Assembly: GCA_002683575.1 (NCBI GenBank)
Contig: NYTP01000116.1
Coordinates: 1 to 53,443 of the forward strand
Reading direction: 5' to 3'
DNA from: Bermanella sp.
GTDB lineage: Bacteria; Pseudomonadota; Gammaproteobacteria; Pseudomonadales; Oceanobacteraceae
DNA length: 53,443 bases
Shown here: one piece after another, positions 1 through 53,443 of the stretch
Numbering within the stretch: position 1 is the stretch's first letter
How the letters are laid out: each line of letters begins with the position of its first letter
Made by a program: the position numbers and the translations under genes
The notes under the pieces: generated by a model
The model's input: the letters and a program-made list of their open reading frames with translations, nothing else
Told to the model about the DNA's origin: nothing
Databases searched by the model: none

Positions 1-252
1 AAAGGCGAAATCGACAAAGTAATCTCTGGCGAATGGTCAATTGAAAACAACCCACTTGTGTTTGCACCGCATACACAAGCTGACGTGTTAGGGAACGAAT
101 GGGACCGCGCGTACGACCGTTTTTACGCTGCATTCCCAGTGCCTTCAGTAGCAAAAGACAAGTTCTGGCCAACCGTTACACGAATAGATGACGTATACGG
201 CGACCGTAACTTAGTATGTTCATGCCCTGCGGTAGAGACTTATCGCGATTAA
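1..252 (+). CDS. gcvP: Glycine dehydrogenase (decarboxylating), C-terminus only
   Basis: This is the last 83 codons of the P-protein of the glycine cleavage system. That protein is a pyridoxal-phosphate enzyme that decarboxylates glycine and passes the aminomethyl group to the H-protein in the cytosol. The frame is open from base 1. It carries the conserved family tail: NPLVFAPHTQADV, then DDVYGDRNLVCSCP shortly before the stop at 250-252. The rest of the gene lies off the left edge. The gene matters here because two Tn7-like elements are inserted 5 to 13 bp past its stop codon. Its 3' end is therefore probably the DNA that their TnsD proteins read. The native terminator has been displaced about 48 kb to the right. 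Confidence 0.95.
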   Translation, partial: KGEIDKVISGEWSIENNPLVFAPHTQADVLGNEWDRAYDRFYAAFPVPSVAKDKFWPTVTRIDDVYGDRNLVCSCPAVETYRD

Positions 253-257
253 TTTTT

Positions 258-262
258 GAATG
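258..262. repeat. Target-site duplication GAATG, left copy (element 1)
   Basis: The five bases GAATG directly precede the TG terminus of element 1. They are repeated exactly at 22861-22865, directly after its other terminus. A 5-bp duplication is the hallmark of Tn7-family insertion. Confidence 0.9.
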
Positions 263-309
263 TGTTCATGATAAATAAGTTTGCGAACGCGTATAAATAA
301 GTTTGCGAA
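263..309 (+). repeat. Element 1 gcvP-proximal end with two TnsB-type sites
   Basis: Two direct copies of ATAAATAAGTTTGCGAA lie at 271-287 and 293-309, 22 bp apart. The first starts 8 bp inside the terminal TG. They match the inverted copies at the other end of the element. Confidence 0.88.
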
Positions 310-314
310 TGGGC

Positions 315-347
315 AAAAAAGGTGAGCTTTTATAGCTCACCTTTTTT
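315..347. terminator. Bidirectional rho-independent terminator
   Basis: A stem GGTGAGC (321-327) pairs with GCTCACC (335-341). It has six As on the left and six Ts on the right, so it can work on both strands. It ends the leftward restriction operon. It also replaces the terminator that gcvP lost when the element inserted. Confidence 0.85.
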
Positions 348-372
348 ATTGATTTTCATTAGGCAGCAGTTA

Positions 373-1074
373 CTACAAGCTCATCCCCGCACCATTAAAC
401 TTCAGCCATTTCTTAGCTTCATCATAGTCAGGCATCACTTTTTCTATCGTGCGCCAAAATTTAGGAGAGTGGTTTTTGTCTTCTAGATGGGCAAGCTCAT
501 GAACAATAACGTAATCTAATACGCTTAAAGGCAACATGGCGCACTTCCAATGGAGGTTTATTGCTCCTTTCAAAGTACATGACCCCCAACGGTTTTGTAA
601 CTCCATTACACGAATGCTGACAGGTTTAAGTTTCATTTTGGGCTGGTAGAGCTTAAGCCTTTCATTTAAGCGCTGCTGCAATTTCGTTTTGTAAAAATTC
701 TTAAAGTGATCAGGGGCATTATCAACTTCTGAATCTAATAACTTAAACTGTCCATAGTGGAAAATAAGAGGCTCTAATTGGTCTTGCACTAGTTGCAGGC
801 GGTAATTTCTGCCAAAATATAAAAAACTTTCACCGTTAACATATTCTCGATGGATTCGAGTTCTGTTAAGGTCCTCCCACTCGGCTAGGCTCTTATAAAT
901 CCAACTTCTTTTAGACTCTATGATCTGTTCTATTTTCTCAACATCAAACGGTGATGGCGCTATTACTAAAACAGTACCATCACGTTCAATATAAATACTT
1001 GTTGTCTTCCTATCACTCTTCTTGAGTTGGTAGCTGATATCCTTATATGTGCTGACATTTAAAGTATCTGCCAC
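373..1074 (-). CDS. YgjP/SprT-type zinc metallopeptidase (M48-like, DUF45)
   Basis: This 233-residue protein has the zinc-protease signature HELAH at residues 192-196, with a third ligand candidate at H202 (KNHSPKFW). It also has the family motif NRWGSC near residues 161-166. No signal peptide or membrane segment is visible, so it is probably cytosolic. It is the last gene of the leftward hsd operon and overlaps the hsdR stop codon by one base, which implies translational coupling. Peptidases of this family are often found beside type I restriction genes, but their role there is not known to me. Turnover or maturation of the restriction subunits is an inference only. Confidence 0.85.
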   Translation of the reverse strand: MADTLNVSTYKDISYQLKKSDRKTTSIYIERDGTVLVIAPSPFDVEKIEQIIESKRSWIYKSLAEWEDLNRTRIHREYVNGESFLYFGRNYRLQLVQDQLEPLIFHYGQFKLLDSEVDNAPDHFKNFYKTKLQQRLNERLKLYQPKMKLKPVSIRVMELQNRWGSCTLKGAINLHWKCAMLPLSVLDYVIVHELAHLEDKNHSPKFWRTIEKVMPDYDEAKKWLKFNGAGMSL

Positions 1075-4000
1075 TAATTACCATCCTGTTGTTTTCTGTT
1101 AGACAAAATATCTAGCTCTCTTCTTTTAGCTAGATTCAATAACTCTGTTGTTACTAGCTCAAATGATTCTTCTAGTGCTGGAATGTCACTTAAAATAAAT
1201 ACTTCTTGAATTTTACCTTCAAGTTCATCAACCATATTAGGGCGATCCCAGAAGTTTAAACCTTCAATTTTCTCAGCCATTATTTCTAGTATTTGCTCAA
1301 CAATCCCCTTAACGGCTTCCACCTCATTTGACTGGCAAGAACCATCAAATGCCAATTCAATGATTAGATCAGTAAAAGGATCTCCAGCAGATGTATCATC
1401 ACCTCTACCTTCATCAATTTCTTCTCTTAATGTTTCCAAGTGAAGCAGCATCTGATCCCACTGTTCATTGTACTTCTTAAGAATATCATCAAGCTTTTCA
1501 CTGAAGCGTTTGTACATTACAGGGTCATCAGCTTCATTCACTTTACAATGCTTACGAATAGCATGTTCCATTTCACTAGCCGCAGCACGATCATCCTTAT
1601 GCTCTTTTAAGGTGGTAATGAATTTATCTGAGAATAACTCTACAGGTGGCACTTTAGGGTTAATACCTAGGCTAATTAGGTGTTCACTAACTAGCTTGCG
1701 AACTTTTTCACCAGCACCAGCAATATTGATAGAGTCATCTTTATACCGCTCCCTCGCTTTAGCCTGTAGATGACTAAATTGGTACATAGGTATTTTGTAT
1801 GGATATGCCAGTTTGTTTGGCAAAATAATATCCATGCTTTGCATGAATTTCTTAAGGTAGACATTAAAGCTATCGCGAGTTTTAACATCCTCTAATACTT
1901 GAATGACTGACTCAGTAACTTTGTATCTTTCAATATCTGAAGATAACTTTTGCTGAACGAGACTTTCTATTTGTGAGATATCTTTATCTTCAAATAGTTG
2001 AATCAACTGCCTATAACGGCTTTGAAGTACAGGCATTTCAGACTCGACCGATTTAAACGTATCTAATATGTCTTGTTGATCTTTGCCTGAATACAGCGAT
2101 AGGGCTTCTTTTAGGTTTTCCGTCAAACCAATGTAATCGACAACATACCCAACTGTTTTGCCGGGATATGTTCTGTTAACACGGGCAATTGTTTGCAGTA
2201 AATTATGTTCTTTTAACTTTTTATCAATGTACATAACCTGTTCAATAGGCGCATCAAAACCAGTAAGAAGCATGTCACAAACTATTAAGAAACCAATACC
2301 TGTATCTGGCTTGTCATAATCAAATTTCTTCTTAAAGTTTTCCACCGCATTACGTTTACGAGACTCGTTTCTAGCAGCCACGAATGAAGCCTTCTCATTC
2401 GTGCCGTCAGAAGAAATCACAACCATAGCATCTAAAAACTCGACCTGTTTGAGCAGCTCTATATCCTGTTCTTCTGTAGGCTTTTGCTTTTCCTCTTCGG
2501 CCCATTCATTAAGCGCTTTTCTGATAAACGTTTGGTAATGCAATGCCGCTTGCTTTGAAGAACAAACAACCTGAGCTTTATAGCCACTAGGCAATACTTT
2601 TTGTATATAGTGCTTAACAAGGTCGTTAGATATTTCTTCAATACGATCTTTTGCTTCTAATATATCGCCAGTTGCACCATACTTTTTGCGTATTGCAGCT
2701 ATTTCTTCTTCGGTTCTGTCTTTAAACAAGTTTTCAAACTTTGTATCAAAACCATGTTTATCATTAATAGCTGAATCTGCTGTTTTACCCTCATACAATA
2801 TTTGCAGAGTAGCACCATCATCTACAGCATCTTGAAGCTTGTATTCATCAATATATGGTTCATCAGGGTTATTGCCAAAGCGCTTCCAAGTTGGATCGTT
2901 ATGATGGTCGGCAATTAAAGGAGTACCAGTAAAAGCCAAGCGTGTTGCATTAGGGAATGCATCGAACATATTGTCCGACAAACTAGCTTTATCTTGCCCT
3001 GTTTTCTGTGTTCGGTGTGCTTCATCAATCATGATAAGCACTTTCTCTGATGAATTAACCTCACCAAAGCTTTCAAATAGCTTCACAACATTGTCTTTGT
3101 CAGCTTCAGAAGAATACTCAGAAGAAGGTTCTGCAACAGATTTACCCAAAGCTTCATTTAAATAGTCTGGCGTATTGCTGTTATCTGCTTCTCTAAATTT
3201 ATGCACCATCACCATATTCAGAGTTGAGCGATCATCACACAGCTCTGTTTTAACTTCATCACTGCTAGAAATGCGATAAACCTTTTCGCCTGTTAAATCA
3301 GCCGTTTCACCAAGCTGTTTGTCTAGGTCTTTACGGTCATTGACCATCAATACTTTGTGATCTTTCAAGTCTTCGGTACTTCGCATTTTGCGTACTAAAA
3401 AGACCATTGTTAAAGACTTGCCGCTACCTTGTGTATGCCAAACGACACCAGAGCGCTCATCACTTGTCTCGCCAGTTCTAATTCGTTGAATAATCTTATT
3501 AACTGCACGATATTGTTGATAACGAGCAACAACCTTTATGCGTTGCTTTCCTGCATCCATGAATAAAGTGAAGTTATTAGTAATATCTATAAGGTTTCGG
3601 GGGTGCAACATGCCTTGAACAAGGGTTTCTTGTTTACGATGCTTCCCTGTCGTGTGGTCCACATAAGGACTATCATCTGGATATATTGTTTTCCAATTAA
3701 AATAATACTCTTCTGTTGATGTAACTGTACCGAATTTGGCATTATCACCGTATGTGCCAACCATTAATTGATTGCTATAAAAAAGCTTTTCTTCCCCTTC
3801 AATCAGTTGTGAACCTTCAGGTTCTCTTAGATCAGCATATCGCCTTAATTGTTCAATTGCTTGGTTCATCGGGTCTGACGTAAAGCTATTTACATCTTTA
3901 CACTCAATAACAACCAAAGGAAGGCCGTTAACAAACAACACCACATCAGGAATGATGCATTCTTTAACCCCCGCAGGAGTATCAATACGAAACTGATTTA

Positions 4001-4394
4001 TTGCAACAAATCGGTTGGCCTTCCAATTATCAAAATCAATAATCTTAACCGTAGGGTTCTGCTCGCCAGTTACGGTGTTCTCATCTACCTGCCATTTTTT
4101 GATTCGCTCCATAAACTCTTGATTGTTTTCAAGCAGGCTCTTAACACCAAAATCAGTGAAGTCTTCATACAGGCCATCTTTTTGAGCGTCAGTTAACCAA
4201 CATTGATCATCAATAGTGTTGAGTGTACTTACAGCCTTTATGAATTCCTGCTTGATTACAATTTCTCTAAAGTTTTCTCGGAGGCTAATTTCAGGATTTG
4301 TAGGAATAACATTTTGCGGATGCTCTATAATCAGCCATTCCATAGCAGCCAGTTGATTCAATAATGGCTTTTCTACAAATTGATATTCAGACAT
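1074..4394 (-). CDS. hsdR: Type I restriction enzyme, R (translocase/nuclease) subunit
   Basis: This 1106-residue protein is the motor and nuclease subunit of a type I restriction-modification complex. The PD-(D/E)xK nuclease core appears as D150, E164 and K166 (PDVVLF ... VVIECK). The superfamily 2 helicase motor follows: Walker A TQGSGKS at 321-327, DEAH at 457-460, FTGTP in the next block, and the late motif LLQTIARVNRTYPGK. The length is normal for the family. It would work with the HsdM and HsdS encoded upstream in the same operon to translocate and cut unmodified DNA. It is separated from hsdS by two foreign genes (SIR2 and a 938-residue protein), with only 2 bp between it and the latter. 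Confidence 0.96.
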   Translation of the reverse strand: MSEYQFVEKPLLNQLAAMEWLIIEHPQNVIPTNPEISLRENFREIVIKQEFIKAVSTLNTIDDQCWLTDAQKDGLYEDFTDFGVKSLLENNQEFMERIKKWQVDENTVTGEQNPTVKIIDFDNWKANRFVAINQFRIDTPAGVKECIIPDVVLFVNGLPLVVIECKDVNSFTSDPMNQAIEQLRRYADLREPEGSQLIEGEEKLFYSNQLMVGTYGDNAKFGTVTSTEEYYFNWKTIYPDDSPYVDHTTGKHRKQETLVQGMLHPRNLIDITNNFTLFMDAGKQRIKVVARYQQYRAVNKIIQRIRTGETSDERSGVVWHTQGSGKSLTMVFLVRKMRSTEDLKDHKVLMVNDRKDLDKQLGETADLTGEKVYRISSSDEVKTELCDDRSTLNMVMVHKFREADNSNTPDYLNEALGKSVAEPSSEYSSEADKDNVVKLFESFGEVNSSEKVLIMIDEAHRTQKTGQDKASLSDNMFDAFPNATRLAFTGTPLIADHHNDPTWKRFGNNPDEPYIDEYKLQDAVDDGATLQILYEGKTADSAINDKHGFDTKFENLFKDRTEEEIAAIRKKYGATGDILEAKDRIEEISNDLVKHYIQKVLPSGYKAQVVCSSKQAALHYQTFIRKALNEWAEEEKQKPTEEQDIELLKQVEFLDAMVVISSDGTNEKASFVAARNESRKRNAVENFKKKFDYDKPDTGIGFLIVCDMLLTGFDAPIEQVMYIDKKLKEHNLLQTIARVNRTYPGKTVGYVVDYIGLTENLKEALSLYSGKDQQDILDTFKSVESEMPVLQSRYRQLIQLFEDKDISQIESLVQQKLSSDIERYKVTESVIQVLEDVKTRDSFNVYLKKFMQSMDIILPNKLAYPYKIPMYQFSHLQAKARERYKDDSINIAGAGEKVRKLVSEHLISLGINPKVPPVELFSDKFITTLKEHKDDRAAASEMEHAIRKHCKVNEADDPVMYKRFSEKLDDILKKYNEQWDQMLLHLETLREEIDEGRGDDTSAGDPFTDLIIELAFDGSCQSNEVEAVKGIVEQILEIMAEKIEGLNFWDRPNMVDELEGKIQEVFILSDIPALEESFELVTTELLNLAKRRELDILSNRKQQDGN

Positions 4395-4396
4395 AC

Positions 4397-7213
4397 CTAT
4401 CCTCTAATAATCCTTTGATACAGTGCTACGACTGGCTCGTCATTGTTCTTTATATAAATGTCAGCAATTTCTTTTGCAATTGCCTGTCCTTCCAGACCTA
4501 ACGAGATTATATTCTTAAATATTATTTCTAAAGGGTCTAGCTCATACATATAAAATGGCTTTGATAATATTTCTATCCATATATCCGCAACATCACTGGC
4601 ATAGCCTTCACTCAACCTCGCCATTTCTTGCATAAACGACATACCATTGTGGTCGTCATTAATATAAGGAGCGACTGCCATCAACCAAGATTTAGTATCA
4701 ACTGTCAGCTCTTCAATGTATTCCGCCCACAAAGCTAACTTGGATGCCAAAGGCTTTTTATCAGAATCTTGTTGATTTATTAGATCAACTAAATCAGGCC
4801 ATAAAGCAAATACTAACTCTTTGGTCTTTTCTACATTTTGATCTCTTATAGACCATAAAAACCAAACAACTTTGCTTAACTCACTTTCTTTTTGTCTAAC
4901 TAACAGAAGTCTCAACAAGCTTTCATCATCCAGTTGATCTCTTTTTTGAAGATATGCAATACATGCATACTCTATATAGCGACCTTTAACCGTATCTGAC
5001 AGGCTTTCATCATCTAGCAGTGCCGGATAATACTTTTTTTCTTTAAAATGAGTATGAATTTCAGGAATTAACCAACCTACATATGAATAGGCTTGTAAAG
5101 CGCATCGCCATTGAAGAGAGTTTGTTTCACCAAACATTTGCTCAATATTTTGCACAGTCCAGTCTTTAGAAAGATAAAGAAAGTTACGCACATACATTAA
5201 TAGAATCGTAATAAACTCATATTCACCAGCAGTATCTGGCTTGCTCAGTTCATTATCGAAAGTTGGCTGATAGCTAGCCCATATTTCTTTGTGCTCTTCA
5301 GAGTCTTTATCAACATTTCTGCATTGGTATAGAGCTAATTTAACGTAAGCCTCTAAACAGCGACCCCTTGGACTATTAATAGCGATAGATACAGCATCAG
5401 AGTCATCATTAAAATCTTCTCCAGATGCTTTGTTTAGAATTAGCTCAAGCGTATTTTTAACATCGAATGTTAACTCAAGACTAAAAGCGTGTTCATCCTT
5501 TTCACACCCTGACTCGACTAATCGACAATAAGAATTGATCACCCAGTGTTTGTCACCTATGAACGGGCCAGAATCGGTATTATCAACAGAGTTCCAAAAA
5601 GAAGCTTCATTAAACAATTTAGTAGCAAAGTTAATAATTTTAGGCCAAAGTTCGTTCCACGGTCGCTGTACTTTATCTGTCCATAACTTTGAGTAAGCAG
5701 AAAATATTTTGTCTAGATAATGTGGTTTAAGCTTAATGAATGAATCCAAATTATTAAGGATTTCACAACTATCGAGTAAAACTAGCTCTTCAAACGTATT
5801 AACTAAACCCTCTATGCCCGGCTCATTGAAGTGTCCAACTTCCTTATACTCGTTTAAGAAATGTATCAACGAATCAATGTCTTCAAGCATAACTGCAAGT
5901 TCAGAAACAGACAGTGGAGATACATCTACCGCAACACCACCGCTCATATAACATGAAAAGTCGGGATGATCTGGCTCAGCACCTGTAATATCAACACAAG
6001 CTTGATACTTCGCTTGTGTCTCTTCATTTTCATCTTTGATTGCGGCAAACCAATTAGACTGCTTGTAAGCAGTAGGTTTGTCTAATAGCACTCCAGTTTC
6101 TTCATCCGTCACATTTAACGACTCTATCGCTGCAATAATTGATTTTTGCTGCTCTGCTCGTAGTGAAGAAAAATTCTTGTGGATAAAATGCCAAAGCTCA
6201 TGGCGATACTTATCGTTAAAATGATTTGGCTGAATAACTAAAGTTATTACTTGCTGTTCAAGTTTTTCAAAATATTCACTCGCAACATAGATTGCGACAC
6301 GTTTAATCGTTTGGTAATGACTATTGATTAACTCTGTTAGTTTTTCATTAGCGTTGTTATCAGAATCTTCTTTTACGTAACCTAACAAAGCGTCTCTAAA
6401 AAGTTTTAGAACAATATCATCAGCGTCATTGTGTCTGCTGTTTTGTTTATGCTCAGGTATTGCGTTACGCCAAACATTCGACCATTTATCATTGCGATTA
6501 ATATCGAGTACTTCTTTGAGTTTTTTCTCACATAAGTTTACTGCGACTAAACCTAACTTTTCACCGAGAGCCGCAGCATTCTCTTCTATAAACTTTCCTG
6601 CTTGATAATCATCAAAGCCCAATACGGCTTCATGTTTTTTATCTGCGTATCTGCCTTCAACACTGTGAATTGCAAATAACTTGTCTAACAGAAATATGGC
6701 AAATGAAACCGACTGTTCAGTATTAATATCAATTAGCTCTAGCATCCACTCACTAATTTCTTTATTAACAAGATAGCGGTCAAATTTATCGTTTAGCCAG
6801 TCACTAACACAGCCAAGATCGTCAAGGTTGATAACCTCTAAAGGTATATGTCTAAGAACCTTGCTGAATTGCCACCATGTCCTGTAGTTAGAGCGCTCAT
6901 TTGCCACAGCATAATGAGTAATCTCTTTTAGAAGGCTTAAATATTTTCGTGCCATTTCGACATCATTTTCTTCTCTTAATTTAAGAGATGACGAAACAAG
7001 ATATTCTGTGATGGGCCATGAGGGTATGTGAATTGTACCGTCAGTCTTTGTAACTGGAGCTGGGTTACATTCAGGATCTAAGTACCCTGATTCTAAAAAT
7101 GCATCAAACCATACTAAATCATCGACTTTTTTAAATAACCAAGGCTCTAACGCGGGTTCATTTCTAACTCTCTGAAGAGCATTTCTTTGTTTTACAGTTA
7201 AATTAGTGATCAT
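4397..7213 (-). CDS. Large helical protein paired with SIR2, unknown function
   Basis: This 938-residue protein is not recognised. It looks almost entirely alpha-helical, with many short amphipathic helices as in HEAT/TPR-like scaffolds. There is no visible Walker motif, nuclease core, signal peptide or membrane segment. Near the N-terminus it has WFDAFLESGYLDPECNP followed by SWPITEYL. That pattern recalls, from memory, the N-termini of large helical proteins in bacterial defence loci. The start overlaps the SIR2 gene by 4 bases (ATGA), so the two are almost certainly made together. A working idea is that this is the sensor or scaffold and SIR2 the effector. A SIR2-associated DUF4020-type protein is a possible family that I cannot confirm. 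Confidence 0.75.
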   Translation of the reverse strand: MITNLTVKQRNALQRVRNEPALEPWLFKKVDDLVWFDAFLESGYLDPECNPAPVTKTDGTIHIPSWPITEYLVSSSLKLREENDVEMARKYLSLLKEITHYAVANERSNYRTWWQFSKVLRHIPLEVINLDDLGCVSDWLNDKFDRYLVNKEISEWMLELIDINTEQSVSFAIFLLDKLFAIHSVEGRYADKKHEAVLGFDDYQAGKFIEENAAALGEKLGLVAVNLCEKKLKEVLDINRNDKWSNVWRNAIPEHKQNSRHNDADDIVLKLFRDALLGYVKEDSDNNANEKLTELINSHYQTIKRVAIYVASEYFEKLEQQVITLVIQPNHFNDKYRHELWHFIHKNFSSLRAEQQKSIIAAIESLNVTDEETGVLLDKPTAYKQSNWFAAIKDENEETQAKYQACVDITGAEPDHPDFSCYMSGGVAVDVSPLSVSELAVMLEDIDSLIHFLNEYKEVGHFNEPGIEGLVNTFEELVLLDSCEILNNLDSFIKLKPHYLDKIFSAYSKLWTDKVQRPWNELWPKIINFATKLFNEASFWNSVDNTDSGPFIGDKHWVINSYCRLVESGCEKDEHAFSLELTFDVKNTLELILNKASGEDFNDDSDAVSIAINSPRGRCLEAYVKLALYQCRNVDKDSEEHKEIWASYQPTFDNELSKPDTAGEYEFITILLMYVRNFLYLSKDWTVQNIEQMFGETNSLQWRCALQAYSYVGWLIPEIHTHFKEKKYYPALLDDESLSDTVKGRYIEYACIAYLQKRDQLDDESLLRLLLVRQKESELSKVVWFLWSIRDQNVEKTKELVFALWPDLVDLINQQDSDKKPLASKLALWAEYIEELTVDTKSWLMAVAPYINDDHNGMSFMQEMARLSEGYASDVADIWIEILSKPFYMYELDPLEIIFKNIISLGLEGQAIAKEIADIYIKNNDEPVVALYQRIIRG

Positions 7214-8121
7214 GACAAATCACTATCAAGCTCAGCTAATTGCTCAGCCAAGCTTGCTCCACCAAAATCAAGCTGCTTTACCCACTTTTCAATAATGCTT
7301 GTTTGCTGTTCATAATTTTCATGGTCTCGTAAGAAACCGATCAATTTGGCATTAAAAGATTTGCGATAATATTTGTTTAACTTATCGAACAGTAGTTGTT
7401 CAGCTTGAAAGAACCCTTGAAGTATAAATAATTTTGTTTCAGCGGAGCCTGCCTGATTACTTGATTTAAGTACATATTCGAGTATTTCAGTTTCTTCTAA
7501 TCCGTACCCTAAAAATAAGACAGTTTTATTTAAAAATAGCTTTTGTAAAAATTCAGGAACCTCACCAGATGTATAGTGGTTCAAGTAATCTTTTGTAGTT
7601 ATAACCATGCTACTTGGTTCATCAACACAACCATGAATATGTACAACAGCACCTTTCTGATCCAAGTTAGCGCTTAATAAATCTTTTCTTTCGAAATAAC
7701 GCCATTCATCTTCACTTTTCTCTTTGGAAATTTCTGGAGCTATTAGCTTGTCATAATTGGTTGTTACAAAGGTACAACCAAATTCATTTATACTTTTGTA
7801 AATATCACTATTTTCTTTGGATAACGTAAATATTTTTTGATAATCAACTTGTGTACCATTTTCATTTTCGTCATCAAGGATTTTTGCAATTGAAAGGCGT
7901 TTACGTGGATCTGCAAGGGCATTAATCATCTCCTTTTCATAATGATTGATAACCCTATTATTCAATAGTTGTTCAACTACACCGTATGCAAAGCCATCCC
8001 ATGATTGATGCCCAACAAGCCGAGATATACCTGCACCGATAAATAATACGAGAGACCCTTCCTTTGCTGCCGTTATTATTTCAGGGTCTAATTCCGGCAT
8101 TTCCCTCAAAATATCAGCCAT
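7210..8121 (-). CDS. SIR2-domain protein, probable NAD-consuming defence effector
   Basis: This 303-residue protein is one SIR2-type Rossmann domain. The NAD-binding start is LFIGAGISR (GAGIS at 29-33). TTNYD follows at 120-124, the catalytic-type IHG at 162-164, and a late LFLGYGLEE near 203-211. In known phage-defence systems SIR2 domains of this type (ThsA, DSR and SIR2-Argonaute) deplete NAD to abort infection. I infer the same here. The usual zinc-binding Cys cluster of deacetylase sirtuins is absent. The gene lies inside the hsd operon, overlaps hsdS by one base upstream and its 938-residue partner by four bases downstream. That is the position where PrrC sits in the PrrI type I locus of E. 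coli. Confidence 0.88.
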   Translation of the reverse strand: MADILREMPELDPEIITAAKEGSLVLFIGAGISRLVGHQSWDGFAYGVVEQLLNNRVINHYEKEMINALADPRKRLSIAKILDDENENGTQVDYQKIFTLSKENSDIYKSINEFGCTFVTTNYDKLIAPEISKEKSEDEWRYFERKDLLSANLDQKGAVVHIHGCVDEPSSMVITTKDYLNHYTSGEVPEFLQKLFLNKTVLFLGYGLEETEILEYVLKSSNQAGSAETKLFILQGFFQAEQLLFDKLNKYYRKSFNAKLIGFLRDHENYEQQTSIIEKWVKQLDFGGASLAEQLAELDSDLS

Positions 8122-9437
8122 TAGCTAACCTTCACTTTTCCTGTTAACAAATCTTGCATCAGGCCCTTTTTCTTTAGCTTTAATTTTTCTAAATAAGTTT
8201 TTTCTGTATTAATTTTTTCAATTATTGCAGCCGCTTTACTATAAATAGCATCTTGCTCTTTTGGGTTAGGTGGCAACCCAATAAGCATTTTGTCAACAAT
8301 GGTTATGTAGATATGCTTTATTGTCGATCCTCCTGCGTCATCAAGCATCTTGTGATAATACTTTTCGGTTTCTAAAAGTAACTTCATAAAATGAGGCTTA
8401 ACTTTTTCATTACATCTTAATAAGGCGACTGATTGATTTATGCAAACTGTCTCATCGTCAACTAAAGCTAAACGTCCTAAAGTACCATCTTTTGTTAATA
8501 GGATATCATTAAGCTTTGGTTTGCTCTTTTGTGTCAAGAGTGTATTGAAAGCTTCTAAAGACGTATGTCTAGTATTCTTATAATCTATTTCTCCATCGAT
8601 GACATTTGCAGCAGTAACCATCCAAGGGCCATCTTCTGTTTCTGGCATTGGATTTGTAAAGCCATAAGTAATTAATGATAAAAATTCCTGAAGCGGCTCT
8701 GCGTGCCAGTCTTTCGGAATAAAGCCCAATTCTGTTTCTTGGTAAAGCTCTGGAGCATCTTCGTAGCTTGGGCGCAATTGACCATAGCTTTTATTAGTTT
8801 CTGGTGTGCCAGATATATCGATTCCACGAGAGGATAAATCAGCCATCATGCCTAGTTTAACGGCTGTATATTTGTCGATAAGGCTTTGGGTCTGGTCAAT
8901 AAGGTTATCAACTGTAGATAGTATTTCAGCTATCTTCTGCTGTTGCTTTAGCTCTGGAAAATAAAGTGTTAGTTGCAGAAGCTCAGTTCGACTTAGCTCA
9001 ACTTGATTAGTGCTCCCTGTAAAGCAATATCTAGCGATATCATTTTGTATCCATTCCGAGGATAAAAGCTCACTTAAATATTTGGAGTCTCTCTCTTCAC
9101 TTATAGGTCTTACAATTGTAACGTGTGAATCAACAAAAAATGATGATGTACTATTTGGTTTATCCCACAGCCCAACTCGGCCAATAGTCCCATCACCAGT
9201 ACTATTTATACAAATATCATTTGTGTTTAATATCGCACTCTGCCTAACGAGAGAAGCGTTATCATGGTAGCGGCCAAAATCAATATTAACTTTTCCATTT
9301 CGTATACATTTCTGGTTGATCGCTATAACGTCAGTTTCTATATCTGAGTAGTTCGGTCCGATACCTCTTCCTACGAATGAAGAAATGTTTTCGATAGTTA
9401 CACCTTTCCAATTTTCAGGGTAAGTAACACTACTCAT
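8121..9437 (-). CDS. hsdS: Type I restriction enzyme, S (specificity) subunit
   Basis: This 438-residue protein has two target-recognition halves. The first covers roughly residues 1-170 and starts with [12 protein letters not shown]. The second covers about 225-400 and starts at [14 protein letters not shown]. Each is followed by a helical dimerisation segment: [15 protein letters not shown] after the first and [16 protein letters not shown] after the second. This is the standard full-length HsdS plan, giving a bipartite recognition sequence. The start overlaps the end of hsdM by 8 bases, and the stop overlaps the SIR2 start by one. Target-recognition domains diverge quickly, so the DNA sequence recognised cannot be read from here. 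Confidence 0.94.
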
Positions 9438-12003
9438 AACCTAACTCCACCAAGAACTTATTTAATAAGTTAGCCTGCTGTTCACGTTCATTCAGAATAT
9501 CTTTAACCGTAATTGAATACTTGTTATGGAGATTCTCAACTGCCTTGATTAGCTGTGTAACAAGTTGGCGAAGGTAGTGAGAGTAACTATCAGTCATCTG
9601 CTGCTTAAAGCGTGCTTCAATAAGTGCCTTAGCTTCTTCTGGCGTGATTTTTTCACGCGCAGCATCAACCAAATCTTCTTTTTTCTTTTCAGCTTCTTTA
9701 ATGCCTGCTTTTAGTTCTTTTAGCTCTTTTTCAAGTGCGGTATGTAGCTCTAACTTTGCGTCAATCTCGGTATTTGCTGAGGTTAGTTTTTCAATGCTTG
9801 CTTCAAGCTGTTCTTTACGGATTTGGGCACTCGCAGAGTCTTCTTTTTTAGCAAACTTTAGCTCTTTCTTTAAATCACGAAGTTGTCCGTTGTTCTCTTT
9901 TTTCGCATCTTTAAGTGCTTTCACCTGAGCTTTAGGTAACACGCCAGATTCAGATTCTTCCTCTGTTTCATCATCATCTTCAGTAGACTCATTTACCGCA
10001 GCAAACAATGCTTCCAATTCTGTAATTCTGGCAGCGTCTTTTTTCAGGTTTGCTAGTACCTCTGGGAACTGGGATTCAAGAATTTCTTCATCTGGAATAA
10101 GTTCAGCATTCCAACCTGAGTTGGCAATAGATTTAAGGTCCGCCTCATGTTGTTTAAAATTGTTCGCCATAGCACCACGCACTTGATAAATAGTTAGCAA
10201 ATTTTCAGGTAATAAGGCACTGACAATGCTGTTTAGGGCATCACGTCTTAACGCAAAAACACCTTTCGAGCCTAACGTTTCATCACCGAGTTTATGGAAC
10301 TGCGGAACAAAGTGCATACTCCACCAGTTATCTAACTGTCCATAAAAAGCATCATGCTTAGCAATAAGTTGAGGGTGGTTTTCTATAGTTGATTTAATGT
10401 CGGCTTTGCTTTCAACAGCCGGAGGAAAAGAGTAGTAGTGGCCATCTTTTTGCTTAGGATGACCTGAAGTAAACAACGCTTCTTTTAATTTGGCATAATT
10501 TTGCCAGTGAGATTCAAGGCTGTTAACTTCATCAGCAGGTACACCACCGTTTAAATGTGCTTTTACATCATGAGGCTCAGGTGCTGGGCTGTTATCAACA
10601 TAACGTCTAATGTTTAAATTGAATTCTTCTTGCTCAAGTTCACTAACAGGCACTGCTCGTGCGTATTTTTCTACATTGTTATCAGTATCTGATGTGAGAG
10701 ATTCATATACATGAGTGATTTTTTCAATGTCTTCTGGGCGAAGACTATTTTGATTTTTACCTTCTTTGTATTCGCGATCCGCATTGATAAATACAACATG
10801 TTTGCGCTTAGCAGCATTAGCCTTGTTAAATACTAGGACACAAGCAGGGATGCCTGTTCCATAGAATAAGCCTTGTGGCAAACCAATAACCGCTTCTAAA
10901 ATCCCTTCTTCAATAAACTTTTGGCGACACGTTTTTTCTTCACCGCCACGGAACAATACGCCATGTGGCATTACTACTGCCATCTTGCCATCTTGCTTAA
11001 GTGAGGCAAGCATGTGTTGAACAAACATGAAATCAGCTTTTTTACCGCCCTCTGGTAGCCATGTGTGGAAACGGCTTTGGTGCGTCATGCCATCACGACT
11101 GTAATTTTGCGAAAACGGTGGATTCGCGATCACCCTTGAATAAGTGCGGATTTCGCCATTCGCGTCAATATGCTGGGGTTTGGCAAGGGTGTCTTCATTT
11201 TGAATATTTGCACCACCCACACCGTGCAGAATCATATTCATTTTACAAATAGACCATGTGGTGCCGCTGTCTTCCTGACCGAATAAATCTATCTTGTTAA
11301 CGTCACCACCTGTTTCTTCAACGTATTTTTTACTTTGGATGAGCATACCGCCACTGCCAACTGTGGGGTCGTATATTTCCATTCCCTCACCGGGTTGAAG
11401 TAATTCAACTAACAAGCGAACCACTTCAGAAGGCGTATAGAACTCACCGCCTTTTTTACCAGCACTGTCGGCAAAGAATTTGATTAAATATTCGTAAGCT
11501 GCACCGAGTAAATCAGGAAACTCAAAACACTCATTGGTTAACGTAAAATCTTTTTGGTCAAAGTGCTGAATGAAATCGATCAGCACTTTATCTTCCATCG
11601 GCTTTTTACCAACTTTTTTGTTGAAGTTGATATGCTTTAGAACATCTTCAAGACCCTTTTTAATATTGGCATCTTCAAGTGCAGCAAGCGCTTTATTTAG
11701 CTCAGTCCCCACGTTTTTCTTAACGTGCTTAATCGTTGACCATGATGCAGCTTCGGGAACAAAGTAATCAAACTGAGAAGGCAGAGAAACAAGCTTTTCA
11801 ATTGCAGCGTCTGACTTTCCTTCTTTTTCTAAACGGGCGCGGATACCGGCTTTATCTGCTTCAAATTGATCAGACATGCGCTTTAAGAACAACATACCGA
11901 AGATGTATTCTTTATATTCCGAGGCATCCATTTTGCCGCGCAATATGTCACACGCTTTAAATAGCAGGCTTTCTAATCTAGTTAATGTCAGTTTATGTTT
12001 CAT
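9430..12003 (-). CDS. hsdM: Type I restriction enzyme, M (adenine methyltransferase) subunit
   Basis: This 857-residue protein is the N6-adenine methylase of the type I system. The N-terminal HsdM helical domain covers roughly residues 5-150. The SAM-binding motif DPTVGSGG is at 212-219 and the catalytic NPPF at 294-297. It is much longer than the common form of about 520 residues. Residues of about 650-800 form a strongly charged Lys/Glu-rich coiled coil, with acidic [12 protein letters not shown] ahead of it. Methyltransferases with this long helical tail are a known variant, and the tail probably contacts HsdS. It is the first gene of the leftward operon hsdM-hsdS-SIR2-938aa-hsdR-peptidase. 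The 70 bp ahead of it separate it from the Mrr gene in the same direction. Confidence 0.95.
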
Positions 12004-12073
12004 GTTTTCAATAATTCTCTTTGATTGAGCTGTGCTGGAATACCACCACTCTTTTAAATTCTTTGTTGTTTAT

Positions 12074-13003
12074 TTAAATTTCGAAAAAGTCTTCATCTAA
12101 CTTTTTGATATGCAATACATCTTCATCTCGACTACCAATGTTGTAGCGCAGCATGAGTTTGGCCAGCTCTTTACCATTAATTAAGACGATACGAGTGCCT
12201 AGATTGTTTGCTGTTTCTTGAGCTGACAGTGTGAAATCTGAAGTTGTAATGAAGATACCCTTTTGCGCCCGTTTAAGGTTTAGCGCCCCAAAAAAGTCTC
12301 TGATGTCGCCAGCACTTACGTTATTGCCTTCTGCATATCGCTTTGCTTGAATATATATTTGATCGACACCTAATGGGTCTTGGTCGATAACACCATCAAC
12401 ACCATTATCTCCAGTTTTACCTAATGCATGAGCTACACCCTCACCAGTACCTCCATAGCCCATAGCGATTAGTAGCTTTATCAACAGCTCCTCAAAAAAT
12501 GCAGGTGTAACTTTACGTGTTCTAGATAAAAGGTCCGATGTAAGGGCGTCATTAATCGCTTTGTAAGCGTTTCTTAATGCTTCATCTGGCGTTATGTCTT
12601 CTATATTATCATTACTTTGGGGATTTATTGGGGTAGTTATTACTGCTACCTCATTTTTTTGTTCAGAAAAGGCGACAAATTCATCAAATTGTTTTAAATA
12701 GTTTTTATCTATTACAGTTGATTCACCTTCGAGAGCTTTTATGCCTCGTGTAGTGATTACAAAATGTGCTCGTCTTGTAACTTCTAGAAGTCCTGCCTTT
12801 GTCAGGTATGTGCGTGCCCAGCCAACTCGGTTATCTAGAATAGGCTGCCTTCCACTAGGTAGTGTTTCAGATTTTTCTTCATCAGTAAGATTAAATTGTT
12901 CAGCTAGTTCGTTAATTACATCCCTTAGCTTAACTTCTCTTCCATGAGCTCTATGTGCAACCTCTAAAAATGGGCGCATAAATTGCTGGTAATTAGGTAT
13001 CAC
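12074..13003 (-). CDS. mrr: Mrr-type restriction endonuclease (type IV)
   Basis: This 309-residue protein has the Mrr layout. A winged-helix Mrr_N domain occupies about residues 5-95 (MIPNYQQFMRPFLEVA, VGWARTYLTKAGLLE). A PD-(D/E)xK nuclease domain occupies 165-290, with D203 (GVDGVID) and QAK at 219-221. Family members cut DNA carrying methylated adenine or cytosine, and this one fits the usual length of about 300. It lies in the same direction as the type I operon, with 70 bp between them. A type IV nuclease next to a type I methylase must tolerate that methylation pattern, so its specificity is probably for other modifications. Confidence 0.92.
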   Translation of the reverse strand: MIPNYQQFMRPFLEVAHRAHGREVKLRDVINELAEQFNLTDEEKSETLPSGRQPILDNRVGWARTYLTKAGLLEVTRRAHFVITTRGIKALEGESTVIDKNYLKQFDEFVAFSEQKNEVAVITTPINPQSNDNIEDITPDEALRNAYKAINDALTSDLLSRTRKVTPAFFEELLIKLLIAMGYGGTGEGVAHALGKTGDNGVDGVIDQDPLGVDQIYIQAKRYAEGNNVSAGDIRDFFGALNLKRAQKGIFITTSDFTLSAQETANNLGTRIVLINGKELAKLMLRYNIGSRDEDVLHIKKLDEDFFEI

Positions 13004-13144
13004 TAGCAGTCCTTTGTGTTATTAGTACAATGCCCGACAATACTGCGCACTGTAACTTTTATACTACCTAGGTACAGTATTGTAATTTAGCTAAAAGCTC
13101 AATATTTATGTGTTATATAGCGTATCAATAAAACTGAATTTTAA

Positions 13145-13639
13145 CTACAAATACTCATTATCAAGGTTCTTAGCTAATGAAATCAAAAAACTATGCTGCT
13201 TAGGGTTATCTATTGCTTCAATTGCTGAACCATTCAGGTCGCCAAAGTATGACCCTAACCAAAGTACAATATCCCAGTCGAAATAGTATTTACTTACCTG
13301 TTCAATAATAGGTTCTATAATAGCTTTAACGCGTCGATTATAGATATCAAACTGAAAAGCAGGGTAGCCCTCATAGCCTGCGAAATTTGGTGCTGTTACA
13401 AAAAAGGCCTTATTTGTATCGACTAAGTTTTTTAAATCTTGTTCAGTAAATGGCTTGCTAGGGGTCGAGAGTAAATCAATGACTTGAGCCGCCGATAAAA
13501 GAGCGTGATGCGATAAGAATAAGTTGATTTGATTGTAATAAATACGGTGTTGCTCAGTAGGCGCATTTGTAAGTTTATTAAGTTTGAGCACTTCAGTAAA
13601 AAACTTAATGTACTGCTGAGTTCGCGAGAAATCGTTCAT
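13145..13639 (-). CDS. Hypothetical protein, second gene of a two-gene unit
   Basis: This 164-residue protein is not recognised. It is mostly helical, with a central NFAGYEGYPAFQFD segment and a tryptophan-rich patch, FDWDIVLWLGSYFGDLNGSAIEAI. The overall look vaguely recalls the C-terminal part of Xre/ParS-type antitoxins (a W-x3-W-L segment before a conserved loop), but no helix-turn-helix is evident. Its start overlaps the stop of the small upstream gene by 4 bases, so the pair is co-translated. A toxin-antitoxin-like module is possible because of size, coupling and location, and unproven. Confidence 0.7.
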   Translation of the reverse strand: MNDFSRTQQYIKFFTEVLKLNKLTNAPTEQHRIYYNQINLFLSHHALLSAAQVIDLLSTPSKPFTEQDLKNLVDTNKAFFVTAPNFAGYEGYPAFQFDIYNRRVKAIIEPIIEQVSKYYFDWDIVLWLGSYFGDLNGSAIEAIDNPKQHSFLISLAKNLDNEYL

Positions 13640-13872
13640 TTTAATGCTCCCAAAAAGCGCTTTATATGTTGCTTTTTATTAGTACGAATAAAAAAATCGA
13701 GTTCCTTTTCGAGCTTATCCTGTCCCTCTGGTGTTTCAAGTAGATCAATTAGCGTTGTCATTTTGTTAACTTTTTGCTTTTTTATAAAAAAATAAAAAAA
13801 TTTTTTTTGAGAAAAAAGTCTGCTTTTAATCAGTTTTTCGAATAGCTTTAGCTTCGATTCAGTTATTACCAT
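13636..13872 (-). CDS. Small hypothetical protein, first gene of a two-gene unit
   Basis: This is a 78-residue basic protein of unknown function. The start at 13872 has a good ribosome-binding site (GGAAGGGG, about 8 bases upstream), which favours it over the internal Met at 13761 that would give a 41-residue protein. The middle (KKFFYFFIKKQK) is encoded by a long run of A and T at about 13784-13815 and may be prone to slippage. The C-terminal part starting TTLIDLLETPEGQ looks like a regular helix. It overlaps the downstream 164-residue gene by 4 bases. Confidence 0.6.
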   Translation of the reverse strand: MVITESKLKLFEKLIKSRLFSQKKFFYFFIKKQKVNKMTTLIDLLETPEGQDKLEKELDFFIRTNKKQHIKRFLGALK

Positions 13873-13988
13873 TTTGTTTCCCCTTCCGATTTATTATTGA
13901 TTAACTACTGCTTACATTGTTGTTATTTGTCGTTTTTTTTAAGCTTTTATTGAGTCAAAAAAACTATGCTTTGTAAGAATGAGCTTGG

Positions 13989-14093
13989 TTGACAAACTTA
14001 AAATGCGTGTTATTAAGCTGTTGATTTTTATGTGTTAATTTTAATTTTAGATTGTTTTTTGTACTTGACACTATTTTTTTGTGTATATAGATT
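13989..14093 (+). promoter_or_regulatory. Candidate tns promoter region of element 1
   Basis: Two perfect -35 boxes TTGACA occur at 13989-13994 and 14065-14070. The second is followed after about 15-17 bases by TATAGATT around 14086-14093, and the first by ATTAAG near 14012. The second promoter overlaps the first codons of the longest open frame (GTG at 14081). That argues that tnsA really starts at ATG 14123. The rest of the 208-bp gap (13873-14080) is AT-rich with no gene. Confidence 0.5.
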
Positions 14094-14122
14094 TAAATAC
14101 ATATCAAGAGAAGGTTACGGGT

Positions 14123-15031
14123 ATGAAAAATTATGAAGACAATATTGGGTTAACTGCGAAAGAAAAAAAAACACCAGGTGTAACTGACCTGACGTATAGT
14201 AAGCTAAAAGAGTGGAATAAAAGGTGCAAAGAAAAAGGTTATTTAGTCCCTTACTTCCCAACTAAAGCAGTTTCATCTGTTGGATTAGCCACAAAGCATG
14301 CCCCTTCAGAAAAATCCATAGTGCCACTAGAGGCATTATCTAAATTAGAAAGTGGTTTTTTAAAAGCCCTGCTATTTTTACCAAATGTGAAAAAAATAGC
14401 GATGCAAATACCTTTAGATGATATTGATAAAACAGTCGAAATTGCCAAGAAAAAAGGCATTAGACATCCTGCCTATAAACCTAAAGGAAATATTTCGAAA
14501 GAGCATGCTGTATACCAGTATACCCCAATGACTACAGACGTTTTAATGACGTACACCGATGCTAATAATATCGAAGTGTGGCATGCAATCTCATTAAAAT
14601 GTTTGAATCGCAATGGTAGGTTAGGTGCCACAGATAAAAAAATTGAGCGGATAAACGATAAACATGAAATAGAACGCCAATATTGGTTAGATAAAGGAGT
14701 TAGCTGGAGCTTAATTACAAGCGAGCATTATTTATTAGGATATTACTTTCAAGAAAATTTAGCACAAGCTTATATATTGGGACGCAGAGAGCATCCAAAG
14801 CAAAAGCTTAATAAGGTTAAAAAAGAAATTGTTATTATTTTTGAGGGTAGTGAGTATATAACTTTGCTCAAGTTATGCGAATTAGTTTCACAGACCACTA
14901 AAATTGAAACTAGCTTAGTAAGGGTTATATTTTGGTACCTTATTTGGCATAACGAAATCAGTGTTGACTTATATAGGGAGATTGGTAGTTACCACATTCT
15001 TTACCCTAAAAAGGGGGATGTATGGTCTTAA
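14123..15031 (+). CDS. tnsA: TnsA, transposon-end endonuclease (element 1)
   Basis: TnsA cuts the 5' ends of a Tn7-like transposon so that, together with TnsB, the element leaves by cut-and-paste. From ATG 14123 the protein is 302 residues. The restriction-enzyme-like active site is visible as E76 (KLESGFLKAL), D139 (TTDVLMTY) and S157-L-K159 (AISLK). These match the E, D and QxK positions of Tn7 TnsA. The C-terminal half is the helical domain that contacts TnsC. I chose ATG 14123 because it has AGAGAAGG upstream and because a promoter overlaps the earlier GTG at 14081. The gene overlaps tnsB by 10 bases. Confidence 0.92.
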   Translation: MKNYEDNIGLTAKEKKTPGVTDLTYSKLKEWNKRCKEKGYLVPYFPTKAVSSVGLATKHAPSEKSIVPLEALSKLESGFLKALLFLPNVKKIAMQIPLDDIDKTVEIAKKKGIRHPAYKPKGNISKEHAVYQYTPMTTDVLMTYTDANNIEVWHAISLKCLNRNGRLGATDKKIERINDKHEIERQYWLDKGVSWSLITSEHYLLGYYFQENLAQAYILGRREHPKQKLNKVKKEIVIIFEGSEYITLLKLCELVSQTTKIETSLVRVIFWYLIWHNEISVDLYREIGSYHILYPKKGDVWS

Positions 15032-17271
15032 AATATCTTAAAAATCAGGTGCTCAAATATCCAGTAAAGAACGCTCATTTAAGTGTAAAGAATAATAAAT
15101 GTAATGCAGTTAAAAAAGATATTAGATTTACGATCGTTGAATATCCATTTCTGAATAATCCAGAATGCATATTACTTTCCTTACAAGATAGAAATAAAAT
15201 AAAAAAGCCATTTATGCATCAATTAAGTAAACCACTCCTTGGTTTTAGTATTGAAGAGTATGAATGTATCGGCAATGATTTTATTTCAGGAGAGCGCCAG
15301 CAATGGTATTCGGAGCTATTTTTAGCGTCGAAAATGACTAGAAAAAAGAATACAGAAAAACGTGAGAGAGCTAAAAAGTTAAAAGAGCGATTAAATAAAA
15401 AAATGGATATGATTTTTGAGTTTTTATCAATTCCTGATGCATTAGAGTTATATGTAAAAGGAACTTATCCAAGTCAAGATTTAAGAAAAATTTCCGAGAA
15501 ATATAATGTAAATTTATCTACTGTTTATAGAGCATTAAATACTTACTTTGCCTTTGGTCGTTGTAAGGAAGCGCTTATTCCAAATAATCATAGAATAGGT
15601 AAAGGACGTGAAATTCCTAAAAATTTACACGAGGCTAAGGTAAAGTATCCTCGTGGCTTAGGACGACCTAGGTTTGATGGGAGGTTGAATCAACGTGTTA
15701 TAACTCAACTTGAACACGATGTTATGGAGAGTTTTGCTAAAAAACTATCCCTTTCTAGCCCTAATAAATTACATCAGCTATTCACTCTTTTTTGCATAGA
15801 TTTACAAGACAGGTTAAAAAAAGATAATCCTTATCTGGATTGGGATAGTTACAGAGTTACTCGTAACCAATTCCTCCAATTGTTTAATAAGTATGTAAGT
15901 AATAAGCAATTATCCATTGCAAATAAGGGCGTTAAGAATTACAAAAATAATCAAAGAGCTCTTACTTCAAGTGCACGCCACAATATTCCTTTTCCTACTG
16001 CAAGATATGAAATTGACTCAACAACTTTAGATTTATATATACAATCTTTATTTACAAGTTTAGAGGGGAAAAAACCACTTAAGCGACCTACTCTTTATAC
16101 CGTTTATGATACCTATAGTGGGTGTGTGGTCGGGTTTTATCTGACCTTAGATGGGAATACGGAAGAGTCACTCCTAATGGCACTCAATAATGCATTTACT
16201 AATAAAGTAATTTTTGCTGCATTGCATGGAGTTAAAATTGAAGAAAAAAACTGGCCTTGCCACCATATATGCAGTGAAGTTTTATTTGATCGTGGAACCG
16301 AATTTAAAGATAAAAAAGTCACTGAGTTAGTTGAGTCACAATTAGGAGTATTAGGGGTCTCTTTTACAGAATCTTATATGGGGAGTAACAAAGGCACTGT
16401 AGAGGGAGGCTTTAAATCGATGCAAGAGTCTATTACAGAATTTACGTCGGCTAGGATAGATAAAGATAAACCTAAGAGTACACAGCATGCCTCTCAAAAG
16501 GCGCTACTTACAATGACTGATCTATATAAAATTTTAATAGCTCATTTTATTTTTCAAAACCACTCTAGAAATGCTATTGAGAAGCGAGATTTAGAAGATT
16601 GTATTAACAAGGTAGACCCAACACCTCAAGCTATTTTTAACTACAACTTAAATACAAAAGCTAATGGAGGAGTAGTTAGGTCTAACCAAGAGATTATGAT
16701 GGCGTTATTGCCGCGATGTAAAGTAAGTCTTGTAAAGCAATCTTTTAAGATAAAAAGACCTATCAAAGGTAGTGGTTCTATGTCTCTGAATTATGAAACT
16801 AGTAACCATGACCTTAACAAATATCGAGAGGTTGCGTGTAATGATGAAGGGGATGGTGTTTGTGAGATTGAGGTAATGGTATTACCTAATTGGGTTGATC
16901 ATGTTTGGTACTGCGGGCCGATCACGGGAGGAGAATGCGTTGAGCTTAGGTTAGCAGATAGGAGTAAACGATTTGCTAGTTTGTATGGTGATGATATCGA
17001 AAGTTTAATGAATCAAGATTTAGTATTTGATCGCCAGCTTAGAAATAAACGTCAAGATTACAAAGTATGTCTCGCAAAATTTATCAAAGAATCTGAGTCA
17101 AACAGAACGAAAGATTTAGAAAACGTTAAAAAGACAAATAATAAATCAATATCAAAACATCTAGATGACAATACCAAGCCTGATTTAGTTGAAGAAATTC
17201 TATGTAATGCGCAAATTGTTTCTGCCACATTGATGGGCGGTAATTCCTCACTATTTGAAGGAGATGATTGA
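15022..17271 (+). CDS. tnsB: TnsB, DDE transposase (element 1)
   Basis: TnsB binds the end repeats and performs 3' cleavage and strand transfer. The protein is 749 residues. The N-terminal half has helix-turn-helix character (YNVNLSTVYRALNTYF near 165-185). The catalytic triad is D332 (YEIDSTTLD), D423 (FDRGTEF) and E461 (GTVEGGFKS), spaced as in Tn7 TnsB. It overlaps tnsA, and its stop codon (17269-17271) ends 2 bases before the tnsC start. Its binding sites should be the ATAAATAAGTTTGCGAA repeats at the element ends. Confidence 0.96.
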   Translation: MVLKYLKNQVLKYPVKNAHLSVKNNKCNAVKKDIRFTIVEYPFLNNPECILLSLQDRNKIKKPFMHQLSKPLLGFSIEEYECIGNDFISGERQQWYSELFLASKMTRKKNTEKRERAKKLKERLNKKMDMIFEFLSIPDALELYVKGTYPSQDLRKISEKYNVNLSTVYRALNTYFAFGRCKEALIPNNHRIGKGREIPKNLHEAKVKYPRGLGRPRFDGRLNQRVITQLEHDVMESFAKKLSLSSPNKLHQLFTLFCIDLQDRLKKDNPYLDWDSYRVTRNQFLQLFNKYVSNKQLSIANKGVKNYKNNQRALTSSARHNIPFPTARYEIDSTTLDLYIQSLFTSLEGKKPLKRPTLYTVYDTYSGCVVGFYLTLDGNTEESLLMALNNAFTNKVIFAALHGVKIEEKNWPCHHICSEVLFDRGTEFKDKKVTELVESQLGVLGVSFTESYMGSNKGTVEGGFKSMQESITEFTSARIDKDKPKSTQHASQKALLTMTDLYKILIAHFIFQNHSRNAIEKRDLEDCINKVDPTPQAIFNYNLNTKANGGVVRSNQEIMMALLPRCKVSLVKQSFKIKRPIKGSGSMSLNYETSNHDLNKYREVACNDEGDGVCEIEVMVLPNWVDHVWYCGPITGGECVELRLADRSKRFASLYGDDIESLMNQDLVFDRQLRNKRQDYKVCLAKFIKESESNRTKDLENVKKTNNKSISKHLDDNTKPDLVEEILCNAQIVSATLMGGNSSLFEGDD

Positions 17272-17273
17272 AG

Positions 17274-18479
17274 ATGTTTAACCCATTAATTAATGCTTTA
17301 CCTAGAATTGAAAGTAAGTCTAAATTTTATGAGGCTATGAGTAAGGCTAAAAATACCGAACTATCTCATCATTGCTATATATCAAGTCAAATAAAAGAGC
17401 ATTTTTACGTTCCAACTGAAGATGCTTGGAAAGTTTATAAAGCTATAAAAACAATGATAATGGAGGGGTATAGGTATAAAAATATTAATAGCTCGGAATA
17501 TTTTAAGGATGTAAATAAAGCTCTTTTTAATGAGGAAGATAAAGCTAGTGGTCACATCACGAATAAAGTTGAGTTAGGTGGATGTTTATTCGGGGAATCT
17601 GGTGTTGGTAAAACAAAATTAGTCAGGGAGTCTTTACGTTTATTTCCACAAAAAGTTAACCACCAAAGTTCGAGCAGCGTAACGAATACACCTTTAATTC
17701 AAATCCCTTGGATAATGATAACGTGTGAAGCAACAAGGAAAGCAACCCTTAGGTTAATTATTGAGGAAATCGATAGAGTTGCAGGAACTTGTAATTTAGC
17801 AAAGCTGAGTGAACGTGAGAGTATCCACAAATATTGCAGTGTAATACGTTTACTTTGTATTCAATATTCAATAGGGATTATTGTACTTGATGAGAGTCAG
17901 TGGTTTGATCAGAAATCACAATCGAATAGAGACTCTATTAACAGCTCTTTTTTACAGCAAATTTATAATCGATTTAATGTCCCTATTCTGCTTATTGGTA
18001 CTCCTCAATTAATTCAAGCTCTAATGCAAAGTCAAGCCACGTTGAGGCGTTTTAAAGAAGCTATATATCATGAGCTTCATTATTTTGAATCAGACTCTGA
18101 GGAATGGAAAGTAGCTATACAAACGTTATTTACTAATTTTATTTTCAATTCAGCGAAAAAGCCTCTAACAAAAAAGCAGTTTGATCTGATAGATGATTTT
18201 GCTTTTGGTTGTATGAATGAATTAATTCATCTCGCTTGCAAAGTATCAGAGCTTGTAGAAAACGGTCAGGCTAATAAGCCTACGGAAGCTATATTAAAAG
18301 CTTCTATTAAGGCACTTAAAAATAGTAATACAGATTTTAAGGTTGGCCTAAAAGGAGTCTCTAGAGCCAAGACTAACTCGAATCATACATATGAAGCTTT
18401 AAAAAATATCAAAAGGAGTAAGCGTACAAAAGATAAAGAAGAGCCGTATAAACCTCTAGATTTAGATCAATTTCTGTAG
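17274..18479 (+). CDS. tnsC: TnsC, AAA+ transposition regulator (element 1)
   Basis: TnsC is the ATPase that links target selectors (TniQ/TnsD) to the TnsA-TnsB transposase. The protein is 401 residues from ATG 17274. That start has GAAGGAG 9 bases upstream; the TTG at 17268 is too close to it. Walker A is GESGVGKT at 107-114. Walker B is IIVLDES, with D206 and E207. The C-terminal tail is basic (KRSKRTKDKEE), as in other TnsC proteins that bind DNA or TnsA. The gene lies between tnsB and the two tniQ genes. Confidence 0.95.
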   Translation: MFNPLINALPRIESKSKFYEAMSKAKNTELSHHCYISSQIKEHFYVPTEDAWKVYKAIKTMIMEGYRYKNINSSEYFKDVNKALFNEEDKASGHITNKVELGGCLFGESGVGKTKLVRESLRLFPQKVNHQSSSSVTNTPLIQIPWIMITCEATRKATLRLIIEEIDRVAGTCNLAKLSERESIHKYCSVIRLLCIQYSIGIIVLDESQWFDQKSQSNRDSINSSFLQQIYNRFNVPILLIGTPQLIQALMQSQATLRRFKEAIYHELHYFESDSEEWKVAIQTLFTNFIFNSAKKPLTKKQFDLIDDFAFGCMNELIHLACKVSELVENGQANKPTEAILKASIKALKNSNTDFKVGLKGVSRAKTNSNHTYEALKNIKRSKRTKDKEEPYKPLDLDQFL

Positions 18480-18493
18480 AGTAAGGTGCCCAA

Positions 18494-19489
18494 ATGACTG
18501 CTATTAAAGATTTAGGCAACTTCTTTCCTATTCAACCTAATGAATATTTTCCCGCCTATATAATGAGATTACGCTATTTAGGAAAGCATTTAAGCTTACC
18601 TAACGAAATGCTTATATCCGATATAAAGGCTTCAACAATACCCGATAATATCTATCCACGCTCCATTATTCCTTGCATAAAGATATTGGTGCCAACAAGT
18701 ATTGAAAATAACAACGGGCCTATAAACCGTGCAGTATTAATTGATCATTTTAGTGCTAATTATTGGCAAGGCTTTATTAAACCCGGTGAGCTTAACCTTT
18801 ACAATACAGCGATTATAAATGGTCACAAGGCAAGTAATAACCTATTTGAAGGTGAGCAGCTTTTAAAAATATTTAAACCTCTTAAATTTTGTAGAATGTG
18901 TGCTGAAGATGATAGGAAATCAATAGGCTTGTCGTACTGGTACAGTGAGCATCAAATACCGACAATTTACACTTGCTCAAAACATTCTTCAGCATTAGAA
19001 CATGCCGTATGGGAGCATAAAAAAACCTTAATCGATAATCCCATTATATCTTCTAATAATGCGTGTAAATTACCTAGGGTAGTTATAACTCCCTTACATG
19101 TTTGGTTGGATAAGCAATCTAAATATTTATTAACTCAGCCCTTACCAAACACTAGGGCATGGGTCGCCTCAGTTCGCGAAACTTTATATGAACTATTTGA
19201 GGCAAAATATACGTCAAGGGGCGTTATGTTTTCATCTAGGTTAATTAACCAATGGGGTTTATTTCTAAGAGAATCATTTAACAAATTGGAGCCTACTAAG
19301 CGTTATAGTGCTGAACTTAAGAAATTTAAAATTCAACATATTTTATTTCCTAAAGCGAAGCAGACACACCCAATGATATTTTTGCTTTTAATTAAATTTG
19401 CTGAAGAATATACGGGTGAAAATATAGCTAGCTATCGCACTGAGCATTTTAAAAAATATTCACTTAACTGTAATTGGCTACTGAGTTAA
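18494..19489 (+). CDS. tniQ: Short TniQ-family protein (element 1)
   Basis: This 331-residue protein has the TniQ N-terminal opening (FFPIQPNEYFPAYIMRLRYLG). It also has a zinc-binding block FCRMCAEDD ... YWYSEHQIP ... CSKH at about residues 133-160. It lacks the long C-terminal DNA-binding half of TnsD. TniQ proteins bring TnsC to a target. With a full TnsD encoded next to it, the short one may be a partner of TnsD or may serve a second target route such as plasmids. That is an inference. It starts 14 bases after tnsC and ends 5 bases before the likely start of the next tniQ. Confidence 0.9.
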   Translation: MTAIKDLGNFFPIQPNEYFPAYIMRLRYLGKHLSLPNEMLISDIKASTIPDNIYPRSIIPCIKILVPTSIENNNGPINRAVLIDHFSANYWQGFIKPGELNLYNTAIINGHKASNNLFEGEQLLKIFKPLKFCRMCAEDDRKSIGLSYWYSEHQIPTIYTCSKHSSALEHAVWEHKKTLIDNPIISSNNACKLPRVVITPLHVWLDKQSKYLLTQPLPNTRAWVASVRETLYELFEAKYTSRGVMFSSRLINQWGLFLRESFNKLEPTKRYSAELKKFKIQHILFPKAKQTHPMIFLLLIKFAEEYTGENIASYRTEHFKKYSLNCNWLLS

Positions 19490-19494
19490 AGCTA

Positions 19495-20856
19495 ATGAAT
19501 ATACTGCCGTTGCTACCTGATGAGACAATATATTCATTTTTAGCACGGCTCAGAGTTTACTCGGGTAGCTATAATCATCGTTCAGCGAGCTTGCTCTGGT
19601 TTGAACAATATGGGCTAAGTTTAGACCAAAAGCTAGCCACCCACTTAGCGTATTTTTCTGCGCAAACGAAATTCCCAGTAGAACTATTACTTAATGATCA
19701 TACTTACTACCCCTTATTTTCTTTAGCGGGTAATGAGCCTAAAAAGCTTAAAGACGTTATGCTCACTGGTCCATCTTATCGATTAGGCAATTACGCTAAA
19801 ATCACCCAATCGGGTCTGAAAGCATTGAGCAAGGATAAATACTGTTTATCGTGCATAGAAGCTGATAAAGAGAAGTATGGCGTTGCTTATTGGCACCTGT
19901 CGCACCAGTTCACAGGCATACAAAGTTGCCATATACACAATACGTTACTTGTCGACACTTCGCCTTCATTAAGAGTATACAGCTTGCCTCCGCAAGCAAT
20001 ATCATCTTCTGATGTACCAGCGAGTGATTTACAGCGGTTTTTCACTACTTATGTGTTGGAAGTTAATGAGTCGGCTAAAAGTCAGAAGCGTAATGATTTG
20101 TTATTGGACAAAAGTAATTTGAATGCCCTGATTAGACAAAAAGGGTTTATGAGTAATGACAGTATCAGTATGCAACGTTTAATAGCAGTTATATCAAACA
20201 TAACTGTGCGCCTGTTTAATAACGATGTTTTTACTGAACACGTAGTAAGAAATCTTATTCGCAAGCCTTACTATGCATGTCATCCGCTTAAACTTATATT
20301 ATTTCGCTTTGCCTTGGAACAACTGCCTGACATAGCGGCGCAAGAGCATTTACAGTTATTGAAACCAACAGATAAAGATAAAAAACGTGAGAAACAGTGT
20401 CTATTATTACTACAAGAAGGTGAATTAAATTTTACTGAAATAGCTAGGCGTGTCAGCTGCTCCATAGGTTATGTGATTAAGCTAGCTAAACAAGAAAACA
20501 TAGCTTATTTAAAACGAACGCAATTTATTTCAGCTGATATAGAAAAGCGTATTTTAATGCGTTTAGTAAAAGGTGATGCTAGAGATGCAATAGCACGCGA
20601 AGAGCAAGTATCTGTTAGCTCTGTTGAGAAAATATGTGGTGAGCATTATCAGCTTTCAGAGTGGCGACAATACTTAAGGGCACTGGATAAAAGAGACAAG
20701 TATCGTATTGAGATGCGTTCAGTCCTTAAAAAACACTCCTTTTCTACACGTGCCGAAATTAAAGCTATGTACCCAGCTTGTTATATGTGGCTTTATAAAT
20801 ACGATACCCAATGGCTATATCTGCACCTACCGCCAGCATCCTATCGTTCAAAATAA
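19495..20856 (+). CDS. tnsD: TnsD-like TniQ protein, probable gcvP-site selector (element 1)
   Basis: This protein has 453 residues from ATG 19495; an in-frame TTG lies at 19474. The first residues, LPLLPDETIYSFLARLRVYSG, are the classic TniQ start, so the later ATG is preferred. The zinc block YCLSCIEAD ... YWHLSHQF ... CHIH follows. The C-terminal half holds two helix-turn-helix-like units (LNFTEIARRVSCSIGYVIKLA, then VSVSSVEKI). It ends with a WLYKYDTQWLYLHLPPA motif that element 2's TnsD also has. TnsD of Tn7 reads the end of glmS. By analogy this one should read the 3' end of gcvP, since the insertion is 5 bp past the gcvP stop. Confidence 0.9.
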   Translation: MNILPLLPDETIYSFLARLRVYSGSYNHRSASLLWFEQYGLSLDQKLATHLAYFSAQTKFPVELLLNDHTYYPLFSLAGNEPKKLKDVMLTGPSYRLGNYAKITQSGLKALSKDKYCLSCIEADKEKYGVAYWHLSHQFTGIQSCHIHNTLLVDTSPSLRVYSLPPQAISSSDVPASDLQRFFTTYVLEVNESAKSQKRNDLLLDKSNLNALIRQKGFMSNDSISMQRLIAVISNITVRLFNNDVFTEHVVRNLIRKPYYACHPLKLILFRFALEQLPDIAAQEHLQLLKPTDKDKKREKQCLLLLQEGELNFTEIARRVSCSIGYVIKLAKQENIAYLKRTQFISADIEKRILMRLVKGDARDAIAREEQVSVSSVEKICGEHYQLSEWRQYLRALDKRDKYRIEMRSVLKKHSFSTRAEIKAMYPACYMWLYKYDTQWLYLHLPPASYRSK

Positions 20857-20876
20857 TTAATAGAGGTGTAAGATTG

Positions 20877-21710
20877 ATGAGTCATCAAATCATTTGTATT
20901 CAAGTTAGCGAGCTTAATAAAAGTAGCCTCTATATGCATCATCGATTAACAACGCCTAGCTTGTGTTTAATTGAATATAGCGATGATTTAATGGCTCAAA
21001 TCGAACGCGCGCGGCAGGTACTTTTGAGCAATGAGTTAGAAGAAGTGGTATTAAAAGTAACGGGTATTAATTGGTTTTTTGAACTTACAAAAAGGTATGG
21101 GCACAATACAGTATCGTACTTACATGTGACCCCCTACACGATTTCTTTTTCGGGGTTAGTGCCACCTAATAAAGAGCCTTACTTTATCACTCCTTATATA
21201 GCTACAACTGATATTTTAATCGACGGTTGTACACTTAAAAAGGTTGAGCTAGATAAAAGACGCTATACGTTGGCTTTATCTATGGTCAAAGAGCTTGAAG
21301 TAAAGGAAGTTGAACTCGAAGAATTATCTAATTTAATTTGGCGTTTAGACGAAGTAGGGAACTCAATACACGAACTGGATAATAGTTGTATAAATAGCTT
21401 ATCCGCCGGTTGTGATTCCACTTTGCTAAGTATTAACGAGGAGATTAACCATTTAGAGGCAAGGCTGGAAAAGCTGGAACTTTATATAGAGAAACTTCTA
21501 AGGCGATTAGTAAAGCGCTTGTTTGGTATCGGTTACGGTGATTGGTTAACACATATTAGTGCTGAGACGGGGAATAAAGTCAGCTTACGTTTTGAGCATT
21601 GTAGTTATCATAATAAAGTAATTACATTTAGTGGTGTGGGTATTACTAAGGCAGGTAAAGTGGGTAAACGCTATCAATCAATTAGCATTGATATTAGGAA
21701 AGAGGGATGA
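20877..21710 (+). CDS. Unrecognised protein downstream of tnsD (element 1)
   Basis: This 277-residue protein from ATG 20877 has TAGAGGTG upstream; an earlier in-frame ATG at 20811 would overlap tnsD. I do not recognise it. It has a beta-rich N-terminal third and a helical middle with Leu/Glu heptads (VEVELEELSNL, then NHLEARLEKLELYIEKLLRR, likely a coiled coil at about residues 165-210). The tail is compact (FGIGYGDWLTHIS ... KVGKRYQSIS). No TnsE similarity, nuclease core or membrane segment is visible. It lies 20 bases after tnsD and overlaps the next gene by 4, so the two belong to one unit and may be read with the tns operon. Confidence 0.7.
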   Translation: MSHQIICIQVSELNKSSLYMHHRLTTPSLCLIEYSDDLMAQIERARQVLLSNELEEVVLKVTGINWFFELTKRYGHNTVSYLHVTPYTISFSGLVPPNKEPYFITPYIATTDILIDGCTLKKVELDKRRYTLALSMVKELEVKEVELEELSNLIWRLDEVGNSIHELDNSCINSLSAGCDSTLLSINEEINHLEARLEKLELYIEKLLRRLVKRLFGIGYGDWLTHISAETGNKVSLRFEHCSYHNKVITFSGVGITKAGKVGKRYQSISIDIRKEG

Positions 21711-22441
21711 ATATCCAATCCTTGATTTCAAAGCTAAAACAAGCCAAAAAGCGCCGAGTTATATTTGATTATCATCGTTCACCAAAAAATGGAGTTGATA
21801 TAAGTACCGAAGACTGGATATGGATAGCCCCTTTTTTGTATGGACTGTTTAAAGAGCTTAAATCAATGAAGTACACCATTACGATAACATGGTGGGGAGA
21901 AATTTTTGTTATTTACAAAGGGGCTGATACTGCATTTGAATTGACTTTAAATTACCAATCCTCCGTTCCCTATACTTATGAATTCACGCAGCGAGTACGA
22001 GATAAAACCCATGTTATACACACGATTTCAACTAGACAGACTGCTTTAAGTTTAGGGCTGAAAGCCTATCGTACGGGAACCAAATGGTTCTATATCCCTT
22101 TAGGAGAATCCACAGCTACGCCAGCTAGTGCAGCATGTAAGATTAACGAAGTGATGCAATCTCGACTTAAAGAATATAGTTTTGCTGGCTGGTCAGTAAA
22201 ACCCGATATAGCGACGTCAGATGACATTGCAGCTGTTATTCATTACGGAGCAGCCTTATTTGGCTTAGGCTCCAGGTTTGATTACATCTCTAAGAAGCTT
22301 CTTGAATTAATAATTTACCAAGACATTGAGTTAACCAATAATGCTGTACACATAAAACGTAGCCTTTATCTAAGCGGCTATGAGTTTTATCTAGATATTA
22401 AACACCTCTCTTTTATAAAAAAGTATTTACCTCCTCAATAA
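21707..22441 (+). CDS. Unrecognised protein, partner of the preceding gene (element 1)
   Basis: This 244-residue protein is unrecognised. The start overlaps the previous stop (ATGA), which implies coupled translation and possibly a complex. The sequence has many aromatic residues (DWIWIAPFLYGLFKELK, TITWWGEIFVIY). A helical stretch with alanines follows (TATPASAACKINEVMQ), and the C-terminus is probably globular and beta-rich. No catalytic motif, signal peptide or transmembrane helix is seen. It could be cargo (a two-gene defence unit) or an accessory to transposition. Position directly after tnsD and before the end repeats does not decide between these. Confidence 0.7.
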   Translation: MNIQSLISKLKQAKKRRVIFDYHRSPKNGVDISTEDWIWIAPFLYGLFKELKSMKYTITITWWGEIFVIYKGADTAFELTLNYQSSVPYTYEFTQRVRDKTHVIHTISTRQTALSLGLKAYRTGTKWFYIPLGESTATPASAACKINEVMQSRLKEYSFAGWSVKPDIATSDDIAAVIHYGAALFGLGSRFDYISKKLLELIIYQDIELTNNAVHIKRSLYLSGYEFYLDIKHLSFIKKYLPPQ

Positions 22442-22546
22442 ATTCATACCTAAAAAGCATACTAGATATTTTTGATTTAAGTTCTACACTTTCAAATAAG
22501 CTTATTTGAAGTGACTTTTTATATATTAAAATTAAGGATATTTAAG

Positions 22547-22747
22547 ATGGATCTATATTATGTAAACAATAACTCGCAAACTACTGGTGAACATGAAGTA
22601 CATAAAAATGGCTGTAGCTTTATGCCATCAAATAAAGCAGAGCTAGGTATGCACAGCACATGCTCTTCGGCAGTACAAAAAGCAAAGGGTATTTACTCTA
22701 ATGTGGATGGGTGCAAGGTTTGCATTCCTAATTGCCACACTAGATAA
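22547..22747 (+). CDS. Small Cys/His-rich conserved protein
   Basis: This 66-residue protein from ATG 22547 has AAGGATA upstream. It belongs to a family I remember as small proteins of the form YYVNxxxQxxGxHEVHxxxC ... LG ... C ... GCxxCxxxCHT. Here it reads YYVNNNSQTTGEHEVH, with cysteines at GCSF, STCSS and GCKVC and a CH near the end, which is consistent with metal binding. Such genes turn up beside restriction systems and in mobile elements, and their function is unknown to me. It is the last gene before the distal end repeats. Confidence 0.75.
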   Translation: MDLYYVNNNSQTTGEHEVHKNGCSFMPSNKAELGMHSTCSSAVQKAKGIYSNVDGCKVCIPNCHTR

Positions 22748-22778
22748 TTGTTCCTTAAATGGGAAGTAAAGGTGCTTT

Positions 22779-22860
22779 TTCGCAAACTTATTAATTTTTT
22801 TGCTGCTCGCCAGCCCAATAAAAATGGAGAGGGTATTCGCAAACTTATTTATCATGAACA
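22779..22860 (+). repeat. Element 1 distal end with two TnsB-type sites
   Basis: Inverted copies of the end repeat lie at 22779-22794 (TTCGCAAACTTATTAA) and 22836-22852 (TTCGCAAACTTATTTAT). They are 57 bp apart, followed by the terminal CATGAACA ending at 22860. Wide spacing is typical of a Tn7 left-type end. Confidence 0.88.
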
Positions 22861-22866
22861 GAATGA
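22861..22866. repeat. Overlapping target duplications GAATG/AATGA between the two elements
   Basis: The six bases GAATGA separate element 1 from element 2. The first five are the right duplication of element 1, matching 258-262. The last five are the left duplication of element 2, matching 48023-48027. Confidence 0.9.
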
Positions 22867-22932
22867 TGGCGATCAACAATTAAGTTTGTGAACGCTACAA
22901 TTAAAAATGTGAGTACAATTAAGATTGTGAAC
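22867..22932 (+). repeat. Element 2 gcvP-proximal end with three TnsB-type sites
   Basis: Three direct sites lie at 22876-22893 (ACAATTAAGTTTGTGAAC), 22897-22914 (ACAATTAAAAATGTGAGT) and 22915-22932 (ACAATTAAGATTGTGAAC). Their spacing is 21 and 18 bp, a packed right-type end. Confidence 0.88.
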
Positions 22933-22945
22933 GCATAGATAAGAC

Positions 22946-22976
22946 AAAGGCGAACCAGAAATGGTTCGCCTTTTTT
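22946..22976. terminator. Rho-independent terminator inside the element 2 left end
   Basis: The stem GGCGAACC (22949-22956) pairs with GGTTCGCC (22963-22970) over a 6-base loop and is followed by six Ts. Like the one in element 1, it sits just inside the gcvP-facing end and would have stopped gcvP transcripts before element 1 arrived. Confidence 0.85.
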
Positions 22977-23112
22977 AATGGCTATTAAACGGACACACAT
23001 CTTTAATACCAAAGGAAATAAAATAATAAGTAAAAAATTATTAAAATAAGTTTTTAATTATAATAATCCGGTCATATACTAATTCCATCAAAACAGTGTG
23101 GAGGATTTCAAT

Positions 23113-23391
23113 ATGGCTAAAACAAGACATATTCATCAACGAATGAACCAGCGTGCAATTTCTCAGCAAATGCTAGAAATAGTGAAAATGTTTGGTGTCG
23201 ATGATGGAGATAAGACCTACCTAAATAAAAAAGGCATCGATGCAGCGCTTAATGAAATGAACAATCTATCAAAGCAAATGCAAAAAATGAGAAATCGAGG
23301 TGGATTAGTACTTGTTGAGTCGGGTGATGTTGAAATCACAGCTTACTCATTAGATAGCTATGATCGTAAAAAAACTCACTCTGTTCATTAA
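23113..23391 (+). CDS. DUF4258-like small protein at head of restriction operon
   Basis: This protein has 92 residues from ATG 23113, with GGAGG 8 bases upstream; an earlier GTG at 23098 would place the ribosome-binding site inside the gene. The N-terminus, RHIHQRMNQRAISQQMLEIV, is the usual opening of DUF4258 proteins, which share a RelE-like fold. The middle is helical and the end beta-rich (LVLVESGDVEITAYSL). It lies 21 bases ahead of the methylase-like gene and may regulate the operon or act as a toxin-like component. That role is inferred from position and fold family only. Confidence 0.7.
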   Translation: MAKTRHIHQRMNQRAISQQMLEIVKMFGVDDGDKTYLNKKGIDAALNEMNNLSKQMQKMRNRGGLVLVESGDVEITAYSLDSYDRKKTHSVH

Positions 23392-23412
23392 TTTAATCTA
23401 GGAATTATTATC

Positions 23413-25167
23413 GTGAATAAACAAATTTGGTCATTGTTGGATAATTTAAGAGGTCCATTAGAGCCTCGTGATTATATAGTACAAGTCGCAGCTTGCTTTG
23501 TTTGGTTTAAACAAACAGAAACCCAAGTAATTGATGAAGAGTTACGATTTAATTATCAATTAGCCGGAACAGAGCTACATGTATTGACTCAAAAGCTTGC
23601 TAGCGCAGTACAAGTTGAAACAATTTTTTTACCAGAGTGCAGAGATAAGTTAACTGGAGAGCAAATCTTTCAACTGATGAGATCGCTTAGAGAGCTTATC
23701 AATGCAAAATTAATATCCTATATAGACCTGTCCGATATCTTAAAAAGAATGGCTTCAGATCTTGGAAAGTTCGTTGTTGCAGCCCATGTTCCTAAAGAAC
23801 TTGTCCAATTAGGGAATTCACTCTTAGGAGATAAAGTACAATCTGTTTATTGTCCATTTAATACGGGTTACTTTTTTGCCAATGCGTTACCAAAACAGTC
23901 TAAGACGTGTGGTGAAGAAAAAGTTTTAACGGATGTGTTTTTTGCAGAAGTTGATACCTTCTTAACAGACTCTAATTTTCATATTAATCAAACCGACTGT
24001 ATATCTCTGCCAACTTATATTGGTGACGGAGGTCTAGAGCAATTTCAGAGTGCAATCGCTTTTCCGCCTTTAAATCAAAAATATGGCAAGCTCGAAATCA
24101 ACGATATCTGGGGACGTTTTCCTGAAAGCTCTTTAACTGGTGATGTTTATCATCTACGCCATATGTTAGCCCATGTAAGTGACCTGGTTGTTTGCTTTGT
24201 TTCAAATAACTTTTTATTCAGGACTGCGGCAGGTGAAAAGCATTTTAAACAAGACATTCTTGAACAAGGACTGTTAAAGGCTGTTATCGCTCTCCCAGAG
24301 GGGCTTCTATCAAACACCATGATACCTGTTAATATTTTGGTGCTTGATAAGGCAAAAACTTCGCAAGAAGTGATGTTTATAGATGCTAGTTCAGACAAGT
24401 TTGTTGAAAAAGTATCTCGCACTAGAGGTCGATTAGTTAATGCAGAAGCCATTATGGAAGCGTTTATTACTGAAAATAATTCAGAAATATCAAAGTTGAG
24501 TTCAATTGATGAGATCATTGCCAATGAGTACAACTTGTCTCCGAGCCGCTATATTTTGTCGGACGAGGAGAAGAGACTAAATGACTTCTTATCTCAACAC
24601 GATACAGCAAGGTTAGAAGACGTTGTTGAGATTATTAGACCACAGGCTTTAAAGCATGATGATAGTGGCTCTGAAGATTACATTGAGTTTAATGTGTCTA
24701 ACTTGAATGAAATCGGTCAAGTTAGCGGCAGAGGTAAACAGGTTTTAGTAAACCAAAAAGATCTTTCTAGGGCTAGGAAGCAAGAAATTCAGGCACATGA
24801 TGTGCTGGTTGTATGCAAAGGAGCCGTTGGTAAAGTTGGGTTGGTCGGTGAAGAAGTTGCTGAAAACGCCATTGCTAGCCAAGCCTTTTCAATATTGCGA
24901 ATCAAACCGCATATTGCTGGAATCACACCAGTCTCATTATTTCAGTACTTACAATCAACGTTTGGCCAATTGCAATTAAGCAGTTTAACTACAGGGACTA
25001 GTGCATTAATGCTATCTGCTAAAGATTTAAGCTCAATGCCAGTTCCTTTGTTAACTGAAAGTAAATTACAACAGGCTCAGCAAGTACGTGGTGAAGTAGA
25101 GCAAGCATTTAGTGAAATTGAGCAGGCAAAAGTAAAAATTAAACAACTGAATGAAAATTGGCTTTAA
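23413..25167 (+). CDS. Degenerate HsdM-like domain fused to an HsdS recognition domain
   Basis: This 584-residue protein has a GTG start with AGGAA upstream. The first 390 residues follow the HsdM plan (WSLLDNLRGPLEPRDYIVQVAACFVW at the start, LLKAVIALPEGLLSNTMIPVNILVLDK late in the domain). Both key motifs are broken: the SAM loop DPxxGSGG reads VYCPFNTGYFF, and the catalytic NPPF reads AFPPL. The last 190 residues are a single HsdS-type recognition domain (ARLEDVVEIIRPQ ... TTGTSALMLSAKDLSSMPVPLL) with a C-terminal helix. It is therefore predicted to be methylation-dead and to serve in DNA recognition. A normal hsdM and a half-size hsdS follow downstream. Confidence 0.8.
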   Translation: MNKQIWSLLDNLRGPLEPRDYIVQVAACFVWFKQTETQVIDEELRFNYQLAGTELHVLTQKLASAVQVETIFLPECRDKLTGEQIFQLMRSLRELINAKLISYIDLSDILKRMASDLGKFVVAAHVPKELVQLGNSLLGDKVQSVYCPFNTGYFFANALPKQSKTCGEEKVLTDVFFAEVDTFLTDSNFHINQTDCISLPTYIGDGGLEQFQSAIAFPPLNQKYGKLEINDIWGRFPESSLTGDVYHLRHMLAHVSDLVVCFVSNNFLFRTAAGEKHFKQDILEQGLLKAVIALPEGLLSNTMIPVNILVLDKAKTSQEVMFIDASSDKFVEKVSRTRGRLVNAEAIMEAFITENNSEISKLSSIDEIIANEYNLSPSRYILSDEEKRLNDFLSQHDTARLEDVVEIIRPQALKHDDSGSEDYIEFNVSNLNEIGQVSGRGKQVLVNQKDLSRARKQEIQAHDVLVVCKGAVGKVGLVGEEVAENAIASQAFSILRIKPHIAGITPVSLFQYLQSTFGQLQLSSLTTGTSALMLSAKDLSSMPVPLLTESKLQQAQQVRGEVEQAFSEIEQAKVKIKQLNENWL

Positions 25168-25198
25168 ACATTAATGTACAGAAAAATAACAACTTTAT

Positions 25199-25259
25199 AC
25201 TGATTAAAAATCACAAAATCAGTTAGTATAAAATACAGAATTGGGAGGTAACTCCCAAT
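25199..25259. promoter_or_regulatory. Two dyads ahead of hsdM (element 2)
   Basis: The 111-bp gap before hsdM contains ACTGATT (25199-25205) mirrored by AATCAGT (25217-25223), then a TATAAAAT box, then the perfect hairpin ATTGGGAG-GTAA-CTCCCAAT (25240-25259). No T run follows the hairpin, so it is not a standard terminator. These look like an operator plus a transcript-leader structure for a promoter serving hsdM-hsdS-hsdR. The regulator is not identified. Confidence 0.5.
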
Positions 25260-25278
25260 CAAAAATTAAGGAAATATT

Positions 25279-26859
25279 GTGGCTACTAAAAAACAAGCAG
25301 CAAAGAAGAAAGAAAAATCATTTGAAGAAACACTCTGGGATGCAGCAAACAAGCTGCGTGGTAGTGTTGAATCGTCAGAATACAAACACATCGTATTGAG
25401 CCTGATTTTCCTCAAGTTCATCAGTGATACATTTGAGAAACAGCGCCAAAAGCTGATTGATTCAGGGCTGGAAAAGCACGTTGATATGGTTCCAGCCTAC
25501 ACCAAAGACAATGTGTTTTATCTACCAGAAAACAGTCGTTGGAGCTTTGTTCAGCAAAACGCTAAACAAGAAGATATCGCTTTAAAGATCGATACCGCTC
25601 TAAGCACCATCGAAAAAACCAACAAAGCACTGCAAGGTGCATTGCCTGATAACTATTTCTCTCGTCTTGGTTTGGATGTCAGCAAACTATCTGCACTGAT
25701 CGATGTCATTAACAACATCGACACCCTAGCGAATCCGCACGAAGATGTGGTAGGTCGAGTCTACGAATATTTCTTGTCTAAATTTGCAATTGCAGAGGGT
25801 AAGGGCAAAGGCGAGTTCTACACACCAAAGAGCATCGTAAACCTGATCGCAGAATTGATTGAACCATACAAAGGTAAAATCTATGACCCTTGTTGTGGTT
25901 CGGGCGGTATGTTCGTTCAGTCAATGAAGTTCATTGAGAACCACAAAGGCAATAAGAAAGACGTTTCTGTCTATGGTCAAGAGTACACTGGCGCAACTTA
26001 CAAACTAGCGAAAATGAACCTTGCTATTCGTGGTATCTCTGCCAACCTTGGCGCAGCCGCAAAAGATACCTTTGGCAATGATCAGCACGAAACTCTAAAA
26101 GCTGATTTTATTATGGCAAACCCACCATTTAATCAGAAAGATTGGCGAGCTTCCGATGAGTTGGTTGATGATCATCGTTGGGAAGGCTACGAAACACCAC
26201 CAACTAGTAATGCTAACTATGGTTGGATTTTGCATATGGTGTCAAAGTTATCTGAAAATGGCGTTGCTGGGTTCGTGTTATCAAACGGTGCTCTTTCAGA
26301 TGAAGGCGTAGAACAAAAGATTAGGAAAAAATTAATTCAAGATGATTTGGTAGAAGCGATAATTCTTTTGCCAAGAAAGTTATTTTATACCACTGATATA
26401 GGGGTCACATTGTGGATTTTGAACAAAAATAAGAAAAGCCATACTGTAGCCGATGACTCTCATACACGAAACTATCGTGATAGATCTGGCGAAGTTTTGT
26501 TTATCGATATGCGTAAATGTGGCGTTCCGTTTGAAAAAAAATATGTTGACCTAACAGAAAATGAGTTAGCTCGAACCATTGAAACCTACCACAATTGGCA
26601 ACAGGTTGATTACCTTACGTCATACTCAGACATTCCCGAATACTGTTACAGTGCAAACCTTGAAGAAATCGAGAGAAACGATTTTAGTCTGGTATTAAAC
26701 AAATATGTTGAGTTTAAATTTTCCAGTGACAGCTATGATTTTGATGGCCATTTAGTTGCCCTACAAGCTCAAGTTGATGAAATTCTCGAACAAGAAAAAG
26801 CACAGAAAGCAGAAATGTTTAAAAACTTTAAGGAGTCAGGTTATGAACTACAAGCTTGA
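25279..26859 (+). CDS. hsdM: Type I restriction enzyme, M subunit (element 2)
   Basis: This 526-residue protein has a GTG start with AAGGAA upstream. It is a complete N6-adenine methylase with the SAM motif DPCCGSGG at 203-210 and catalytic NPPF at 281-284 (NPPFNQKDW). The N-terminal helical HsdM domain begins FEETLWDAANKLRGSVESSEYK. Length and motifs are standard for the short HsdM family, and it is not closely similar to the 857-residue HsdM of element 1. It overlaps the half-size hsdS by 17 bases. The upstream degenerate M-S fusion is in the same direction, separated by the 111-bp regulatory gap. Confidence 0.95.
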   Translation: MATKKQAAKKKEKSFEETLWDAANKLRGSVESSEYKHIVLSLIFLKFISDTFEKQRQKLIDSGLEKHVDMVPAYTKDNVFYLPENSRWSFVQQNAKQEDIALKIDTALSTIEKTNKALQGALPDNYFSRLGLDVSKLSALIDVINNIDTLANPHEDVVGRVYEYFLSKFAIAEGKGKGEFYTPKSIVNLIAELIEPYKGKIYDPCCGSGGMFVQSMKFIENHKGNKKDVSVYGQEYTGATYKLAKMNLAIRGISANLGAAAKDTFGNDQHETLKADFIMANPPFNQKDWRASDELVDDHRWEGYETPPTSNANYGWILHMVSKLSENGVAGFVLSNGALSDEGVEQKIRKKLIQDDLVEAIILLPRKLFYTTDIGVTLWILNKNKKSHTVADDSHTRNYRDRSGEVLFIDMRKCGVPFEKKYVDLTENELARTIETYHNWQQVDYLTSYSDIPEYCYSANLEEIERNDFSLVLNKYVEFKFSSDSYDFDGHLVALQAQVDEILEQEKAQKAEMFKNFKESGYELQA

Positions 26860-27346
26860 AAAACTAGGGATGCATATAAGAGAAGTTTCAATTAAGAATA
26901 CTGACCTTAGAGTAAATAATCTCTTGGGAGTAAGTATGTACAAAGAGCTGATTCCTTCCCAAGCAAACATTATTGGCACAGACTTATCCAAATATAAAGT
27001 AGCTAAGAAAGGCCAATTTGCATATGGCCCAGTTACCAGCCGTAATGGAGACCGAATCTCAATTGGGATTGTAGAAGATAATGAATGTATAGTTTCAACA
27101 TCTTATACGGTTTTTGAAATTATTGATCAAACAAGACTGTTTCCTCACTTTCTGATGCTATGGTTTTCAAGGCCAGAATTTGACCGTTATGCGAGATTCA
27201 AATCTCACGGTTCTGTTCGTGAGATATTTAGTTGGGAAGAGATGTGTGATGTGGAAATCCCAATTCCAGATTTGAGTGTACAGAAAGCCATCTCTCTAGG
27301 TGAATCGTTTGTTAAAAAGAATACTCTTCATATAGGTGGTAAATAA
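26843..27346 (+). CDS. hsdS: Half-size HsdS with a single recognition domain
   Basis: This protein has 167 residues from ATG 26843, preceded by AAGGAG inside the end of hsdM. It is one target-recognition domain of HsdS. It opens YKLEKLGMHIREVSIKN and ends at SWEEMCDVEIPIPDLSVQKAISL, where the first dimerisation helix would begin. Ordinary HsdS carries two such domains in about 400 residues. A half subunit could act as a homodimer. Alternatively it could pair with the recognition domain of the upstream degenerate fusion protein to give a bipartite site. No frameshift was seen that would hide a second half in the 3 bp before hsdR. Confidence 0.85.
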   Translation: MNYKLEKLGMHIREVSIKNTDLRVNNLLGVSMYKELIPSQANIIGTDLSKYKVAKKGQFAYGPVTSRNGDRISIGIVEDNECIVSTSYTVFEIIDQTRLFPHFLMLWFSRPEFDRYARFKSHGSVREIFSWEEMCDVEIPIPDLSVQKAISLGESFVKKNTLHIGGK

Positions 27347-27349
27347 CCT

Positions 27350-30300
27350 ATGAAATTCACAGAAGAGCGGCTGGAACAAGCCATTATTGAACTGCTAGGG
27401 AAAGAAGGCTATCCACATACTCGTGGTGGGGCGATTGAGCGAGCACCTGAAGATGTGCTGATTAAGTCCGATCTTCGTGAATTTCTAGCCAAACGTTATC
27501 AAGCGGAAGGAATTACAGCCTATGAGATAGAGCAAATTATCCATAAGCTTGAGTATCTTCCAGCTTCGGATCTCTACGATACTAACAAAGCCATAATGAA
27601 GTTTGTCTCTGATGGTTTTTTGCTAAAGCGTGAAGATGCAAGTCAGAAAGATTTATACATTCAGCTTATCGACTACGTTGACCTAGAGAACAACCGCTAT
27701 CGCATCGTTAACCAAATGGAGGTACAAGGCTATGAGCTGCGTATCCCTGACGGGATTCTTTACATCAATGGCTTACCTCTTGTGGTATTTGAATTTAAGA
27801 GTGCTATCCGTGAAGAAGCGACTATCTATGATGCGTATAAGCAGCTAACCACTCGTTATGATCGGGATATCCCTGAACTATTCAAATACAATGCTCTGTG
27901 TGTGATTAGTGATGGTGTGAACAGCAAAATGGGGGCGTACTTTGCCCCATACGAGTTCTTTTACTCTTGGCGTAAAATTACGGGTGAAGAGAAGCTAGAC
28001 AAAGACAGTATTGATTCACTGTTTACGATGATCAGCGGCTTGTTTAACAAGAAACGACTTGCCGATGTGATACGTCACTTTATCTACTTACCTGATACCT
28101 CAAGCAAACAAGAAAAGATTGTTTGTCGTTACCCTCAGTATTACGCAGCAACAAAGCTTTTTGCCAATATCAAACAACATATGAAGTGCTTTGATGAGCA
28201 CGGAAAGTTGGTGAGTGGTGACGGTAAAGGTGGTACGTATTTCGGTGCGACTGGTTGTGGTAAGAGCTATACGATGTTGTTCCTATCTCGTCTACTGATG
28301 AAAGATGTCGAACTAGGTAGCCCAACCATTATTCTCATCACTGACCGTACCGATCTGGATGATCAGCTTTCAGGTCAATTCACCAATGCAAAAGGTTATG
28401 TGGGTGATCAAAACATCATTAGTGTAGAGAGCCGTGCTGAACTTCGTGAACACCTGAAGGGGCGTAAAAGTGGTGGTGTATTCCTGACTACCATCCATAA
28501 ATTTACTGAAGATTTGGAATTGCTGACGGAGCGAACCAATGTCATCTGCATCTCGGATGAAGCTCATCGTAGCCAAACCAATTTAGAACAGAAAATTACC
28601 GTTACTGAAGACGGAGTGAAAAAGACTTACGGCTTTGCTAAGTACCTTCACGACTCTTTACCAAACGCTACTTATGTCGGCTTTACTGGCACACCGATTG
28701 ACGCAACGCTGGATGTATTTGGTGCGGTTGTCGATAGCTACACAATGACAGAATCGGTTTACGATGAAATTACTGTTCGTATTGTTTATGAAGGCCGAGC
28801 AGCAAAAGTGCTGCTTGATGGTCGCCAGCTTGATGAAGTCGAAAAATACTATAAAGCGTGTGAAGAAGCAGGGACAAACGAATATCAAATAGATAAAAGC
28901 AAAACGGCTATGGCTAGTATGTCTACCATACTAGGCGACCCAGATCGTATTAAAGCCATAGCGAAAGACTTTGTTGAGCATTATGAGAATCGTGTTGAAG
29001 AAGGCACGACTCAAAAAGGCAAAGCAATGTTTGTTTGTAGCAGTCGTGAAATCGCCTATCAGTTCTACAAAGAATTGCTTGAGCTTCGCCCTGAGTGGGA
29101 TGAAGTTAAAGTTTGTGAAGACGGTGCAACCCTATCAGAAAGTGATAAGAAGAAAGTGAAGCCGATGGAACGAGTCAAGATGATTATGACTCGTAACAAA
29201 GACGATGATAAAGCTCTGTGGAACAAACTCGGTAACAAAGAGTACCGTAAAGAGCTTGATCGTCAGTTTAAAAATGGTAAATCGAACTTCAAAATCGCTA
29301 TTGTGGTTGATATGTGGTTAACGGGCTTTGATGTACCGTTCCTCGATACCATCTACATTGATAAGCCTTTACAAAAGCATAATCTGATCCAAACCATTTC
29401 GAGAGTAAACCGTAAATTTGAAGGTAAAGAGAATGGTCTGGTAGTCGATTACATTGGCATTAAAAAACAGATGAACCTTGCTCTTTCCCAATACACAGCA
29501 GGGCAAGATCAGAACCTAGAAGACATTAAACAGTCGGTCATTATCGTTAAAGATCACCTGAGTCTGTTAGATGGGTTATTCCATAAGTTCGATTCAAAGC
29601 CATACTTCAATGGCACTCCCCTAGAGCAGTTACATTGCTTAAATACCTCGGCTGATTTTGCACTTAGAACCAAGAAGTTTGAAAAGACGTTTATGGATCT
29701 GACCAAACGCCTTAAATCAGCTTATGACATTTGTGTGGGTAGCAGTGAGCTGACCAAAGAGCATAAGGACAAGATTCACTATTATCTAGCGGTTCGAACC
29801 ATCGTATTTAAGATCACTACGGGTGGTGCGCCAGATGTTGACCAAATGAACCGTAAGGTACGTGATTTGGTCAAAGACGCACTGATGAGTGATGGTGTTG
29901 AAGAGATCTTTAAACTGGGCGAGAAAGACGGTGGCGAGATTGATATTTTTGATGATGATTATCTTGCTAAGTTGGAGATGGTGAAACAGCCAAACACCAA
30001 ACTTCAACTGCTTCAGCAAATGCTTGCAAAAGCGATTGGTGAGTTTAAAAAGACCAATAAAGTGAAAGGTGTCGATTTCACTAAAAAAATGAATATGTTG
30101 GTTGAAAAGTACAATGAGCGTGATGAAAAGGATGTACTTCGCTCGGAAGTCATTAATGATTTTTCTGATGAAATTATCAACCTTTACAATGAACTACGTG
30201 CTGAGATGGCCTCGTTTGGTGAAATGGGGATAGATTTTGAAGAAAAAGCCTTTTACGACATTCTCATCTCACTGGCTCACAAGTATGACTTTACCTATCC

Positions 30301-30520
30301 CGAAGAGAAGCTGCTTGACCTATCGAAAGAGGTGAAGAAGGTCATTGATGATAAAGCCAAATACACCGATTGGAACAAGCGAGACGATATCAAAGCTGAA
30401 TTGCACTTCGACTTGATCATCTTGCTTGATGAGTGGGGCTACCCACCGATTGACCGTGATGAAGTGTATAAAGAGATTTTTGAACAGGCCGAGAACTTTA
30501 AAAAGCACAAAGTTGCGTAA
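27350..30520 (+). CDS. hsdR: Type I restriction enzyme, R subunit (element 2)
   Basis: This 1056-residue protein is the motor and nuclease subunit. The nuclease core is D134 (RIPDGILY) with E148 and K150 (VVFEFK). Walker A is GATGCGKS at 299-306, DEAH at 403-406, then FTGTP, and the late helicase motif LIQTISRVNRKFEGK. It is only distantly related to HsdR of element 1, so the two systems are independent acquisitions. It starts 3 bp after the half-size hsdS and ends 22 bp before the McrB gene in the same direction, consistent with one long transcript. Confidence 0.96.
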   Translation: MKFTEERLEQAIIELLGKEGYPHTRGGAIERAPEDVLIKSDLREFLAKRYQAEGITAYEIEQIIHKLEYLPASDLYDTNKAIMKFVSDGFLLKREDASQKDLYIQLIDYVDLENNRYRIVNQMEVQGYELRIPDGILYINGLPLVVFEFKSAIREEATIYDAYKQLTTRYDRDIPELFKYNALCVISDGVNSKMGAYFAPYEFFYSWRKITGEEKLDKDSIDSLFTMISGLFNKKRLADVIRHFIYLPDTSSKQEKIVCRYPQYYAATKLFANIKQHMKCFDEHGKLVSGDGKGGTYFGATGCGKSYTMLFLSRLLMKDVELGSPTIILITDRTDLDDQLSGQFTNAKGYVGDQNIISVESRAELREHLKGRKSGGVFLTTIHKFTEDLELLTERTNVICISDEAHRSQTNLEQKITVTEDGVKKTYGFAKYLHDSLPNATYVGFTGTPIDATLDVFGAVVDSYTMTESVYDEITVRIVYEGRAAKVLLDGRQLDEVEKYYKACEEAGTNEYQIDKSKTAMASMSTILGDPDRIKAIAKDFVEHYENRVEEGTTQKGKAMFVCSSREIAYQFYKELLELRPEWDEVKVCEDGATLSESDKKKVKPMERVKMIMTRNKDDDKALWNKLGNKEYRKELDRQFKNGKSNFKIAIVVDMWLTGFDVPFLDTIYIDKPLQKHNLIQTISRVNRKFEGKENGLVVDYIGIKKQMNLALSQYTAGQDQNLEDIKQSVIIVKDHLSLLDGLFHKFDSKPYFNGTPLEQLHCLNTSADFALRTKKFEKTFMDLTKRLKSAYDICVGSSELTKEHKDKIHYYLAVRTIVFKITTGGAPDVDQMNRKVRDLVKDALMSDGVEEIFKLGEKDGGEIDIFDDDYLAKLEMVKQPNTKLQLLQQMLAKAIGEFKKTNKVKGVDFTKKMNMLVEKYNERDEKDVLRSEVINDFSDEIINLYNELRAEMASFGEMGIDFEEKAFYDILISLAHKYDFTYPEEKLLDLSKEVKKVIDDKAKYTDWNKRDDIKAELHFDLIILLDEWGYPPIDRDEVYKEIFEQAENFKKHKVA

Positions 30521-30542
30521 TGCGAAAAGTTAAGGGAATAAA

Positions 30543-33167
30543 ATGATAACAAAACAGAAATTTACTGAATTAATTATAAGCGCATTAAACACTGCAAACT
30601 TAAATGGTGTTTTGTCTGAGCAAAAACTCAAAGATATTGTTGAGCAACGGCACCATGAATTAGAAGTGTTGGTTAGTCATCCTGATTGGGATGTTAGGGA
30701 CGATACTCTTGCTGAAATTGATTTCATTATTATTGATATTAATAACAATGAAACGTTCAAAGAATACTTAAAATCAAACTTATTGAAGGCGTTAAAAGCA
30801 AGTTTGAGTGAGACTAGACCTTGTTGGTTTGTAGGTGCAAGTTGGGGTAAAGACGATCAAACGCAGCGGTTCATTGACGAAGGTATTTGGGAGAATGGTT
30901 ATGACGATAAGTACTTTCAAGATGTTAAAAGTATTAAACCTGGCGACCGGATAGCTATCAAATCGACTTATACACGCAAAAATAGCCTACCGTTTTCGAA
31001 TCGAGGCAAAAATATGGCTTCGGTTATGGGCATTAAAGCCATAGGTGTTGTTAGAGCCAATAAAAAAGATGGCAAGCGTGTAGAAGTAGAATGGAAGCAA
31101 ACGTTTTCACCAGCCAAGGAGTGGTACTTCTTTACAGGCCGCACAACTGTGTGGAAAGTTGAGCCAGGCGAATGGATGCCAGAAGCGCTCATTAAATTTG
31201 CATTCGAAGATACACCTCAAAATTATAAGAAATTTGCTAATCATTCATTCTGGAAAGAGCGTTTTGGCGATATTCCCGAAGAAGATGTTCGATTCAAATG
31301 GACTGGATTTTATGAAGAAGTAGCCAATGCGTTAAGTGAGTATCGTCATAACAGAGCGGCGTTAGTTACTTGGATTCAAGAAACCGCTGATAAATTTGAT
31401 TTGTCTTATATCCAAGGCAAGGATTTGGAAGATGTTGACCCGTTTACCGTGATTGGCATGTTCAATCGAGGCATGACCGATGAAAACCGAAAAAAGGTAG
31501 CTACGGAGTTCGCAAGTTTCTTAAGTGTCGATGTGGCAGTGCCTGATTCTTTTGAAGCAATTCCTATTCTTAATAATCAAAAATCTTGGTTTTTCTGGGG
31601 CAAAGGTGAGCGAAACGACGATGACATAGATAACCTATGGGCATTGTTTGAAGTGGCAAAGGACTTTGCTGATGAAAAGACAGAAGATGATGGTGCTCAG
31701 TTTATTAAGCTTTATAACCAAGTCGCATCACAAAAAGGCATTCGCTGGAACTTAACCATGGGGCTTTATTGGATACGTCCATGGTTCTTCCCAACATTAG
31801 AAAGTCAAAGCCAAGACTACCTGGCTTCACTTTCCATTAAGCCAGAGCTTAATGGGCCCAAAAAAAGCTGCACCGGAAGTGACTATTTGCTGTTAAGAGA
31901 TAACCTACTATTACGGTTTGCAGAAGAAGCATTTCCAGTTCACTCATTTCCTGAATTGTCATTGCATGCTTGGCAAAAGCCCACACAAAAGAGAGTAGGG
32001 CAAACCATTACTTGGAAAAGTGCAGTACTTTCAAGGGTTAAAGATTTGTGTTTATCAAAGAGTTCACCATTGTTTAGTCGAGTTGAGTTTAAAGAACATT
32101 ACTTGGAAGAATTACAAGTAATGTTTCCCAATAATAATTCGGCAGAGTTCTCTATTGATAGCAATATGCAGAAGCTTAGGGATGAAGGAGAAATAGAGTT
32201 TATCTCTGGGGGACAATATCAGTGGCTTGGATTTGATGATGGTGATGTTGAGGGGGTTCCTGAAGTCGAAATAAAGGCAGAAGACTATGGAATCGAAAAC
32301 ATCATCAAAGATGGTTGCTTCTTGCCGCAAACAACACTGGAGAGCATGCTTAGTCGCCTTAAAAATAAAAAGAACTTGATACTGCAAGGGCCACCAGGTA
32401 CTGGTAAAACTTGGCTAGGTAAGCGCCTAGCCTATGCTTTGATTGGCCAAAAGCAACCAGCGTACATCAAGGCTGTACAATTTCACCCTAATTTATCTTA
32501 TGAAGACTTTATCAAAGGTTGGCGACCAAATGGTGATGGCAGATTATCCTTATGTGAAGGGCCGTTCCTAGAAACGGTAAGGCAAGCTCAACAAAACCCT
32601 AAGAATAAATACGTGGTGGTGATTGAGGAAATAAACCGTGGAAACCCTGCTCAGATCTTTGGTGAGATGCTAACTCTTTTGGAAGCAGATAAACGCACGC
32701 CTAGTGAAGCATTAGAGCTGAGTTACCGGCAAGAAGATGATGAACCGGTATACATACCAGAAAACCTTTATGTTATTGGCACAATGAATGTGGCCGATAG
32801 ATCGCTTGCTTTGGTGGACTTGGCGTTAAGAAGACGATTTGCCTTTATCAACTTACAGCCAGTCTTCGGTAAGGCTTGGCGTGATTGGGTTAATAGTAAA
32901 ACCGAAATTGACATTAAACACTTAGAAGCTATCGAAAATCGTATGTTGGAGCTAAACGCTGCAATTGAAAACGACGATAGGTTAGGTGTTCAATTTCAGG
33001 TCGGTCATAGCTATGTAACACCCGCATTCGATAGTGAAATCACCGATGTAGGAAATTGGTTTAAGCAGGTTGTTGAAACGGAAATTTATCCGTTATTGGA
33101 AGAGTATTGGTTTGATGATCCTAAAAAGGCCGTTCAGCAAAAAGATGCGTTATTAAAACCACTATGA
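30543..33167 (+). CDS. mcrB: McrB-type AAA+ GTPase with EVE-like N-terminal domain
   Basis: This 874-residue protein is the motor and sensor half of an McrBC modification-dependent restriction system. Residues of about 95-235 resemble an EVE/PUA-type reader (CWFVGASWGKDDQ ... DRIAIKSTYTRK ... ATGVV-like core ... TTVWKVEPGEW), which would bind a modified base. A middle region of unclear fold follows. The McrB AAA+ domain then has Walker A GPPGTGKT at 616-623, the Walker B/NTPase segment VVIEEINRGN with E695, and the arginine-rich DLALRRRFAF. It overlaps mcrC by 4 bases. It would cut invading DNA that carries modified cytosines, which complements type I systems that cut unmodified DNA. Confidence 0.92.
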   Translation: MITKQKFTELIISALNTANLNGVLSEQKLKDIVEQRHHELEVLVSHPDWDVRDDTLAEIDFIIIDINNNETFKEYLKSNLLKALKASLSETRPCWFVGASWGKDDQTQRFIDEGIWENGYDDKYFQDVKSIKPGDRIAIKSTYTRKNSLPFSNRGKNMASVMGIKAIGVVRANKKDGKRVEVEWKQTFSPAKEWYFFTGRTTVWKVEPGEWMPEALIKFAFEDTPQNYKKFANHSFWKERFGDIPEEDVRFKWTGFYEEVANALSEYRHNRAALVTWIQETADKFDLSYIQGKDLEDVDPFTVIGMFNRGMTDENRKKVATEFASFLSVDVAVPDSFEAIPILNNQKSWFFWGKGERNDDDIDNLWALFEVAKDFADEKTEDDGAQFIKLYNQVASQKGIRWNLTMGLYWIRPWFFPTLESQSQDYLASLSIKPELNGPKKSCTGSDYLLLRDNLLLRFAEEAFPVHSFPELSLHAWQKPTQKRVGQTITWKSAVLSRVKDLCLSKSSPLFSRVEFKEHYLEELQVMFPNNNSAEFSIDSNMQKLRDEGEIEFISGGQYQWLGFDDGDVEGVPEVEIKAEDYGIENIIKDGCFLPQTTLESMLSRLKNKKNLILQGPPGTGKTWLGKRLAYALIGQKQPAYIKAVQFHPNLSYEDFIKGWRPNGDGRLSLCEGPFLETVRQAQQNPKNKYVVVIEEINRGNPAQIFGEMLTLLEADKRTPSEALELSYRQEDDEPVYIPENLYVIGTMNVADRSLALVDLALRRRFAFINLQPVFGKAWRDWVNSKTEIDIKHLEAIENRMLELNAAIENDDRLGVQFQVGHSYVTPAFDSEITDVGNWFKQVVETEIYPLLEEYWFDDPKKAVQQKDALLKPL

Positions 33168-34252
33168 ATACAATAGCGACACCAATTCAAAATTTGAGTG
33201 CAGGCATTCCTGTTAACAACTTATGGTTGTTGATGCTGTATGCGTCAGAGTTTCGCTATTTGATTGATGAGTATGGCGGCACAGAGAGCATTGATGAAGA
33301 TGTCGCTAGCCTTGTGGCTGATGTCTTATGCTCGCAAGTTGAAGCCAGATTAAAACGAAATTTAACCTACGGTTATAAGCACTCTACTCGTGACTTAAAT
33401 CGAGTAAGAGGTCGCATTAGCGTGCTGGAAACCTACTCTCAGCAGTTATTGCAAAAAGGTAAGGTTCGTTGCACGTTTGAAGAGTTATCTGTCGATACAC
33501 CAAGGAATCGTTATATTTGTGCCGCCCTTACGCGTGTCGCTAGTTTGGTTGGCAAAAAGTCGCTAAAGCTGCGTTGTCATAAGCTTGCGCAATCTATGAT
33601 AGAGCGTGGTGTCTCTCCTATGTTTGATGTCAGTTATCACCCAAAAAATGAACGTTTCGGACGACACGAACTGGCAGATAGAAAGGTGCTTACAACAGCT
33701 GAGCTTGCGTTCAATTTGGCGTTAATTAATGAATCAGCGACTAACGGTCATTTCGCATCCCCAGATAAACAAGCTGAATGGGTAAGAAAGCTTTTTGAAA
33801 AAGCAGTTGGCGGCTTTTATGACTTAAAGTTAGATAAGTCATGGAGCGTTAAACCTGGTAAAAGGTTGAATTGGCAAATTGATGATGCATCAGAGGAAAT
33901 AGAACAATTGATGCCTTCAATGCAGCTAGATATTTCACTTGAAAATGATGAACTGCAACAACGTATCGTTATTGATACCAAATTTACCTCGATTACGACC
34001 AAGCGTTTTCATGGAGGCGAAAGTTTTAAAAGTGGCTACATCTACCAACTTTATACTTACCTGAGATCTCAAGAGGTACTGTCCGAACCAATGTCGTTGA
34101 CATCAACAGGCATGTTACTTCACCCATCAGTAGGCGTTAATTATGATGAGCATGTCACCATACAAGGCCATCAATTGAGATTTTGCACTATTGATTTAAG
34201 TAGATCCGCTATGGAGATATCACATCAGTTATTCGAGTTAATTCATGAATGA
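33164..34252 (+). CDS. mcrC: McrC, nuclease partner of McrB
   Basis: This 362-residue protein has the McrC plan. The N-terminus is IPVNNLWLLMLYASEF. A long arginine-rich middle follows (HSTRDLNRVRGRISVLETY, RCTFEELSVDTPRNRYICAAL). A PD-(D/E)xK nuclease core sits at D256 (MQLDISL) with D271 and K273 (IVIDTKF). The family supplies the DNA-cleaving subunit docked on the McrB hexamer. Translation is coupled to mcrB by an ATGA overlap. It is the last cargo gene before the 350-bp control region of the second tns operon. Confidence 0.93.
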   Translation: MNTIATPIQNLSAGIPVNNLWLLMLYASEFRYLIDEYGGTESIDEDVASLVADVLCSQVEARLKRNLTYGYKHSTRDLNRVRGRISVLETYSQQLLQKGKVRCTFEELSVDTPRNRYICAALTRVASLVGKKSLKLRCHKLAQSMIERGVSPMFDVSYHPKNERFGRHELADRKVLTTAELAFNLALINESATNGHFASPDKQAEWVRKLFEKAVGGFYDLKLDKSWSVKPGKRLNWQIDDASEEIEQLMPSMQLDISLENDELQQRIVIDTKFTSITTKRFHGGESFKSGYIYQLYTYLRSQEVLSEPMSLTSTGMLLHPSVGVNYDEHVTIQGHQLRFCTIDLSRSAMEISHQLFELIHE

Positions 34253-34602
34253 TGTTTGATACGTAATCAATAAAACGACGTTTAAGATCTAAAGGTTTGA
34301 ATGAAATACGTACAGAATTTTGGTTCTGGATTAAATAAATTTAAAAAAGTCTTAAATTTTTTCACTTTTTTGATCCTGAAAAAGCTGTCACAACAAAATC
34401 ATTGTTTCCTCTCAAGTAAATCAAAAAGTTAGCAAATCGCGCTAAAAAGCATCGTTGATATATTTCAATTATTTGCTCTTTTTTTAATTTAATAACACAA
34501 CAAAATCGTTGTTTTTCATGTGGTTAAATTAATTTTGAGCTTGATCTTAGATCCTTTTTCGATCTCTAATATGTATTTGGATCAATGTGAGAAGGAGTAC
34601 AC
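34253..34602 (+). promoter_or_regulatory. Control region of the element 2 tns operon with a duplicated dyad
   Basis: This 350-bp AT-rich gap holds no gene. CACAACAAAATCATTGTTT (34389-34407) is repeated at 34496-34514 with one base changed, 107 bp apart. Each copy contains the dyad AACAA-N5-TTGTT. Two near-identical dyads ahead of tnsA look like a pair of operators, perhaps for TnsB or for the HigA-like protein at the end of the operon. A good ribosome-binding site (GAAGGAG) precedes the tnsA ATG at 34603. Confidence 0.6.
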
Positions 34603-35460
34603 ATGAGAACGTTGATTTATATAAAACCGCCAAAAACGGTAAAGAAATACAAGCAATGGATTGTTGATATTTCTAATGGGGAATATCGTTCCTATTTGAC
34701 GGTCAGGGATGTTAATAAGATCGGGCGTCGGCATTGGATTTTCTGTGATATACAAAATCGCGAAGTACACCTTTTATCTGATGGTGAAAGACGTATGTAC
34801 ATGGAATTAATTTACAAACCGAATACTGTAGCCATTTTTGAGCAATATGCCCTCGATCTTGACGAAACGCTTGATATTGCAGTTGAACTTAACATTCTTC
34901 ATCCGAGAAATTGGAAAACAAAAGAGGCCTACGTAATGTCGACAGATTTTCTAGTCGAGACAGTATCAGAAGACGGTCAAACGACAAAGCTTACGGCTTA
35001 TACATTCAAGTACTGGGAACAAATCTTCAAGTTGAATTGGCTTGACAAAGTTGAGTACAAAAGTATGAGAACTTGGCAAAAGTTCGCTATCGAGCGGGAG
35101 TTCTGGCGACGCCGTGGCATTGAGTATCGAGTTGTAACGGAGCGTGATGCCACGAAAGTGCAATACCACAATAAGTTGTTCTCAGAGTCGGCCAAAGACT
35201 TGAAGGTCTCGAATGAAAAACTTACAGAATTCTTAACCTGTTTTTGCGAGAAGTGGCAACTTGCCCCGTGGCTCCAATTACAGGATCTAATTAAACAGGT
35301 CAGCAATACGCTCGCCATCTCGGATAGTTATGCCAGGCAGCTATTTAGATTCTCTGTACTTTATGGCTTTCTGCCAATCTGTCAGGAATGTGAGGAGCAC
35401 ATGATTCGCTGGTTTCGTCCTGTCTCATTGATACAGGATGAGTTGGAGGTGGCAGCATGA
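34603..35460 (+). CDS. tnsA: TnsA, transposon-end endonuclease (element 2)
   Basis: This 285-residue protein is the 5'-end nuclease of element 2. Active-site residues line up as E80 (AIFEQYALDL), D115 (MSTDFLVE) and the TFK triplet 134-136 (AYTFKYWEQ). Tn7 TnsA has E, D and QxK in the same order. The first residues (MRTLIYIKPPKTVKK) and the helical C-terminal half (LTCFCEKWQLAPWLQL) fit the family. The ATG has GAAGGAG six bases upstream. The stop overlaps the tnsB start (ATGA). Its sequence is clearly different from TnsA of element 1, so the two elements are distinct lineages and not copies. Confidence 0.95.
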   Translation: MRTLIYIKPPKTVKKYKQWIVDISNGEYRSYLTVRDVNKIGRRHWIFCDIQNREVHLLSDGERRMYMELIYKPNTVAIFEQYALDLDETLDIAVELNILHPRNWKTKEAYVMSTDFLVETVSEDGQTTKLTAYTFKYWEQIFKLNWLDKVEYKSMRTWQKFAIEREFWRRRGIEYRVVTERDATKVQYHNKLFSESAKDLKVSNEKLTEFLTCFCEKWQLAPWLQLQDLIKQVSNTLAISDSYARQLFRFSVLYGFLPICQECEEHMIRWFRPVSLIQDELEVAA

Positions 35461-37691
35461 GGTTTGAAGGTGAACATCTATACAAAGATGAAATTGATTC
35501 CAAACTGGAAAAAGTTACTTTGCAAATGTCTTACCGCATTTGTCATGTAAGTTCTTGCCGTGAATTTTATGCTGTTGCCGACATGCTTCAAGCCATGAAG
35601 GTAACAAACCCTCCAAAACCAAGAGTGTTTAACAAAACTCAGTTAGCGCAGTTTATTCAAAAGCAGGGGCTGAAGACCGGTGAGCCTTATGATTTACCGG
35701 AGACGCTTAGCATGTCTGACAAGGCTCTTTTGAAAGATGGATATGGTGCATGGCTTACCAAAAGAGACTTTAAATTTAATCATATAGAGTCGTTAACTGC
35801 GCCGCATTTAGTTGAGCAATATCTTTATGGGAAAGGGCTAGGAACAGAGATTGAGGGTTTGCTTTTATCATCGACATTGAAATGGAAATCGAAAGGTGCG
35901 TATCACAATGCGCTAAATCGATTCATCATTTTTGGTCTGGTGCCAAATGCTTTAATTTCGTTCAAATGGGATAGTATTGGTAAAAATTATCCTGAAGCTG
36001 AAACCCCAAAAGATACAATAATTAAACGTGGTAGAGGCGGTAAAGATAATCGTAAAAGCCGCACGCAATTTAGAGGTATCACAACTCTAGACAAAAAGAA
36101 TATTGCAGAGGTCGTAAAACAGTGGATCCGTGAGGGTAGGAAACTTAGTAAGCGTAAGGTATTTGAAAGCTTTCAGGATACGTTTCAAGTTGCCACTGTT
36201 ATTCGAACTGTAGGCGAACATGACATACCTTATTATGAGTTGCTTCCATCTGAAGAGCGCATTTCGCGTCGTATGTTCCATTATCACTTTAATCGGATTT
36301 TTAGCCGAGCAGAACAGCTGGAAATGAAGGTTGGAACTTTCAAGTTTAAGAAGGACTATGAGGCACGACAAGGCACAGCGCTCGATGGAATAGTTGGTGC
36401 TAGCCACCGTTACGAAGTTGATGCGACGGTATTAGATTTATACGTCAGATATCCATATATCAAGGATGCTCGATATAGTATGGGGCGTCCAACACTATAT
36501 TTCGTTATCGATGTGTATTCGACTATGATCGTTGGGTTTTACCTAGGGTTTGGAGCTCCAAACTCTGATGGCGTTGCGCAGGCTATGGTCAATGCCTGCA
36601 TGTGCAAAGTTCAGTTTGCACAGCGCTATGGCTTGTTTATCGATGAGTCTGATTGGCCTGCTTTTTTTATTCCTCGCGAAGTGACGATAGATAATGGAAC
36701 TGAGTACCCTAATAAACTTGTGGCCTCAATTCTCAAGTCAACACTTGGTATCAAAGCATTCAATTTTACGGCGGTATACCGAGGAGACGCGAAAGGGACT
36801 GTTGAGGGTACTTTTAATACGTTTAACGGTGAAGTTGCTCATTTTCAACCAGGCTCTATATTCAAGGAGGTTGATCGCACTGAGCAACACCCATCAAACC
36901 AAGCTGTTTGGGATTACAACAGCTTGGTTCGTAAAATCATCAACTTCATCATTTTGCAAAACAAATCGGCTAAACGTCTTAAGAAGCTGAATTTTGAGGC
37001 TATGGTGGATGATATCGACATTTCGCCAGAATCGATATTTCTTCACAGCTTGGAAAAGGATATGGATGGTGGCCGCAAAACGACGCCACATGATGAAGCT
37101 ATGCTTCGTTGGGCGTTTCTGCCTGAGGAAGAGGCCAGAGTGCGTCCGAACTGTGTTTTCTTTAATGGCCTTGAATATCACCACCCGCACTTTCGTGAAG
37201 AAGGTTTGTATCAAGTCGCGGCATTAGAAGGCACATTCCCAATCATTGTGAAACGGGTAAAAGACTGGACAAACCACATATTTTGCCGCGTCAAATCCAA
37301 GGGTAATGGTACTAAGTTCAAGTACCTCACACTCACTTTGAAAAACCCAAACAATGGCTCGCCATACTGGGGAATGTCTTGGGATATTGTTGCGCATCAA
37401 CTCGAATGGCTTGAAATGAAAGTTGTGGCGCATGAGGAATACGCTGCACGCTTGCGTCAACACATACGCAGTATGGACGAGACCGAGTTTGACCGCTTAA
37501 TGGGACAAATTGCTTTATTACCCGAGAATGAACGTAAATCTATAGTTCCCAGAATTAAAGAGTTTCAAGCTATTGGCAAGAAACTTAACACCCTGACTCA
37601 TGCCCGAGATGTGATGGTTGCATTAGGGTTTGAAGGCGAGGCCGTAGAATTTGAATCACAACAAGAACTCACAACCACGGAGGGTTTTTAA
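35457..37691 (+). CDS. tnsB: TnsB, DDE transposase (element 2)
   Basis: This 744-residue protein has the catalytic triad D322 (YEVDATVLD), D412 (IDNGTEYPN) and E450 (GTVEGTFNTF). The spacing is nearly the same as in element 1's TnsB (90 and 38 residues here, 91 and 38 there). An N-terminal helical DNA-binding region precedes it and a beta-barrel-like C-terminal region follows (YWGMSWDIV). It should bind the ACAATTAA-type repeats at 22876-22932 and 47883-48013. It overlaps tnsA by 4 bases and tnsC by 1. Confidence 0.96.
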   Translation: MRFEGEHLYKDEIDSKLEKVTLQMSYRICHVSSCREFYAVADMLQAMKVTNPPKPRVFNKTQLAQFIQKQGLKTGEPYDLPETLSMSDKALLKDGYGAWLTKRDFKFNHIESLTAPHLVEQYLYGKGLGTEIEGLLLSSTLKWKSKGAYHNALNRFIIFGLVPNALISFKWDSIGKNYPEAETPKDTIIKRGRGGKDNRKSRTQFRGITTLDKKNIAEVVKQWIREGRKLSKRKVFESFQDTFQVATVIRTVGEHDIPYYELLPSEERISRRMFHYHFNRIFSRAEQLEMKVGTFKFKKDYEARQGTALDGIVGASHRYEVDATVLDLYVRYPYIKDARYSMGRPTLYFVIDVYSTMIVGFYLGFGAPNSDGVAQAMVNACMCKVQFAQRYGLFIDESDWPAFFIPREVTIDNGTEYPNKLVASILKSTLGIKAFNFTAVYRGDAKGTVEGTFNTFNGEVAHFQPGSIFKEVDRTEQHPSNQAVWDYNSLVRKIINFIILQNKSAKRLKKLNFEAMVDDIDISPESIFLHSLEKDMDGGRKTTPHDEAMLRWAFLPEEEARVRPNCVFFNGLEYHHPHFREEGLYQVAALEGTFPIIVKRVKDWTNHIFCRVKSKGNGTKFKYLTLTLKNPNNGSPYWGMSWDIVAHQLEWLEMKVVAHEEYAARLRQHIRSMDETEFDRLMGQIALLPENERKSIVPRIKEFQAIGKKLNTLTHARDVMVALGFEGEAVEFESQQELTTTEGF

Positions 37692-39136
37692 TGAGTTTAC
37701 AAATCGATGCGCAGTACCGCAAACACCCAGTATCGCAGTTCAATGGCAATCCGCTTACTGAGGCTTTACCTGTGCCTCTGAGCGTAACTGAGTTGCTTCC
37801 TCGTACGACTAAGACGATGGAATGTGACGCAGATTTTTGGTCGTTAGACCAACTCTATCAACGTGCAATCTTGCAGAGCATGGGATGCACCCACGTTCCG
37901 TCGGATAAGTTTGTCACGTTTTACCAAAAATGTTGGTCGCTTTTGCTGCATTCTTATGCCACCAGAAATCCTCTAGAGCCGACATCCATGGCACTAAAAA
38001 TGGGGCTTGCAGAGGCTTACCGCTCGAAACCCGACAGTTCCATAAAGCGCGGCATTGCTACTCATAAAACCACGGCATCAAGCGTCTTGGTTACTGGGTA
38101 CAGTGGAGCTGGAAAAACTACAATGATTCGCAGTGCATTAACAGTTATTCCACAAGTGATTTGTCACACTGAGTTTCAAGGGAAACCTTACAACCAAAAT
38201 CAAATTGTATGGTTGTCTTTGGATATGCCCTCAACGCCTTCGTTAAAAGCCTTGGCGCTCAATTTCTTCAAGGCTGTTGATGATGCCACTGGTACTACGG
38301 ATTACTTTGAGCAGTGGGACGCTCGTAATCGTGAATCCGTTGATCGGCATTTATCTGGAATGCAGTTGGTTGCTGCCACCCATGAGATTGGTTTAGTGCA
38401 TATTGATGAGCTCCAGTTCTTGTTGGCCTACGGCAACTCAGACAAAGCTCCAACCCTTACAATCCTTGAAGCCATGTTCAACAAAATTGGTATTCCAATG
38501 ATTATCAGCTGCACAGATTCAGGGTTGCAGTTATTTTCGAAGCATGTCCTTGTCGATGGTAAATCGCAACCTGAAATCACTACGCTTCGCCGATTAGTCA
38601 ATGATAGAGAATTTCGATTGGCGACCTATTCGAAAAATGGGGATATGTTCACTAACACATTACATGCGCTTTATCCCGATTGGTCCCTCCTACATTGCAG
38701 CGAATTATCGACTGAATTCGTTGATAAGTTCTATGAGTATACCAGCGGGCTCCCGGCATTTATGACTCGCCTGGCACAAGTACATCAGGAGTATCTGGTG
38801 TTTCTGTACAATGAAGGCAAACTTGAACCTGGCACATCGACAAATACCGTTAAATACTTGGAAACTGTATTTTTCAATCAGTTTCAGCTGTATAACACAG
38901 CGCTGAAGCATCTGAAAAATAAAGATATAAGGGCTTATGAAGATGCCATTGAGGAAGCACAGAAAGCGGAAAATACAGAGTCTGCATTGTCGGGAAGCCC
39001 TAAAGGTTTTAAATCGCCGCCCAAAAAGTCGGCATCACGGTCGAGTCCAAAAGCACCATTAATTGCCCCTATGCTGGGAGCAAACATATCTTCTGGCGCG
39101 AGTATAGGTAACTTTAAAATGGGGCTTAAAGACTAG
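37691..39136 (+). CDS. tnsC: TnsC, AAA+ transposition regulator (element 2)
   Basis: This 481-residue ATPase connects target choice to the transposase. Walker A is GYSGAGKT at 136-143. Walker B is VHIDELQF, with D239 and E240. The C-terminal 60 residues are a low-complexity, Ser/Lys/Pro-rich tail (SPKGFKSPPKKSASRSS). That is longer than in element 1's TnsC and is the type of tail that contacts TnsA or DNA in Tn7. The start codon overlaps the tnsB stop by one base, and tniQ begins 3 bases after the stop. Confidence 0.95.
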   Translation: MSLQIDAQYRKHPVSQFNGNPLTEALPVPLSVTELLPRTTKTMECDADFWSLDQLYQRAILQSMGCTHVPSDKFVTFYQKCWSLLLHSYATRNPLEPTSMALKMGLAEAYRSKPDSSIKRGIATHKTTASSVLVTGYSGAGKTTMIRSALTVIPQVICHTEFQGKPYNQNQIVWLSLDMPSTPSLKALALNFFKAVDDATGTTDYFEQWDARNRESVDRHLSGMQLVAATHEIGLVHIDELQFLLAYGNSDKAPTLTILEAMFNKIGIPMIISCTDSGLQLFSKHVLVDGKSQPEITTLRRLVNDREFRLATYSKNGDMFTNTLHALYPDWSLLHCSELSTEFVDKFYEYTSGLPAFMTRLAQVHQEYLVFLYNEGKLEPGTSTNTVKYLETVFFNQFQLYNTALKHLKNKDIRAYEDAIEEAQKAENTESALSGSPKGFKSPPKKSASRSSPKAPLIAPMLGANISSGASIGNFKMGLKD

Positions 39137-39139
39137 GTT

Positions 39140-40102
39140 ATGGCGACGATGCATTTTTTCTTACCACTGCTACCTGATGAGCACTACTTTTCTCGCATTG
39201 CCCGCATGGCAGTGCTTACACCCACTAAATCGATGGCCGACTTCTTTCGATCTTGGTTTAGTGTGAATCAGTCGGTTAACCCTCTTAAGGATTATCAAGC
39301 CGTATGCAACGGCTTGATAACACATTCCAAAGCGACTATGTGTGAAGACTTGCTTTGTCGGCATACGAGTGCTGGTTTCTATAGTCATTTTCTTGATGTA
39401 GAGCGTCGTAGAGAGCTGCTCAAAGGGAAAGCAAAGTGTGATCGTAAGAAGCTTTTCATTCCCGGATTAACCAAAGTACAAAATGCAAATTGTTGGAGAG
39501 CTTGCCCGCAATGTATAGAGGAAGATATTGAAAATTTTGGAACACCGTATTGGCATGTCAGTCATCAGTTACCGACAGCCAAAGTTTGCACTAAACATGT
39601 GTTTCAAACGCTGATTGCAGGTTGCAACTGTTGCGGTTGGGAAAATATTGATTTAAGGAAAAATCCTTTGCCCGAGGCCATATGCCCGAAATGTAATCAT
39701 GATATGCAGGAGAGTTCACCAACTGCTATTGAAGCGAACGTTGCAATTCAAAGTATGGGACAAGAGCTCTACTTAAACTCGTGCTCTCTTCAGTGTCCAA
39801 TGAATGAGCGGCAAATGCTTCGCTCAGTTGAGCATGCTTTTGGCGACGCGATTCGAAGCCGGAATCAAGAATATTGGGAAACTAAAACACAGGTAGAGCA
39901 TGAGTTCTGGGATTGGGTTCTGGAGAACCAAATTGGTAACTACTTCAATATAAACACAGAAGCTGAACTTCATGAGCTTCTTCGCCTTGAGTCGGTAATA
40001 AATAACCCTACTAAGGTTACACCAATGGCTCACATTATTTGTCTAGCGTTTTTCAATCAAATTGGTCAACCCAATCATGATGGGCTATCACTCGTCTCTT
40101 GA
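39140..40102 (+). CDS. tniQ: Short TniQ-family protein (element 2)
   Basis: This 320-residue protein opens FFLPLLPDEHYFSRIARMAVL, a standard TniQ start. Two zinc blocks are visible. The first is ACPQCIEED ... YWHVSHQLP ... CTKH at about residues 118-152, and the second is GCNCCGW ... CPKC shortly after. The extra second zinc site is absent from the short TniQ of element 1. The protein is too short to contain the TnsD DNA-reading half. As in element 1 it precedes a full TnsD, so paired TniQ proteins are a shared trait of both elements. It overlaps the next gene by 26 bases. Confidence 0.9.
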   Translation: MATMHFFLPLLPDEHYFSRIARMAVLTPTKSMADFFRSWFSVNQSVNPLKDYQAVCNGLITHSKATMCEDLLCRHTSAGFYSHFLDVERRRELLKGKAKCDRKKLFIPGLTKVQNANCWRACPQCIEEDIENFGTPYWHVSHQLPTAKVCTKHVFQTLIAGCNCCGWENIDLRKNPLPEAICPKCNHDMQESSPTAIEANVAIQSMGQELYLNSCSLQCPMNERQMLRSVEHAFGDAIRSRNQEYWETKTQVEHEFWDWVLENQIGNYFNINTEAELHELLRLESVINNPTKVTPMAHIICLAFFNQIGQPNHDGLSLVS

Positions 40103-41513
40103 GACAGACGAAATACCTTACAGTTGGTTAGTCGTATACTGTCAACTGTCAGGGCTTCCTTCTACAAGACTATTACTTGAGCGAAGCCAATTGGCACATT
40201 GTCAATTAGCTTCTCAACTCCCTGGGTATATCCCTTTCATCAGCAAAACTATTGGGCTACCAGAGAGTAAGCTCATTAATGAGCATACTACGCTTCCCCT
40301 TTTCCGATGTTTTTTACACGAAAAGACGTATTTCTCTGTGTTTAATAATCTCGCTGAAGGCAACGGTAGCAATCTTCATTCACGTATGTCGCTTATAGCC
40401 AATAGAGTTAGCGCCGGTACTGTTTTAAGGGCTTGTCCTGAATGTATTAAAGATGACTTAGAAAACGTTGGCCGAGCATGGTGGCATTTACAACATCAAC
40501 TTCCTGGCTGTTCAGTTTGCTTGAAGCATTGTGAACCATTGATAGAAGTAGAGGTACGACGTAGAGAGCTAATTCAGCCAACTCAGTTAGCAACTCAGCA
40601 TCCATTAAACTTGAGCGAAATAGACCTTCAACTAAGTGGTCTGATTGATGATGTATGGCACCGAAATCAGCCTGCAATTCAATATAACGATTTATTGAAT
40701 CGATACCGACAGCGGCTTGTGGAAGTCGGTTTTGCACTTCACCAAGGGGCCATTCGGCAAGAGAAGCTGCGTCAAGCACTAAGGGCATATTGGTCGGAGA
40801 GTACCTCCCTAGTAGTGCAGCAATTGTTAATCGATAACAGCTATCCTGAGAAGTTGTTCAGAGCCCAAAGGGCACAGTTTCATCCGTTAAAACATCTATT
40901 GCTTATTGGAATGCTATGGAAATCTTGGCAGCAGTTCGTCGAATACAACACAAATGAGCCCGGATTACACGAAAGCTGTGACGTTAATTTGTTGAATGAA
41001 GATAACTCAGATGCTGACATTTTACGCTTGCTTAGAGATGGGCGCTCTCTGAGAGAAGTATCACAGCATTTCAAGCGAAGCATTATATATGTCAAAAAAA
41101 TTGCGGTGCAACACAGTGTCCAAGTAGACAGACGTCCCAAAAGGATATTCGGTGTAGATAGAGAGTTAATTATTGGAATGCTTAAGAGTGGCGTTAATAC
41201 GCGCCAAATCGCCAACAAGGTTGATTGTTCTGTCGGTGCAATAGAGCAGGTTCTATCGCAGTATCCAGACATTGTGGAATGCCGACAACAGATTCGTTTC
41301 AAGGCAAAATGCTTGGAGCATCAAAATTGTATTCTTAGTGCTTTATCGGAGCACCCAGATTTTCACCGAGGCGAAATTCAACGTGAATGCAGAGCAAGCT
41401 ACACCTGGCTCTTTAAGCATAATCAACAGTGGCTATACGAGCACGTTCCTCCGGCTATTCCTAGACAGTTTAGGTATCAAGGTGGGAAGAATAACCAAAA
41501 AAATGAGCATTAA
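40077..41513 (+). CDS. tnsD: TnsD-like TniQ protein, probable gcvP-site selector (element 2)
   Basis: This protein has 478 residues from ATG 40077. An ATG at 40080 and a TTG at 40062 are alternatives; none has a strong ribosome-binding site, so translation probably depends on the overlapping tniQ. The TniQ domain shows DEIPYSWLVVYCQLSGLP, then the zinc block ACPECIKDD ... WWHLQHQLPG ... CLKH. The C-terminal half has helix-turn-helix units (LREVSQHFKRSIIYVKKIAVQH, RQIANKVDCSVGAIEQVL) and ends with SYTWLFKHNQQWLYEHVPPA. That ending parallels the end of TnsD in element 1. Shared C-terminal design and a shared insertion point suggest both read the same gcvP sequence. Confidence 0.9.
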   Translation: MMGYHSSLETDEIPYSWLVVYCQLSGLPSTRLLLERSQLAHCQLASQLPGYIPFISKTIGLPESKLINEHTTLPLFRCFLHEKTYFSVFNNLAEGNGSNLHSRMSLIANRVSAGTVLRACPECIKDDLENVGRAWWHLQHQLPGCSVCLKHCEPLIEVEVRRRELIQPTQLATQHPLNLSEIDLQLSGLIDDVWHRNQPAIQYNDLLNRYRQRLVEVGFALHQGAIRQEKLRQALRAYWSESTSLVVQQLLIDNSYPEKLFRAQRAQFHPLKHLLLIGMLWKSWQQFVEYNTNEPGLHESCDVNLLNEDNSDADILRLLRDGRSLREVSQHFKRSIIYVKKIAVQHSVQVDRRPKRIFGVDRELIIGMLKSGVNTRQIANKVDCSVGAIEQVLSQYPDIVECRQQIRFKAKCLEHQNCILSALSEHPDFHRGEIQRECRASYTWLFKHNQQWLYEHVPPAIPRQFRYQGGKNNQKNEH

Positions 41514-42960
41514 TGACGGAGTGAATGTGAGAATGATTAAACCTCCACATCCAGGTGAAACGTTGAAAGAGCTTTATCTCGACCCTCTAGGTTTAGATAT
41601 CGAAAACACAGCAAATAAGCTTGGAGTAAGTAGTATCCAATTGAAAGAATTCGTAAATGGCAGTCGAGGAATTACAAACTCTTTGGCTACTAAGCTTGTG
41701 GACGAATTTGGTGGCTCTGCACAATCATGGTTGAACCAGCAGAAACAATATGACGATTGGCAATCAAATAAAATCGAGTACACCACAAGTGGATTGAATA
41801 CGTTGAGATATCAGTATCAATATATGTTGGTAATTGACGTTGAACATACTTGTGACGCTAATAATGAAATACCCGTTGATGAACGAGAACTCATTGAATT
41901 GGGCGCAGTAATCTTGTGTTGTAAAACATTAAAGATGGAGGCTGCTTTTTCCAGCCTGATTAAACCGGTAAAGCATCCTATTTTGACCGACTTCTGCGTT
42001 TCTCTCACCGGAATTCAACAAGAAAATGTTCAGCAAGCCGACATCTTCCCAGTTGTTTTTAATCGATTTTTGGCTTGGTTACAGAACTATCCCCGATATT
42101 TATTTTGCTCTTGGGGAGCGTACGATCGTGTGCAGCTAGAGTTGGATTGTAAACGGCATTGCACCGCCGAACTTCATTGCGAACAAGAGCTTAATATTAA
42201 AAAAGCATTCGCAAAAATAATGAAAATAAAGCCTCGGATTGGATTAAAGAGAGCCATGGAATGGTTAAAACTGGCATATGATGGTGAGCATCATAGAGCG
42301 CTAAGTGATGCGAAAAATGCAGCAAAAATTTTGAATTTGTTATTGCAGCCAGAGCTTAGTGAGACGATGTCTAAAAATATGCGGCTAAACATCGATGCAC
42401 TAGTAGAGGGGGAAGAGCATATCAAAGAGCTGAGTTCTGCTGGCTTTGTTAATGTTTCAAGTGAAAAGAAAGCACTGCATCCAGCCCGTTACTTTGAAGA
42501 ACTATTCTTACCTAAACTCAAAGCTAAGGGGGTAAGTGATATGGATATTTCCACGCGTTTGGGCATTTCTGAGCAGTTGTACTTGGACTTTCTGGGCGAA
42601 AAGGTCAGTATTACAAGTGGTTTTGCCAATAAACTTGAAGCTCTCACTGGAATGCGCGTCGAATTTTGGTTGAGAGCTCAAGTCAAATTTAATGATTGTC
42701 TTTACTACCATATCTTTGACGTTGTCACTGAGGGTAAAAGTGCTGCGTTAAATTTAAAGGCCGAGTTAGATGAATTAATTAAGCAGAGTGATAACTCTGA
42801 ATTACAAGAACAACTAAAAATCAGAAAAATTGCAGGAGTCGCAAGAGGAATCTTATCTCATATAAAAGCTAAGCATAGTATTTCAGATGAAGAGTCCATG
42901 TTACAAGTGATAGAGCGAGCGCTTGAAGATATAATTTCTACCAACAATGATAAGCCATAA
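41503..42960 (+). CDS. HigA-like HTH / DEDDh exonuclease / HigA-like HTH fusion
   Basis: This protein has 485 residues from ATG 41503; ATG 41533 is an alternative beginning right at the first domain. Residues 13-80 match HigA-type antitoxin repressors (PPHPGETLKELYL ... LGVSSIQLKEFVNGSRGIT). Residues of about 108-285 form a DEDDh 3'-5' exonuclease: D112 and E114 (VIDVEHT), D208 (SWGAYDRVQ), H264 and D269 (HRALSD). Residues of about 325-400 are a second HigA-like unit (HPARYFEELFLPKL ... LGISEQLYLDFLGEKVSIT). The gene overlaps tnsD by 11 bases, so it is the sixth gene of the tns operon. I know of no described Tn7 component with this design. It could be a DNA-bound nuclease acting on ends or targets, or a regulator. 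Confidence 0.85.
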   Translation: MSINDGVNVRMIKPPHPGETLKELYLDPLGLDIENTANKLGVSSIQLKEFVNGSRGITNSLATKLVDEFGGSAQSWLNQQKQYDDWQSNKIEYTTSGLNTLRYQYQYMLVIDVEHTCDANNEIPVDERELIELGAVILCCKTLKMEAAFSSLIKPVKHPILTDFCVSLTGIQQENVQQADIFPVVFNRFLAWLQNYPRYLFCSWGAYDRVQLELDCKRHCTAELHCEQELNIKKAFAKIMKIKPRIGLKRAMEWLKLAYDGEHHRALSDAKNAAKILNLLLQPELSETMSKNMRLNIDALVEGEEHIKELSSAGFVNVSSEKKALHPARYFEELFLPKLKAKGVSDMDISTRLGISEQLYLDFLGEKVSITSGFANKLEALTGMRVEFWLRAQVKFNDCLYYHIFDVVTEGKSAALNLKAELDELIKQSDNSELQEQLKIRKIAGVARGILSHIKAKHSISDEESMLQVIERALEDIISTNNDKP

Positions 42961-42976
42961 TTTGACTCAATACTGT

Positions 42977-43140
42977 AATGAAGCTTTGGTTTCGATCAGG
43001 ATGAAGCCTTATTCGCGATCAGGATGGAGCCTTAATGCGGTTGGATATTATAATGAAGCCTTGTTTGTGATCAGAGTGAAGCCTTAATTAGGTCAAATAT
43101 TGTAATGAAGCATTGATTGGTTTGGAATATTAGAATGAAG
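42977..43140. repeat. Periodic array of seven ATGAAGC-type repeats
   Basis: Seven copies of a core close to ATGAAGCCTT start at 42978, 43001, 43024, 43053, 43076, 43105 and 43135. The spacings are 23, 23, 29, 23, 29 and 30 bp. Some copies share a longer unit, GATCAGGATGAAGCCTTA (42993-43011 and 43016-43034). The array fills the gap after the exonuclease fusion gene and ends 37 bp before the next small gene. The period is too short for CRISPR. It resembles iterons or a multi-operator. It does not resemble the element's TnsB end sites. Confidence 0.8.
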
Positions 43141-43176
43141 GCATAGCTTTAGCATGGATTAAAAAGGTGCAGTAAA

Positions 43177-43410
43177 ATGAATACATTCAATATCACAATC
43201 AAATTTGACCTTAGAGATGACAATATGTCCATGGACAACATTGATGATTTGCTTTTTGAAGGTGGCTTTGATGATGCTTTTGTTAGTCACTCATGTACTG
43301 GCCAGATTGAAATAGAAATTAGCAGAAATGCTGAAACTGAAGACATTTTAATTGAATCAATAGTACGAAAAGTTCGCGGTCTATTCCCAAATTCCAAATT
43401 TTTAAACTAA
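43177..43410 (+). CDS. Small hypothetical protein after the repeat array
   Basis: This is a 77-residue acidic protein, unrecognised. The predicted order is strand, helix, strand, strand, helix (TFNITIKFDL, NIDDLLFEGGFDD, IEIEISRNAE, ILIESIVRKVRGLFP), which would be a small alpha/beta fold. The ATG follows AAAGGTG. It is placed directly after the periodic repeats, which may be its control region. Confidence 0.65.
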   Translation: MNTFNITIKFDLRDDNMSMDNIDDLLFEGGFDDAFVSHSCTGQIEIEISRNAETEDILIESIVRKVRGLFPNSKFLN

Positions 43411-43529
43411 TTACCATTTTTGTTTCCAAAATGCCTGAAGTCAGAGCTCAATAGCAAAGTTATAGTTTTGCTCGAATCAACGCAGAGTTGTTGTTTCTTT
43501 ATTACTAATTAATTATTGAGGATATTATT

Positions 43530-43658
43530 ATGGCACAATCAAATTCATCTAAACCTGCTTCTAGTCACCCTGGGCCTGGTGGAAACTGGCCATCTACTAC
43601 AGGCAATAAATCAGGTGGAGATAGAGGTAATGCTGCTCCTAAAAGCGGCAAAAAGTAA
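43530..43658 (+). CDS. 42-residue Gly/Pro/Ser-rich conserved small protein
   Basis: ATG 43530 follows TGAGGATA. The 42-residue product reads SSKPASSHPGPGGNWPSTTG followed by a Gly/Arg/Lys-rich tail. From memory, very similar small proteins recur in gammaproteobacteria without known function. The sequence is low-complexity and probably unfolded. The overlapping longer frame starting at 43516 is not the gene. Confidence 0.7.
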   Translation: MAQSNSSKPASSHPGPGGNWPSTTGNKSGGDRGNAAPKSGKK

Positions 43659-43707
43659 TAAGGAATGGGCCGTTGAGGCCCTTTATTTAAATGGAAAATA
43701 ATAAAGC

Positions 43708-44097
43708 TACATTCCCGACTGGTTCTTGATGCGCTAGAGCAAGCTTTATGGGCACGAGGGAAGCCGAAAGGCGTTATACATCACAGCCTATTGTGGCAGC
43801 CAATATGTTTCTATCCGGTACTCCGAGAGATTTTCTGAAGCTGGCTTCAGCGCCTCCGTTGTCAGTGTTGGGGATTCTTATGACAATGCCTTGGCAGAAA
43901 CCATAAACGGTTTATACAAAGCAGAATTCATCCACAAAGACGGTCTTAAGAAAAGGTTGGAGCAAGTCGAGCTAGCCACATTGGATTGAGTTGATTGGTT
44001 CAACAACAGAAGACAGTTGAGTTCTATCGGTGATATCCCGCCACTGGAATATGAGGAAAACTATTATCGACAATTAGCCGAAGATACGGCAGCATGA
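43708..44097 (+). pseudogene. IS3-family transposase (orfB) C-terminal remnant
   Basis: Translation recovers the tail of an IS3-family DDE transposase: LVLDALEQALWARGKPKGVIHHS, then GSQYVS, VGDSYDNALAETINGLYKAE and WFNNRRQLSSIGDIPP, ending at the stop 44095-44097. It is broken by a frameshift just after the IHHS segment (around 43780-43792) and by an in-frame TGA within LDWVDWF (about 43988). The N-terminal two thirds and orfA are missing. It is a dead fragment inside element 2's cargo. Confidence 0.85.
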
Positions 44098-44305
44098 GTC
44101 AAACAAATCCGCCTCCGAATTTACCGGCGCGATTCACCTCAACTCGTGTTTCTTGTTTTCTCTACCCTAAGCTTCACCAACGAAAAAAATCATTAGTCTT
44201 ATTTGGTAACATCTAAATTCACTGTCTATATTTTAAACTCTATTTAACAGGGCTTGCAAACAAAAAAGCCGCCGTTCGAAAACACACAAATTAGAAGGAA
44301 CTAAG

Positions 44306-45364
44306 ATGCCGGACGCTGCCAACAAACGAGATGTTGTTCTTGTTATACATGGGATGGGTACGCACGCTCAAGACGACACTCGAAAATTCATTAACGATGG
44401 AATTAACCTTGCCGCGAAGCGTTTTGGCTTCGAAAAGTTCAACTTTGAAAAAGAAGTTGAACTCATTGAATTCAATTACAGTAAATTTTTAGACGAAGTC
44501 AGAAATAAAGACGCAAACTACGCTGAAACCATGTCAAAACACCTTTCTTTTCTTGCTGGGCATGGCCTTGCAGCCAATATTATATCGGAACTCACCGAAT
44601 TTTTTGCGGATTTTGATGAAGACAAGGCATTATATACGCACTGGATGGATGTACTTTACTACGGCGAAACGTTTTGGGGAGAAAAAATCCGTGTCGATTT
44701 AGCTGTGAAACTGAACGAGCTTTTAAAAAGCGCTAATTTAAAAGCACAAAGTGTGCATATTATAGCGCACAGTTTAGGGACGGCAGTCCTTCACGACACG
44801 CTGGCTGAAGTCTACGATCCTGACTCTGCCGTACGCAACAAAGTACCCAATCTCGACCCCAATCTATTTTTTGTAGATTCGCTCTTTCAGGTCGCAAACG
44901 TATCTCGGATGGTGCACCTTTTGAGTGAGGTTGATGATCCACTTACTTCCATTGTGCATCCACATGCAGATGGGTGCTCTAAAGTTATGTACAACGTTCA
45001 TAATACGTTCGACCCATTTACTTGGCTACTTCCATACAACCGTCCGTTAGATCGAGGCGGCGATACCGAGGTAAAAACAGTTCGAGTCGTAAATACACAC
45101 GATATTCAAGAGTACATGGAGGCACCGCCGGTTGCGAAATCTATTCTTAATACTGTTCTGAGCAAAAAAGTATCTAAAGAAAACTATGACAAGGCCGTCA
45201 GCGAACACGGAAAAACAAGTGTTACAACCAGCTTTGCAGAGCTTCAAAAAGCATTTAAAGACATTAAAAACAGCGCAACGGCATCGGGGAAAATCGAAGC
45301 ACTCAAAGTGTTCTTCAGAACCGCGAAAGACTTTAAAGACCTTGCAGAAAAAATCTTAAAATAA
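44306..45364 (+). CDS. Alpha/beta-hydrolase (lipase-like) protein
   Basis: This 352-residue protein starts with an oxyanion-hole segment, VVLVIHGMGTH (residues 10-20). It has the nucleophile elbow AHSLG at 154-158 (S156). Later D and H candidates lie in VVNTHDIQEY. There is no signal peptide, so the protein would stay in the cytosol unless exported as an effector. The substrate cannot be told from sequence, and a phospholipase is one possibility. It is followed 23 bp later by a secreted-protein gene and then a membrane-protein gene. The three form a likely operon, perhaps an effector with accessory or immunity proteins. Confidence 0.8.
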   Translation: MPDAANKRDVVLVIHGMGTHAQDDTRKFINDGINLAAKRFGFEKFNFEKEVELIEFNYSKFLDEVRNKDANYAETMSKHLSFLAGHGLAANIISELTEFFADFDEDKALYTHWMDVLYYGETFWGEKIRVDLAVKLNELLKSANLKAQSVHIIAHSLGTAVLHDTLAEVYDPDSAVRNKVPNLDPNLFFVDSLFQVANVSRMVHLLSEVDDPLTSIVHPHADGCSKVMYNVHNTFDPFTWLLPYNRPLDRGGDTEVKTVRVVNTHDIQEYMEAPPVAKSILNTVLSKKVSKENYDKAVSEHGKTSVTTSFAELQKAFKDIKNSATASGKIEALKVFFRTAKDFKDLAEKILK

Positions 45365-45387
45365 AAATGCAAAATCAAGGGGTGATC

Positions 45388-46455
45388 ATGAAAACTAAAC
45401 TGCTTTTTACTTTTCTTCTACTGGGTCTACCGTTCTTTGGCGCCGCAGATGAAAAACCTGTTCCCTGTGAATATTCTAATTTGGTACTAGCACGACCCGT
45501 TGATGCCCTTTCTGATTTCCATGAGGAAGCAAAGAATGCGGGCGAGAAAGTATGCAAAAACTTTTTCGGCATAACGCCTGATGAGAGGTCGAACATTGTA
45601 AAAAGTGTTTCAGATTACACAACCGCCGCGAGCACCGTGCTTTTTCAGCTTTATGATAATGAGTTGTTTACAGGACTTCATGAAAGAGTGGAGGTTTGGT
45701 CCGACTTGGTGAATAGCAATTACATGAACCCAGTTTATTTGCCGTTTTTACAAACAGCCGAGTTTGACCGTAACAACGATTATATCTGGCAAGTGTTTAT
45801 TAAAGCTTCAGAAAATAATTTTCCTGCCTTGGAATACAACCTAAGTAAAGATGACAGGTATGAAACCGCTTGCAAGAGTTTACTTGATGGGGTCAGTGGT
45901 TGTAATAATGTGTTTGAGCAGGTCAGCATTGCAGCTAATCCATTTTCGGCCTTGGTTAAAGAAAAATTGCTCGAAGATAATGGCGAAAAACTCGCTCTAC
46001 TTCAGGCTGATTGGCAAGAGTTTATTGACGATGCGCGATATCAAACACCATTAGATGTATGGGCCACAACATTGGCTTATTCGGAACGATATTCTGGCAA
46101 AGGGTTGTCTGGTCCTCCACCAATACAATATTTTTTATTTCGCCCAACAGCGGTTTACGAGCGGATTGATTCGTTGCCAGATGGAGATCAAGATAAAGCC
46201 TCGCTAGCGGTTGAATGGGTGGGATTCAATCACTGGAAAAGGGGCGTGGGAGTAAGCATTATCAGCACCTATCGAGACAGTGCGTTTACAAGTGATATCG
46301 GGACAGGGTTGATGGTCTATGTTGATAACACATACAGTTTCGGTTTTACGCATCGTGGAAAAAATGACAACAGTTTTTTCGTTAATATTGATGTCCTCGA
46401 ATGGCTTGGCGATAAGCTAGAAGTGTATGAACAATACAAAGATAAAATGTTCTGA
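45388..46455 (+). CDS. Secreted or periplasmic protein of unknown function
   Basis: This protein has 355 residues from ATG 45388, preceded by AAGGGGTGATC. It begins with a clear Sec signal peptide, MKTKLLFTFLLLGLPFFGAA, with probable cleavage before DEK. The mature part is soluble and acidic, with a helical middle and a beta-rich end (GLMVYVDNTYSFGFTH). I do not recognise the family. Its two neighbours are a lipase-like hydrolase and a membrane protein. A role as inhibitor, chaperone or immunity partner is possible and unproven. Confidence 0.75.
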   Translation: MKTKLLFTFLLLGLPFFGAADEKPVPCEYSNLVLARPVDALSDFHEEAKNAGEKVCKNFFGITPDERSNIVKSVSDYTTAASTVLFQLYDNELFTGLHERVEVWSDLVNSNYMNPVYLPFLQTAEFDRNNDYIWQVFIKASENNFPALEYNLSKDDRYETACKSLLDGVSGCNNVFEQVSIAANPFSALVKEKLLEDNGEKLALLQADWQEFIDDARYQTPLDVWATTLAYSERYSGKGLSGPPPIQYFLFRPTAVYERIDSLPDGDQDKASLAVEWVGFNHWKRGVGVSIISTYRDSAFTSDIGTGLMVYVDNTYSFGFTHRGKNDNSFFVNIDVLEWLGDKLEVYEQYKDKMF

Positions 46456-46463
46456 TTAGTGAG

Positions 46464-47267
46464 ATGGTAATGCAGCACACGAACAAAGAAATCAACTACA
46501 GGGCCCTTCGGCTTATCGTGGGTATAATCGCCGTGAGTATTGCGACCTTTACGTCGATATTGTTCGCTATCCATGCTGGGAAGTCAATTATTCCAACAAG
46601 TATTAGCGTCACTTACCACCTAGGTGCTAGGGATTTTTTTGTCGGCTCTATGTTTGCTGTAGGAGCGTTTTTAATTGCCTACAATGGTTTTGATAGGATT
46701 GAAAAAGTACTAGCAAAGTTTGCAGGTGTATTCGCAATTCTTGTTGCCATTTTTCCAACGACAGTTAATCTTAACTGGATCTCCGCCGAAGGCATTCTGT
46801 TTGATACTGGCATATGTCAAATTTTATCTGTGGCTGAAGATACCGAATCACAATCAAAAACGACAAAATGCAACACAACAAACATGAAATTGGCACCATA
46901 CATTCATGGAGTAAGTGCGGTACTGTTGATATTCATTCTTTATTATTTTTGTCGAGGTTTTGCAAAGAGGGTGAAAGAAAAGCTTGAAAAGAGTCCTTTA
47001 ATGAAGAAATTGCGGGTCCGTTAATTTATCTATCGAGGCTGTTCAGCATCTATGGTCTTATCCGTTGTTGGACTAATTATTTCAATAATATGGTTCAATT
47101 CGCCAAGTAATACGGCTGTATTTTGGGTCGAGTTTGCGTGCCTCTGGGCATTCGGAATATCTTGGCTCGTAGCATCTAAACGTATCCCGCTGTTGAGTCA
47201 CAAAGCAAAGGAGGAAGATGAAGCTGACGAGGCTTTGGAAAGCAACGCCAAAAGCAATAATTCTTAA
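46464..47267 (+). pseudogene. DUF998-like multi-pass membrane protein split by an in-frame TAA
   Basis: The first 186 codons encode at least four membrane helices and the signature ISVTYHLGARDFFVGSMFAVGAFL. The TAA at 47022-47024 interrupts the frame after KKLRVR. The same frame continues with FIYRGCSASMVLSVVGLII and a further helix (FWVEFACLWAFGISWLV) to a stop at 47265-47267. From memory the intact family (about 230-260 residues) contains exactly this junction, so this is one gene with one nonsense codon. The 186-residue part may still be made. The downstream part has its own possible ATG at 47052 without a clear ribosome-binding site. Confidence 0.75.
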
Positions 47268-47882
47268 CCATGATGCAAGTGGCGGGGATGCACTCATGCA
47301 ATTCATTGAATCAAAAAAACTTGGTGGGTATGAATAGAGATATAAGTCGATGAGATTTTTATAGCTATTAATATTATGTTTATCGAGCGCCTTTGTAACG
47401 TATTAGTCATCAAACGTTTCATCAGCATTGGAAGGTCCAAAGTGGCGACTGACCTACCACAGATTTTTCATAACGGTAAGTGTTTATCAGTTTTCAGCCG
47501 ACTCGCGAAAGCGTTCTAAATCGAAAATCCTCAGCGGTATATTCTAGAGTAAGCTCGTCAACTTCGACATCAACCAACGAAGAAAGCAATGCGTAATCAA
47601 GTTCCTCGATTTTTTGCCTCCAACTATATCGTCATATTTTAGGACGTTGACGCCGATGCGATGTATTTCAGAGTTGCGTGAAATGATGTTGTATATTTTC
47701 ATTGCAATAACGGATTCCACAAAACGAAAATCACCGTAGGATGCCATCGAGTTTATGAATTTAGCTGAACGACTCCATTAATGGCGTATTTACTAAGCTA
47801 AATTCGAAGGCTACACACAGCGTTAGTTAGTGTTTAGCCTAAGCCGAATTTTAATTTAGCGCTCTCACGCGCCATTTTTCAT
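47268..47882. other. Gene-poor region before the element 2 right end
   Basis: No intact gene is visible in these 615 bp. It contains the frameshifted leftward remnant described at 47494-47747. Otherwise it holds non-coding AT-rich sequence leading into the end repeats. It looks like degraded cargo. Confidence 0.6.
47494..47747 (-). pseudogene. Small leftward gene with an apparent frameshift
   Basis: Read leftward from ATG 47747, the frame gives MASYGDFRFVESVIAMKIYN and on to KYDD. It then appears to shift near 47620 into a neighbouring frame, YSWRQKIEELDYALLSSLVD, that runs to a stop at 47494-47496. The combined product would be about 85 residues and mostly helical. The protein family is not recognised. 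The frameshift reading is inferred from the protein-like composition of both halves. Confidence 0.4.
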
Positions 47883-48022
47883 ATTCACAAATTTAATTGT
47901 TTTTGATGTGGCAAAAAGAGTTTTGAGAAAGATAGATATTCACAAATTTAATTGTATTTTGACTAAGCGTAACACTATGATTTACATAGGCTGCTATTCA
48001 CAGTTTTAATTGTTTTTCTCCA
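47883..48022 (+). repeat. Element 2 distal end with three TnsB-type sites
   Basis: Inverted end repeats lie at 47883-47900 and 47938-47955 (both ATTCACAAATTTAATTGT) and at 47996-48013 (ATTCACAGTTTTAATTGT). They are 55 and 58 bp apart, followed by the terminus TTTCTCCA at 48022. This wide spacing is a left-type Tn7 end. Confidence 0.88.
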
Positions 48023-48027
48023 AATGA
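48023..48027. repeat. Target-site duplication AATGA, right copy (element 2)
   Basis: AATGA directly follows the element 2 terminus and matches 22862-22866 exactly. Confidence 0.9.
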
Positions 48028-48097
48028 TCAAAGTTATTATAGTTTGGGAATGAAATTATAGATTGGGAATCCAATCGCTATTCCCAAACTATAATTA
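48025..48097. mobile_element. Probable relic of a third Tn7-like element at the same site
   Basis: Two direct copies of ATTATAGTTTGGGAAT (48036-48051, and 48055-48070 with one mismatch) are followed by a perfect inverted copy at 48080-48095. Packed direct repeats starting about 10 bp inside a TG, right at the gcvP site, mirror the ends of elements 1 and 2 but with a different sequence. The inverted copy could be what remains of the other end after an internal deletion. TTGAA occurs just after it (48098-48102) and just before the TG in the rebuilt site (256-260). A simple long hairpin is the main alternative. Confidence 0.5.
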
Positions 48098-48100
48098 TTG

Positions 48101-48133
48101 AAAAGGGTGAGCTCTCGTGGCACACCCTTTTTT
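48101..48133 (+). terminator. Likely original gcvP terminator, now displaced
   Basis: The stem AAAAGGGTG (48101-48109) pairs with CACCCTTTT (48123-48131) and runs into a T tract. In a site without any element it would lie within about 10 bp of the gcvP stop, the normal place for its terminator. Confidence 0.7.
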
Positions 48134-48255
48134 ATTTTTCCAAGTATATAGAGTATCAATGCTTCAATTTCACGACGAAGTTTACAAAGATCATTTAGTA
48201 CAACTTACTTATTAGCAAGTTTGACCGTGCAAGTGATTGTCTTTGAACGTGATAA

Positions 48256-48345
48256 CACAGCTATAAGGATGTTGATAGTGGCGCGGAACTTCGTCATATT
48301 CAAGAAATGTCGAGTCATGTTTGTATCCTTATTACATATCTCTAG
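48256..48345 (+). pseudogene. Tyrosine recombinase (integrase) C-terminal relic
   Basis: The frame at 48256-48345 reads HSYKDVDSGAELRHIQEM, then SSH, ending at a TAG. It resembles the catalytic-box end of tyrosine recombinases (HSxATxLLxxGADLRxIQExLGH). The upstream catalytic part is missing and the following YTH segment is scrambled, so it is a decayed fragment. No other recognisable gene lies in 48134-48579, which is otherwise AT-rich with no evident signal. Confidence 0.5.
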
Positions 48346-48579
48346 ATGTATGTTGGCCGCAAGAAGTAACCTGAAGTATGAGAAGCGATTCACCCTTGGC
48401 TTAAGCTGGAAGTAGGTTGTTTTGACTATTTTAGTTTATGTATCTCACTACAATTTGGTTTACTATTTAACTTGTTGTTTAAATATACTTTTTTTATAAA
48501 TAGTGAGAATATCGGTTATAGGAGAAATTTTTTTGCTTTTTAATTAACGACTTACGGTTGATAAAATGGAGAATGAGTA

Positions 48580-51500
48580 TTGTTTAAAAAAATAGGGAAA
48601 TTGCTTAATTCACTTAAATATCAGATAGATAAAAATATTAATGAAACTATTTATAAAAATAAAGTATTTCTTCAAAGTAAGTGGAGCTTTTTTGAATACA
48701 ATATTCTACGTTGGTCACAACGGCACAACTATTACACTTTACTTACTGCTGTATTGGCGTGTTTATTAGTAATTAATTTAATCTGCTGGAAAGTTGAATT
48801 AACTCCATTAGTAATTAAGTTCTTCCCACATTGGACAAAACTTAACGACTGGCAAGGTGGTTTTCTTTCTGGGCAGTTAACTATTGTCGGTGTAGTCTAC
48901 CCCTTAGTCATAGGTTTAATTGGTGTCCTGTTTCAAAACAAATCAGCGAAGAAAACATTATTTCCAATTTATCAGATGTATTCCGGATTTATGTTTGCTG
49001 GCCTTAGTGGACTTTTCTTATCAATTTTTATTATTACAGGGTATTTCTTTAGTGCAACTATGGATGCCTCTACTTATCTTGCTATATGCGTTACAACTGC
49101 ACTATGGTTGATGTTTAATGTTTTGTTAACTAGCTGGTTTTTTACTTCTACACTCTTGATGTTGGATGAAAATAAACGAGATAGGTTGGTTGTTCGCTTC
49201 ACTATTCATGAATTGTGCGAAACAGATATTAGAAACCGAATACACGATCTTTTATTACAAAATTCAGTTTATAACCAAGCATTGGCAAACCCAGATAATG
49301 AGATCTTGAAGGTTAGTACCTATAAATTATCGGATGATAAATTTAATGAAATAACTAAATACTCTGAAGAGGAAATTTACGCTTCTAATGTTTACTTCTC
49401 TATCATAAATACGGTTATTCGCTACCACATTATAAAATTCAAAATACTTCTTTCGATAAGTGATAAAGCATGGGTAAAGTGGTTGGTTTCTAAGAAGGGC
49501 TTTAGTTGGATGTGTGTAGCTTCAAGCGTGAAACGGGAGCTCGTAGTTCAACCTGTCTGGACCAATAAAAGTAAGGCAAGACTAATAATAATCCGATATT
49601 CTGGTTTTGATATCGGTTGGATATCAAAGATATTATTAAAAGCGAGTTTCAGAACCAAAAGAGCAGACCAAGAGCATGATAGTAGTTTGACTACCATGAT
49701 GCTTGGCTTCGTTGGTTCAGCTAATGATGCTATTCGAGAAAAGAATGTTGGGGAGTTTAAAAATGCCATAAAAAACATTGTTAGGTGGCATGTTGAAATA
49801 GCCTCTGCGCTAAGCTTTTTAAATGATAATCGTAAAGAAGATAATTGGTTGTTGTTACCTACAGCTAGCTTTTTCAGTAGAAGTTATCTTGATGAAATCT
49901 TGACTGAATATTACCGACTCGCAAAGGCGTCTGTTGAGTTAATCCCAGAAAATATCGAGTTTTATGACGAAATAATTTATTTGCATAAACGAATTTTTCT
50001 AAAACGAGAGCGCATGGTTGAACGAGAGGGATTTTCATTAATCCAAGGTAGTTATTTTACGTGGTCATTATTAATGGAGTGGCGTTCATATAGTTCAATG
50101 TCATCAGATCTGCGCATCGCCAACAAGTATGAAGATGTACTCTTTGATTTTGTTGGTTCATGGGAATCTTGGTTGGATTATATTGAACCTAGAACTACTC
50201 GACTAAATGACATACAAAAATCGTTGCCGTTATTTATCAGCCATCTAGAGTTTACAGCGCATACTGTTATATCAGCACTAAGATTCAATAATATTGAAGC
50301 TGCTGGTTGGGGGATAGATATGCTAAATAATTGGTATGAAAAGCTATCTATTCGAGATCATGGACAAGGGTTAGAAGAATATAGATGGCACTCTGAACTC
50401 GTCACTCATGACATGTTGCTTAAAAATTCAGGAGAGAAAATTTGGATAACGGCATTGAATGACAGCGAATTCCATCTTCAGCCTGCTTTCAATATTGCTA
50501 TGAATAATGCCTCTTTTGATCTTCGAGTAATTACAGCTTGCTACGTGTTATTAAAGCCGGATTTAAATGGGAATGAACAAATAAAGCAGTATATTCAAGC
50601 GTTACTTTCATGCACATCAATTCATCCAACCGGCGCGCTTGGTGGCAGAGTTAAGTCAGTATCTAATGCTAGCTGTATCATTGGTGCTTATATTAGACAC
50701 AGAGATTACAGTAATTATGGCGAAGGGACTTATGGGGCATGGCTTTCAAAAGTTTTAGATTCTTTCGGAAAAGTTAATGAACAGCGAAGAGTTTCTGGGC
50801 GTATCTACTCAGGCTGGGGAAGAAATGACCCACATAGTATGAATAGAGCTTATGTAGAAATTGCAGTATCACTTTCGAATAATCAATGGCAGCTAGCAAA
50901 GAAATGGTACGATATTATTTTTTCTGAAGCTTTCCGGCACCAAGATAAAGAGTCATTTGTTCGCGATTTACAAGAGTGGATTAGGCTTTCTGAAGATATT
51001 GAAGAGCCAATTCTAACTAATAAAGATAATTTGACTACTAATGTAAGTAACTTTAAAAACTCTATTCAGCAAGTAATTGATAGAATTAATCAACAACAAA
51101 ATGAGATTGTTGCTGAGGCTGAAATTGACGAAGAGCTACTGACTAGATTTGGACTAACTTGCTCTCAGGCTATTTATGGGGATGAAAAAGATCCAGAGTT
51201 CCCAATAAATTTGTTCAATTCTGTAAGTTTTAACGGTAGTACTGATGAAAATAGCTTATTTAAAATTAACAGACAGAAGTATTCAAAAGAGAGAATAGCT
51301 AAAAATATTGACACGAATAGAGCGATCAATGAAGAAGATTGTTTGAAAGAATCTACTAAAGCTAATGTTAAAGTCAACATTTTAAGAAGAGTGCTATGGT
51401 ATAAAACTACTGATGAAAAAGTATACGCAAGCGCTGAAAACAATATTCTTGATTTGGCTGAATTAGCCAAAGATATAAATAATCCTGTTTTGTTTTCTGG

Positions 51501-51858
51501 AAATATGGATCTAGACCGTTTTCTCCGTGAAGCTCGATATAGGCAAGAGTTAGCCGATAAGTTTGATATTTCCTTCAATGACGGTTATGGCAGAAATTAC
51601 ATTTGTCATTTGGGTGATATAATTGTATTTAGCATTCGCTTCTCTGACGTGAATTTTAATTTACTTACGACTAAAGATTTATTTGAATCAGTTGCATTCG
51701 GCAAAGTGACTGATAGGCAGTTTGTTGAAGTTAAATATGAAGCTAGTGAAAATGATGAAAATGTTGGAGTTTTATCGTTAAATTACTGGATGAATATAAA
51801 ACTTGTAGAGGGCTTACCTTGTATAAAAACAGAAGTAAAAAACAAGAGTGAAGAATAA
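48580..51858 (+). CDS. Large membrane-anchored protein of unknown function
   Basis: This 1092-residue protein uses a TTG start at 48580 with GGAGA about 7 bases upstream; no suitable ATG lies near. Four membrane helices are visible at about residues 52-70, 100-118, 133-157 and 164-195. A cytosolic region of nearly 900 residues follows, mostly helical, with many Trp and Tyr. No ATPase, nuclease or protease motif was found. It stands alone, is AT-rich and lies between an integrase relic and a protease gene, so it may also be acquired. A large soluble region on a four-helix anchor would suit a sensor or envelope-linked defence protein, but nothing in the sequence proves that. Confidence 0.8.
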   Translation: MFKKIGKLLNSLKYQIDKNINETIYKNKVFLQSKWSFFEYNILRWSQRHNYYTLLTAVLACLLVINLICWKVELTPLVIKFFPHWTKLNDWQGGFLSGQLTIVGVVYPLVIGLIGVLFQNKSAKKTLFPIYQMYSGFMFAGLSGLFLSIFIITGYFFSATMDASTYLAICVTTALWLMFNVLLTSWFFTSTLLMLDENKRDRLVVRFTIHELCETDIRNRIHDLLLQNSVYNQALANPDNEILKVSTYKLSDDKFNEITKYSEEEIYASNVYFSIINTVIRYHIIKFKILLSISDKAWVKWLVSKKGFSWMCVASSVKRELVVQPVWTNKSKARLIIIRYSGFDIGWISKILLKASFRTKRADQEHDSSLTTMMLGFVGSANDAIREKNVGEFKNAIKNIVRWHVEIASALSFLNDNRKEDNWLLLPTASFFSRSYLDEILTEYYRLAKASVELIPENIEFYDEIIYLHKRIFLKRERMVEREGFSLIQGSYFTWSLLMEWRSYSSMSSDLRIANKYEDVLFDFVGSWESWLDYIEPRTTRLNDIQKSLPLFISHLEFTAHTVISALRFNNIEAAGWGIDMLNNWYEKLSIRDHGQGLEEYRWHSELVTHDMLLKNSGEKIWITALNDSEFHLQPAFNIAMNNASFDLRVITACYVLLKPDLNGNEQIKQYIQALLSCTSIHPTGALGGRVKSVSNASCIIGAYIRHRDYSNYGEGTYGAWLSKVLDSFGKVNEQRRVSGRIYSGWGRNDPHSMNRAYVEIAVSLSNNQWQLAKKWYDIIFSEAFRHQDKESFVRDLQEWIRLSEDIEEPILTNKDNLTTNVSNFKNSIQQVIDRINQQQNEIVAEAEIDEELLTRFGLTCSQAIYGDEKDPEFPINLFNSVSFNGSTDENSLFKINRQKYSKERIAKNIDTNRAINEEDCLKESTKANVKVNILRRVLWYKTTDEKVYASAENNILDLAELAKDINNPVLFSGNMDLDRFLREARYRQELADKFDISFNDGYGRNYICHLGDIIVFSIRFSDVNFNLLTTKDLFESVAFGKVTDRQFVEVKYEASENDENVGVLSLNYWMNIKLVEGLPCIKTEVKNKSEE

Positions 51859-52329
51859 GTATTTTGGCTATAAATCATATAGCTTGTAGGTGTTGAAGGT
51901 ACGTGGCGCATTTTAAATAAATGGTTCCTAGTTCGTACTAATTTATACGCAGGTGTGGTGGTAAAGTGACTTTGCTCACCCATTAGTAAACCAATAGGGA
52001 CACCCATTAGAAAATTCCGGTCAAGCAGGCAGCTGTGTTTTCTTGATCTTTTTACTCAAAAACCAAGTGTTCTTATTATTTAAACTCAATTTAAATATGA
52101 CTATGCACCTCGTAATAACGTCGATTGATGGGTGACCCTTTTATTTCTTTTACTTTGGTCTTTTGAGTTTACAAAACCTCACTAAATACGTCTATGTTAT
52201 TTATAAAGCCTAAGACTATTTTGCTAATTAAATAGTTGTTTAATGCTATCTCATTTAGGGTTAATATTAGGTACTACATAAAACAATAATAAAAGTAAGA
52301 AGCAACGTGCCCTTGCTTAAGAGGTATAC
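51859..52329. other. Intergenic region without recognised genes
   Basis: These 471 bp show no convincing gene. A 10-base direct repeat, CACCCATTAG, occurs twice near 51978 and 52001. I searched here by eye for the other end of the third element (ATTCCCAAACTATAAT-type repeats) and found none. Confidence 0.5.
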
Positions 52330-53076
52330 ATGGAAGATGCATTCATAGCCGTATTTGCAAATGCCGGCGTTATATTAATTTTAGCTTTAACATTAAAAGC
52401 ATTTAATAAAGTCGATATAAATATAGCGTGGTCTTTAATCTCATTAGGCATTTTTACGTGTTACGTTTTTGCTTTATTTAGAGGCGCCGAGGTTATTCCT
52501 TTAGATATATTTTTTGCTGATTTGTCTTGGAATTGGTCTGGCAAGATAGCTGTAATTATCCTGTGGGGAGGTGTAATCCTAGCCTTAGCGAAATATAAAC
52601 ATGGCTTTCGTATTGCTGATGCTGGTTTTACTTTCAAACAAAGTGAAGGCTCTTTAAAACCTGCTTTTATTGTTTTGTGCTTGTTTGTAATTCTCCAAGC
52701 CATTGTTTCATGGTTCTGGAGTGGAGAGCCTCGCTATGATTTAGAAACATTACTTTATCAAGCAACCATGCCAGGGTTTGACGAAGAACCGATGTTTAGA
52801 GGGGTCTTACTATTTTGTATTTCCTTGGCAATAGTATCTAAGCGATACAGTTTGGTAAGCGCGCCGATAAATATAGGTGGATTACTTTTAGTTTTATTAT
52901 TTGGCTTGGTGCACGGCGTTATGTTTAACGATGGCGAGTGGTATTTTTCGTTTACCTCTATTTTATTAACTGGAGGTTATGGCTTTATTTTACTGTGGCT
53001 AAGAGAGCGAACGGGAAGCTTGGTATTTCCAATTCTCGCCCATAATAGCGTTAACGTTGTTGGGCAATTAATTTAG
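52330..53076 (+). CDS. CPBP-family intramembrane metalloprotease
   Basis: This 248-residue polytopic inner-membrane protein has the full set of Rce1/CaaX-like (CPBP/Abi) motifs. These are EExxxR at 152-157 (EEPMFR), FxxxH at 191-195 (FGLVH) and HxxxN at 238-242 (HNSVN). At least six hydrophobic segments are visible. Family members process prenylated proteins in eukaryotes and are linked to peptide-toxin immunity or stress in bacteria, and the substrate here is unknown. The ATG follows GAGGTATAC. It stands alone and converges on the leftward gene at the right edge. Confidence 0.88.
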   Translation: MEDAFIAVFANAGVILILALTLKAFNKVDINIAWSLISLGIFTCYVFALFRGAEVIPLDIFFADLSWNWSGKIAVIILWGGVILALAKYKHGFRIADAGFTFKQSEGSLKPAFIVLCLFVILQAIVSWFWSGEPRYDLETLLYQATMPGFDEEPMFRGVLLFCISLAIVSKRYSLVSAPINIGGLLLVLLFGLVHGVMFNDGEWYFSFTSILLTGGYGFILLWLRERTGSLVFPILAHNSVNVVGQLI

Positions 53077-53190
53077 GGTGAGGTTAAAACGTTTAGTTGC
53101 GCTAGATATTCCAAAATCAGCAAGGTCAGGTTTTTCTTTTTGCCTTTCGTGATTAAGGAAAAGTGCAAAACTGCCCCAGTAACCCCATTT

Positions 53191-53216
53191 AAAAAAAGGG
53201 CAATAATATTGCCCTT
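53191..53216 (-). terminator. Terminator for the leftward edge gene
   Basis: The hairpin AAGGGCAATAATATTGCCCTT is followed on the minus strand by a run of Ts (As at 53191-53197 on the plus strand). It fits termination of the gene entering from the right edge. It may also slow the convergent CPBP transcript. Confidence 0.75.
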
Positions 53217-53294
53217 GTGTGTATGCGCTTAAACTTATTTTTATAAACTACAGCGCTACTAAGTTTTGCTCTAATCCTAATTTAAAGCCCTTCT

Positions 53295-53443
53295 TTAATC
53301 ATCAGGCCCTTTTAAGGTAAACACTAAATGTTTACGCATATCTTTTAAAATAACGCCTTTTTTAAGCATTGCGGCGCTTAAGCGCTTTTGCCATTTTAAT
53401 AAATCAGGCTCTGCGGCTGCTAAAGCTTGTTCGTTTTCAAACT
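53295..53443 (-). CDS. C-terminus of an unidentified leftward gene
   Basis: The last 48 codons run in from the right edge. They are charged and helical (EQALAAAEPDLLKWQKRL, then KKGVILKDMRKHLVFTLKG) and stop at 53295-53297. The start is outside the window and the fragment is too short to name. It is probably the first ordinary chromosomal gene to the right of the island. Confidence 0.65.
   Translation of the reverse strand, partial: FENEQALAAAEPDLLKWQKRLSAAMLKKGVILKDMRKHLVFTLKGPDD

Follow-up and report, generated by a model that had tools for sequence, protein, structure and literature searches.

Tn7, with the gene set tnsABCDE, is the described transposon closest to the locus studied here. 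The window, i.e., the whole stretch of 53,443 nt of Bermanella sp. DNA that was analysed, likewise has tnsABC and tnsD (Table 1), but it has no TnsE match, carries an extra tniQ and has gcvP instead of glmS as the neighbour (the names gcvP, glmS, IS3 remnant, IS-like gene and low-molecular-weight phosphatase are presumptive assignments of ours from the sequence). Directly downstream of tnsD lies a gene for a fusion protein in which an exonuclease domain is placed between two helix-turn-helix (HTH) domains. The fusion shares the domain and the five catalytic residues of the ERI1/KapD-type DEDDh exonucleases, with matches in PDB and NCBIfam, but differs from them by its flanking HigA-type HTH domains, and it scores 72 bits against KapD, short of the 169 bits that the family requires. 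As for HigBA, the first HTH domain (HTH1) reaches the HigA family cut-off and the second (HTH2) is a diverged relative; however, in the fusion the HigA-type domains are joined to an exonuclease and a Pfam scan confined to the longer ORFs (43177, 44306, 45367, 46464, 48580, and 52330) gave no match to the HigB (RelE-like) toxin family. The PADLOC candidate PDC-M06 is the remaining comparison: the 77-aa protein encoded downstream of the fusion and its relatives match component B over its N-terminal part (8 of 8 small proteins scanned), and no other PDC-M06 model was among the matches of the cassette proteins scanned. Our literature search found no paper under the name PDC-M06 and no definition of it in print. 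A preliminary description of this DNA had stated that no Tn7-like system with such a fusion was known, and the literature searched likewise appears to describe no Tn7 component with an exonuclease between HigA-type domains.

Table 1. Positions in the window of the tns genes, the fusion and the associated repeats
Feature	Position	Strand	Evidence or remark
Right-end repeat sites (CAATTAARWTTGTGAA) of element 2, three direct	22877..22931	+	Same motif, inverted, at the left end
CACAACAAAATC[A/G]TTGTTT repeats before tnsA	34389..34514	.	Aligned stretch conserved in L045
tnsA	34603–35460	+	Pfam
tnsB	35457–37691	+	Weak rve match; homologues in same operon place
tnsC	37691–39136	+	Pfam TnsC-type AAA/TniB
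tniQ	39140–40102	+	Pfam
tnsD (TniQ and TnsD domains), immediately before fusion	40062..41513	+	Pfam
HTH1–exonuclease–HTH2 fusion gene	41533..42960	+	Probable coding range; ORF of the preliminary description from 41503
HTH1, HigA-type, residues 11–88	41533..41766	+	TIGR02607; PDB 3cec and HigA chains
ERI1-like DEDDh 3′–5′ exonuclease domain, residues 102–286	41806..42360	+	Pfam RNase_T; PDB ERI1 chains
HTH2, HigA-like	42367..42690	+	TIGR02607 below cut-off; alignments with relatives
C-terminal tail after HTH2	42691..42960	+	Family searches without match
Seven degenerate copies of RATGAAGCCTTR, 23–30 base spacing	42977..43145	+	About two units in G688
77-aa third cassette protein, PDC-M06B-like	43177..43410	+	PADLOC PDC-M06B, E 4.4e-11; beside exonuclease/HTH2 elsewhere
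Left-end repeat sites of element 2, three inverted	47884..48012	−	Same motif beyond the fusion in G688

The fusion gene and its host element

The host of the fusion, element 2, has TnsA, TnsB, TnsC and TniQ/TnsD, the gene set of a Tn7-like element, and inverted arrays of short repeats at both ends, as Tn7-like elements do. TnsB matched rve weakly (E 0.0097, under the cut-off), and its identity is backed by homologues at the same operon position. The end motif of element 2 also occurs in G688, a genome with a second copy of the fusion, as three inverted sites at the left end beyond the fusion. By eye, no 5-bp target duplication was recognised where element 2 is inferred to end, its right flank being split by element 1; the latter has GAATG on both sides. 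Element 2 also carries type I restriction and McrBC-like genes.

The ORF at 41503–42960 (485 aa) was confirmed, and so was the earlier claim that it joins two HigA-like units to an exonuclease with five catalytic residues, with the qualification that HTH2 is diverged. Pfam RNase_T matches residues 109–277 (E 2.9e-19), and D112, E114, D208, H264 and D269 are all present; the best PDB relatives of this part are human ERI1 chains (E 1e-23). NCBIfam antidote_HigA has two matching stretches in the fusion (E 1.7e-27). Scanned apart, HTH1 lies above the TIGR02607 cut-off of 47.7 bits (77 bits, E 7.5e-22) and HTH2 below it (25.5 bits, E 8.4e-6), and HTH2 is therefore called HigA-like and diverged. In PDB, the N-terminus is closest to HigA-type antidote proteins including 3cec, and HTH2 is weakly closest to HigA (E 0.04). 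The NCBIfam searches gave no family for the tail, and an AlphaFold model built for the fusion from its sequence alone had a pLDDT of 39.5 and was left unused.

The 11-base overlap with tnsD given in the preliminary description is probably a start-codon error. The G688 fusion has GTG in place of ATG 41503, with identical DNA onward through ATG 41533; the HigA profile starts at residue 11; and a GGAG lies 5 bases upstream of GTG 41527 and 11 upstream of ATG 41533. Given these three features, GTG 41527 or ATG 41533, which lie 13 and 19 bases past the tnsD stop, is the more likely start of translation. That the fusion directly follows tnsD holds; the operon, however, may extend further, because the cassette also includes the gene at 43177 (see below).

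The G688 copy (L098:12845–14275) is 86% identical and also lies behind tnsD; the searches placed the full fusion after tnsD only (2 of 2 full-length copies). Pairwise dN/dS between the two copies is 0.27 for the fusion, 0.17 for the exonuclease domain and 0.53 for the 77-aa protein, the last value suggesting weak constraint; these are single pairwise estimates for a gene with signs of recombination. The fusion bears the pairwise signature of purifying selection, and its recurrence in G688 together with the ratio of 0.27 excludes an assembly artefact or chance ORF. The five catalytic residues are intact in all eight full-length exonucleases aligned, the window's own included. An order-level search with the HTH2 profile returned G688 as the sole strong match; weak matches (E 4e-13) were seen in G679 and G677.

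A recurring cassette of three proteins

Judged by its relatives, the fusion is the joined version of a cassette that recurs in other genomes and consists of an exonuclease, a HigA-like HTH protein and the 77-aa protein. Met289, at the beginning of HTH2, aligns with the start Met of a separate HTH2 gene in G960. The 77-aa protein has a predicted beta-alpha-beta-beta-alpha fold (model pLDDT 82); Foldseek found no match to its model at E 0.001, and a Pfam search with the small cassette proteins gave no family. Nine cassette loci were found in 325 genomes, counted as P0001 matches at E 1e-18, which weaker copies would escape: four behind tnsD, one remnant beside glmS, and four without nearby tns genes (no tblastn match at E 1e-5 with Tns proteins in the DNA fetched). 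The four tnsD-adjacent loci span three diverged Tn7-like lineages, the unfused cassette recurring behind tnsD in two lineages besides that of the window. Of the nine HTH2-bearing loci in the 325 genomes, seven have a whole or partial exonuclease gene no further than about 4 kb away, and seven have the small gene; the genome samples of separate searches overlap in part, and their counts are not additive.

The small protein and HTH2 are fused in three other loci, as small–HTH2 in G708 and G828 and as HTH2–small in G952, with a 4-base overlap between the fused gene and the exonuclease gene. Such a short-overlap operon shape is typical of toxin–antitoxin pairs. In G960, one of the four loci without tns genes, cassette parts lie on either side of the Gabija genes GajA/GajB. 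The first cassette gene of G794 and of G766 begins 13 bases past tnsD, and the cassette exonuclease is full-length in both despite damage to the element (G794 lacks tnsC and has a shortened tnsD; tnsB of G766 has an in-frame stop). G258 has a bare exonuclease of cassette type as cargo inside a related element, about 27 kb away from tnsD and 31 kb from tnsB. Stand-alone exonuclease relatives are common in ordinary chromosomal places, and at 23 exonuclease loci of the wider genome set (including G258) tblastn found no HigA-like neighbour within 1.5 kb.

Toxin–antitoxin modules are usually common on plasmids. Among 72,556 plasmid records there was no relative of the G960 77-aa protein at E 0.01, and when HTH2 and the small protein were compared with plasmids by tblastn, there were HigA-type matches only, or none. 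No plasmid or phage record covered 80% of the fusion protein, and no relative was confirmed in viral contigs searched with P0001, TnsB and the 77-aa alignment.

The expectation of a conserved tns component was not borne out. In a contig-collection scan with two short TnsB patterns, in which only confirmed matches were counted, the nearest tns relative (L045; Tns proteins 58–81% identical) has no fusion after tnsD. Of 12 loci, L049 and L046 end before or within tnsD; none of the other 10 (L045 and nine more), which belong to the same TnsB clade and can be read beyond tnsD, carries the fusion there. L052 and L054 share their genomes with G254 and G258. From 35 TnsB places in the related group, two at contig edges were dropped, three were cassette loci and 30 were fetched; none of the 30 has the cassette near its tns genes, although in some of them the DNA past tnsD is short or missing (L184 stops right behind tnsC, L179 has about 1 kb) and L180 has no tnsC or tnsD at the cut-off. 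A fixed Tn7 component is ruled out by these two counts.

Preferred reading and alternatives

We favour the reading that the fusion is a joined version of a mobile cassette, probably a toxin–antitoxin-like or defence unit, and put its probability at about one half. The exonuclease would be the effector, and the HigA-like and small proteins would restrain it and repress or sense. In Tn7-like elements the cassette comes last in the tns operon and begins no more than about 20 bases from tnsD; at such a distance it would be made with the transposition proteins, and it is probably co-transcribed with the tns operon. In the window lineage, an extra HigA domain would have been joined in front, and the exonuclease and HTH2 would have become one chain.

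Several observations count for this reading: cassette parts recurring together, fusions in both orders, the PDC-M06B matches, the Gabija flanking, the cargo copy in G258, the full-length exonucleases of the damaged G794 and G766 elements, the restriction genes of element 2, the active-site residues intact in 8 of 8 and the exonuclease-domain dN/dS of 0.17. Counting against it are the lack of a HigB match in the neighbouring ORFs scanned, the lack of HigA-like neighbours at the 23 wider loci, the dN/dS of 0.53 of the 77-aa protein, the plasmids without a 77-aa relative where such modules are usually common, and a tnsD-adjacent placement in three tns lineages that exceeds the expectation for random cargo.

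This placement bears on the alternative that the cassette is a transposition accessory replacing TnsE, in which the HTH domains or the 77-aa protein guide the exonuclease to the ends or to a second target class, where it trims or repairs intermediates. Its position would suit a role in transposition: the gap between tnsD and the first cassette gene is 13 or 19 bases in the window and 13 bases in both G794 and G766, three lineages have the cassette at that place, and both fusion elements retain the order tnsD–fusion–small while their genes toward the left end differ. Moreover, tnsE is present in 12 of the 30 related tns loci at the place where glmS-site elements have the cassette, and was not detected in the three cassette-bearing glmS-site elements, a number with which mutual exclusion cannot reach significance. 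As an account of function, the preliminary suggestion of a second target route in the place of TnsE is weakened by the four of nine cassette loci without tns genes, one of them flanking Gabija. In addition, the fusion has no match to the TnsE C-terminal domain PF18623 in Pfam, which TnsE of two related elements matches at 6.5e-35 and 3.4e-43; 0 of 10 and 0 of 30 tns loci have the cassette near tnsD; and G794 and G766 keep it despite damaged tns genes. We regard this alternative as unlikely and favour a defence or addiction unit as more likely than a part of the transposition machine. It is rather improbable that a nuclease cassette repeatedly took the tnsE slot and that the HigA-type fusion guides an ERI1-like exonuclease to DNA, processing intermediates or opening a second target route.

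HigA proteins are autorepressors, and repeated sites precede tnsA, which would suit a protein that is mainly a repressor of the tns operon, its two HigA-type domains binding the DNA before tnsA and its exonuclease being secondary. Both sets of repeats proposed earlier as binding sites (34389–34514 and 42977–43140) were weakened, however: the aligned stretch before tnsA is conserved in L045, which has no fusion, and the downstream repeats number about two units in G688 vs seven in the window, which points to local expansion. The difference in number rejects the downstream repeats as a conserved operator, and they are no transposon end, the ends lying elsewhere (Table 1). With the catalytic residues kept in all eight aligned exonucleases, a mainly repressive role appears quite improbable. 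Marginally weaker still is the view of a general RNA- or ssDNA-processing exonuclease that the element acquired as common cargo, without a particular link to either tns or defence: common stand-alone relatives and the distant cargo gene of G258 agree with it, but cassette exonucleases accompany HTH2 and the small protein and the post-tnsD position recurs, and it too is quite improbable.

Meaning for Tn7-like elements

If the cassette is a defence or addiction unit, as we prefer, it would be a three-part nuclease system of which no description was found in the literature searched, and the end of the tns operon may be a favoured slot for expression together with transposition. If instead it is active in transposition, it would give Tn7-like elements a nuclease step, along with a substitute for TnsE of which we found no test in the literature. 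Under either reading, the fused and unfused copies form a direct, testable pair.

Structure of the fusion gene and its second copy

The open reading frame assigned to the fusion in the preliminary description is present. Its product begins with a HigA-type HTH (TIGR02607, 77 bits; cut-off 47.7) and continues with an RNase_T/DEDDh exonuclease (Pfam E 2.9e-19). Human ERI1 is the closest relative of this domain among solved structures, and the domain's five catalytic residues were found at the positions first proposed. The C-terminal half contains a second, diverged HigA-like HTH (HTH2; 25.5 bits, below the cut-off), and the tail behind it matched no family.

Searches with the window's protein found no second full-length fusion in 293 genomes of the window's order or 369 genomes of its class, and one, 86% identical, in genome G688 (325 genomes of the family of Alteromonas sp. 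1_MG-2023, whose locus L045 is the nearest tns relative). In the proposed tally of this domain order against tnsD, the G688 fusion, like the window's, follows tnsD. The McrB, McrC and Tns proteins of the G688 element are 85-98% identical to the window's, and at its end stands the inverted motif also seen at the end of element 2. The two elements have different genes between the 77-aa gene and the left end.

The 11-base overlap with tnsD that had been claimed is doubtful, as is the start at 41503, since this codon is GTG in G688; from it through ATG 41533 the two copies are otherwise identical. Given this GTG, a HigA profile match that begins at residue 11, and the best ribosome site seen, GGAG, ahead of GTG 41527 and ATG 41533, the fusion probably starts 13 or 19 bases past the tnsD stop. 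Separate exonucleases start near fusion residue 90 in the alignment and the start methionine of the separate HTH2 gene of genome G960 aligns with Met289, so that the fusion reads as HTH1, exonuclease and HTH2, once separate genes, joined. Synonymous divergence between the two copies is uneven (HTH1 0, exonuclease 0.14, HTH2 1.19), a sign of recombination that makes the dN/dS ratios rough: 0.27 for the fusion, 0.17 for its exonuclease part, 0.06-0.25 for the tns genes and 0.53 for the 77-aa gene, on which constraint is therefore weak.

The case for both repeat tracts suggested as binding sites of the fusion protein is weakened. The repeats before tnsA do not point to the fusion, since L045 conserves them although it does not have the gene. 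Those behind the fusion number seven in the window versus about two in G688, and look like a local expansion; RATGAAGCCTTR matches the window 32 times versus 21 expected, and none of 100 shuffles reaches 32.

Tn7-like elements of the window and their relatives

Because a third end array lies beyond element 2, three Tn7-like elements appear to stand in tandem beside gcvP. Element 2 carries, in order, type I restriction genes, McrBC-like genes, tnsA, tnsB, tnsC, tniQ, tnsD, the fusion, the 77-aa gene and other cargo. No target duplication could be made out for element 2.

Features of the window and of two further loci (gcvP and glmS are putative names)
Feature	Position	Remarks
gcvP-like gene, 3′ end	1-252	window begins inside it
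Three tandem elements (apparent)	1-48130
Element 1	263-22860	exact 25-bp inverted repeat; 5-bp duplication GAATG; own diverged tns set
Two ORFs right behind element 1 tnsD	20811-22441	299 and 244 aa; no Pfam family; another case of unknown genes in this slot
Element 2	about 22868-48028	holds the fusion
CAATTAARWTTGTGAA sites, element 2	22877-22931
CAATTAARWTTGTGAA sites, inverted	47884-48012
Fusion gene	41503-42960	start doubtful
RATGAAGCCTTR units	42977-43145	seven, degenerate; spacing 23-30 bases
77-aa gene	43177-43410	PDC-M06B-like
Presumed IS3-type transposase remnant	43700-44100	no long ORF
Third end array	48037-48094	beyond element 2
ORF just inside third element	48580-51858	1092 aa; no Pfam family
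End repeats, G258 element	151125-151240; 197438-197491	exonuclease between them
Related stand-alone exonuclease, L111 (G821)	6614-7189	other subgroup (EATC motif); adjoins glmS-like gene

Scanning a TnsB alignment against genome contigs gave 12 related loci, four of which (L047, L048, L051 and L054) have a gcvP-like gene upstream of tnsA. Several elements of the clade (the window's and these four) have such a gene at their right end; the one paper that a literature search on gcvP, attachment sites and Tn7 returned deals with another subject. L045 is 81% (TnsA), 77% (TnsB), 74% (TnsC), 58% (TniQ) and 61% (TnsD) identical to the window. That the fusion is a fixed Tn7 part was ruled out, as neither it nor the cassette (exonuclease, HTH2 and 77-aa protein) follows tnsD in any of the 10 related loci with readable DNA there. 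Whole-genome searches of the hosts of the related loci found a close exonuclease (48%) only in G258, a more distant one (35%) in G665 and nothing but a HigA match in G661. The one in G258, a bare exonuclease, sits within its element, some 27 kb away from tnsD. In relatives, different small genes fill the slot after tnsD, among them, in L048, L051 and L055, a short gene or piece that we take to be low-molecular-weight-phosphatase-like.

Distribution of the cassette

Among the same 325 genomes, HTH2 occurs in eight further genomes (nine loci counting G688). An exonuclease gene or fragment lies at most about 4 kb away in seven of the nine (not G708 or G773), and a relative of the 77-aa protein is present in seven (undetected in G716 and G773). 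The parts are separate in G766 and G794; the small protein is fused to HTH2 in G828 and G708; in G952 an HTH2-small fusion and the exonuclease gene overlap by 4 bases; and in the window and G688 the exonuclease stands fused between two HTHs. Of the full-length exonucleases aligned, 8/8 (the window's, that of G258, which is bare, and six further cassette copies) have all five catalytic residues; in the G716 fragment the first two are missing. The window's Tns proteins had no match in the DNA fetched around the stand-alone G821 exonuclease.

Upstream tns genes were found at four of the nine loci. The G688 cassette belongs to the window's tns lineage, those of G794 and G708 to one glmS-site lineage (G708 having an insertion-sequence-like gene between tnsD and the cassette, and no exonuclease) and that of G766 to a second, whose TnsC and TnsD are 27% and 41% identical to those of the first lineage. 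About 330 bases from glmS, G716 has a remnant whose exonuclease is truncated, and no tns genes were found in the DNA fetched around the G828, G952, G960 and G773 loci. The first gene of the cassette begins 13 bases past the tnsD stop in both G766 and G794. The exonuclease is 86% identical between the two glmS-site lineages despite a TnsC identity of only 27%, so that the cassette, alone or within a longer stretch, passes from element to element.

As a denominator, 166 relatives of G794 were screened for tns loci, which gave 35 places; of these, two at contig edges were dropped and three are cassette loci. None of the other 30, all fetched, carried the cassette, and 12 encode TnsE, mostly directly behind tnsD; for a few of the 30, the DNA available past tnsD is short. 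In elements where TnsE was not detected, the cassette thus occupies the slot of tnsE, but with three such elements there are too few for a claim of exclusion.

Defence links and a possible role in transposition

All eight small proteins scanned (8/8) matched PADLOC PDC-M06B, and the predicted fold of the 77-aa protein is beta-alpha-beta-beta-alpha (model, pLDDT 82). PDC names denote candidate systems, according to passages of PMC12548924 and PMC11811056; our literature search found no paper naming PDC-M06. Cassette parts flank Gabija GajA and GajB in G960, and type I restriction genes lie beside the G828 copy. In the portions of PMC10293859 and PMC8649781 covered by a word search, neither 'exonuclease' nor 'gcv' occurs.

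The elements that host the cassette are partly damaged: in that of G794 no tnsC was seen and tnsD is missing its first part, and tnsB of G766 has an in-frame stop. As the exonuclease is full-length in both despite the damaged tns genes, its state speaks more for a use of its own than for a part in transposition. Because the place behind tnsD recurs, there is room for a role of the cassette in transposition. Taken together, the findings are consistent with a mobile nuclease/regulator unit, of toxin-antitoxin or defence type, that has settled in the final slot of the tns operon in three tns lineages, in one of which it was fused.
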